From contig NZ_JAEHGD010000001.1 of assembly GCF_016097405.1 (NCBI RefSeq), forward strand, positions 2,009,436 to 2,053,436: a stretch of DNA of 44,001 nucleotides, in the 5' to 3' direction. Position numbers and translations under genes: made by a program. Below are positions 1-44,001 of this stretch, one piece after another; within the stretch, counting starts at the first letter, position 1, and the number at the start of each line of letters is the position of its first letter. The notes below the pieces were generated by a model. That model ran no database searches, was not told where the DNA came from, and saw only the letters and a program-made list of their open reading frames with translations. The DNA comes from a methane-oxidizing endosymbiont of Gigantopelta aegis. GTDB taxonomy: Bacteria > Pseudomonadota > Gammaproteobacteria > Methylococcales > Methylomonadaceae.

Positions 1-2108
1 TTTTTGAGATGTAGGTTGGTTAATGCGTCGTGGTCCATCTTGAAACGGCGGAAATTAGTGGAAAAATACAGTACACCGTTGCCGGATAACAGTTGGGCGG
101 CTAGTTTGATCAGTTGGACATGATCGGCTTGGATATCAAACACATTATCCATGCGTTTGGAATTAGAAAAGGTTGGTGGATCAAGAAAGATCAAATCAAA
201 CTTTTCCGCTTGTTTGTCTTGAGCCTGTTGCGCCAGCCATTCCATGCAATTGGCTCGAACCAATTGATGATTGCCATTGATTTGATTCAGTTCAAAGTTA
301 CGTTTAGCCCAGTCCAGATAGGTATTTGACATATCGACGCTGACCGATTCCCGCGCGCCGCCTTTAATGGCATGAACGCTGGCGGTGGCGGTATAACAAA
401 ACAGATTCAAAAAGCGCTTGCCTTGCGCCTGTTGTTGAATCATCTGCCGCAGTGGCCGGTGGTCGAGAAATAGGCCGGTATCAAGATAATCTTCAAAATT
501 GACCCAGAACTGACAGCCCGCCTCTTCAATCGGATAAAAGTGGCCGGTTTCGGCCTGTTTTTGATACTGTTGGCTGCTTTTTTGTTTTCGGCGAATTTTC
601 AAATACACCTTTTCTGTAGGAATTTGCAAGACATTTTGAATTTCGGCCAGAATTCCAGCCAGACGTTGATTGGCTTTTTGCTCAGATACCGATTTAGGCG
701 CTTCATATTCTTGCACATGAACTCTGAGTGTATCCGCGTAATATAAATCAATGGCGACCGCATATTCAGGCAAATCTGCATCATAAACCCGGTAGGCGTT
801 GATTTGATTTTTCCGGACCCATTTGCCTATTTTTTTTAGGTTTTTCTTGAGCCGGTTGGCGAACATTTCAGCCTGTTGTGATTGGCTGTCGTGCTGGATT
901 TGGCTTAAGCGTTCGTCCTGAGATTTAGCTTTTGGCGTAAAAAAGGCTTTTTCATGGATATCAAAGCGCAGCAATTTACATTCCAGTGCGCCGTTAAAGA
1001 AGGTGATTGGTTTTTTGGAGCGTACGCCTAAGCGAAAACCCAGTTCCGGGTCGCTGATAATCATGGCGGCCTGCCAGCCGCAGAAATGCTGTTTCAGCAC
1101 CTCACCAAACTGACGATAAAGGTCGGCTGTTTGCACTGTATCGCCGAGTCGTTCGCCATAGGGCGGGTTACAAATCAATAAGCCAGGTTTCCAGTTTGTC
1201 GCTGCTTTTGCTTGTTGAATATCGCGTTTTTCGACATGAATGAATGATGCCAGTTCGGCATTTTGTACATGCTGCAAGGCACTGACAACTGTTTGGCGAT
1301 TATGGTCAAAGCCGACGATGACCGGCATGTTTTCAAGTCCTGCGGTTTTACGCTGCCTGGCGTCATTGAGTAAGGTTTGCCAGCAAGCCGCATCGTGTTT
1401 TTTCCAGCCCAGAAAACCGTAATACGAGCGCAGCAGTCCTGGCGCATAATCGGCAGCAATCATCGCCGCTTCAGTCAAAAAGGTGCCAGAGCCACACATT
1501 GGATCAATCAGGCTGCCGTTTTGTCGGGCAATTTCGGGCCAGCCGCTGCGGATTAAAATCGCTGCCGCAAGGTTTTCCTTAATGGGTGCAGGGACTCGGC
1601 TGTCACGATAGCCGCGTTTATGCAGGCTGTCACCGGATAAATCCAGGCTTAATGTCGCTTGCGTACCCTCTAAATAAACATTGATGCGAATATCCGGGGT
1701 TTGGGTATCGATACTCGGGCGTTTATGAAATTTGCTGCGCATTTGGTCGACAATCGCGTCTTTGACCTTTAAGGCGCCAAAATGGGTATGGGTGATGGCC
1801 TTACTGTGTTTGGCATTAAAATTGACCGCAAAACTGCCGTCGGGTTTTAAATGTTCAAACCAGTTGATTTGTTTGATGCCATGATACAGGTCATCTTGTG
1901 AATGCACCTCAAACTGGGCCAGTTGCAACAACAGGCGGTTAGCGGTTCTGGACCATAAGCAGATTTTATAAGCGGTTTCCAGAGTACCTTCAAAGGCAAC
2001 CCCGGCCAGGGTTGGGCGTGTGTTTAGACCACCGAGCGCGATGATTTCATTATGTAACAGGTTTTCTATGGCTTTGGGTGTCGTGGCAAACAGCGTGTAG
2101 TCGGTCAT
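1..2108 (-). CDS. rlmL: Bifunctional 23S rRNA methyltransferase RlmKL, 3' end cut by window edge
   Basis: The minus-strand frame starts with ATG at 2108 (MTDYTLFATTPKAIE) and stays open to base 1, giving about 702 residues. RlmKL methylates two guanines of 23S rRNA (m2G2445 and m7G2069 in E. coli numbering). The N-terminal half has a THUMP-like region and then the first methyltransferase core with the motif DPMCGSGTFLTEAA (about residue 195) and CNPPYGERLG (about residue 325). The second methyltransferase domain follows, with LNLFCYTATASVHA, LIFLDPPTFSNSKRMD and a C-terminal YFSTNFRRFKMD. Only about 20 residues should be missing at the left edge. It is divergent from the RND gene, with a short 90-base gap. 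No frame damage was seen along the parts translated. Confidence 0.93.
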   Translation of the reverse strand, partial: MTDYTLFATTPKAIENLLHNEIIALGGLNTRPTLAGVAFEGTLETAYKICLWSRTANRLLLQLAQFEVHSQDDLYHGIKQINWFEHLKPDGSFAVNFNAKHSKAITHTHFGALKVKDAIVDQMRSKFHKRPSIDTQTPDIRINVYLEGTQATLSLDLSGDSLHKRGYRDSRVPAPIKENLAAAILIRSGWPEIARQNGSLIDPMCGSGTFLTEAAMIAADYAPGLLRSYYGFLGWKKHDAACWQTLLNDARQRKTAGLENMPVIVGFDHNRQTVVSALQHVQNAELASFIHVEKRDIQQAKAATNWKPGLLICNPPYGERLGDTVQTADLYRQFGEVLKQHFCGWQAAMIISDPELGFRLGVRSKKPITFFNGALECKLLRFDIHEKAFFTPKAKSQDERLSQIQHDSQSQQAEMFANRLKKNLKKIGKWVRKNQINAYRVYDADLPEYAVAIDLYYADTLRVHVQEYEAPKSVSEQKANQRLAGILAEIQNVLQIPTEKVYLKIRRKQKSSQQYQKQAETGHFYPIEEAGCQFWVNFEDYLDTGLFLDHRPLRQMIQQQAQGKRFLNLFCYTATASVHAIKGGARESVSVDMSNTYLDWAKRNFELNQINGNHQLVRANCMEWLAQQAQDKQAEKFDLIFLDPPTFSNSKRMDNVFDIQADHVQLIKLAAQLLSGNGVLYFSTNFRRFKMDHDALTNLHLK

Positions 2109-2198
2109 AAGTGTTTCTAACTTGTCGGTTGAATTGCGTATTTTACGGCATATCCTTTAATATGGCGTCTTTTCCGCAAACGATTTGGCCCTGATAGG

Positions 2199-5100
2199 AT
2201 GACACGATCTGATTTGCTTGGTTTTTTCGCCCATCATAAAGTGGCAGCCAATTTATTGATGATCATTATGGTCATCGGTGGCGTGGTGGCGCTGCAAAAG
2301 CTTAATGTGCGTTATTTCCCCCAATTCGACCTCGATTACATCACCATTAGCATTTCCTGGCGCGGGGCTAGTGCCGAAGATGTGGCTGCATCGATTACAG
2401 TGCCGCTGGAAATGAAGCTGCGTTCGGTCGATCAAATCCGGGAAATGACCTCGACATCCTCGCCGGGGTTGGCCTTTATTCGCTTGGAACTTGAAGAATA
2501 TACCGACCCCATCGAAATCCTGAATCAGGTGAAACAACAGGTCGATGAGTTTCAGAATTTACCCAGCGATGCCGAACAACCGCAGGTGATTCATCTGATG
2601 CGCTATGAGCAGGTTGCAAGAATCTTGCTGTATGGCGGTAATGCTACGGATTTACGTAAATTAGCGCATCAATATGAACAACAATTACTGGATCTGGGTA
2701 TCAATAAAGTCGATATCAATGGGTTGCCCGATCAGGAAATTAGCATTGAGATCGAACATCAAACGCTGCAACGCCTGGATATGAGTTTAACGCAGATTGC
2801 CCAGCGTATTGATCAACAAAGCCAGGATATTCCGGCGGGTACTTTTGGTGAGCGTGAACAGGTCAGTGAATTGCGCGGCATGTCACAACGCAGAACCACG
2901 CAAGGCTTTGCTAGCATTCCGTTAATTACTGATGAAACGACGCATATCATGCTCGGCGATGTGGCCGTCATTAAACGGCAAGACGAAAAGGGTGGCGTTA
3001 CCCTGACGGTGGAGGATAAACCGGCGGTGGAAATGATCTTGAAAATATCGGATAACGGTGATGCATTCAAGGCGGCTAGGATTTTCAAATCCTGGTTGAC
3101 TGCGGCACAGGCGGAATTACCGCCATCGATGAGCTTGTATGTTTATGAAGAAAATTGGAAAAATATCAAAGACCGCATCAGTTTGTTGTTGAAAAATGGT
3201 ATCAGTGGACTGGTGCTGGTGGTGGCTATTTTGTATTTGTTTTTAAGCCCGCGCGTGGCATTGTGGGTCGCTGTCGGCATTCCGGTATCGTTCATGGCTA
3301 CCTTACTGATTTTGTACACGGTTGGTGGCAGTATCAATATGATTAGCCTGTTTGCCCTGATTATGGCATTGGGAATTATTGTGGATGATGCCATTGTTGT
3401 AGGTGAGGATGCGCTGACCTATTATCAACACGGGGAAGACCCGCTCAAGGCGGCCGAAGGTGGCGCACGCAGAATGTTTGCGCCAGTGTTGGCATCATCA
3501 TTGACCACAGTAGCCGCATTTATTCCGTTGATGCTAGTTGGTGGCCCGACAGGGAAAATATTATTTGATATTCCGCTGATTATTTGTGCGGTGATCTTAG
3601 CCTCTTTGCTTGAGAGCTTTTTGGTTTTGCCAGGCCATTTGCGCCATTCTTTTCAGCATATGCCGCATGAAGAAAAACCAGGCTGGCACAAGCGTTTTAA
3701 TCAGACCTTTGAAGCCTTCAAAGATAATCAGGTAAGACGATTTATTAGCTTAACCCTGAAAAACCGGGCACTAGCGTTGGCACTGGTGATTGCTTTATTG
3801 CTGATGAGCATAGGATTGGTGGCCGGGCAACGGGTTAAATTTCGTTTTTTCCCTTCCCCTGAAATGACTATTTTATTCGTCAACATTGGTTTTGTCCCCG
3901 GCACGCCGAAAATGCGTGTCAATGATTTCTTGCAGCATCTGGAAACGACGCTGGCAGAAACGGCACAGGATTTATCACCCGATGCGCCGCTACTGTTAAA
4001 AACTATCAGTCGTCACGGTAGTGGGATTTCCAATAATGGCAAGGCGGCAGGGACGGGCGACCATCTGGCCTCTATGATACTGGAGCTCACTGAATCTGAT
4101 GTGCGCGATGTGCGGAATCAAGATTTTATAAGCGCCTGGAAAAAACGGGTCATACAACCGGCGGGGCTCGACGTGTTTACCGTTTCCAGCCGTTTGGCAG
4201 GCCCTCCTGGGCGTGATTTGACCATACGCCTGGTGGGTAATCAGGCCGAAGTGTTAAAACAAGCTGCATTGGTACTGGCTAATACATTGCAAACGGTTCC
4301 TGGCGTCAGTGATATACAAGATGATTTGCCGTTTGGGCGCAATCAATACATTTTCAGTCTGAAACCGGCTGGAGAAATGGCTGGCCTGACATTGGCAGAT
4401 CTTGGCGAACAACTTCGAACCGCATTTGATGGCAAACAGGTACAGTTGTTTCAAGACGGGTTGGATGAAGTCAGTGTACGGGTAAAATTGCCGGATGTGC
4501 AGACAGAGCGATTATCGGCCCTGTCTCAACTGGAAATTCGGTTGCCTGATAATATCTCTGTGCCGATTGATAATGTCGCGACATTTCGTATCCGGCGGGG
4601 CTATCAGCAGCTGCAACACAGCGATGGTCACTTGGCCGTTGAAGTCACAGCGAATGTCGATAGCAAAATCAATAATGTCAATGTAATCATCAATGAGTTA
4701 GAGCGGACTGTTTTACCTGCGTTGGCTGCAAAATACGGTATTCATTACGCATTTGCCGGGCGCAGTGCCGATCAGGCAGAAACCCTGGCCGATATGCGTA
4801 TGGGGTTATGGATAGGCTTATTATTGATTTACCTAATTTTGGCAGGCGTTTTTGCCTCATATGGCTGGCCACTGGTGGTAATGGCCGCGATTCCATTCGG
4901 CTTGATTGGCGCTTTATTGGGGCATTGGCTGATGGGGATTGATCTGACGATTCTATCGTTATTCGGTTTGTTTGGCTTGTCCGGTATCGTGATTAACGAT
5001 TCGATTATTCTGGTCAGTTTCTATCAAAACTTGGTTAAACAAGGTGTAACGGTGAATGAGGCGTTGGTTGAAGCGGCGTGTCAGCGTTTTCGTGCGGTCT

Positions 5101-5330
5101 TGTTGACCTCATTGACCACGGTGGCAGGATTGTTGCCGCTGTTGTTTGAAACATCCTTGCAGGCTCAGTTTTTAATTCCGATGGCGACATCGATTGCATT
5201 TGGATTGATGTTTTCTACCGTATTGGTTTTATTGGTGATTCCAGTATTGTTGTCGCTTTATGCCAGCGTGGGTGAAGCTATGGCAGAAAAGTTAAAAGAT
5301 TTGTGCCGCCTCCGGGCGAAGAATACTTAA
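2199..5330 (+). CDS. RND-family efflux permease (AcrB/MdtB-like)
   Basis: An inner-membrane, proton-driven RND transporter of 1043 residues, the usual length for the HAE-RND family. It shows the two-fold RND layout: TM1 at about residues 12-30, a large periplasmic loop, and a TM2-6 block. TM4 holds the proton-relay motif GIIVDDAIVVGED (about 390-402). A second periplasmic loop and a TM8-12 block with GLSGIVINDSIILVSFY near residue 930 follow. The ATG at 2199 has only a weak GATAGG upstream. No membrane-fusion (adaptor) gene or outer-membrane channel lies next to it, so partners must be encoded elsewhere; the substrate cannot be inferred. Its last 39 bases overlap the end of the convergent HDOD gene. 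Confidence 0.93.
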   Translation: MTRSDLLGFFAHHKVAANLLMIIMVIGGVVALQKLNVRYFPQFDLDYITISISWRGASAEDVAASITVPLEMKLRSVDQIREMTSTSSPGLAFIRLELEEYTDPIEILNQVKQQVDEFQNLPSDAEQPQVIHLMRYEQVARILLYGGNATDLRKLAHQYEQQLLDLGINKVDINGLPDQEISIEIEHQTLQRLDMSLTQIAQRIDQQSQDIPAGTFGEREQVSELRGMSQRRTTQGFASIPLITDETTHIMLGDVAVIKRQDEKGGVTLTVEDKPAVEMILKISDNGDAFKAARIFKSWLTAAQAELPPSMSLYVYEENWKNIKDRISLLLKNGISGLVLVVAILYLFLSPRVALWVAVGIPVSFMATLLILYTVGGSINMISLFALIMALGIIVDDAIVVGEDALTYYQHGEDPLKAAEGGARRMFAPVLASSLTTVAAFIPLMLVGGPTGKILFDIPLIICAVILASLLESFLVLPGHLRHSFQHMPHEEKPGWHKRFNQTFEAFKDNQVRRFISLTLKNRALALALVIALLLMSIGLVAGQRVKFRFFPSPEMTILFVNIGFVPGTPKMRVNDFLQHLETTLAETAQDLSPDAPLLLKTISRHGSGISNNGKAAGTGDHLASMILELTESDVRDVRNQDFISAWKKRVIQPAGLDVFTVSSRLAGPPGRDLTIRLVGNQAEVLKQAALVLANTLQTVPGVSDIQDDLPFGRNQYIFSLKPAGEMAGLTLADLGEQLRTAFDGKQVQLFQDGLDEVSVRVKLPDVQTERLSALSQLEIRLPDNISVPIDNVATFRIRRGYQQLQHSDGHLAVEVTANVDSKINNVNVIINELERTVLPALAAKYGIHYAFAGRSADQAETLADMRMGLWIGLLLIYLILAGVFASYGWPLVVMAAIPFGLIGALLGHWLMGIDLTILSLFGLFGLSGIVINDSIILVSFYQNLVKQGVTVNEALVEAACQRFRAVLLTSLTTVAGLLPLLFETSLQAQFLIPMATSIAFGLMFSTVLVLLVIPVLLSLYASVGEAMAEKLKDLCRLRAKNT

Positions 5331-6176
5331 AATTTCGAAGCTTTCAAAAATGGCATCCTGAATAATTTCTGAGGTTTGTTCGGTGTGTAATTGTAAATAT
5401 CGGTAAGCGGGTTTGTTGAAATCAATATCCGGCTCTTCGATACCCAGATCAACTTTTGCACAAGGCTCAAGTTTATCGGTCATGTCCGCGGCAACATTTA
5501 GCAAGCAGGCATCTTCCACTGATCCATCAGAATCGAGTGGTTGCAAATGGTGGGCGATCATTTTCCAAATGGATTGCGGCAGTTGCCATTTTTCCAACAA
5601 TGCCGCGCCTGCTTCGGCATAAGTAAAACCGAAGGTGTCGATTTCAGCTTGTTGTATCGCTTTAACGCCTCGTTCCTTAATCTTCAAAATTTCTGTTGAT
5701 TGGGCGGGGTATTGGGTGAAAAACATCATTTTTCCGATGCTGTGCAGTAAACCGGCAATAAAAAAGCGTTCGTTATTCGTTATTTTAAGCTGTTTGGCTA
5801 ATAGTCTGGCAATGACAGCACAGGTCACACTGTGGAACCAGAAGGTGTTCATGTCGACGAGTGACTCAGGAATGCCTTTGAATGTTTTGACAACGGCGGT
5901 TGCCATAATCAGAATTTGTAAGTCTTTGTGGCCGATAATGGTGATAGCACGGGCGAGGTTGTCAATTTTTTGAGGAAACCCGTAATAACTGCTGTTGACA
6001 AGCTTGAGTAACTGCGCGGCGAGTGCTGGGTCGTTCTCGATAACGGCTTCGAGATCAGCTTGCGTTGTGCTTTTGTGCTTCAAGAGTGAGTTAATGCGTA
6101 ATGCGATGTCCGGTAGGGTGAATAAATGATTCACTTGTTCGGCAAGTTGTTGCGGTGTTAGATTTAAACTGGGCAT
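5292..6176 (-). CDS. HDOD domain signalling protein
   Basis: A 294-residue cytoplasmic protein made almost entirely of an HDOD domain (about residues 12-210). HDOD domains are degenerate relatives of HD phosphohydrolases, used as signalling or regulatory modules in two-component and c-di-GMP contexts. Visible signatures are NDPALAAQLLKLVNSSYYG (about 45-63), AITIIGHKDLQIL (about 77-89) and GLLHSIGKMMF, where the catalytic HD pair is replaced by HS, as expected for a non-catalytic HDOD. There is no receiver, GGDEF or EAL domain. The gene is alone, convergent to and overlapping the RND permease 3' end. The specific pathway is unknown. Confidence 0.88.
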   Translation of the reverse strand: MPSLNLTPQQLAEQVNHLFTLPDIALRINSLLKHKSTTQADLEAVIENDPALAAQLLKLVNSSYYGFPQKIDNLARAITIIGHKDLQILIMATAVVKTFKGIPESLVDMNTFWFHSVTCAVIARLLAKQLKITNNERFFIAGLLHSIGKMMFFTQYPAQSTEILKIKERGVKAIQQAEIDTFGFTYAEAGAALLEKWQLPQSIWKMIAHHLQPLDSDGSVEDACLLNVAADMTDKLEPCAKVDLGIEEPDIDFNKPAYRYLQLHTEQTSEIIQDAIFESFEILSILRPEAAQIF

Positions 6177-6247
6177 AACGAGGACGTAAATGGAAAATAA
6201 TTTTCAAGTGTAGCTGAAAATTATTTTTACGACATTTTGGCAGGAAT

Positions 6248-6282
6248 GATTACTGGGTCAGCGTTGATCTGGCCCAGTAATC
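6248..6282 (-). terminator. Hairpin downstream of the ferredoxin gene
   Basis: Two 14-base arms (6248-6261 and 6269-6282) pair with a single G.U/mismatch position and a 7-base loop. The structure begins 7 bases after the ferredoxin stop on the minus strand, where a transcript from coaD-fdx would end. There is no T-run after it on the minus strand, so it is a terminator-like or RNA-end-protecting hairpin rather than a textbook intrinsic terminator. Confidence 0.5.
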
Positions 6283-6288
6283 AGTGTT

Positions 6289-7031
<743 letters not shown>

Positions 7032-7328
7032 GGTTAGCCTTGCTAAAAAGCGGGCATTTTATCCTATCTGGCCGTGATCGTAAAAAGAGCGCATGGCAAA
7101 AGATTGCTTTTTAGCACAAAAGTAAAGAATACAAATAGTTTTTTCAGTGTCATGAACCATAATCGTTCATGATGTTTCTGTGTTGGTGCACAGCGTGATG
7201 AGAATGGGTAACAAAAACCAAAGGAAAACGAGTATCTCACTGAATGGTAACATAGTTTGTTTTCTGGTATTGATTTTGCTTATCATTAAGGTCTAAGGCT
7301 TTAACTATTCAAAATCAGAGAGGAAATT
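7032..7328. promoter_or_regulatory. Intergenic control region between divergent coaD and transporter genes
   Basis: About 300 bases without a gene, which must hold promoters for both divergent units. The clearest structure is a perfect 8-base inverted repeat TCATGAAC...GTTCATGA (7150-7157 and 7165-7172, 7-base spacer), which has the size and symmetry of a dimeric regulator operator. A strong ribosome binding site AGAGAGGAAATT precedes the ATG at 7329. I do not see a convincing sigma-54 or sigma-70 box. Confidence 0.4.
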
Positions 7329-8144
7329 ATGTCTTATTTGGAACCTAACGAGTTCGTAAAAAAAATGGTCGATGCGGGCGAGGAAAAGGTCTATATGTCC
7401 ACTAAAGATAGCTTGATTCGTGCCATTATGGCAGGCGCTATCTTGGCTTTAGCTGCCGTTTTTGCCATCACTGTTGCAATGAAAACGGGGTCGCCACTTC
7501 TTGGCGCGGTACTCTTTCCGGTAGGGTTTATTATGCTCTACTTAATGAAGTTCGATCTGTTGACAGGCGTATTTACTTTAGTGCCATTAGCATGGTTGGA
7601 TAAGCGCCCAGGTGTGACGTTCAAACAAGTATTGCGTAATTGGGGATTAGTTGCGCTCGGCAATCTTATCGGTGCCCTAATCGTCGCTTTTATCATGGCT
7701 TATATCTTTACCTTTGGGTTTACGACGCCGGGTGGTGCCATTGCCGAAAAAGTCAGTCGTATTGGTGAGCTCAGAACCATCGGTTACCAGTCTCACGGTA
7801 CTCCAGGTTGGTTTACCGTGTTTATACGTGCCATGCTTTGTAACTGGATGGTTTCAATGGGGGTTGTTGCGGCGATGATTACCACCGATACCATTGGGAA
7901 AATCTGGGCGATGTGGATGCCAATTATGTTGTTCTTCTTTATGGGATTTGAGCATTCGATCGTAAACATGTTCTTGTTCCCATTTGCGTTAATTATGGGA
8001 GGGGATTTTACGGTAATGGATTATCTACTTTGGAATGAGTTTCCTGTCGCCTTAGGAAACCTGGTTGGCGGTTTGTTATTTGTGGGAATGCCTCTTTATT
8101 ACACGCATGTTAAAACCAGTCCAGAGCGTAAACTAAAACGCTAA
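7329..8144 (+). CDS. Formate/nitrite transporter (FocA/NirC) family channel
   Basis: A 271-residue membrane protein with six hydrophobic segments, matching the FNT family of pentameric anion channels. FNT landmarks seen are GSPLLGAVLFPVGFI (TM2), a CNWMVSMGV segment (family CNW motif, about residue 178) and GFEHSIVNMFLFP (about 216), which contains the central histidine. The usual ELFTG loop reads MKFDLLTG. FNT channels next to PP2C/kinase genes are normally assigned to nitrite uptake in nitrate assimilation; that substrate is inference, as no nitrate or nitrite reductase is in the window. A strong RBS is present. The kinase gene follows after 67 bases. Confidence 0.88.
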   Translation: MSYLEPNEFVKKMVDAGEEKVYMSTKDSLIRAIMAGAILALAAVFAITVAMKTGSPLLGAVLFPVGFIMLYLMKFDLLTGVFTLVPLAWLDKRPGVTFKQVLRNWGLVALGNLIGALIVAFIMAYIFTFGFTTPGGAIAEKVSRIGELRTIGYQSHGTPGWFTVFIRAMLCNWMVSMGVVAAMITTDTIGKIWAMWMPIMLFFFMGFEHSIVNMFLFPFALIMGGDFTVMDYLLWNEFPVALGNLVGGLLFVGMPLYYTHVKTSPERKLKR

Positions 8145-8211
8145 AAATGTACATAAATGCTCTTGCCAGGTTGATGATAAAATCGGGCAAGGGCAGTTGG
8201 CAGGGAAAACG

Positions 8212-9936
8212 ATGATTATGTCATTAAAAGTCTCCTTTTCCACAGCTTCAGATAAAGGCCGAAAATCCATCAACCAAGATGCTTGCGCCGTGTCGAGTCC
8301 TAAAGAGCCTTATTTGACCACTAAAGGTATTGCTCTTGTGCTGGCTGATGGAATTAGCAGTAGTGCTGTGAGTCAAGAGGCCAGTCAAACAGCTGTTTCT
8401 GGATTTTTAAATGACTACTATGACACGCCAGAGTCTTGGTCAGTCAAAAAGTCTGCTACCACTGTAATTAAAGCGCTCAATGCCTGGCTTTATGGTCAAT
8501 CTCGCCAAAGCATCCACCGTTATAACCCAGACAAAGGATATGTCTGTACCTTTACAGTCGTTATCTTAAAAGGCGATGAGGCGCATATTTTTCATATTGG
8601 TGATGCGCGGGTTTATTATTTGCATCAAGGCGAGGTTCAGCAAATCACCGAAGACCATCGCAAAATTATTTCCGCAAAAAAAAGTTATCTCAGTCGTGCT
8701 TTAGGCGTTAACGACTCTGTCGAAATTGATTATCACCGCATAGCCTATATGACGGGGGATAGTTTTTTGTTAGTTACTGACGGCATCTATGAATTTTTAG
8801 CCGAAAAAACACTGCAAACACAGTTTCAACACAATCAGCCCGAAACGGTTGCGCAATGCTTGTTAGAACAAGCGTACCAAGAGGGTAGCGAGGATAACTT
8901 GACGGCTATTTTTTGTCACATCCACACCGCTCCCAAACGAGATGAAAAAGCGCGTTTAGAAGACTTGACGACACTGCCTTTTCCCCCGCATATTCAACCT
9001 CGCATGACTTTTGATGGTTATGAGGTTTTGCGGGAGATTCACATTTCACACCGTAGCCAGGTTTATCTTGTCAAAGATACCGATAATGGCCGTCAGATGG
9101 TGTTAAAACTACCTTCTAGCGAAATGCGGCAAAATACCGCACAGCTTGAGCGCTTTCAATTAGAGGAGTGGGTTGCTCGACGGATTCACAGTCCACATGT
9201 GCTAAAAGCGTGCGATCAAACCCGAAAGCGACATTATCTTTATTCTGTTTCGGAATATATTGACGGCATTACCTTGCGGCAATGGATGTTAGATCATCCG
9301 AACCCAGACATAGAGCACGTACGCAAGATCATCGAGCAAATTGCTAAAGGACTGCAAGCCTTTCATCGGCTAGATATGCTTCATCAAGACCTCAGGCCGG
9401 AAAATATAATGATTGATCAGCAGGGCACCGTTAAAATCATTGATTTTGGCGCTGTAAGAGTCGCAGGGCTGATGGAAATAAATCACTTTATTTTAGAAGA
9501 AGAAATTCTCGGCACTGCACAATATACGGCCCCTGAATACTTTTTAGGTGAACTGGGCACAGAAAAGTCCGATTTATTCTCTTTAGGCGTGATAGCGTAT
9601 GAAATGCTAAGTGGGCGCTTGCCTTATGGTGCTGGAGTGGCACGATCTCAGACTCGATTACAACAAAAACGGCTTTCCTATGTTTCTGTTATTGATGAAG
9701 ATAAAGCCATCCCTGTTTGGGTAGATGGGGCTATTAGGAAAGCCGTGCAAATCTTTCCTGAAAAGCGCTATGATGAAATTACTGAATTTATTTATGATTT
9801 GCGTCACCCTAATCCTAAACTGATCAGCCAGGAGCGCCCCCCTTTGCTGGAACGAAACCCAACGCGTTTTTGGCAAGGTGTTTCATTTCTTCTCAGTTTG
9901 ATTATTATTGTGCTTCTTTTAAAGCTTGATTCATAA
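8212..9936 (+). CDS. Fused PP2C phosphatase-Ser/Thr protein kinase with C-terminal membrane anchor
   Basis: A 574-residue bifunctional signalling protein. Residues about 1-240 form a PP2C phosphatase with metal-site motifs NQDACAV (about 21), LADGISSSAV (about 44), GDARVYY (about 130), VTDGIYEF (about 188) and EDNLTAIF (about 226). Residues about 265-530 form a protein kinase: a degenerate glycine loop, LKLPS lysine, catalytic loop HQDLRPENIM (about 390), DFG (about 410) and APEY activation segment. Residues about 553-572 are one membrane helix. The ATG at 8212 has AGGGA 6 bases upstream and is preferred to an in-frame TTG at 8197. Position behind the FNT channel suggests it controls that transporter or nitrogen uptake; this is inference from context. 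Confidence 0.88.
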   Translation: MIMSLKVSFSTASDKGRKSINQDACAVSSPKEPYLTTKGIALVLADGISSSAVSQEASQTAVSGFLNDYYDTPESWSVKKSATTVIKALNAWLYGQSRQSIHRYNPDKGYVCTFTVVILKGDEAHIFHIGDARVYYLHQGEVQQITEDHRKIISAKKSYLSRALGVNDSVEIDYHRIAYMTGDSFLLVTDGIYEFLAEKTLQTQFQHNQPETVAQCLLEQAYQEGSEDNLTAIFCHIHTAPKRDEKARLEDLTTLPFPPHIQPRMTFDGYEVLREIHISHRSQVYLVKDTDNGRQMVLKLPSSEMRQNTAQLERFQLEEWVARRIHSPHVLKACDQTRKRHYLYSVSEYIDGITLRQWMLDHPNPDIEHVRKIIEQIAKGLQAFHRLDMLHQDLRPENIMIDQQGTVKIIDFGAVRVAGLMEINHFILEEEILGTAQYTAPEYFLGELGTEKSDLFSLGVIAYEMLSGRLPYGAGVARSQTRLQQKRLSYVSVIDEDKAIPVWVDGAIRKAVQIFPEKRYDEITEFIYDLRHPNPKLISQERPPLLERNPTRFWQGVSFLLSLIIIVLLLKLDS

Positions 9937-10027
9937 GGCATACAGTAGCGCTAATAGCTAAATTGAGATGCTGGAATTTCTTTTTTGTCCAAATGTGCTA
10001 AATTTGAGAGTGGAATGTTAGGGATTT

Positions 10028-11173
10028 ATGAGCGAATTAAACGAGCCACCTTTGATTGCACATGTGATTTTCAGCTTAGGTGTTGGCGGGCTGGAAAATG
10101 GCGTAGTCAATTTAATCAATACCATGCCCGAGGAAAAATACCGGCATACGATTATTTGCATTAAAAATTCGACCGATTTTTGTCAGCGTATTAAAAAACA
10201 AAATGTCGCTATTTATGAGCTACATAAAAAAGAAGGGCATGATTTTGGTGCGTACCTCAGAATGTATCGCCTGTTAAAACAAATCAAGCCGGCCATTGTA
10301 CACACGCGAAATCTAGCCGCGATTGAATATCAAGTGCCAGCTTGGTTTGCGGGTGTCAAACATCGTATTCATGGAGAACACGGCTGGGATGTATTTGACC
10401 CGGATGGTAATAATAAAAAGTATCAACAGTTGAGGCGTTTTCTAAGTCCGCTTATCGATAAATTTATCCCGTTATCACAACATTTAGAAGATTATTTGCG
10501 AGATAAGGTGGGTATTAGTTCTGAAAAAATAGTGCGTATTTGTAATGGTGTTGACACAGAAAAATTTTATCCTGTGTCACAAAAAACACCCTTACCCGGC
10601 TGTGATTTGTCCTTTAATTCAGAATTCATCTATATTGGAAGTGTCGGGCGTATGCATGGGGTCAAAGATCAATTGACCTTGGTGCGGGCATTTATTCGAT
10701 TGTTGGAAAAACAACCGGAATTAAAGGCCAATGTACGCTTGATTATCATTGGTGATGGGCCGCTTAGAGACCAGGCTATTAGGCTATTGGAATCTAAAGC
10801 AGTTGCAGAACTGGCCTGGTTGCCAGGGCAGCGTAATGACATTGCTGAAATCATGCGGCGACTGGATATTTTTGTGTTGCCGTCAAAAGCAGAAGGCATC
10901 TCCAATACCATTTTGGAAGCAATGGCGACAGGCTTGCCGGTGGTGGCGACCCGGGTAGGGGGAAATACGGAATTGATTGATGAAGGGGAAACTGGCTTGT
11001 TGGTGGAAAAAGAAAATAATGAAGCCATGGCCAATGCTTTGCTGGACTATGTTAATGATCCAGTAAAACGACAACGGCATGGACAACAAGCCTTGGAAAA
11101 AGTACAGAAACAGTATTCATTGCAAGTGATGGTCGATAATTATGTAGCCGTATATGACGCGGTTTCAGCTTAG
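10028..11173 (+). CDS. XrtA/PEP-CTERM-system glycosyltransferase (GT4)
   Basis: A 381-residue cytoplasmic GT-B glycosyltransferase. The N-terminal domain begins with HVIFSLGVGGLENGVVNLI, and the C-terminal Glycos_transf_1 domain has GSVGRMHGVKDQ (about 204) and the nucleotide-sugar segment SKAEGISNTILEAMATGLP (about 286). The N-terminal sequence and the internal HGEHGWDVFDPDG match the glycosyltransferase family found in exosortase-A (EpsH1) polysaccharide clusters. It starts the plus-strand polysaccharide locus, 19 bases before the amidotransferase gene. Sugar donor and acceptor are unknown. The frame is intact and preceded by TTAGGG. Confidence 0.88.
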   Translation: MSELNEPPLIAHVIFSLGVGGLENGVVNLINTMPEEKYRHTIICIKNSTDFCQRIKKQNVAIYELHKKEGHDFGAYLRMYRLLKQIKPAIVHTRNLAAIEYQVPAWFAGVKHRIHGEHGWDVFDPDGNNKKYQQLRRFLSPLIDKFIPLSQHLEDYLRDKVGISSEKIVRICNGVDTEKFYPVSQKTPLPGCDLSFNSEFIYIGSVGRMHGVKDQLTLVRAFIRLLEKQPELKANVRLIIIGDGPLRDQAIRLLESKAVAELAWLPGQRNDIAEIMRRLDIFVLPSKAEGISNTILEAMATGLPVVATRVGGNTELIDEGETGLLVEKENNEAMANALLDYVNDPVKRQRHGQQALEKVQKQYSLQVMVDNYVAVYDAVSA

Positions 11174-11192
11174 ATTTGGAAAGGAATGATTA

Positions 11193-13085
11193 ATGTGTGG
11201 AATTGTTGGTATCTTTGATTTGGCCGAAAGTCGGGAAATCAATCGAAAATTGCTGAACGACATGAATGAAGTTCAGTTTCATCGCGGGCCTGATGAAGGA
11301 GGGCTTTATACCGACCCCGGGGTGGGGCTTGGCCATCGCCGGTTATCGATTATTGATCTGGGCAGCGGCCAGCAGCCGATGCGTAGCGATGATAATCAGG
11401 TGGTTCTGACCTATAACGGCGAAATCTATAATTTTCCAGCCTTACGCAAGGAACTGGAGCAACTAGGCTATGCCTTTAAAACACATTGTGATACCGAAGT
11501 GGTTTTAAATGGCTGGTTGGCTTGGGGTGAGGGCTGTGTCGATAGATTTCGCGGCATGTTTGCCTTTGCTGTTTGGGATAAGTCAAAACAAAGCCTGTTT
11601 TTGGCGCGCGACCGACTGGGTATCAAGCCACTGTTTTATGCTGAATTGAAAAATGGCCAGTTTATTTTCGCTTCGGAATTAAAAGCATTAAAAGTTCATC
11701 CTGATTTCCCACAGGAGCTGGAACCGACGGCGATTGAGGATTATTTTGGTTTTGGTTATGTCCCTGATCCTAAAACCATTTACAAAAATGTTTATAAACT
11801 GGAGCCGGGTTATAGTTTGACCATCAAGCGGGGGCAGACTGATTGGCAGCCCAGGCAATACTGGGATGTCCGCTTTACGGAGCGGCAGTATGGGGCTGAA
11901 GAGGAAGTTGCGGAAGATTTGATGGCTCGTTTTGAAGAGGCTGTCAAAATCCGCATGATGGCTGATGTGCCATTGGGGGCCTTTTTATCCGGGGGTGTAG
12001 ATTCCAGCGGCGTGGTGGCGATGATGGCGAAAAACTCCGAATCCCCTGTCAATACCTGTTCCATTTCGTTTGGCGATCCCAAATTCAATGAATCGCAGTT
12101 TGCGCAAATGGTGGCACAGCGCTATCACACCCAACATCGTGTTGAACAGGTTGATCCCGACGATTTTCAGCTGATTGACAAGCTGGCCGGGCTTTATGAT
12201 GAACCCTATGCTGACAGTTCTGCCTTGCCGACCTATCGGGTTTGTGAATTGGCAAAAAAGCAAGTGACAGTGGTATTGTCCGGTGATGGTGGTGATGAAA
12301 ACCTGGCCGGTTACCGACGTTACCGCTGGCATACTTATGAAGACAGAATGCGCTCGATATTGCCCGATGCAATTCGTAAACCGTTGTTTGGGTTTTTAGG
12401 TAACGTGTATCCTAAAGCGGATTGGGCGCCCAAGATTTTCCGGGCTAAATCAACATTTGAATCGATCGCCCGAGATTCGCTGGAAGGTTATTTTCACAGT
12501 GTTTCTGTCAACTCTAACGCCATTCGGGCGGCCTTGTTCAGTTCCCGTTTAAAGAGTGAATTGCAAAATTATCAGGCTGTGGAGGTTTTTCGCCGCTATC
12601 AGCAACAAGCGCCTAGTGATAATGTTCAGTCTCTTGTACAATATTTAGACATCAAAACCTATTTGCCCGGTGATATTTTAACCAAAGTGGACAGGGCCAG
12701 CATGGCGCATGCCCTGGAAGTCCGGGTGCCATTGCTGGATCATGAGCTGGTGGAATGGATTGCTACCCTGCCGCCGGATTTGAAATTAAAAAATCGGGAA
12801 GGCAAATATATTTTTAAAAAGGGGCTGGAACCCTATTTGCCAAATGATATTTTGTACCGCCCCAAAATGGGATTTGCGGTACCGCTGGGCAGTTGGTTTA
12901 AAGGGCCGTTGAAGCAGCAGGTCAGAGACGCATTATTAGGGGAAACCATGGCCGACAGCGGCTTGTTTGATCAGGCATTTTTGCAAAAAATGGTGGATCA
13001 GCATCAAAGCGGCCTGCGTGATTACAGCGCACCGATCTGGTCGTTGTTGATGTTTGAATCATTTTTGAAAAATGAGCAGAGATAA
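11193..13085 (+). CDS. XrtA-system amidotransferase (asparagine synthase family, type 1)
   Basis: A 630-residue glutamine-dependent asparagine-synthase-type enzyme. It keeps the class II glutaminase domain: MCGIVGIFD places the nucleophile Cys at residue 2, and RGPDEGG and TYNGEIYNF follow. The synthase domain has the PP-loop LSGGVDSSGV (about 264) and LSGDGGDENLAGYRRY (about 362). Length and sequence fit the exosortase-A-associated amidotransferase 1 family, thought to amidate carboxylates of the cluster's polysaccharide. A good RBS (AAAGGA) is present, and it is probably co-transcribed with the preceding glycosyltransferase. Asparagine synthesis itself is the alternative but less likely from context. 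Confidence 0.9.
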   Translation: MCGIVGIFDLAESREINRKLLNDMNEVQFHRGPDEGGLYTDPGVGLGHRRLSIIDLGSGQQPMRSDDNQVVLTYNGEIYNFPALRKELEQLGYAFKTHCDTEVVLNGWLAWGEGCVDRFRGMFAFAVWDKSKQSLFLARDRLGIKPLFYAELKNGQFIFASELKALKVHPDFPQELEPTAIEDYFGFGYVPDPKTIYKNVYKLEPGYSLTIKRGQTDWQPRQYWDVRFTERQYGAEEEVAEDLMARFEEAVKIRMMADVPLGAFLSGGVDSSGVVAMMAKNSESPVNTCSISFGDPKFNESQFAQMVAQRYHTQHRVEQVDPDDFQLIDKLAGLYDEPYADSSALPTYRVCELAKKQVTVVLSGDGGDENLAGYRRYRWHTYEDRMRSILPDAIRKPLFGFLGNVYPKADWAPKIFRAKSTFESIARDSLEGYFHSVSVNSNAIRAALFSSRLKSELQNYQAVEVFRRYQQQAPSDNVQSLVQYLDIKTYLPGDILTKVDRASMAHALEVRVPLLDHELVEWIATLPPDLKLKNREGKYIFKKGLEPYLPNDILYRPKMGFAVPLGSWFKGPLKQQVRDALLGETMADSGLFDQAFLQKMVDQHQSGLRDYSAPIWSLLMFESFLKNEQR

Positions 13086-13175
13086 GTTGATAGGTGTACT
13101 AAAGTACAATTTTATTTACAGCGCAAAACGAATAGACTGTAAATTGTTTTGAATTCATTACTGAAGGGTGTGATT

Positions 13176-13793
13176 ATGGGCGATAAAAAAAATAATCCGG
13201 ATAAAGATTTAAAAAAATCTGAAACGTCGATTGATCGTAGGAAATTAACCAAGGCCGGGTTGATTGCTCCCGTTTTAATGTCTTTCAGCAGCCGGCCGGC
13301 TTGGGCGGTGACTTGTACATTGTCAGGGATGCTGTCTGGTAATTTATCAGGTCCATTTGCTGGGTGTGATAACTCTGCATTATCGGCTGCTTATTGGGAT
13401 GCCAACAGGAATCAGTGGGGCACTAGAGGCAGTGAGATCGTTAATACTTTCTTTGGTTTGGGGAGCAATGGTTATTTTAATGCTAGTGTGACATTTAGTG
13501 ATGTATATGACGGAACAGCAACGGTCGCAACTGGAGTAGGTGCGGAGCATTGTGCTAATTCTGTAAATGAAGCGACATTTACATCAGCATTATTGGCATT
13601 ATTAAAAGAAGCAATAGCCGGTGTGCTTAATGTGGATCATTTTGGAACCAGTTATCCTGTGACTATTATTAACCTTCAAACTCAGGTCGCTACTGCGTTT
13701 ACTGCTGATAATACTGGCACATGTTCAACCAGCAACATGGATACTCTTAAATCGACATTAGCGGGCTATAACAATGTCAATCCATATCCATAG
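13176..13793 (+). CDS. Tat-signal, cysteine-containing exported protein upstream of HPr-rel-A genes
   Basis: No known family recognised. The ATG at 13176 has GAAGGGTG just upstream and is preferred to an in-frame TTG at 13149, giving 205 residues. The N-terminus is hydrophilic and lysine-rich, then reads SIDRRKLTKAGLIAPVLMSF...RPAWA: a twin-arginine motif (RRKLTK), a short hydrophobic stretch and an AxA-type cleavage site near residue 45. The mature part is Ser/Thr/Asn/Gly-rich, has four cysteines (two disulfides possible after export) and ends ...NVNPYP. It lies 18 bases before the PqqD-like gene, so it is a candidate client of the PqqD/HprK/nucleotidyltransferase proteins. A small inverted repeat TGTAC-TAAA-GTACA (13095-13107) lies in the gap before it. 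Confidence 0.72.
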   Translation: MGDKKNNPDKDLKKSETSIDRRKLTKAGLIAPVLMSFSSRPAWAVTCTLSGMLSGNLSGPFAGCDNSALSAAYWDANRNQWGTRGSEIVNTFFGLGSNGYFNASVTFSDVYDGTATVATGVGAEHCANSVNEATFTSALLALLKEAIAGVLNVDHFGTSYPVTIINLQTQVATAFTADNTGTCSTSNMDTLKSTLAGYNNVNPYP

Positions 13794-13811
13794 TTTAAAT
13801 AAACACATTTT

Positions 13812-14081
13812 ATGATGGCAAAGTTTGGGTTGCTTGAAGGCGTGGTTTTCAAGCAAATAGATAAACAGTTCCTTGTTTATTCCAGTTTTTCTCGAGAAAC
13901 GTTGATTGTTCATGAACTAGCATACAAACTTCTGTTACTACTTAAGACTCACCCCCAAACAGATGAAGAACTGATTCGGCGATTGAATCTGGAGCAGCAA
14001 GGTCTTGAAAATAATGCACAGGAGTTTGTGAGCCTGACATTGGAACAGTTCAGCCGCTTGGGAATTGTTGAGATTATTTAG
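13812..14081 (+). CDS. PqqD-like protein of the HPr-rel-A system
   Basis: An 89-residue small protein with a PqqD fold signature: an N-terminal beta region, the segment RETLIVHELAYKLLLLLK (about 30-47) and a C-terminal helical part with ELIRRLNLE. PqqD homologues act as peptide-binding chaperones (RiPP recognition elements) that present a leader peptide to a modifying enzyme. This one matches the subgroup that occurs beside an HprK-related kinase. ATG at 13812 (ATGATG), stop at 14081; the kinase gene begins 4 bases later, so translation is probably coupled. Its peptide partner is not identified; the Tat-signal protein just upstream is the nearest candidate. Confidence 0.8.
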   Translation: MMAKFGLLEGVVFKQIDKQFLVYSSFSRETLIVHELAYKLLLLLKTHPQTDEELIRRLNLEQQGLENNAQEFVSLTLEQFSRLGIVEII

Positions 14082-14084
14082 CCT

Positions 14085-15652
14085 GTGCCTGTAAAAGTCT
14101 TTTGTTTATCCATTCCGCCTTTTCAGATTCGATTGGAAACCGATATCTCATTAGTGAGTGATTCTATTGAAAAGCTGTATTCAAAACATAATTTCCTTAT
14201 TGAAGATAAAAATCAATTTTTTGATTTTCATATAAAAGTCGCTGCACCTACGGTATACAGAAAATACTTCAGGCCTCAGGCACAATTTTATTGTGATGGA
14301 AAAGCGCCCTTTAAACCATTGCCGATCTCACAAGCCTATCCATTTTTTGAATGGGGCCTGAATTGGTGTATTGCTAGGGGCTGTTGCCGTTTTGAAAATC
14401 CCCCTTGAAATTCAATAACTCCGCCACATAGATTGTTTATTTTGACTCAAAAACAAGCAAACTATGCCGCGACAACTGCTTACGGATGAACTTTGGGAGA
14501 AACTGAAGATAATTATGTTGAAAATGGGAATTTATGACAAACCTTGTCTTCGAAAAACAGTCGAAGGTATTTTTATCGAAAGCACATCAGCATAGTAGTG
14601 GTGCGGCCTGTGAACAAGAAACAGCGATAGGGAAATCTGTCGCCGGGAACACCAGTAAAATTCATATGGCCGTTGATGCCTGTGGTCTTCCTATTCATTT
14701 CTCAGTGACAGGCGGCGAAGTTCATGACTGTAAAGAAGCACCGAAATTAGTTGCAGAGCTCCCAAAAGGTGACTATATAGTTGCTGACAGAGGCTATGAC
14801 AGTGAAGCATTACGTCTTCAAATTAAAGACAAAGGGGCTGTTCCTGTTATCCCAAGAAAAAAAAGAATTCAACTCGGGGAAATGATGAAATGGATTGGTG
14901 TCTCTACAAATATCGCCATCTCGTTGAAAATGTGTTTGCAAGACTTAAGCATTTCAGAGCGATCGCCACGCGATATGACAAACTCAAACGAAATTTTGAA
15001 GGCTCTATCGCTCTGGCTTGCGCCTTTTTATGGTTACCTATGTGAAATGGCAACAGCCCCTAGTTATACTTATCAGTATCTCATTCTGCATGCAGCCGTA
15101 ATAGAAAAAAACAATCAGGCAATTATATTGCCAGGTAAGCCTGGGGCAGGCAAAAGTACCTTGTGTGCGGCTTTGGTGTGTTCGGGGTGGCGGCTTTTGT
15201 CGGATGAAATGGCAGTCATTGATCCTGCAACCTTGGAATTACTTCCCGTCGTCAGGCCGGTCAGTCTAAAAAATGAATCAATCAATATTATTACTGAATT
15301 TTCACCAGAAGCTGAATTTGGTGATGCTTTTTTCGATACAGCTAAAGGAACTGTGTCGCACTTAAAGCCGCCTGAAGAAAGCGTGATGAATAATTGTCGA
15401 AGGGCAAAAGCAAACGCTATTATTTTTCCTCAGTTTATAGCCCATGCAGATACAAAACTGGTTGAAAAGTCTAGAGCAGAGACTGTATTGGAATTGGCGC
15501 AAAATTCTTTTAACTATAGTGTATTAGGAAGTCAGGGCTTTGAAGTATTATGTACACTCGTTACCGGGATAGATTGTTTTGAATTTGAATACAGTCGTTT
15601 GCCTGAAGCCATGGACTTGTTTGAAACATTGGTGGAAAAAACGAGCAAATGA
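14085..15652 (+). pseudogene. HprK-related kinase A, interrupted by an IS5-type element
   Basis: The gene begins with GTG at 14085 and is split at 14376 by an IS. Joining 14085-14376 to 15063-15652 restores one 293-residue frame, reading ...GLNWCIA-SYTYQYLIL... across the junction. The C-terminal half is an HprK-type P-loop domain: Walker A LPGKPGAGKST and a downstream WRLLSDEMAVID acidic strand. HPr kinase itself phosphorylates a serine of HPr; related kinases phosphorylate other peptides, for example the C-terminal serine of the lasso peptide paeninodin. The N-terminal 97 residues now end in IS sequence. The P-loop half remains open as part of a 372-residue chimeric frame from inside the IS (14534-15652), so it might still be translated. 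Confidence 0.85.
14377..15060 (+). mobile_element. IS5-type element, copy 1 (internally deleted, 684 bp)
   Basis: The ends are GGGGCTGTTGCC and its inverse, flanked by a TA target duplication (14375-14376 and 15061-15062), as in the IS427 group of the IS5 family. Compared with the roughly 850-bp copies at 20145 and 40845, about 166 bp are missing near 14578. The loss removes the segment with the first catalytic Asp (FIDGSIVKAH), so this copy cannot encode an active transposase. The remaining frames still show HQHSSGAACEQETAIGKSV and the ADRGYDSE segment with the second Asp. It interrupts the HprK-related kinase gene. Confidence 0.92.
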
Positions 15653-16265
15653 TACCGCCACAAGATGTTTTGCTAATCCAGATTCTGATGCACCCAGACA
15701 GGACATTAACTCTTAAGCTGAGTGAATGGGATATATTGATTCGTCAGGCACGCAGTGCGGGTGTTTTAACAAGATTGGGTTTGTTGCTGAATGAACATCA
15801 GTTGCTGAACAAAATTCCACAACAACCCTTTAATCATTTAACATCAGCAATCCTTTATTTTGAACAGTTTGAATACACCGTAACCTGGGAAATCAAACAG
15901 ATACAGGACGTATTAGAGAAAAATAATATCCCTTTTGTTTTATTAAAAGGATCTGCGTATCATCAGGCAAACAATAAAGCTGCCAGAGGTAGAATATTTT
16001 CAGATATTGATATTCTGGTTAATAGTGAACAATTAGCAGCTGTAGAGAAAGTTTTTCTTACTTCAGGGTGGTTATTTGATAAGACAAATTCTTACGATCA
16101 ATATTATTACCGGAAATGGATGCATGAATTACCTCCGTTGAGGCATTTTAAGCGTGGGACTAGTCTAGATATTCATCATAATTTAGTGCCGTTAACCAGC
16201 AAGAGCTGTCCGGATGTGAAAAAAATATGGATGCAAGCCGAAACCGTCAGAGGTGGGGCGCTGGT

Positions 16266-17697
16266 CATAAGCGCCAACTTAAGCCCCCAACCACTTGATT
16301 AAACACGACTTACGCCCAGCTCTCTGCATTGTCGAATCATTCCCAAAATCGGTTCAGGTAGACTCTGCAACGAACGTTTTCTCGGGCGTTCGCTAACGCT
16401 TTTCAAATAATCACGCTGAAAGCGTTCTTGCTTCGGAAAACAGGCGTTCAATCCTGATTTAATGTCCTCAGCAATCGTTTTATACAAACGCCAGGGTGTC
16501 AATGCACGCGGCCCATCCATTTTCGTCAAGGCCTTGGTAAAACACCGCTGCGCGATCTTTTCCGTAACCACCGCATACAGAAGTTTGCCCTGTAAATACA
16601 ATTCGGCCAATTGACTGTCTTTACGGGCACGTAATTGATTGATCGCCAACAGGCTTTTCAGCCGTTTGATCACCAATTCCACCTGCCAGCGTACACGATA
16701 GAGCGCGGCAGCCGTTTCGGTGCTGAGCAACTCGACCGGCACGGACGTTAAAATTAAGACCCATTCACTGAGATAGAGCGTTTTTTCCTGGGCTGTACGT
16801 CCTTTGTTCTGCGCTCTGAGTTTCGCTTTACGCCGGGCTTGCGCCGCTTTTTCGGCAGGTAACGGAACCGCATGTACCGTGCAGGCGATTCGTTTAGTAT
16901 CATGGCACAAATAAACCGGAATAGCCCCGCTTGTTTCCCGAGACGTTGTAATTTCGTTTCCCAGTCAATTTTTATCATTTTGCCGTGCTCGTCAAGCTCG
17001 TATAAATTCATGCTGTGTGCGTTATAGCGCAGCACAATATCGCCACCTCGGTCAATAAAAGGCACCAACGACTTCGGTTGATTGTAGCCACGATCAATCA
17101 ACACGACATCGCCCGATTCCAGCACATAATGGTCAAGGCTTTCGCCAATCTTGTCCGTACTGACTTCAACCTGGCGCAATGTCAGTGAAATCAAATCTAT
17201 CGCGATATGTAGCCGATACGTGGTTTCTGTCGCACCGGGTTCCTGCACGGTCGAGCCATCAATAATAACGAAGCTTAATGAACCACTGTCAACCACCTGA
17301 TGCAACCCAAATACGCCCGATAGCAAGGATTTTACCCAAGGAACGCAGGCCGCCAGTCTTTTTTACCGCCGTATCACTTAAGTGAGCCCTGTAAGTGAGC
17401 CACCTCGCCGGCGCAACTCCGCAAGGAGAAATCCAGACCACAGTAGAGCATCACCAACTGTAACAGTTGTAAGGGCGAACGGATCTTGCGCGCACGCGTG
17501 AAGGCTTTAAATTCATAGGCTTGTTGTTGATAATCTTCTGGAAGTTCTTGCACAAATTGTTCAAAACGAGTATCTATGTGAGGTGGCTGCTTTTTCATAG
17601 GGTTTTCACTTTTGTCGGCAAAAGACTCTATGTGGTGGCCACACCTTTATTTTTCAACACGTAATCAATGATTTAATGGCTTAAGTTGGCGCTTATG
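16266..17697 (-). mobile_element. IS4-type element, copy A (1432 bp)
   Basis: Perfect terminal inverted repeats of at least 20 bases (CATAAGCGCCAACTTAAGCC) are flanked by an 11-bp direct repeat GGGGCGCTGGT (16255-16265 and 17698-17708). Eleven-base duplications are usual for IS4-family elements. It interrupts the nucleotidyltransferase gene. The transposase lies on the minus strand. Copies B (30730) and C (36246) are nearly identical. Confidence 0.95.
16299..17598 (-). pseudogene. IS4-family transposase of copy A, frameshifted
   Basis: The transposase reads from 17598 to 16299 and should be about 433 residues. It has the DDE parts IIDGST and LIDRGYNQPKS and the family YREK signature YRVRWQVELVIKRLK (Y-x2-R-x3-E-x6-K). 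Frame breaks: an in-frame TGA after about residue 74, shared with copies B and C; one fewer base in the adjacent A-run than in B and C; and C4 instead of C5 near 16925, which splits QAGAIPVYL. It is therefore not expected to be active. Confidence 0.88.
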
Positions 17698-18020
17698 GGG
17701 GCGCTGGTTTTATCATCTGCTGACAGGATTATACACAGCGCTGTCCATTTGTTTTATGACGGAGAGTTTGAGCATGGATTCAGGGATATTAGCGATATAG
17801 ATTTGTTACTTCGTGAATTTAGCAAGGATGAGAAATTCTGGAAGAGTTTAATATCAAGATCGACCGAGCTGAGACTAAAAGAGCCGGTTTTTTATGCACT
17901 TCGATATTGTTATTATTTTTTGAAAACACCCATTCCTGAACAGATATTAAATTTAGTCACAAAACAGTACAGTGAAACTAGATGGATAATAATGGATTTT
18001 TTGTTTAAACGGGCGCTTTT

Positions 18021-18062
18021 GCCAAACCATTCCACTTGTCAGGACAGGTGGAATGGTTTGGC
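18021..18062. repeat. 20-base near-perfect palindrome inside the nucleotidyltransferase gene
   Basis: Arms 18021-18040 and 18043-18062 match at 19 of 20 positions around a 2-base AG centre (GCCAAACCATTCCAC... and its inverse). It is read through in frame, encoding a stretch around PNHSTCQDRWNGLA. Such a structure is unexpected within coding sequence. Confidence 0.8.
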
Positions 18063-18175
18063 GGTATTTGTTTTATATATCCGCGGACACTTGTTGAAAA
18101 TGCCGCTATACTTGTTGATACCGCATTTGCTCAGAAAAGGCTGGATGCGACTAAGCGGTAAGGCGGGCCATTAAA

Positions 18176-19018
18176 GTGGGTGAAAAGGATATTATCTCCA
18201 AGCAGATTTTCAAGCGCATTCTGGTTGATGTCGCGACTTATCTGTTTGAATTGGAATTAGACAGCGCCGAATTGTTGGAAACCGAACAACAGAGGATTGA
18301 AGACCGGCGGGCTGATCTGTGTGCCAGAGTGGTTGATAAGCACCAGAATGTATTTATATTGCATCTTGAGATTCAAAATCAAAACCACGCGACCATGCCG
18401 GAACGGATGTTGCGCTATCTGACTGATTTACGGTTGCAATATCCCGGAGAAGAGATTGTCCAATATTTACTTTACATTGGACGGGGGCCGTTAAAAATGC
18501 TAAATGGTATCGTGACGGCGCAGCTTTCGTATCGGTACCGAGTGATTGATATGCATCAGAAAAATTATCGTGATTTTTTGTCGCGTAATACACCTGATGC
18601 GGTGGTTATGGCTATATTATGTGATTTTGATGGTGATGAGAAACGAGATGTTGTTCATGAGGTATTGCGTAGTTTGATTAAGATGACGCAAGGCAATCAT
18701 CAACAATTACGGGAATATATTGCTATGCTGGAAATTCTGGCAACTAATCGAAATTTGAATCTGGATATTCAGCAGGAGTATGAAATGTTACATGTAGAAA
18801 TTGAAAAACTGCCAAGCTTTGTGATGGGTTTGGAGAAAGGGATAGAGCAAGGAATAGAAAAGGGAATGGAGGAGGGAATGGAAAAAGGTGCAAAGAAACA
18901 GGCGTACCGAGTTGCCAGTAAATTATTGGCGAAGGGCATGGCTGTTGAAGATATTATCGAGATTACCGGTTTAAGCATGACAGAAATCAAAACTATCAAC
19001 CCAGATAAGTCTTTATAA
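18176..19018 (+). CDS. PD-(D/E)XK (Rpn/transposase-like) nuclease family protein
   Basis: A 280-residue protein of the Rpn/PDDEXK family (recombination-promoting nucleases, often annotated as putative transposase). It starts at GTG 18176, one base after the previous stop. Residues about 30-70 hold the nuclease core: RRADLCARVV with the Asp, followed by FILHLEIQNQNH, the E-x-Q form of the PD-(D/E)XK motif. The C-terminus has a run of short repeats, EKGIEQGIEKGMEEGMEKG (about 222-240), typical of the family and probably helical, then a small helical domain. The frame is intact. Such genes move readily, which suits its position between the HPr-rel-A genes and the next glycosyltransferase. Confidence 0.78.
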   Translation: MGEKDIISKQIFKRILVDVATYLFELELDSAELLETEQQRIEDRRADLCARVVDKHQNVFILHLEIQNQNHATMPERMLRYLTDLRLQYPGEEIVQYLLYIGRGPLKMLNGIVTAQLSYRYRVIDMHQKNYRDFLSRNTPDAVVMAILCDFDGDEKRDVVHEVLRSLIKMTQGNHQQLREYIAMLEILATNRNLNLDIQQEYEMLHVEIEKLPSFVMGLEKGIEQGIEKGMEEGMEKGAKKQAYRVASKLLAKGMAVEDIIEITGLSMTEIKTINPDKSL

Positions 19019-19057
19019 ATTGGCTAAAAAATAGAATCAACTCATTTGATATCGTAG

Positions 19058-19086
19058 GTTGGGTTAGGCGTTAGCCGTAACCCAAC
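19058..19086. repeat. REP-like hairpin GTTGGGTTA...TAACCCAAC
   Basis: A 9-base perfect outer stem and a GGC/GCC inner stem around GTTA. The core resembles the GGTTGGGTTA...TAACCCAAC intergenic repeat widespread in proteobacteria and cyanobacteria. It lies in the 88-base gap between the nuclease and the next glycosyltransferase. Confidence 0.6.
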
Positions 19087-20144
19087 ACTGATAAAACACA
19101 AAAACCATGCCATCCTTAAAAATTCTGCACATTCTGGATCATTCCATACCATTACATAGTGGTTATACATTTCGTACCCGGGCAATCCTGGAACAACAGC
19201 GCAATATGGGATGGCGCACTTTTCATGTAACCTCCGCCAAGCAGCTCAATGTTCAGCAAGCCAAAGGAAACGGTCGATGGTCTGGATTTTTACCGTTCTC
19301 CAAACATCAATCCGGTTATCGCTAAAATACCGCTGTTAAATCAATGGGCTGTGGTTAAATCGTTGGAAAAGCGGTTGGATGAAATTATTTCCGAGATAAA
19401 GCCGGATATTTTGCATGCGCATTCTCCCGCCTTGAATGGGCTTGCGGCACTGAAGGTAAGTAAAAAATTTAATATCCCATTAGTCTACGAATGTCGCGCC
19501 TTCTGGGAAGATGCAGCCGTCGATCATGGCACTACCCGCGAAGGGAGTTTGCGTTACCGAATGACTCATACGCTGGAGACCCATGTCTTCAACAAGGCTG
19601 ATGCCATAACCACCATTTGTGAAGGGTTGAGACAAGATATTGCTCAACGTGGCATCGAAGAGAATAAAATTACCGTCATTCCCAATGCCGTCGATATCAG
19701 CAAATTCAGCTATGCTGAAAAGGCCAATACAGAATTACAGCAGTCATTGGGCCTGGCAAACAAAACCGTTTTGGGGTTTATTGGATCATTTTATGCCTAT
19801 GAAGGTTTGCCCTTGTTGCTGGAGGCGCTGCCTGAGATTTTAAATCAGCAGCCAGATGTTAGGTTGTTACTGGTGGGCGGAGGCCCGCAAGAAGAGCTGA
19901 TTAAACAAAAGGCAACAGAATTTGGTGTGAACGATAAGGTTATTTTTACCGGCAGAGTGCCGCATGATCAGGTGCAAGATTACTATAACCTGGTGGATGT
20001 TTTTGTTTATCCGCGCCTGCCGATGCGCCTGACTGAGCTGGTGACGCCGCTCAAGCCTCTGGAAGCGATGGCGCAAGGGCGCTTGGTCGTGGCCTCGGAT
20101 GTCGGTGGGCATAAAGAATTGATCAAAGACCGGGGCAATGGTTA

Positions 20145-20996
20145 GGGGCTGTTGCCATTTCACATAGGTAACCATAAAAAGGCGCAAGCCAGAGCGATAG
20201 AGCCTTCAAAATTTCGTTTGAGTTTGTCATATCGCGTGGCGATCGCTCTGAAATGCTTAAGTCTTGCAAACACATTTTCAACGAGATGGCGATATTTGTA
20301 GAGACACCAATCCATTTCATCATTTCCCCGAGTTGAATTCTTTTTCTTGGGATAACAGGAACAGCCCCTTTGTCTTTAATTTGAAGACGTAATGCTTCAC
20401 TGTCATAGCCTCTGTCAGCAACTATATAGTCACCTTTTGGGAGCTCTGCAACTAATTTCGGTGCTTCTTTACAGTCATGAACTTCGCCGCCTGTCACTGA
20501 GAAATGAATAGGAAGACCACAGGCATCAACGGCCATATGAATTTTACTGGTGTTCCCGGCGACAGATTTCCCTATCGCTGTTTCTTGTTCACAGGCCGCA
20601 CCACTACTATGCTGATGTGCTTTCACAATACTCCCATCAATAAATTCCCATTCCAGGTCTGGATCAACAACCAAGGCGTTAAAAAATACCCATCAGTTTT
20701 TCTTTACGAGACCAGTCATTGAATCGTTTATATACCGCATTCCAATTACCAAAAGCCGTGGGTAAATCTCTCCAGGGACAACCTACTCGCAAGCGATAAA
20801 AAATACCTTCGACTGTTTTTCGAAGACAAGGTTTGTCATAAATTCCCATTTTCAACATAATTATCTTCAGTTTCTCCCAAAGTTCATCCGTAAGCATTTG
20901 TCGGGGCATAGTTTGCTTGTTTTTGAGTCAAAATAAACAATCTATGTGGCGGAGTTATTGAATTTCAAGGGGGATTTTCAAAACGGCAACAGCCCC
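20145..20996 (-). mobile_element. IS5-type element, copy 2 (852 bp, full length)
   Basis: Ends GGGGCTGTTGCC and its inverse, TA duplication at 20143-20144 and 20997-20998. It is the full-length representative together with copy 4 (40845). It interrupts the glycosyltransferase gene with the transposase on the minus strand. Confidence 0.94.
20160..20909 (-). pseudogene. IS5-family (IS427-group) transposase, homopolymer frameshifts
   Basis: The transposase starts MPRQMLTDELWEKLK at 20909. The family parts are GCPWRDLPTAFGNW, FIDGSIVKAHQHSS (first Asp), ADRGYDSEALR (second Asp) and a C-terminal MDWCLYKYRHLVEN with the Glu region. In this copy the T-run after MGIF is six long (five in copy 3, four in copy 4). 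The A-run after IPRK is five long (six would keep frame). The protein is thus split in three. Consensus length would be 249 residues. Confidence 0.85.
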
Positions 20997-21197
20997 TATT
21001 TGTTTAAGGCAAATAATAGTGATGACTTGGCGCAGACAGTTTTGGAATTATTACAGAACCGTTCACAATGGGAGGCACTGCGGCAGCAGGGCAGACACTA
21101 CGTTGAACAGGAACGCAACTGGCTGGTCAGCGTGGCGCGCTATGAAGCGGTTTATCAAGGTATTTTGAAAACATAGCGATAGCATGCTCAGCATTTT

Positions 21198-21430
21198 CTC
21201 GTTCCCACGTTATACGTGGGAATGCATATCGGACGCTCCTGCGTCCCGTAAAGTAGGTGGGAGAATATCGAAAGCGAGGGAATGTGGACATTAGCATTGG
21301 CGTTATTCCAGTGTGCAGAATTACCTGGGTATGACAGGCTTGCTCAATGTCTATCGGGAGTGGAGATGGTTTGGAGTTGTGACGTATAACGTCACAATAT
21401 GCATTCCCACGTACAACGTGGGAACGAGAG
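21198..21430. repeat. REP doublet, first copy
   Basis: A REP with a CGTTCCCACG/CGTGGGAA stem followed by ATGCATA (21198-21226) and a GGACGC-TCCT-GCGTCC stem (21231-21246) is mirrored by TTGTGACG-TATAA-CGTCACAA (21377-21397) and GCATTCCCACG...CGTGGGAACGAGAG (21401-21430). Two oppositely oriented REPs around a spacer form a REPIN/BIME-like unit. Confidence 0.75.
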
Positions 21431-21616
21431 GAATAATAGTGATGCCTTGGCGCAGACAGTTTTGTCATTATTACAGAACCGTTCACAATGGGAGGCATTG
21501 CGGCAGCAGGGCAGGCAGTATGTTGAACAGGAACGCAACTGGCCGGTCAGTGTGGCGCGCTATGAAGCGGTTTATCAAGGTATTTTGAAAACACAGCGAT
21601 AGCGCTTTCAGTATTT

Positions 21617-21833
21617 CTCGTTCCCACGTTGTACGTGGGAATGCATATCGGGACGCTCTTGCGTCCCGTAAAGTGGATGGGAGAATATGGACATTAGCAT
21701 TGGCGTTATTCCAGTGCGCAGAATTACCTGGGCATAACAGCCTGGCTCAAGGCCTATCGGGATTGGTGATGATTTGGAGTTGCGACGTATAACGTCACAA
21801 CAGGCAATCCCACGTATAACGTGGGAACGAGAG
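21617..21833. repeat. REP doublet, second copy
   Basis: Same arrangement as the first copy: a forward REP from 21617, stem GGGACGC...GCGTCCC, then TTGCGACG-TATAA-CGTCACAA and an inverse REP ending 21833, 34 bases before the ugd start. Compensatory differences keep the stems paired. Confidence 0.75.
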
Positions 21834-21867
21834 AAAAACAGATTTAAAAACAGGACAGCTATCAATA

Positions 21868-23204
21868 ATGAAAGTCACAATATTTGGAACAGGTTATGTC
21901 GGTCTGGTCACCGGCATCTGTCTGGCGGAAGTCGGCAACGATGTCGTCTGTGTGGATATTGATCAGGAGAAAATCGATAAATTGAATCAAGGCATTGTGC
22001 CAATTTACGAACCCGGTCTGGATGCGATGGTGAAAGAAAATATGGCGGCTGGCCGGGTGAAGTTTACTACTGATATTGCCGAAGGCGTTCACCATGGTGT
22101 CTTCCAGTTTATCGCAGTGGGAACGCCGCCGGATGAAGATGGCTCGGCCGATTTGCAATATGTGTTGCAGGTGGCCCGGTCAATTGCCGAGAATATGATA
22201 GATTACAAGGTGATCATCGATAAATCCACCGTACCGGTTGGAACGGCGGATAAAGTCAAGGCGGTGATTGAATCGGTGCAGCAGCAGCGGGGTGTCGAGA
22301 TTGATTTTGATGTCGTATCCAATCCTGAGTTCCTGAAAGAAGGCGCGGCCATTGACGACTTCATGAAGCCGGATCGCATCGTGGTCGGTACCGACAACCC
22401 GCGTACCGCCGAATTGTTGAAAGCCTTGTATGCACCGTTTAATCGCAGTCATGAACGGGTTATCGTGATGGATGTACGTTCCGCGGAACTGACTAAATAT
22501 GCTGCCAATGCCATGCTGGCCACCAAAATCAGCTTCATGAACGAGTTATCCAATCTGGCCGAGCGGCTGGGAGCGGATATCGAGCAAGTGCGCAATGGTA
22601 TTGGCTCAGATTCTAGAATCGGCTACTCCTTTATTTATCCCGGTTGTGGCTATGGCGGTTCCTGCTTTCCCAAAGATGTCAAAGCTTTGGAAAAACTGCC
22701 GAGCAGGTCGGCTACAAGGCTGAATTGCTCAGTGCGGTCGAAAATGTCAACGCTCGGCAAAAACAGGTATTGGTCAACAAAATCAAACAGCATTATGGCG
22801 ATGATTTAACCGGCAAAACCTTTGCATTGTGGGGCTTGGCCTTCAAGCCCAAAACCGACGATATGCGCGAAGCACCCAGCCGCGTCATTCTGGAAGCCTT
22901 GATCGATGCTGGTGCAACGGTCCAAGCGTATGACCCAGAAGCACTGGACGAAGCCAAACGTATTTATGGCGATAAAGCCGGCTTGAGGTTGATGGAATCG
23001 CAAGATCAAGTGCTTGAAGGCGCCAATGCCTTGGTCATCGTAACCGAATGGAAAAACTTCTGGAGCCCTGATTTTGAGCTATTGAAAAACACTTTAAAAG
23101 ACAAAGTGATTTTTGATGGCAGAAATCTTTATCAGCCAAAAATGCTGGAAAAACTGGGGCTGCAGTATTATGCGATTGGGCGAGGGCATTCCATAACAAC
23201 TTGA
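21868..23204 (+). pseudogene. ugd: UDP-glucose 6-dehydrogenase with one frameshift
   Basis: This enzyme oxidises UDP-glucose to UDP-glucuronate with two NAD+, supplying an acidic sugar for polysaccharide. The N-terminal Rossmann motif is [19 protein letters not shown] (residues 5-23), then [13 protein letters not shown] and [14 protein letters not shown]. The catalytic cysteine lies in [12 protein letters not shown], near residue 262. The C-terminal domain includes FKPKTDDMREAPS. Between KALEK and [10 protein letters not shown] the frame breaks in an A-run of five (22691-22695), where six would restore a single 445-residue protein of normal length. The product is therefore truncated after the active site as sequenced, unless this is a sequencing error. 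Confidence 0.92.
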
Positions 23205-23205
23205 T

Positions 23206-24280
23206 ATGGATAAAAAACACTTAATGTAGGCTTGGTAGGGCCTGTTCCACCACCTTATGGCGGAATGGCTAATCAGTTTAATCAGCTTAAAAAATTACTG
23301 AGCCAGGAGGGGTGCAGGTTTCTGCTGTGGCAACGAACCCACCTTACCCAAAGGCATGGATGGGCAAAATAAAAGGGATTCGTGCTATTTTCAGGTTGCT
23401 GCCGTATTTAGTTAAAATCTGGAAACTCGCCGGTCAAGTCGAGGTTATTCATGTTTTTTCAAATTCCGGCTGGTCATGGCAATTATTTTCTGCACCGGTT
23501 TTGTGGATAGCATCGGTCAGAAAAACCCCAGTGATTATCAATTACCGGGGCGGTGAGGCGCAGCGGTACTTTGAGCAATCCATTGCTGTTGTTCGCCCTT
23601 CCATGAAGCGGGCACAACGTATCGTCGTGCCTTCAGGTTACTTGGCAGCTGTTTTTCAGGCATTCAATATTGATAATGTCATGGTAATTCCGAATATTAT
23701 CAATTTGGAGCGATTTAGGCCTAAAAAGCATGAACAGGGGTATCATTTAATTATCACTCGAAATCTTGAAGCGATTTATGGTATTGAAACAGCGATAAAA
23801 TCGCTTGAGTTGATCAAGAAGGATTATCCTCAAGTCAAGCTGACCATTGCCGGTAGTGGCGAGCAAAAAGACTATCTACAGCAGCAAGTTAGTGCCTTGG
23901 GGCTTGAAGACAATGTTTGTTTTACCGGTAAATTGACACCTGATGAGGTAGTTGCCCTGTATCAACAAGCAGATATTATGCTAAATCCGACCACTGTCGA
24001 TAACATGCCAAATTCGGTGCTCGAATCAATGGCCTGTGGTGTTCCGGTAGTGACAACCAATGTTGGTGGAATTCCTTTTATTGTCGAAGATGATAAAACA
24101 GCATTATTGGTCGATGTGGGTGATTTTGAAATGATGGCGAAAAAAGTGATGACTCTGTTCAAAGATGAATCCCTCTATCAACGGCTGGTAACGAATGGTC
24201 TGGCGGAAGTGCAAAGGTATTCCTGGCCTAATGTTAAACAACAATGGTTATCACTCTATTCAACGGTGGCAAATCAATAA
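23206..24280 (+). pseudogene. Glycosyltransferase (GT4) with two 5' frameshifts
   Basis: A GT-B family 4 glycosyltransferase. The open part begins around 23312, but upstream frames encode the expected N-terminus: ATG at 23206, then VGLVGPVPPPYGGMANQFN, the usual loop of this family. Adding one base to the A-run at 23212-23217 and one to the G-run at 23309-23312 gives a continuous 358-residue protein. The C-terminal domain has GSGEQKDYLQQQV, DIMLNPTTVDNMPNSVLES and ACGVPVVTTNVGG. It starts 1 base after the ugd stop and its TAA overlaps the next ATG (TAATG), indicating an operon. Confidence 0.87.
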
Positions 24281-24440
24281 TGGACTTATATACAAAACTT
24301 GTTTCCGGTTTTCTGTTTCCGTTACATGAAAAACTCAAAAACATCATACCGTACAAGTTCGGCGGAACATGGAACAAAGCCAATGGCTTAGCCCTGATGA
24401 ACTGAAGGCATTGCAATTAAAAAACCTGAAGGTCTTTTTT

Positions 24441-25565
24441 ATACTCTCCGCACATGAAAATAGAGCAAACCATCATGCACCGATAATTTGAAAATTCTCA
24501 GTTAAAAGTGAGCGCAAATTGTCGACATGCTTTTCTGGCTCAGAAAAGAATGTCTCGCAGGCTATTTTGAATTCTTTGAATGTTTCATAATACTGGTCAT
24601 ATAAGATTTCTTTCTTGAAATATCGCCAGTACCGTTCAATCAAATTAAGATTCGGCGCATACGGCGGTAAAAACACTAATTCAATTCGCGACATTTCAAG
24701 AAATTGTCTGACAGCCTTTGATCGGTAGTAGCGTGCATTATCGCAAATGATGTAAATAGTCCCAGCCTTCGGGTAACGTTCTTCAATCGCCTTACAAAGA
24801 TCAATCGTTGCCTCGCCATTGATGGTGTCATAGAAGCGGCAGACAGTATCCAGAGAATCGATATTGACTGCACCGTTGACATTGAGACGTTGACGCCCGG
24901 TATTACTCTGAATCGTGAATTCCACACCACGCTTAATCCAACCACAAGCCATTACAGGATTATGTTGTGGATGAACACCATCCATGAACAATATCAAGTC
25001 TTCGGGCTGCTTGTCTTCCTTTAGTTGTTGATATTTCTCAAGGAACTCCAGTTGGGCTTTTGCATTAGCTTTGCCGGGTATCAGCTTGGGCTTTTTATAG
25101 ACATAACCCAAGCGATGCAGCAAGGCTGTCACACCGCGTTCACTATAGCGAACCTGCCAACGCTCTTTAATGTAAGCTGCAACCGATTTAGCGGTTAAGT
25201 GAAGATTTTTCTGCAGATATTCATCCAACTCGGTCGCTTCTGAAACCGATAAGAAACTGGCACTTCCAACATGCTGAGTTTGTAGGAGTTTAGCAAGACC
25301 ACCTTTCTTATATTTTCGATAGTAGGTACGGATTGTATTGCGGTCAATGAGAAGTGCTTCGGCAACGTTTGTTGCTGACCAGCCTGAACCTAAAAGAATG
25401 ATGGCTTTAACTCGGTCTGCATCACGTTTTTCTCGAAGCTCACCATGGCTTCGCGCAAATCGGCTAATTCAGTCTCTGGAAGGGTGTAATTCGACATGGC
25501 CTTATTTTATATATTTCACTCCATTACGTCATCTTTTTATGCTAAATTCTCATTTGCGAAGAGTA
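24441..25565 (-). mobile_element. IS630-family element (1125 bp)
   Basis: Imperfect terminal repeats TACTCTCCGCACATGAAAAT and TACTCTTCGCAAATGAGAAT are flanked by TA on each side (24439-24440 and 25566-25567), the target duplication of the IS630 family. The element carries one transposase gene on the minus strand and interrupts the CapK/PaaK-like gene. Confidence 0.92.
24473..25497 (-). pseudogene. IS630-family transposase, one frameshift
   Basis: The ATG at 25497 gives SNYTLPETELADLREA; the frame then breaks at a two-base C-run (25447-25448), and three C would join it to the long remainder, total 341 residues. An N-terminal helix-turn-helix region (GSGWSATNVAEALLIDRNTI) precedes the DDE catalytic part: FMDGVHPQHN, IICDNARYYRSK and PPYAPNLNLIERYW. 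The long part alone (24473-25228) is open for 251 residues. Confidence 0.88.
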
Positions 25566-26786
25566 TAAATGATGTTCAGCAACATGTACCTTATTATCGC
25601 CAGCTATTCCAGCGACTGAATTTCAGTGTTGAGTCGATTAAATCGTTACAAGATTTATCTCGCCTGCCGTTGACCAGTAAAACCATTATTCGGCAGCAGA
25701 CAGAGCAATTGAAAGCCGATGATGCCGTTGGTTTGGCACGATTCAACACCGGTGGCTCCAGTGGCGAGCCGCTAGTGTTTTATATTGGTAAAAAACGGGT
25801 CAGTCATGATGTGGCGGCAAAATGGCGGGCGACCCGCTGGTGGGGGGTCGATATTGGTGATCCGGAAATTGTGATTTGGGGGTCGCCGATTGAATTGGGT
25901 GCGCAAGATAAAGTCCGCCTGATACGCGATAAATTATTGCGCACCCAGTTATTGCCAGCGTTTGAAATGTCGGAAGAAAAAGTCGCTGGTTTTATCCGGC
26001 AGATTCAGCAAGTTCGCCCCAAAATGCTGTTTGGCTATCCTTCCGCGTTGGCGCATATTGCCAAACAAGCCGATAAAAATAACCAAAAGCTGGATGATTT
26101 AGGCATTAAAGTTGCCTTTGTCACTTCCGAACGCTTGTATGATTATCAGCGGGATATTATCGAAAAAGTGTTTGGCTGTCCGGTGGCCAATGGCTATGGT
26201 GGGCGGGATGCCGGATTCATTGCCCATCAATGTCCACAAGGCAAGATGCATATCACGGCGGAAGATATACTTGTTGAAATTATCGATAAAGACGGCCGCG
26301 TCTTGCCAATGGGTGAGTCCGGGGAAATTGTCGTTACTCATCTGGCCACCCGGGATTTTCCATTTATTCGCTATCGAACCGGTGATGTCGGCGTATTGAG
26401 TGATGAGGTTTGTGAATGTGGGCGTGGCTTGCCAGTTTTGAAAGAAATCCAGGGGCGTACCAGTGATTTTATTGTTGCCCAGGATGGTACAGTGTTGCAT
26501 GGCCTGGCGCTGATTTATGTATTGCGCGACCTGGAAGGCATCGAAGAATTCAAGATTATTCAACACAGCAAAGACAAGACCGAAGTTCAATTGGTGACGA
26601 ATGAACACTATTTACCGGAAAGTGAAAAGCAGATTCGAGATACCTTCAAAGCCAGGCTGGGACAAACAGTGAAAATCGAAATTCATCGGGTGGCTAACAT
26701 TGAAAAAGAAAAATCCGGCAAATTCAGGTATGTTGTCAGTCATGTTGACATTGATAAACAATAACGCCAAAACGCAACGCACTGTT

Positions 26787-26918
26787 ATGAATTGTCCAAT
26801 ATATTTGGTTGATTCTCCAGAAGATTTCATGCCGACGCCTTATCATAAGCAACAAATGGATGCGGCCGAAAAGGTTATGAAGATGTACCGTAACGCCTTA
26901 CATGAACTGGCAAAGTGA
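26787..26918 (+). CDS. Small hypothetical protein (43 residues)
   Basis: A short frame MNCPIYLVDSPEDFMPTPYH... lies 22 bases after the ligase stop and before the asparagine-synthase homologue. It is hydrophilic, with a helical C-terminal half (AAEKVMKMYRNALHELAK). No family recognised and only a weak ribosome binding site. It may be a real small gene or a remnant. Confidence 0.3.
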   Translation: MNCPIYLVDSPEDFMPTPYHKQQMDAAEKVMKMYRNALHELAK

Positions 26919-27051
26919 AAGAAACCTCTTGGGTTTTGTGAGATGTTTTTCTCGCTCCGATGCAGGAATGCCAGGACAGTCTACAGAAAAACAGCTTTCC
27001 ATATGGTTTTAACACTATTTTATTTCAAATACCTAACAAGCGGGTAAAACC

Positions 27052-28833
27052 ATGACACAAGCAGTAGGTTGGATCAATACAACGACAACGGATCAAGATG
27101 CCGACGGATTGTTGACCAGAATAATTAATCGTCAGGAAGTTGCCAAACAAACCAGTAAGGGGATGGCGATTGCTGCCGAACATTCAAGGTTTTTTCAGCA
27201 AGATGGCTGCGTGCTGATTAACCTGGATGGTTGTGATAATCAGGAAAAGGAACAAATAATCCGGCAATACCAACAGCAGGAAACGGCGTTTATCGATAGC
27301 TACCGTGCCGAGCACAGTTTTATCCTGCTGGATATGGATCAGCAAACGGTTGTTTTAGTCACCGATGGAATCGGCAAAAGCAATATTTTTTATGCGCAAA
27401 CCGCTAGCGGGCTTGTCTTTGGCACATCTGCCGATTTCGTCATTGCTCATCCAGACGTTAGCGACGAGATTTCAGCGCAAACTGTTTATGATTATGTCTA
27501 TTTTCATCATTGCCCTAGCCCCAACACTATTTATAAACAAGTCAAAAAACTGGAAAACGCCCAGGTGTTGATCGTGGAAAAAGGCAACATAACGGTTAAA
27601 AATTATTGGCTACCTCATTTTCAGGAAAAATTGACGGAGAGTGTCGAGGACGCCGGAAAGCACTTACAAGCATTATTGACTGAGGCTGTGCGAAAAAATG
27701 TGGACAAGGCCGAAGATACCGGCGCCTTTTTGAGTGGAGGGCTGGACAGCTCCAGTGTTTCAGGCGCATTGTCCAAAGTGTTTCCAGGGCAGGCAAAAAC
27801 CTTTTCCATGGGCTTTCCGGTAGAAGGTTATGATGAAATTGAATATGCCAGAACAGCGGTCAAGCATTTCAATACCCGGCAGCATGAATATTATTTGACC
27901 CCGGAAGATACGGTCAAAGCCATCCCGGACATCGCCGATTATTATGATGAGCCGTTTGGCAACTCCTCGGCGCTGGCAGCCTATTATTGCGCCAAAATGG
28001 CCAAAGAAAATGGCGTCAATATATTATTGGCCGGTGATGGCGGTGATGAATTATTTGCCGGCAATGAACGCTACGCCAAACAATTGTTGTTTGATTATTA
28101 TTTTAAAGCCCCGAAACCCTTGCGCTCAGCATTGGAAGCCTTTCTCAAGACACTGCCTGCATCACTGGCTGACAAAGGCTTGTTTTTCAAAGCCAAACGT
28201 TATATCGAACAAGCTAAAGAGCCGATGCCTGACCGCTTGCAAGATTACAATTTCCTGCACCGGCATGACAATGCCGACATTTTTCAATCCGATTTTTTAC
28301 AGCAGGTTGATACCCGGGAGCCATTGAATTTATTAAGAGAAAGCTATCAACGGCCTGATGAGGCAAGTATGTTGAACCGGATGCTTTATATGGACTGGAA
28401 AACCACTCTGCATGATAATGACTTGGTCAAAGTTAATCGAATGTGTGAGATGGCGGGCATCGAGGTGCGCTATCCATTACTGGATCAAACAATTGTCAAT
28501 TTTTCGACGCAGATACCATCAACAATCAAATTAAATGGCCAGAAACTGCGCTGGTTTTATAAGCAGGCTTTTACAGACTTTTTGCCGGAAAAAATTATTA
28601 ACAAACCCAAACACGGTTTTGGCCTGCCGTTTGGTATTTGGCTAAAAGACTATCAGCCCCTGAAAGAACTGGCTTATGATAGTATCAACAGCCTGAAAAA
28701 ACGTCTTTATTTTAAAAGTGAATTTTTAGATCATGCCATTAAAATGCACCAAAGTATTCATGCCGCTTATTATGGTGAGCTTATCTGGATATTGATGATG
28801 CTGGAGTTGTGGTTTCAGAGCAAAGAAAAATAA
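27052..28833 (+). CDS. Asparagine-synthase homologue without a glutaminase cysteine
   Basis: A 593-residue intact protein of the asparagine synthase/amide ligase superfamily. The synthase domain is complete: PP-loop FLSGGLDSSSVSGAL (about 225-239), YDEPFGNSSALA (about 300), LLAGDGGDELFAGNERY (about 325) and EVRYPLLDQ. The N-terminal domain starts MTQAVGWINTT and lacks the Cys-2 nucleophile, so glutamine hydrolysis is not expected. It could use free ammonia or another amine, as beta-lactam synthetases and lasso cyclases do within this superfamily. It follows the ligase gene and precedes the sulfotransferase. Role inferred: amide or peptide-like modification of the surface polymer. Confidence 0.85.
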   Translation: MTQAVGWINTTTTDQDADGLLTRIINRQEVAKQTSKGMAIAAEHSRFFQQDGCVLINLDGCDNQEKEQIIRQYQQQETAFIDSYRAEHSFILLDMDQQTVVLVTDGIGKSNIFYAQTASGLVFGTSADFVIAHPDVSDEISAQTVYDYVYFHHCPSPNTIYKQVKKLENAQVLIVEKGNITVKNYWLPHFQEKLTESVEDAGKHLQALLTEAVRKNVDKAEDTGAFLSGGLDSSSVSGALSKVFPGQAKTFSMGFPVEGYDEIEYARTAVKHFNTRQHEYYLTPEDTVKAIPDIADYYDEPFGNSSALAAYYCAKMAKENGVNILLAGDGGDELFAGNERYAKQLLFDYYFKAPKPLRSALEAFLKTLPASLADKGLFFKAKRYIEQAKEPMPDRLQDYNFLHRHDNADIFQSDFLQQVDTREPLNLLRESYQRPDEASMLNRMLYMDWKTTLHDNDLVKVNRMCEMAGIEVRYPLLDQTIVNFSTQIPSTIKLNGQKLRWFYKQAFTDFLPEKIINKPKHGFGLPFGIWLKDYQPLKELAYDSINSLKKRLYFKSEFLDHAIKMHQSIHAAYYGELIWILMMLELWFQSKEK

Positions 28834-28887
28834 TTACTACAAATATAAAAAATGAATAGTCTTCCTGAAAAAATCATTAAAACATTA

Positions 28888-29398
28888 GGGGCTTTTTTTC
28901 TTGGGATAACAGGAACAGCCCCTTTGTCTTTAATTTGAAGACGTAATGCTTCACTGTCATAGCCTCTGTCAGCAACTATATAGTCACCTTTTTGGGAGCT
29001 CTGCAACTAATTTCGGTGCTTCTTTACAGTCATGAACTTCGCCGCCTGTCACTGAGAAATGAATAGGAAGACCACAGGCATCAACGGCCATATGAATTTT
29101 ACTGGTGTTCCCGGCGACAGATTTCCCTATCGCTGTTTCTTGTTCACAGGCCGCACCACTACTATGCTGATGTGCTTTCACAATACTCCCATCAATAAAT
29201 TCCCATTCCAGGTCTGGATCAACAACCAAGGCGTTAAAAATACCCATCAGTTTTTCTTTACGAGACCAGTCATTGAATCGTTTATATACCGCATTCCAAT
29301 TACCAAAAGCCGTGGGTAAATCTCTCCAGGGACAACCTACTCGCAAGCGATAAAAAATACCTTCGACTGTTTTTCGAAGACAAGGTTTGTCATACCCC
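28888..29398 (-). mobile_element. IS5-type element, copy 3 (511 bp, deleted next to both ends)
   Basis: Flanking TA duplications (28886-28887 and 29399-29400) and the terminal GGGGCT and CCCC are present. About 190 bp directly inside the left end and about 150 bp directly inside the right end are missing compared with copy 2. What remains is the central transposase segment (VGCPWRDLPTAFGNW to ADRGYDSEALR) on the minus strand, with an extra T at about 28989. It interrupts codon 12 of the sulfotransferase. Confidence 0.88.
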
Positions 29399-29420
29399 TA
29401 AAGTTTTACAACAAAAAGTA

Positions 29421-30271
29421 GGTAGTGGGTTAAATCTGTGTTTATGCATGGATGTTTCTGCCAAATTCCACCTTATTTATTAACAAACCAATCACAATAT
29501 CATGCATTTTTCTAGCTTAGAGAAACAGATTGTTCGACGGGTCAATCATTTGATCCATGTTCTAAAATTCAGGTTTTTTCGTTCAATTTTTTGGGTATTT
29601 CTCTTCCCTATTTCATGTGTCTCAGCATCAAGATGACGCTCATAAGCCCCCAGTCATCGGTGTAATAACGGCCAATATTTAAAGGGCTAAGTAACGCTTT
29701 TAATTCTTTGAAAACAATGTCCTTACGCTTGCCAAAAACATAAGCGAGTACCGTGTTGGTTTTATGATCAACAGCGTGCCATAGCCAGCGTTGATTGCTT
29801 TTATTGCCTACAAAAGACCACTGCTCATCCACTTCGGCCTCTTCACAGCAGACCTGCTCTAACCTGACCTCCAATGGCCTCCCTTGATCAAAGGTCTGAA
29901 AAAGAGGGTTCACCTGAACAAGACTGTTTTCTTTTTTTTTTAAAGTGCGGGTCACTGTGTTTTTATTGATTTTAAGAACCCGTGCTGTGTCTCGAGTGCC
30001 ACTACTATTGATAGCCATTTCGACAATTTTTCTTGGATTCCAAATTCACAGGCTTTGTAACAATATTCCAACATGAAAGTGTTGGTTGGGCAGTCTGAAG
30101 TCTGGCAACGATATCGCTGTACACCACCATCGCTTCTGCCTGATTTCATCAGTTGAGTATTAGTACAGTTTGGGCAGGCGATTGCTTGATAATATTTCAT
30201 GAGGGAATTATGCAATAAATCACTTTCTTATTCTACTGTTCCTAGCATAAATACAGATTTAACCCACTACC
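29421..30271 (-). mobile_element. IS1-family element (851 bp)
   Basis: Terminal repeats GGTAGTGGGTTAAATCTG and its inverse, with a perfect 8-bp target duplication AAAAAGTA (29413-29420 and 30272-30279), as expected for IS1-type transposition. It lies within the sulfotransferase gene, 22 bases after the IS5-type copy 3. Confidence 0.93.
29442..30215 (-). pseudogene. IS1-family transposase (InsA/InsB type), decayed
   Basis: The N-terminal zinc ribbon is in IACPNCTNTQLMKSGRS...RYRCQTSDCP. The helix-turn-helix (SGTRDTARVLKINKNTVTR) and the DDE part with VDEQWSFVGNK, WLWHAVDHKTNTVLAYVFG and YYTDDWG follow in a second frame. Damage: one base missing in the A-run near 30032, another after DDWG near 29640, a TGA replacing the Arg codon of WIKRLTR near 29545, and a further break before the C-terminus. 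The nonsense substitution shows real decay, not only homopolymer error. Confidence 0.85.
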
Positions 30272-30729
30272 AAAAAGTATTTGATATTGATCCGATCTAT
30301 TCGCTTTAAGCTGAACAGCTTTTACTTGTCTCAGCCAATTTTTGTAGTGGGTTGTAGTCGGGCAGGAACAACACTTGTGTATAAAACATTATCTGAATCT
30401 CACTTTATAGGGAGCTTACAAAAAGAAACACATGATTTTTGGGCGGCATTACATCCACCTTTGCAAAGGAACTGGGAATCACATGAGATTCCAGAAGAAA
30501 ACGCATGTGATAAAGATAGAATGTATATCAGTTGGTATTTTTACAGTCAAACAGGGAAAAAGAGGATTGTAGATAAAAATAATCAAAATGGGTTATCTGT
30601 CCCATATTTATATAGACTTTTCCCCGATGCTCATTTTGTATATATAAAACGTAACCCAGGTGATAATATTAATTCATTGATTCAGGGTTGGAATAAAGAT
30701 GATGAATTTGCCACATGGTCTAATAACCT

Positions 30730-32162
30730 CATAAGCGCCAACTAAGCCCCCAACCACTTGATTAAACACGACTTACGCCCAGCTCTCTGCATTGTCGAAT
30801 CATTCCCAAAATCGGTTCAGGTAGACTCTGCAACGAACGTTTTCTCGGGCGTTCGCTAACGCTTTTCAAATAATCACGCTGAAAGCGTTCTTGCTTCGGA
30901 AAACAGGCGTTCAATCCTGATTTAATGTCCTCAGCAATCGTTTTATACAAACGCCAGGGTGTCAATGCACGCGGCCCATCCATTTTCGTCAAGGCCTTGG
31001 TAAAACACCGCTGCGCGATCTTTTCCGTAACCACCGCATACAGAAGTTTGCCCTGTAAATACAATTCGGCCAATTGACTGTCTTTACGGGCACGTAATTG
31101 ATTGATCGCCAACAGGCTTTTCAGCCGTTTGATCACCAATTCCACCTGCCAGCGTACACGATAGAGCGCGGCAGCCGTTTCGGTGCTGAGCAACTCGACC
31201 GGCACGGACGTTAAAATTAAGACCCATTCACTGAGATAGAGCGTTTTTTCCTGGGCTGTACGTCCTTTGTTCTGCGCTCTGAGTTTCGCTTTACGCCGGG
31301 CTTGCGCCGCTTTTTCGGCAGGTAACGGAACCGCATGTACCGTGCAGGCGATTCGTTTAGTATCATGGCACAAATAAACCGGAATAGCCCCCGCTTGTTT
31401 CCCGAGACGTTGTAATTTCGTTTCCCAGTCAATTTTTATCATTTTGCCGTGCTCGTCAAGCTCGTATAAATTCATGCTGTGTGCGTTATAGCGCAGCACA
31501 ATATCGCCACCTCGGTCAATAAAAGGCACCAACGACTTCGGTTGATTGTAGCCACGATCAATCAACACGACATCGCCCGATTCCAGCACATAATGGTCAA
31601 GGCTTTCGCCAATCTTGTCCGTACTGACTTCAACCTGGCGCAATGTCAGTGAAATCAAATCTATCGCGATATGTAGCCGATACGTGGTTTCTGTCGCACC
31701 GGGTTCCTGCACGGTCGAGCCATCAATAATAACGAAGCTTAATGAACCACTGTCAACCACCTGATGCAACCCAAATACGCCCGATAGCAAGGATTTTACC
31801 CAAGGAACGCAGGCCGCCAGTCTTTTTTTACCGCCGTATCACTTAAGTGAGCCCTGTAAGTGAGCCACCTCGCCGGCGCAACTCCGCAAGGAGAAATCCA
31901 GACCACAGTAGAGCATCACCAACTGTAACAGTTGTAAGGGCGAACGGATCTTGCGCGCACGCGTGAAGGCTTTAAATTCATAGGCTTGTTGTTGATAATC
32001 TTCTGGAAGTTCTTGCACAAATTGTTCAAAACGAGTATCTATGTGAGGTGGCTGCTTTTTCATAGGGTTTTCACTTTTGTCGGCAAAAGACTCTATGTGG
32101 TGGCCACACCTTTATTTTTCAACACGTAATCAATGATTTAATGGCTTAAGTTGGCGCTTATG
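30730..32162 (-). mobile_element. IS4-type element, copy B (1433 bp)
   Basis: The same terminal repeats as copy A, except that the left end lacks one T (CAACTAAGCC), flanked by the 11-bp duplication TCTAATAACCT (30719-30729 and 32163-32173). It interrupts the sulfotransferase gene. It carries the best-preserved transposase of the three copies. Confidence 0.95.
30762..32063 (-). pseudogene. IS4-family transposase of copy B, single in-frame TGA
   Basis: Reads from 32063 to 30762 in one frame of 433 codons, broken only by a TGA at 31836-31838 after residue 74 (...HLQGSLK). The downstream part (31790-30762, 342 residues) holds IIDGST, LIDRGYNQPK and YRVRWQVELVIKRLK. Around the TGA, the family-like sequence SDTAVKKRLAACVPW appears if one base is removed before it and one added after it, suggesting two compensating indels in a common ancestor. 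Confidence 0.85.
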
Positions 32163-32725
32163 TCTAATAACCTACCTGATGTTGTTAATATTGAAAATGG
32201 AAAAAATAAACGATGGTGTTTTTTTATACCTAAAGGCTGGAGGAACTATTGTAACGCTAAAATTGAAGAAGTCTGTGCATTTCAATATAAAACAATGAAT
32301 GAAGCAATACTCGATGCTAAGAAAAAATTCCAGAAAAACAATGGCATGAAATTAGTTATGAATCGTTAATTGCTCACCCCGTACTTGAATTTTCAAAAAT
32401 TTTTCAAGAGTGTGGTATTCCATTTGATGAGCATATAAGACAACACTGTATTAATGTTCTACAAAAGCCCTATAATACATTTTCAGAAATACGGGTTGAT
32501 AAATGGAAGGACGGAGATAATAAAGAAAAAATTGAAAGAGTCTTGCCAACAATAAAAGATATAATTGGACGATTAGAGTATGAATTATAGTCTATTAAGT
32601 GGGCGAAATAAAGTTTATTTTTTGTACCAATTTTTGCATCCTATAACATTAATGATATCGACTTAAATTAACACTGTCTAATTTTTTTACAATCCTAAAA
32701 AATAAATTACACTTATGAGTTGAAT

Positions 32726-32766
32726 TAGCTTTGTTGCATAAATCAAATAATTATGCAACAAAGCTA
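32726..32766. repeat. Perfect 16-base inverted repeat between convergent operon ends
   Basis: Arms TAGCTTTGTTGCATAA (32726-32741) and its exact inverse (32751-32766) enclose a 9-base AT-rich loop. It ends one base from the stop codon of the minus-strand ligase gene. The arm resembles the GGCTTTGTTGAATAAA ends of IS903-like elements, so it may be a collapsed remnant. It may also serve as a two-way transcript end, though no T-run follows. Confidence 0.7.
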
Positions 32767-32767
32767 G

Positions 32768-34006
32768 TTAGACCTGATAACTTAAATTAGGTTTTTTGTT
32801 AATAGTATCTAATTGTTCCAATGCAAATTGTTTAATAAGGATCGAGATAAAAATTAGATGATACAACAAGTCCCAGTAAGATAACCCAAGGAATAAACCG
32901 CCGACCATATAAGTGATTATTGACGCTCTAATCATATAACAATAATTCTCTACCCATTCCATACCTTCTATATTCTTTGTTTTCTTAGGTAATAAAGTGA
33001 GGCTGATAATAGTTCCAATAATTAGTGCCATCCACATGGCAAATGCCACAAAGCCGTGTTCAGCAAACATTTCTACATAAGAACTGTGCCACTCCCTTTC
33101 TGTTACCCAGTGCCAACCCTCAAAGCCTGACCCTGTAAAAGGATGACCTAGGGTAAAGTACCAGCCATCTTTCCATGCTCGTATTCTACTCATAGCCGAC
33201 TCATCTTGATGAGAGCTTATACCACTCATTCGATCAAGCCATGCTTCAGGTAGAAAGCCTATAGTTAAAAACCCGCTAATTAATATAAGCGGTAATACTA
33301 ATATTTTCCGTTTACTATTCCACAGGAGCATAAATAATAAAACACCCATCGCAAGTAGCGCCCTCTAGACCATGAGGATAATGAAGAAATAAAGCTCAGA
33401 GGAATTGCAAATAGCAATCCAATTTTTAGGTTTTTATTTTTAGTTTCTTTGTACCATAAAATTAATAGAGGAATGTTAATTAGTACCGCCAGTGCAAATT
33501 GATTGTTATCCTCAAATTGGGTTCCCGCTGGACCATAGACTCGATAGCTAAACCCATGAAGTGCAGCAAAAACCCCACCTTTTGATGCAATAATACCAAT
33601 GGAAGCAGCAATTGTTATGATCAGATAATATAATTTTTCCTTAGTATTAATAAGGACTAAAGTAAAAAGATAGGGTAAATATATCTTTGTTACTAACCAT
33701 AGTTTTGGCCATGCAAGATAAGGAACTGTGGCTTGAGTCGTGGTAAAAATAAAGTAGAGATAAAGACAAATAAACAATGGTATGCGCCAGTCCTTTGGGA
33801 TTTTTGTTTGTCTTTTGTAAGGAACGTTCTAATGGCAACAATTATGAAAAGTATCTGGAAAGCAGGCAAAGTACGAGCAAATCCCCAAGCATAAGAATGC
33901 GGATTTAAGTAGCTAAAATTGCCAAAGTCAGCACACCATGCCAAGGAGTGCGCAGAGCCGCCACAAAACAGCCTATAAGAAATAATAAAACTACAATATC
34001 ACGCAT
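32768..34006 (-). pseudogene. XrtA-system O-antigen-ligase-like membrane protein, three frameshifts
   Basis: A polytopic Wzy/WaaL-type protein (about 413 residues corrected). It begins MRDIVVLLFLIGCFVAALRT and has IFSYLNPHSYAWGFART, diagnostic of the putative O-glycosylation ligase family found with exosortase A. Ten or so hydrophobic segments and the periplasmic loop GHPFTGSGFEGWHWV...WHSSYVEMFAEHG with conserved His/Glu follow. Frame breaks, each fixed by adding one base, lie at 33915-33918, 33813-33816 and 33361-33363. It is the last gene of the minus-strand operon. Confidence 0.85.
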
Positions 34007-34237
34007 ATAAAAATATAGTGGATAAGTTATTGGGTGGTGTAGGGTTTTTCTTGAGATTAAATAATAACATCACAATAAGTCAACCTGTAAAAGGCGATCT
34101 TTTGTAATTTTATTCCATAATTAAAGAATCTAATAAAAAATAATTTAGAGGACTATGTATATCTTATAAGTGTCCAGTAATAAATTCGACTGTGTTAAGT
34201 TAGCCGCTTTTTATTGCGCAGTGCAGTACTTGTGATG

Positions 34238-34260
34238 TTCATTGTTTTGTTCACAATGAA
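34238..34260 (-). terminator. Small hairpin after a glycosyltransferase gene
   Basis: A perfect 8-base stem TTCATTGT/ACAATGAA with a 7-base loop lies about 40 bases downstream of the stop at 34299 (minus strand). The 292-base AT-rich gap 34007-34298 holds no gene; a promoter for the ligase gene may lie there. Confidence 0.35.
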
Positions 34261-34298
34261 ATTTGTTTCCACTCACTTACATCATTATAAGCTATGAT

Positions 34299-35222
34299 TT
34301 AATTTTCTTTTAAGCCAACAATTTCTCCTAGTGTTGAAGCTATACGCATAGCATAAAAGCGTGATCTCTGAAGGTTAAAAGAAAACAATAATGAGAATGA
34401 ATAGTTAAAAAGTTTTCGCCATAAGTATAGCGGTATAGGGTGAGAACCTGGGTGCTTAGCTTTAATTAACGACCGAGAGCGTTGAAAACTTTTCCGGATT
34501 AAATAATTAAATTTCAAACGTTCTTCATCAACATAATGATACTGAATAATATCGGGGTTATATTGAATAGCCATTTTTGCATTCAAGACTCTCAAAATAA
34601 AATCACTGTCTTCACTGCCCGATAAATTGTGTCCTTGAGGTCCTAGTTTAGTGGAAAAGACACCAACCTGATTAAAAACATCTCGTTTTACAATCAGGTT
34701 TCCTCCACCAGGCAGTTTCATGTTTTGCACAACAGGAACAGGGTGCGGCCCTAATTCAAAATGCGGAATCGGTAAAGGATAAATTTTATATTTTCCTTGA
34801 TCATGTATCCAATCAGGTTCATGGCCGCTCCAGTCAGGAATAATTTTTCCACAAAATAATTTAACTTTTGGGTATGTCTCTATAGAAGAAATAATAGCGG
34901 AAAAATAGTTTTTATCAACACGATGGTCATCGTCAACGAAGCACATAAAGCCTTCACCAATCATATTGATAGCTGTATTTAATGCATTAGATTTACCGGG
35001 CTTAGGTTCTTCATGAAAAACTAAAGGTAAATTTTTTTTATTTTGAATGGATTGATAACGTTTTAATTGAATGACTGTGTCATCAGTACAAGCATTAGCA
35101 ATAACAAGAATACTTACAGAAGCATTATAAGGAAAAATAGCATTATTAAGAGATGTAATAACACGTAACAATAATGTTGATCGATTATGAGTACATATAA
35201 CAACAGTAAGTTTATATGGCAT
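34299..35222 (-). CDS. Family 2 glycosyltransferase
   Basis: A 307-residue intact GT-A glycosyltransferase. It shows LTVVICTHNRSTLLLRVI at the N-terminus, KPGKSNALNTAI (about 93) and the DxD-type metal site CFVDDDHRVD (about 113), then GGGNLIVKRDVF and SGSEDSDFILRV (about 205), the acceptor-side ED motif. It would add a sugar from a nucleotide donor at the inner membrane; donor unknown. It starts 5 bases after the TPR gene stop, within the minus-strand polysaccharide operon. Confidence 0.9.
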   Translation of the reverse strand: MPYKLTVVICTHNRSTLLLRVITSLNNAIFPYNASVSILVIANACTDDTVIQLKRYQSIQNKKNLPLVFHEEPKPGKSNALNTAINMIGEGFMCFVDDDHRVDKNYFSAIISSIETYPKVKLFCGKIIPDWSGHEPDWIHDQGKYKIYPLPIPHFELGPHPVPVVQNMKLPGGGNLIVKRDVFNQVGVFSTKLGPQGHNLSGSEDSDFILRVLNAKMAIQYNPDIIQYHYVDEERLKFNYLIRKSFQRSRSLIKAKHPGSHPIPLYLWRKLFNYSFSLLFSFNLQRSRFYAMRIASTLGEIVGLKEN

Positions 35223-35227
35223 AAAGT

Positions 35228-35768
35228 TTATTTTTTCCTTTGCAATGAATGTAGCTTCCTATTAAGTGATTTTGAATTAGGCATATATTTTAAGCCTAAT
35301 TTAATAATTTCTATTGCCTTATCTTTTTTGATTTAAGGATAGATAAAAATTAGCAAGGCGTGAATAAGCCTGAGGGTATTTTTTCTTTAATTTGATTGCT
35401 TTGTTATATTCGTTTAAAGCAGCACTAATCTTACCTAATTTACCAAGGGCTTCAGCTTTGTAAAGATGCGTGGCTGGAATTAACGCATGTTTTTTTGTTG
35501 AATGGGTTTCGACATATTCAAATTCAGAAACGGCAGTATCATAGTTTCGTCGTAGGATAGATTTCATTCCATGGCAAAAATGTTGGGTATGCTGCCCAGG
35601 AACACGGATATTTTTTTTCAATTTCTTGGCATCAGCTTGAAAATTTTGTATGGATAGCCCGCGACAGAAAGGGGGAAGTTGCAGAGCTTCACTGACAGAA
35701 AAAGCATACTCGGCAAAAGATGCGGTGCTGATGAGGAGTAGACTCAAATTAATTAATAACTTATTCAT
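35228..35768 (-). pseudogene. Exported TPR-like protein with 3' frameshift
   Basis: A signal peptide (MNKLLINLSLLLISTASFAE) is followed by helical repeats: YDTAVSEFEYVETHS, ATHLYKAEALGKLGKISAA and AIKLKKKYPQAYSRLANFYL, of tetratricopeptide type. The frame ends early at 35319. Removing one base from the A-run (35324-35329 on the plus strand) continues it as KDKAIEIIKLGLKYMPNSKS... to 35228, total 179 residues. The start overlaps the sulfotransferase stop (TAATG). TPR proteins in such loci usually assist polymer assembly or export; the precise role is unknown. Confidence 0.72.
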
Positions 35769-36245
35769 TATATTTTCCTCGTAAGGTCGTGATGTTTTTT
35801 ACAAACATAATTATGAAATCGCCACCAAGCTTTAATGGGCAATGAGATAGGTTTAGCATGGGTGCTTAGACTGTATCCACATTGTTTAAGTGTATTGCCC
35901 ACCGCACCCTCAAATAAAGCAATTTGTTGCTTAGTCATTTTACGCCGCCATTTTTCTTTATTTGAATTTTGTATCGGCTGTTGAAGCAATGGGGTTTTTC
36001 CTGCTTCACCAGATTTTTAAAAATTGACCAGATTATCATTGTAATGCACATTCAGAAAATTACAGACATCACGCATGATTTTTTCAGGGCTTTCGAGTAA
36101 ATCTTCATAACGTATTTCATGATAGGTGGCATCACCTAAGGTTGCTCCCATTTGACGGCCTAATTCAATGTAAATTTCCCAATATTTTGCAGCAAAGAAA
36201 GTATTATAAACACCAAAGTCATGTTTTCTGTCAAACATCGATAAT
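35768..36245 (-). pseudogene. Sulfotransferase, C-terminal fragment next to IS4 copy C
   Basis: Reads from the IS4 copy C border leftward: FDRKHDFGVYNTFFAAKYWE, ATYHEIRYEDLLESPEKIM and, after adding one base at 36019-36023, LKSGEAGKTPLLQQPIQ ... KWRRKMTKQQIALFEG ... GNTLKQCGYS, a typical sulfotransferase C-terminal half. The N-terminal half with the PAPS loop is absent; on the far side of the IS lies a deacetylase instead. This is a different gene from the sulfotransferase at 28852. Confidence 0.8.
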
Positions 36246-37658
36246 GCCATTAAATCATTGATTACGTGTTGAAAAATAAAGGTGTGGCCACCACATAGAG
36301 TCTTTTGCCGACAAAAGTGAAAACCCTATGAAAAAGCAGCCACCTCACATAGATACTCGTTTTGAACAATTTGTGCAAGAACTTCCAGAAGATTATCAAC
36401 AACAAGCCTATGAATTTAAAGCCTTCACGCGTGCGCGCAAGATCCGTTCGCCCTTACAACTGTTACAGTTGGTGATGCTCTACTGTGGTCTGGATTTCTC
36501 CTTGCGGAGTTGCGCCGGCGAGGTGGCTCACTTACAGGGCTCACTTAAGTGATACGGCGGTAAAAAAAGACTGGCGGCCTGCGTTCCTTGGGTAAAATCC
36601 TTGCTATCGGGCGTATTTGGGTTGCATCAGGTGGTTGACAGTGGTTCATTAAGCTTCGTTATTATTGATGGCTCGACCGTGCAGGAACCCGGTGCGACAG
36701 AAACCACGTATCGGCTACATATCGCGATAGATTTGATTTCACTGACATTGCGCCAGGTTGAAGTCAGTACGGACAAGATTGGCGAAAGCCTTGACCATTA
36801 TGTGCTGGAATCGGGCGATGTCGTGTTGATTGATCGTGGCTACAATCAACCGAAGTCGTTGGTGCCTTTTATTGACCGAGGTGGCGATATTGTGCTGCGC
36901 TATAACGCACACAGCATGAATTTATACGAGCTTGACGAGCACGGCAAAATGATAAAAATTGACTGGGAAACGAAATTACAACGTCTCGGGAAACAAGCGG
37001 GGGCTATTCCGGTTTATTTGTGCCATGATACTAAACGAATCGCCTGCACGGTACATGCGGTTCCGTTACCTGCCGAAAAAGCGGCGCAAGCCCGGCGTAA
37101 AGCGAAACTCAGAGCGCAGAACAAAGGACGTACAGCCCAGGAAAAAACGCTCTATCTCAGTGAATGGGTCTTAATTTTAACGTCCGTGCCGGTCGAGTTG
37201 CTCAGCACCGAAACGGCTGCCGCGCTCTATCGTGTACGCTGGCAGGTGGAATTGGTGATCAAACGGCTGAAAAGCCTGTTGGCGATCAATCAATTACGTG
37301 CCCGTAAAGACAGTCAATTGGCCGAATTGTATTTACAGGGCAAACTTCTGTATGCGGTGGTTACGGAAAAGATCGCGCAGCGGTGTTTTACCAAGGCCTT
37401 GACGAAAATGGATGGGCCGCGTGCATTGACACCCTGGCGTTTGTATAAAACGATTGCTGAGGACATTAAATCAGGATTGAACGCCTGTTTTCCGAAGCAA
37501 GAACGCTTTCAGCGTGATTATTTGAAAAGCGTTAGCGAACGCCCGAAAACGTTCGTTGCAGAGTCTACCTGAACCGATTTTGGGAATGATTCGACAATGC
37601 AGAGAGCTGGGCGTAAGTCGTGTTTAATCAAGTGGTTGGGGGCTTAAGTTGGCGCTTA
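36246..37658 (+). mobile_element. IS4-type element, copy C (one terminal repeat lost)
   Basis: It matches copies A and B but begins at GCCATTAAATC, lacking the outer 18 or so bases with the left inverted repeat. The right repeat ends GGCGCTTA, one or two bases short. No target duplication is found, and the flanking genes differ, as expected for an IS-adjacent deletion. Confidence 0.9.
36328..37627 (+). pseudogene. IS4-family transposase of copy C, TGA and 2-bp deletion
   Basis: It has the same 74-residue first segment and in-frame TGA as copy B, then a 323-residue frame (36601-37572) with IIDGST, LIDRGY and YRVRWQVELVIKRLK. Two bases missing at about 37545 change the end from SERPRKRSLQS to SERPKTFVAEST and cut off the last residues. 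Confidence 0.86.
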
Positions 37659-38102
37659 GTTTGAGAATTTTTTGTGTAGCAAAGCAGCATTGATTGAGTC
37701 AGAAACAGATTGTTCACTGGCAATATGGTTTAAAGATGTTAGCTTTATTTTTTTTGGTTTCGAGTCTGCAGATATCTTAAAATATTTTCCAATTCTGATA
37801 GGCTGAATACCCCTTTTTCATTAGATTCAATAAAATCATAATGATGGAGGACAGCAATAATAATCGGGTTTAATGAAGAAAAGTTTTTAGTATTCTCCAA
37901 GCTTTCTATAAGTGACGTTGCTTGACAGGTTCTCGGCAAAAAGGAATAGATAAATTTACATTTAATGGAATATCCCAACCTGCAGATATAAAAAGAAAGT
38001 CATGATGATTTAATAGCGAACAAGTTACCTGGTTAAAAGTATTCCAAGGTGGAACAAATCCCCTTTTTGCTTTAAAAACAGATTATCTAGCAATGATTTT
38101 CC

Positions 38103-39608
38103 GTAACCGTTCACACCATCACAACCGCTTGCTGCTCAGGGATAGGTAAGCGGTAAGAATTCTTGGCCATCTGTCAGACCCTGAGTGCAAATCGTTCTGA
38201 GGGTTTGATACAGATTAAGCCCTAACCGTCTACAGGTCTCGATCACGGACAAGATCATCGGCCGAAACTGATCGCCGCGGTGTGATTGACTGAAAAAACT
38301 GATTTTCCGCCAGATAACATAAGGGCGCAACGACCTCTCCGCGGCATTGTTGGTCAGCGGCACACCGGGATGGTCCAGAAAGGTCCAGAGCCTTGGAAAA
38401 TCCTTTAGCAGTTTGCGGCAGCTGTTGCCGGTTTTGGTTTTTCCATGGATGAGTGCGCTCTGTTCCAGTTGGGTTTTGAGGCGTTGACGGAGCTTTTCCA
38501 GTCGCTGTCGATAATGCTGGCTTTGATAGTCGCTTTGTTGCCAGCGTTTGGCGCATCGTACCCCTAATCGAGCCAGCCTCAGCAATTTTTGACCGTCTTT
38601 GCCTGCTTGTCCCCGGCGTTGGGCTATTTTTTCCAAGTTACGGATGATATGCGCCCAGCAATATTGGTGTTTATTGGCTGCATAGTCGTTGTAAGCACCA
38701 TGGCGGTCGGTGACTAAGACGCCATTGAAGTTGCCGAGTAAAGCGTTGGCCGCGCCTTTACCGCGCGAATAGTGGGTCAGAAAGTAGGCGGCCTGGTCGG
38801 TGGATAAGGACCAGAGCCAGTAGGTGCTGCGATTCCGGTAGTGTCGGGTTTCATCGGCATAGCCGAGATTCGCGGCACGAACCGCTTCACCGATTTGTTG
38901 ATAGACGGGGGCCAGCCAGTCATTGAGCTTTTTCTGGCTTTGGCTGATAGCTCCTAAACTGAAGGTCAGGCCCCATTGTTCCTGGAGCAGACTTTCAATC
39001 TGTCTTAAGGTCAGGTGGTAACGGCCATTTATCAGGTTGATCCAGGCAATCAGACCCGGCCCCATTTGGCCGGCAGGAACGGCGTCGGGCAGATGGGCTT
39101 TATGGTGCTGTCCACAGCGTTGACAACAACCTGCGTAGCACTGATGTTCGGTGACTTCATAGCGCACTTCAGGTAAATCAAAAACTTGATGGCGTTGGTA
39201 ACGATCTATCTGGACTGTTCCACCACAACCACAGACTGCATGCGGATAGTAGCGCTTGATGTGGTCGACCTGGTCTTCGGGCAATAACGTCCGTTCGTGC
39301 TTTTTGTGGCCCGTCTGCGCCCCTTTTTTACGCCCCGTCGGGGTTTTGCGGTGGCGTTCCGCGCGTTTTTAGGGCTGTCTTGTGAGGGCGGTGCTGAGGA
39401 ATTGTCGGAACCATTATTTAATTGTTCCTCCAGTTCCTCTTTCCAGATTTGGAGTTGCCTAATCGCTTCCCACAACGTCAAAATCACCTGGTGAGACTCT
39501 TCTAATGTCTCAGGCAAAGGTGGCGGTTGGGTGAAATCCAGTGGGAGTTTGCTCATACACGAATTTTCTGATTTTTTGGGTGGTTTGGCAAGTGTTGTGA
39601 ACGGTTAC
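38103..39608 (-). mobile_element. IS66-family element (1506 bp)
   Basis: Ends GTAACCGTTCACA and its inverse, flanked by the 8-bp duplication GATTTTCC (38095-38102 and 39609-39616), the duplication length of IS66. It has only one gene (tnpC), with no tnpA or tnpB, as in the ISBst12 subgroup. Confidence 0.94.
38136..39556 (-). pseudogene. IS66-family transposase TnpC, one frameshift
   Basis: The N-terminal leader with a coiled region (HQVILTLWEAIRQLQIWKEE) and a basic stretch starts at 39556. One base missing in the A-run at 39324-39329 shifts the frame. The remainder is open from 39284 for 382 residues: a zinc-binding CGCGGTVQIDRY, CQRCGQHH, catalytic GYADETRHYRNRST, VTDRHGAYNDYA and VPLTNNAAERSLRPYVIWRK. 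Repaired length is about 473 residues, normal for TnpC. Confidence 0.88.
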
Positions 39609-40844
39609 GATTTTCCTTTATGAATCCAGCTATATTGTTTCTCAATTGATTCATCTGAAAACTCAGAGGGTGTACTATTCTGATTATGGTTGATATGAGC
39701 ATAGCCATGTTGAGATATTTCAATCCAACCATTTTTCTCGGCATCAATTAGATATTTTGCATGCAGTTTAGTCAACGCCTGTAAGTCACCATTATTTTTC
39801 TTGTAGGGGATAACAGCAAAATTAATTTTCACATCATGTGCTTTGCAAATATTGATAATTTCTTTTTCCAGAGAATGGTCACTGGTTACAGAGGGGGCAT
39901 CAAATCTAAAAGCTATTTTTATCATTTTGATTTAGAATTATAAGCTGTAATCATGCCCCAGAAATAATAAACATTCATGAGTTGTCTCATGGAATGATTA
40001 GGACCTTGAGTAATAACAATCAATAAATAACGATAAATGGAACGTAAAAATTGGGGAAAAATAAATAATGGAATACCCAACAGATTTCTTTGATAGCTAT
40101 TGTTATCGCGTTTTGCTTTTAAAGCACCTGCGTTATTGTGAAGAGTAAGAAAAAACCTTTCTTTAATTGATGGGGTAGAATTTTATGAAAAACCAGTGCA
40201 TCTGGGTGGTAATAAAATTTACCTTCCGCTGCTGCTAAACGATGGAAAAAATCGGTCTCTTCACCTTTAAAAAGCTCTTCCTTTTTAAGTCCCGTTCCTT
40301 TTCTGCCCATGGTAGTGTCAAAATTGCCGATCAGATCAATAACGCGGCGGTGAATAGCCATATTGCCACCAAATGGAAACTCTTTGATGCCGTCCATTTG
40401 ATGAAGCTCTGTTCCAAAGTCCTGGTGTCCCAAAAAACGTACATATCTGGCGTTATCCAAGGCGGGAGTTTATTGGGGCTTTCAATATGAATTCTGCCTC
40501 CGACAGCATCGCAGTCATATTGCTTAAATGTTGAATAAATGGACTGAAGCCAGTTTTCTGTAACACGAATATCATCATCAATAAACATTAGATAGGTCCC
40601 TTTAGCTTCATTAATTCCTCTATTTCTAGCATAGGATAAGCCTTGCTTTTGTTCAAAGATATAACGAATGTTTAAGCTAGAAGATTGATTGAAATCTTCA
40701 GTTACCTGTTTAGTATTGTCCGTCGAATTGTTGTCAACGAGAAGAACCTCCCATTGAATGGGATCAGTAATGACTTGTTTTTCCAGGCAAGAAAAACAGT
40801 CAGGTAAATTTTGGCAACGGTTATAAGAACAAATAATAATACTA

Positions 40845-41693
40845 GGGGCTGTTGCCGTTTTGAAAATCCCCTTGAAATTCAATAACTCCGCCACATAGAT
40901 TGTTTATTTTGACTCAAAAACAAGCAAACTATGCCCCGACAAATGCTTACGGATGAACTTTGGGAGAAACTGAAGATAATTATGTTGAAAATGGGAATTT
41001 ATGACAAACCTTGTCTTCGAAAAACAGTCGAAGGTATTTTTTATCGCTTGCGAGTAGGTTGTCCCTGGAGAGATTTACCCACGGCTTTTGGTAATTGGAA
41101 TGCGGTATATAAACGATTCAATGACTGGTCTCGTAAAGAAAAACTGATGGGTATTTTAACGCCTTGGTTGTTGATCCAGACCTGGAATGGGAATTTATTG
41201 ATGGGAGTATTGTGAAAGCACATCAGCATAGTAGTGGTGCGGCCTGTGAACAAGAAACAGCGATAGGGAAATCTGTCGCCGGGAACACCAGTAAAATTCA
41301 TATGGCCGTTGATGCCTGTGGTCTTCCTATTCATTTCTCAGTGACAGGCGGCGAAGTTCATGACTGTAAAGAAGCACCGAAATTAGTTGCAGAGCTCCCA
41401 AAAGGTGACTATATAGTTGCTGACAGAGGCTATGACAGTGAAGCATTACGTCTTCAAATTAAAGACAAAGGGCTGTTCCTGTTATCCCAAGAAAAAAGAA
41501 TTCAACTCGGGGAAATGATGAAATGGATTGGTGTCTCTACAAATATCGCCATCTCGTTGAAAATGTGTTTGCAAGACTTAAGCATTTCAGAGCGATCGCC
41601 ACGCGATATGACAAACTCAAACGAAATTTTGAAGGCTCTATCGCTCTGGCTTGCGCCTTTTTATGGTTACCTATGTGAAATGGCAACAGCCCC
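40845..41693 (+). mobile_element. IS5-type element, copy 4 (849 bp)
   Basis: Ends GGGGCTGTTGCC and its inverse with TA duplications (40843-40844 and 41694-41695). It is nearly identical to copy 2 but in the other orientation, and interrupts a glycosyltransferase gene. Confidence 0.94.
40931..41678 (+). pseudogene. IS5-family transposase of copy 4, homopolymer frameshifts
   Basis: It starts MPRQMLTDELWEKLK. The T-run after LMGI is four long instead of five, and the G-run in KDKGAVP is three instead of four; restoring both gives one 249-residue transposase ending FLWLPM. Motifs are as in copy 2, with FIDGSIVK, ADRGYDSE and the YKYRHLVEN region. The A-run after IPRK has six A, the only copy with the in-frame length. 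Confidence 0.85.
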
Positions 41694-41722
41694 TAATATC
41701 CATCAAGGAAAATTCCTGAATT

Positions 41723-42496
41723 CTAAGGTGTTAAACGATTGATAAAACGATTCATATAGTATTTGGCAGGAAAAAACAGACTCGCATCGTTGATACCAAA
41801 AGTCATTTTTTGTTTTAGTTTCCACCAAGGGTCGTTGCCATAAACCTCAATTCGGTGCAACACATACGGGTCTCGATTTGCATTATTAAAGCCCGATCGG
41901 GTAGAACAGGCTAAGGTAAATCCAGCCACTTCAACAGAATCACGATTCTTGCTATTAAATAATCCGTAAGGGTAGGCAAAATGCTTACACGGCTGTCCTA
42001 GTTTATCTTCAATCACTTTTTTTGAGGATAAAATTTCATTGTTAGCCATGCTTGCGTCAATTTCAGGTAACTTAACGTGGTTAACCGTATGCGCGCCAAA
42101 TGAAATATTAGAGGCGTTCATTTCGAGTATCTGTTGCCAAGTTAGCATTTTTCGAGTTGGAAAACCGCGCTGATTCATCCATCGATTGTTTGAATCTATA
42201 CAACTAGTCGCCAAAAAAATCGTCGCAGGAATTTGATGTTCAGACAAAATAGGAAAAGCGTGCGTGTAATTATCGGCAAACCCATCATCTAACGTAATGG
42301 CAACCGCATTGTCTGGAAGAGCTTTGTTATGTAAGAGGTATTGCTCAATTTGTTCTAAAGAGACCGGGTTAAAACCATGCTGTTTTAACTTTAGCATATG
42401 CGTGTTAAATTGCTCAGGAGAACAGGCATATTTAATCTCCGAATCGGCCTCCGGGTTGCTGACCATGTGATACATCAGAATCAGAAATCTAGTCAT
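41723..42496 (-). CDS. Polysaccharide deacetylase (NodB domain)
   Basis: A 257-residue intact protein of the carbohydrate esterase 4/NodB family. It starts with FLILMYHMVS (family YHxV), has the catalytic-base motif TLDDGFADNY (about 88) and the metal-binding SFGAHTVNHVKL (H-x3-H, about 130), then HFAYPYGLFN. There is no signal peptide, so it probably acts on a cytoplasmic or membrane-face sugar intermediate. It lies between two family 2 glycosyltransferase genes, 10 bases after the upstream one. Confidence 0.9.
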   Translation of the reverse strand: MTRFLILMYHMVSNPEADSEIKYACSPEQFNTHMLKLKQHGFNPVSLEQIEQYLLHNKALPDNAVAITLDDGFADNYTHAFPILSEHQIPATIFLATSCIDSNNRWMNQRGFPTRKMLTWQQILEMNASNISFGAHTVNHVKLPEIDASMANNEILSSKKVIEDKLGQPCKHFAYPYGLFNSKNRDSVEVAGFTLACSTRSGFNNANRDPYVLHRIEVYGNDPWWKLKQKMTFGINDASLFFPAKYYMNRFINRLTP

Positions 42497-42506
42497 AATT
42501 AAAGCG

Positions 42507-43439
42507 TTATTTATCCAAAAAAAGAACTATCTTTTTAAAGATAGTTTCAGGAAATAGACTGATAATAATATATTTCAAATCTTTAAATTGCCAGGAACCA
42601 AAACGAAGCATAGCTCTAAACAAATGTTGAGCAGAATTCAGATTACGCTTCCAAAATGCCTCATAAGCTTGATCAACCACCTGACTGTTCAATAACTTGT
42701 TGAGCTCATCAGGAGGAATATGAGAAACAAGCGCCGGATTTTTTAAAATAAAATCTTGCCGAACCACTCTAGCATTTAGAACCTGTTTCCATTTTACCGA
42801 GGAAATCTGCCCATGGCTATGCCAACGGTAAAAGGCTAAGACCTCAGGGACTAAGGTAATATTCTGGGTAACGCCGATGATTCTAATCCATAAATCATAG
42901 TCCATTGCACTAAAACAGCGAGTAGAAAAACCATTAACCTGGTCAATAATTTCTCTGCGAGTCAATGCGGCATGAATAGGCCAGGGGCACCCCTTTAAAC
43001 AAGCCCTAGGAATATCCCCTTTTTCATAAGCGGGGGGGATATAACGTGGACCATTTTCACCCCCTTCAACAATATTTTGCCAGCCACAATAACTTAAATC
43101 AGCGAGAGATTGTGTTAAGCCGTTATACAATTTTTCAAGACAATCTAGCGCCCAATAATCATCAGCATCCAGAAAAGCAATAAATTCCCCTTTAGCATGT
43201 TCTAAAGCGAAATTACGAGCAGGGTAGGGGCCTTGGTTTTTTTGATAAAAAACTCTAAGGTTATCGTATTGTTGATTTAATTGTTCAAGGATTTGTGGAC
43301 TCTTATCCGTCGAGCCATCATCTACAATAATAAGCTCTGCATTGGGATAACTCTGTTCGAAAACATTAGCAACAGTATCTGCAACATAGGCTTCAGCATT
43401 GTAGCAGGGCATGATGACAGAAATTAGAGGCGTATTCAT
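42507..43439 (-). CDS. Family 2 glycosyltransferase
   Basis: A 310-residue intact GT-A enzyme. PLISVIMPCYNAEAYVADTV and ELIIVDDGSTDKSP form the nucleotide-binding part. NQGPYPARNFAL and the DxD site FIAFLDADDYW (about 92) follow, then the acceptor-side MDYDLWIRI (about 187). Donor sugar unknown. It lies 5 bases after the family 4 glycosyltransferase gene, as part of the minus-strand operon. Confidence 0.92.
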   Translation of the reverse strand: MNTPLISVIMPCYNAEAYVADTVANVFEQSYPNAELIIVDDGSTDKSPQILEQLNQQYDNLRVFYQKNQGPYPARNFALEHAKGEFIAFLDADDYWALDCLEKLYNGLTQSLADLSYCGWQNIVEGGENGPRYIPPAYEKGDIPRACLKGCPWPIHAALTRREIIDQVNGFSTRCFSAMDYDLWIRIIGVTQNITLVPEVLAFYRWHSHGQISSVKWKQVLNARVVRQDFILKNPALVSHIPPDELNKLLNSQVVDQAYEAFWKRNLNSAQHLFRAMLRFGSWQFKDLKYIIISLFPETIFKKIVLFLDK

Positions 43440-43444
43440 ATTGG

Positions 43445-44001
43445 TTATGATGAGTAAAAAGGCAAGGCATGTTCAACGACTCGACGCCAAGTGAAACCAG
43501 AAGCAAACTCCCGACAAGAAAACGGGTCGAAGCTAACTTTACGAGATAAAAACTGTTCTAATGCATTTTGAATATTTTCAATACTTGGATCCTCTACAAA
43601 AAAACCACTTTTTCCCTCAGATACGGCTTCAATAGCGCCCGCCTGTCGCGTTGCTAAAGACGGTGTTCCACAGGCAGCAGCTTCTAAATAAACAATGCCA
43701 AAACCTTCATGGCTATCTGATAACGTAGAGGAAGGTAAAATAAATAAATCAGCTTCTGACATTTTATTAATGACCTGCCTTATTGGTAGGCGACCAGCAA
43801 AAACCACTTTATCAGACAATCCCAGTTTATTAGCCATTAATTCAAGCTCAGACTTGTACTCACCATCTCCAATGATTGTATATTGGAAATCAAAATGCTT
43901 GGCTATTGGAGTTAGTGCCTGTAGTACTCTGTCAACATTTTTTCTGGGCTCCGAAAGACGAGAAACGGTAAGAAAATGAGGAACATTGTTTTTTTTGGTA
44001 C
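43445..44001 (-). CDS. Family 4 glycosyltransferase, 5' end beyond window
   Basis: The frame is open from the right edge to the stop at 43445, so 185 C-terminal residues are seen. They cover the GT-B C-terminal domain: HFLTVSRLSEPRKNVDRVL, TIIGDGEYKSELELM, KVVFAGRLP and the donor-binding SDSHEGFGIVYLEAAACGTP with the E-x7-E pattern. It is the most upstream gene of the minus-strand polysaccharide operon in view. Confidence 0.9.
   Translation of the reverse strand, partial: TKKNNVPHFLTVSRLSEPRKNVDRVLQALTPIAKHFDFQYTIIGDGEYKSELELMANKLGLSDKVVFAGRLPIRQVINKMSEADLFILPSSTLSDSHEGFGIVYLEAAACGTPSLATRQAGAIEAVSEGKSGFFVEDPSIENIQNALEQFLSRKVSFDPFSCREFASGFTWRRVVEHALPFYSS

Follow-up and report, generated by a model that had tools for sequence, protein, structure and literature searches.

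An export-leader protein that accompanies the HPr-rel-A kinase and its PqqD-like partner, and a candidate protein-modification cassette

NCBIfam describes the HPr-rel-A system (TIGR04352, HprK_rel_A; TIGR04353, PqqD_rel_X) as no more than a kinase plus a 'PqqD family peptide chaperone', and we found no paper in the open-licence literature for the names HprK_rel_A and PqqD_rel_X. An HprK-like kinase and a nucleotidyltransferase homologue also occur together in the tailoring of paeninodin and pseudomycoidin (PadeK, ThcoK, SyanK, PsmK and PsmN). According to a review (PMC9266682), the PsmK/PsmN route ends in a hexose-bearing phospho-Ser, with the nucleotidyltransferase homologue required for the hexose, and the lasso kinases carry the residues His-Lys-Asp-Asp. 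Two papers on RREs do not mention a kinase, HPr or an exosortase in their main text. Here we analyse a stretch of 44,001 nucleotides (the window) from a methane-oxidizing endosymbiont of Gigantopelta aegis, in which the C-terminal piece of a kinase and a PqqD-like protein score above the curated cut-offs of the two HPr-rel-A families.

The gene set and its state in the window

A preliminary description of this DNA had read four consecutive plus-strand genes with ATGA or 3-18-base junctions, and the reading was confirmed at the same positions once two IS elements were removed (Table 1). The arrangement exceeds chance, as relatives show the genes in the same order. The nucleotidyltransferase gene (whole span 15649-18174) overlaps the end of the kinase gene by 4 bases (ATGA).

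Table 1. Features of the gene set and its surroundings (positions in the window)
Feature	Position	Strand	Remarks
Glycosyltransferase, TIGR03088	10028..11173	+	534.9 bits, cut-off 409
XrtA/PEP-CTERM-type amidotransferase, TIGR03108	11193..13085	+	1066.4 bits, cut-off 816.9
Client, 205 aa, type I	13176..13793	+	ATG start; alternative TTG 13149
Client leader core, R21-R22 to A44	13236..13307	+	consensus RRxLxKxGxxxxPVxLTLxSxxAxA
Client motif C47xxS50xxxS54GNxS58, candidate modification site	13314..13349	+	conservation in type I clients
PqqD-like protein, RRE fold, TIGR04353	13812..14081	+	18 bases downstream of client
HprK_rel_A kinase, N-terminal part	14085..14374	+	GTG start, 3 bases past PqqD
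IS5-like insertion in kinase gene	14375..15062 (approximate)	+	relatives elsewhere in window
HprK_rel_A kinase, C-terminal part with P-loop and D-E	15063..15652	+	within ORF 14534-15652
Nucleotidyltransferase NTP_transf_5, N-terminal part	15649..16267	+	PF14907, 119.8 bits, cut-off 31.2
IS4-like insertion in nucleotidyltransferase gene	16268..17697 (approximate)	-	copies elsewhere in window
Nucleotidyltransferase, C-terminal part	17698..18174	+	PF14907, 47.6 bits, cut-off 31.2
Glycosyltransferase, TIGR04063	19249..20145	+	484 bits, cut-off 442; model ends uncovered

The kinase and nucleotidyltransferase genes are both broken by insertions (the N-terminal kinase frame extends to 14408, within the IS element), and the client and PqqD frames are intact. 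Relatives of the IS5-like element are found at 20143-20998 and 40842-41695, each about 170 bases longer than the insertion in the kinase gene, and further copies of the IS4-like element at 30729-32162 and 36242-37658. These two insertions, the IS5-like one in the kinase and the IS4-like one in the nucleotidyltransferase, have probably switched off the window copy of the cassette in this strain.

TIGR04352 matches the N-terminal piece of the kinase over model positions 3-91 (102.5 bits; cut-off 200) and the C-terminal piece over positions 94-280 (259.5 bits, above the cut-off). In an alignment of 140 kinases (L124 was left out of it and of the kinase tree) H118, G138-K139 and D156-E157 are invariant (100%). 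The nucleotidyltransferases have KG in 100% and D119 and D121 in 99% of 178 sequences, and one natural fusion of kinase and nucleotidyltransferase was found.

The PqqD-like protein scores 37.6 bits with TIGR04353 (cut-off 35), and no Pfam family matches it at E<=0.1, Pfam's PqqD model included; a single-protein scan of genome contigs with it gave no match. Its predicted structure has the RRE fold (pLDDT 93.4): the best Foldseek matches are 5v1v, 5lq4, 6jx3 and 5sxy (TM to query 0.72-0.79; lasso RREs, the ThcOx RRE and PqqD), with a best E of 2.3e-3 and none at E<=0.001. The PqqD profile matches TfuB1 at 1.7e-5 and TbiB1 at 3.4e-4, and designed helical proteins (1e-4) score level with the latter.

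An export-leader protein accompanies PqqD and the kinase

In many bacteria PqqD and the kinase, usually with the nucleotidyltransferase, are almost always accompanied by a fast-changing protein with an export-type leader, here called the client. Taking as kinase-positive all genomes over the TIGR04352 cut-off, the leader profile has exactly one strong match in each of the 37 kinase-positive genomes of the family; among the 64 others a strong leader is found solely in G059, where a contig end truncates the kinase, and the remaining 63 have no match below 1.7e-4. At the order level the leader is found in 74 of 76 kinase-positive genomes (E<=1e-8), and at the phylum level in 41 of 61, as compared with none of 337 others (E<=1e-6; seven of the 337 have weak matches of 1.3e-5 to 8.6e-4). 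Eighteen of the 61 have no leader match at E<=1e-3: 15 of these hold an RR-leader protein readable by eye, two loci (L139 and L143) show none, and one locus ends at a contig end.

The profile was built from kinase-adjacent proteins, whose recovery is partly by construction; its fair tests are held-out loci and the kinase-less genomes. A leader model built on 27 loci of the family has an upstream match in 85 of 111 held-out loci (E<=0.01, 4512 ORFs); a further match, on the opposite strand of L068, is a client that lies next to the kinase of that locus and has a PqqD of its own. G398 is not among the loci. Of the 80 best among 316 relatives, all named GTDB loci, 78 have the client, and in 72 it lies directly upstream of PqqD; setting aside the five in common with the first set, it is present in 73 of 75, and the 27-locus model finds it in 68 of these. 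A regular-expression twin-Arg rule passes 122 of 127 loci, but also 873 of 3250 other ORFs, and a passing ORF lies upstream in 143 of 373 control genes; our claims rest on the profile and the 122 loci weigh little, because the rule is too loose in the control. Clients unlinked to the kinase were found in seven kinase-positive genomes (G145, G178, G493, G294, G306, G247 and G350), with a PqqD partner in four of them. The preliminary description had made its idea depend on a conserved exported protein beside the kinase/PqqD pair in related genomes; we looked for such a protein and found it.

The client leader has Tat-like features: a twin-Arg n-region, a hydrophobic core, a charged c-region and an AxA-like site. 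R, R, P and C are each at least 90% conserved in leader profile A1 (61 leaders), which matches the window client at 3.6e-14 in its genome. Of 208 clients (reduced from 223 by removing L177, L180 and duplicates), 159 have a lysine or arginine within residues 13-25 past the Arg pair. At E<=0.01, PF10518 (TAT_signal) matches two of the 103 type I clients. A lipoprotein reading was dropped on inspection of the leaders: the first Cys lies at a variable distance past the AxA-like site.

Clients were classed by a profile of the mature part, which replaced a regular expression that included the motif itself; 'other' clients are simply those outside type I, and L130 belongs to neither class. The profile labels L076 as type I despite its SCWGSF end and does not place L262 in type I, which L262 resembles. 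The type I profile covers residues 3-194 of the window client (103.8 bits). The motif is CxxSxxxSGNxS after the leader in type I clients or, mostly, [S/T]C[W/Y]xS close to the C-terminus in the others, and no Ser is common to both classes. C47, S50 and S54 are at least 90% conserved across the 103 type I clients, and the S.N.S motif is found in 95 of 135, as compared with 8.0 in shuffled sequences. C..S is absent from the last 40 residues in nine of 69 intact non-type-I clients, a count that leaves out four truncated ones. Complete clients have 129-399 aa as read. The window client has no match in Pfam, NCBIfam or PHROGs; the clients tried have no covering Pfam model, and three others also have no NCBIfam model. 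Its predicted fold is weak (pLDDT 66.5), with no PDB match. What is new compared with the named HPr-rel-A system is this family of clients, together with the leader and the classes they fall into.

Client class, proposed modification and alternatives

The kinase tree follows client class, not genus. Client class changes four times on the tree (the L076 labelling error included), as compared with a mean of 43.6 and a minimum of 35 in 200 shuffles; this quickly built tree carries warnings of long branches, nine labels were set by eye and ten loci are unlabelled. Within the family, client class changes once (8.6 when shuffled, minimum 6) and genus 25 times for 17 genera. Genetic linkage accounts for part of the agreement. 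In genus g1, that of the window, the window client matches that of G016 (type I) only, not those of G066 or G098 (type II), and identities of the window to G016, G066 and G098 are 84, 83 and 80% for TIGR03108, 57, 43 and 42% for the C-terminal part of the kinase, and 49, 38 and 35% for the N-terminal part of the nucleotidyltransferase: client, kinase and nucleotidyltransferase diverge together, with more conserved flanks. Outside g1 the contrast is blurred (45 and 39% for G186, type I; 47 and 39% for G031, of the other class).

The preliminary description drew its client from adjacency alone, a basis now widened by the unlinked clients, the kinase tree and the joint divergence between flanks. 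The core of its proposal, that the cassette modifies proteins and that the Tat-signal protein is the client, thus has good support; the phosphorylation and later nucleotidylation that it proposed is hypothetical, and the nearest precedent, pseudomycoidin, carries hexose on its phospho-Ser. Judged from these sequences, the client is very probably the protein modified by the PqqD/kinase/nucleotidyltransferase set. With moderate confidence, we infer a cassette in which the RRE guides the phosphorylation of a Ser in a whole protein, with nucleotidyltransferase-dependent decoration and then Tat export to follow. The PqqD-like RRE would bind the N-terminal leader (RRx[F/L]xK...PVxLTLxS..AxA) and present the client to the kinase, which would phosphorylate a serine of CxxSxxxSGNxS in type I clients and the Ser of [S/T]C[W/Y]xS in most others. 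The nucleotidyltransferase, where present, may then extend the phosphate with a nucleotidyl group or a pseudomycoidin-like hexose-containing group, and the modified client would exit by Tat and serve extracellular polysaccharide.

The gene block had been placed in an XrtA polysaccharide locus: the window does hold XrtA-associated polysaccharide enzymes, but its genome (G000) has no match to the XrtA exosortase model TIGR03109 at E<=0.001. XrtA is over its cut-off in 13 of 37 kinase-positive family genomes and three of 64 others (Fisher p 1e-4); a dependence of the cassette on XrtA was dropped despite this enrichment. Among 86 neighbour proteins from 28 of the 80 named loci (86 of 119 ORFs, cassette-overlapping or spurious-looking ones being removed by hand), the export protein TIGR03027 is found six times and TIGR03007 three times. 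The polysaccharide tie is not general, because the same 86 include much unrelated material (e.g. hemA and prmC, among the first 25 families).

These neighbours bear on a possible but unlikely alternative, a phospho-anchor: the client phospho-Ser would receive a sugar by way of the nucleotidyltransferase, and the polysaccharide of the locus would be attached or primed there, giving a protein-linked exopolysaccharide. The setting of the window and of part of the named loci (those with TIGR03027 or TIGR03007) fits, as does the need for the nucleotidyltransferase homologue for the phospho-Ser hexose of pseudomycoidin (PMC9266682); the unrelated neighbours argue against it, as do 22 of 137 loci with room for a nucleotidyltransferase that have none directly downstream. 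We suggest only tentatively, as a doubtful extension, that RRE-guided phosphorylation and then phospho-glycosylation would act on whole, folded proteins before Tat, giving anchors or primers of surface polysaccharide, and that client, RRE, kinase and nucleotidyltransferase would be swapped among strains as a single specificity cassette in polysaccharide loci.

The Tat pathway exports folded proteins, and an RRE bound to this leader would cover what doubles as a Tat-type signal. PqqD might then act as chaperone or gatekeeper, keeping the leader bound until the client folds, with the kinase signalling export readiness and leaving no lasting mark; we think this rather improbable, as it has no need of a nucleotidyltransferase and the leader does not include the conserved Ser/Cys motifs. 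Less probable still is a kinase for a small molecule or sugar, with client and PqqD as merely co-transferred neighbours: the literature search found no assayed member of this P-loop kinase and the locus is of polysaccharide type, but a peptide-binding type of domain is encoded between client and kinase, co-occurrence persists with unlinked clients, kinase clade tracks client class, and sister-group kinases carry fused RRE-like domains. That the client is the source of a new lasso or some other small peptide is very improbable despite enzymes of the paeninodin-tailoring kinds and an adjoining asparagine-synthase homologue, given complete clients of the lengths above and a neighbour that is TIGR03108, over its cut-off, and scores 270.7 bits with the lasso cyclase model NF033535 (cut-off 525); the lasso reading was dropped, and this test bears out the earlier statement that the locus is not a lasso cluster.

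Comparison with known systems

With the client, an orphan and widely distributed kinase/PqqD pair gains a concrete candidate substrate. The favoured reading, if true, would extend RRE-guided modification beyond small peptides to exported proteins and possibly tie protein phosphorylation to exopolysaccharide; the natural client switches would indicate where specificity lies.

The kinase shares the P-loop core of HPr kinase/phosphorylase (E 0.002 for its profile against 1jb1 and 2qmh), but its C-terminal piece scores 16.8 bits with TIGR00679, far under the cut-off of 240. It resembles the lasso kinases in the P-loop His and Lys, and its acidic pair is D-E (140 of 140) where the review has Asp-Asp, a comparison by description only. 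Lasso tailoring targets a C-terminal Ser (PMC9266682), and most non-type-I clients likewise have a Ser close to the C-terminus. The cassette differs from the paeninodin and pseudomycoidin systems in having no lasso cyclase over the cut-off and a presumed substrate that is a whole protein bearing an export-type leader. With RRE-dependent RiPP systems it shares the RRE fold, a conserved N-terminal leader and a variable downstream part; it differs from them in that the leader doubles as a Tat-type signal and the presumed product is protein-sized.

Composition and surroundings of the cassette

The cassette consists of four consecutive plus-strand genes, arranged as in the preliminary description: the client gene (encoding the putatively exported, leader-bearing Cys protein) and PqqD are separated by 18 bases, PqqD and kinase by 3 bases, and kinase and nucleotidyltransferase overlap by 4 bases. 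The last three are the genes named by NCBIfam and Pfam; the window PqqD has no match in Pfam, and the client has no family match in NCBIfam, Pfam or PHROGs. As the kinase and nucleotidyltransferase genes each hold an IS element, the system is probably inactive in this strain.

Features of the cassette in the window
Feature	Positions	Strand	Remarks
Client	13176-13793	+	ORF as read
PqqD	13812-14081	+	TIGR04353, 37.6 bits (cut-off 35)
Kinase	14085-15652	+	TIGR04352, two pieces, 102.5 and 259.5 bits (cut-off 200)
Nucleotidyltransferase	15649-18174	+	PF14907, 119.8 and 47.6 bits
IS5-like element	~14375-15062		in kinase gene; relatives elsewhere in window
IS4-like element	~16268-17697		in nucleotidyltransferase gene; relatives elsewhere in window

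TIGR03088 and TIGR03108 are found upstream of the cassette and TIGR04063 downstream. The locus was initially read as an XrtA locus, which holds for the XrtA-type polysaccharide genes in the window but not for XrtA, which has no match in this genome. In the window's family, XrtA scores over cut-off in 13 of 37 kinase-positive genomes (those with TIGR04352 over cut-off) versus three of 64 others. Neighbor proteins of the named loci (28 of 80 loci; first 25 families shown) include TIGR03027 (six of 86) and TIGR03007 (three of 86). Because of these neighbors and the XrtA-type polysaccharide genes in the window, a tie of the cassette to polysaccharide is suggestive.

The retention of XrtA-associated polysaccharide enzymes with XrtA unmatched genome-wide, together with the IS copies, suggests decay of the window locus. 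Two further genes look broken: a TIGR03097 O-ligase-like gene (32768-33777; called from the piece 33298-33777, which overlaps the frame 32768-33349) and a UDP-glucose dehydrogenase (UGDH)-like gene (21868-23204; two overlapping frames, identity taken from relatives). A single ORF (8197-9936) adjoining a formate/nitrite transporter combines a PP2C-type phosphatase with a Ser/Thr kinase domain (below curated cut-offs).

Co-occurrence of the client with PqqD and the kinase

TIGR04352 scores over cut-off in 37 of 101 genomes of the family, 76 of 201 of the order and 61 of 398 of the phylum (the samples overlap). Our own profiles matched the kinase in all 141 survey loci and PqqD upstream of it in 127; by a simple twin-Arg leader rule, 122 of the latter have a marked protein upstream of PqqD, but the rule is a loose one, since among 373 control genes 143 also have a marked ORF upstream. 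A fair test is given by a leader model built on 27 family loci only and applied to 111 held-out loci: among their 4512 ORFs, it recovered upstream leaders at E ≤ 0.01 for 85 of the loci. Its one match elsewhere is a client that has its own PqqD and lies on the opposite strand beside the same kinase.

The second set, 80 named GTDB loci (the best 80 of 316 relatives), includes Methylovulum, Methylobacter, Massilia, Noviherbaspirillum, Thioalkalivibrio, Sulfuricella, Nitrotoga, Thiobacillus, Magnetovibrio and Malonomonas rubra. Searched with a 61-row leader alignment (A1), all 6109 ORFs gave 80 leader matches, and 78 of the 80 loci have a client (72 directly upstream of PqqD, five downstream of the kinase and one on the other strand); one of the two loci without a match, L256, has only ~370 bases upstream. 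Five loci repeat the first set. In the 75 independent loci, whose kinases have a median identity of 55.5% to the nearest of the first set, the client is found in 73 with A1 and in 68 with the 27-locus model. The conserved, leader-bearing protein beside the PqqD/kinase pair, on which the preliminary idea of a Tat-signal client depended, is present in relatives.

Whole genomes were compared with a leader profile for which the kinase-positive genomes were partly training data. In the family, 38 genomes have one leader match each at E ≤ 2.5e-11, namely the 37 kinase-positive genomes and G059, in which a contig end truncates the kinase; no match in the remaining 63 is better than 1.7e-4. Within the order, a leader reaches E ≤ 1e-8 in 74 of 76 kinase-positive genomes; it does not in G113, where the kinase is on a 4.3-kb contig, or in G224, where the leader scores 6.3e-5. 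The client of both leader-only genomes (G125 and G128) sits at a contig end. In the phylum, the leader is found in 41 of 61 kinase-positive versus none of 337 other genomes at E ≤ 1e-6, and in 43 versus seven at E ≤ 1e-3. Among the 18 kinase-positive genomes lacking a match at 1e-3, 15 have an RR-leader protein upstream (by eye), and in eight of these the leader is the diverged one of family f53 (of kind RRALMLGAVGASAIVSIRPALAQ). Of the other three, one is truncated by a contig end and two have no visible RR-leader protein. Genomes without a strong leader match still carry ordinary Tat proteins. The cleaner evidence is that there is rarely more than one strong match per genome and that other genomes lack it, together with the held-out tests.

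Seven kinase-positive genomes have no adjacent client but a leader protein elsewhere. It is paired with PqqD in four (G493, G294, G247 and G350) and alone in G145 and G178; a PqqD next to it was not detected in G306. Client and PqqD are likewise paired in the second copy of G410 and, in G362, on the opposite strand. In G199, two different type I clients are encoded in one cassette (L178:5254-8773, reverse strand), which naturally offers one kinase two possible substrates.

Client classes and their variation with the enzymes

A mature-part profile assigns 136 of 208 unique clients to type I; the window client belongs to this class and matches along almost all of its length. Common to type I clients is CxxSxxxSGNxS, with C47, S50, S54 and N152 (window numbering) at 90% or more. 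Of the remaining 72, 50 have C[W/Y]xS within the last 45 residues (0.7 expected from shuffling); among 69 intact non-type-I clients, counted after moving the mislabelled L076, 60 have C..S within the last 40 residues (8.4 shuffled), and six of the other nine retain a Ser beside a hydrophobic residue near the end (by eye). Sequence divergence sets in quickly beyond the start: the window client and its nearest relative, which belongs to the same genus, are 54% alike across the first 74 residues, with no further BLAST segment.

On the kinase tree, client class changes four times (shuffled mean 43.6, minimum 35, 200 shuffles), and within the family once (8.6 shuffled, minimum 6), where the labels of the 17 genera change 25 times. 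Both classes occur inside each of the genera g1 (the window's), g4 and g11. In g1, we compared the window with G016 (type I), G066 and G098 (both other class), in that order. Flanking genes are conserved (TIGR03108, 84, 83 and 80%; TIGR04063, 76, 75 and 69%; UGDH, 86, 87 and 79%; TIGR03088, 64, 68 and 60%), in contrast to the kinase C-terminal part (57, 43 and 42%), the nucleotidyltransferase N-terminal part (49, 38 and 35%) and the client, which matches only in G016. By this contrast, the cassette either is exchanged or diverges as a unit. Counter to this simple picture, the glycosyltransferase at 23312-24280 shows the reverse (26, 58 and 61%), UGDH has moved in G066, and the setting in G084 is different. 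Outside g1, the class contrast is small (kinase and nucleotidyltransferase, 45 and 39% for type I G186; 47 and 39% for G031 of the other class).

Enzymes of the cassette and related systems

The predicted PqqD model (pLDDT 93.4) has as its nearest solved folds the lasso RREs TbiB1 and TfuB1, ThcOx RRE, PqqD and PbtF; TM to query reaches 0.79, and the best E is 2.3e-3. The PqqD profile matches TfuB1 at 1.7e-5 and TbiB1 at 3.4e-4, and also two designed helical proteins (1.1e-4 and 2.3e-4). The kinase profile matches HprK (1jb1/2qmh) at 0.002, and H118, G138-K139 and D156-E157 are invariant across 140 kinases. Of the 141 survey loci, 116 have a nucleotidyltransferase immediately downstream, as do 77 of the 80 named loci; it is missing there in 22 of the 137 survey loci with at least 500 bases of room. 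KG and D-x-D are kept at 99-100% among 178 nucleotidyltransferases. In L074 (1444-3564), an HprK-related kinase and a nucleotidyltransferase are naturally fused in a single 706-aa ORF.

A sister system (L177 and L266-L279) has HprK_rel_A-like kinases below cut-off. Our PqqD profile also matches the kinase ORF in six of the 14 loci L266-L279 (E ≤ 0.01), and a lasso PqqD model of NCBIfam matches L267 (34.3 bits). Nine of the 15 loci have a small RR-leader peptide upstream (by eye; 57-137 aa as read), in most cases with only a very short tail, and L270 also has a nucleotidyltransferase.

Among open-licence full texts, we found none on HPr-rel-A or TIGR04352/TIGR04353, and none joining PqqD with exosortase; exosortase, exopolysaccharide and HPr kinase; or HprK, twin-arginine and RiPP. 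Texts pairing any of PEP-CTERM, HprK, PqqD and HPr kinase mostly concern HPr kinase itself, among the matches listed, and a term search of two RRE papers found no mention of kinase, HPr or exosortase. In a rumen survey, lasso clusters are noted together with HPr kinase, PqqD and nucleotidyltransferase (PMC7533575). For paeninodin and pseudomycoidin, passages of PMC9266682 describe HprK-like kinases that phosphorylate the precursor on a C-terminal Ser; hexose on the phospho-Ser depends on the nucleotidyltransferase homologue PsmN. By analogy with these two systems, and on sequence evidence, we propose that the client would be phosphorylated on Ser under guidance of the RRE, then decorated by the nucleotidyltransferase and then exported by Tat.
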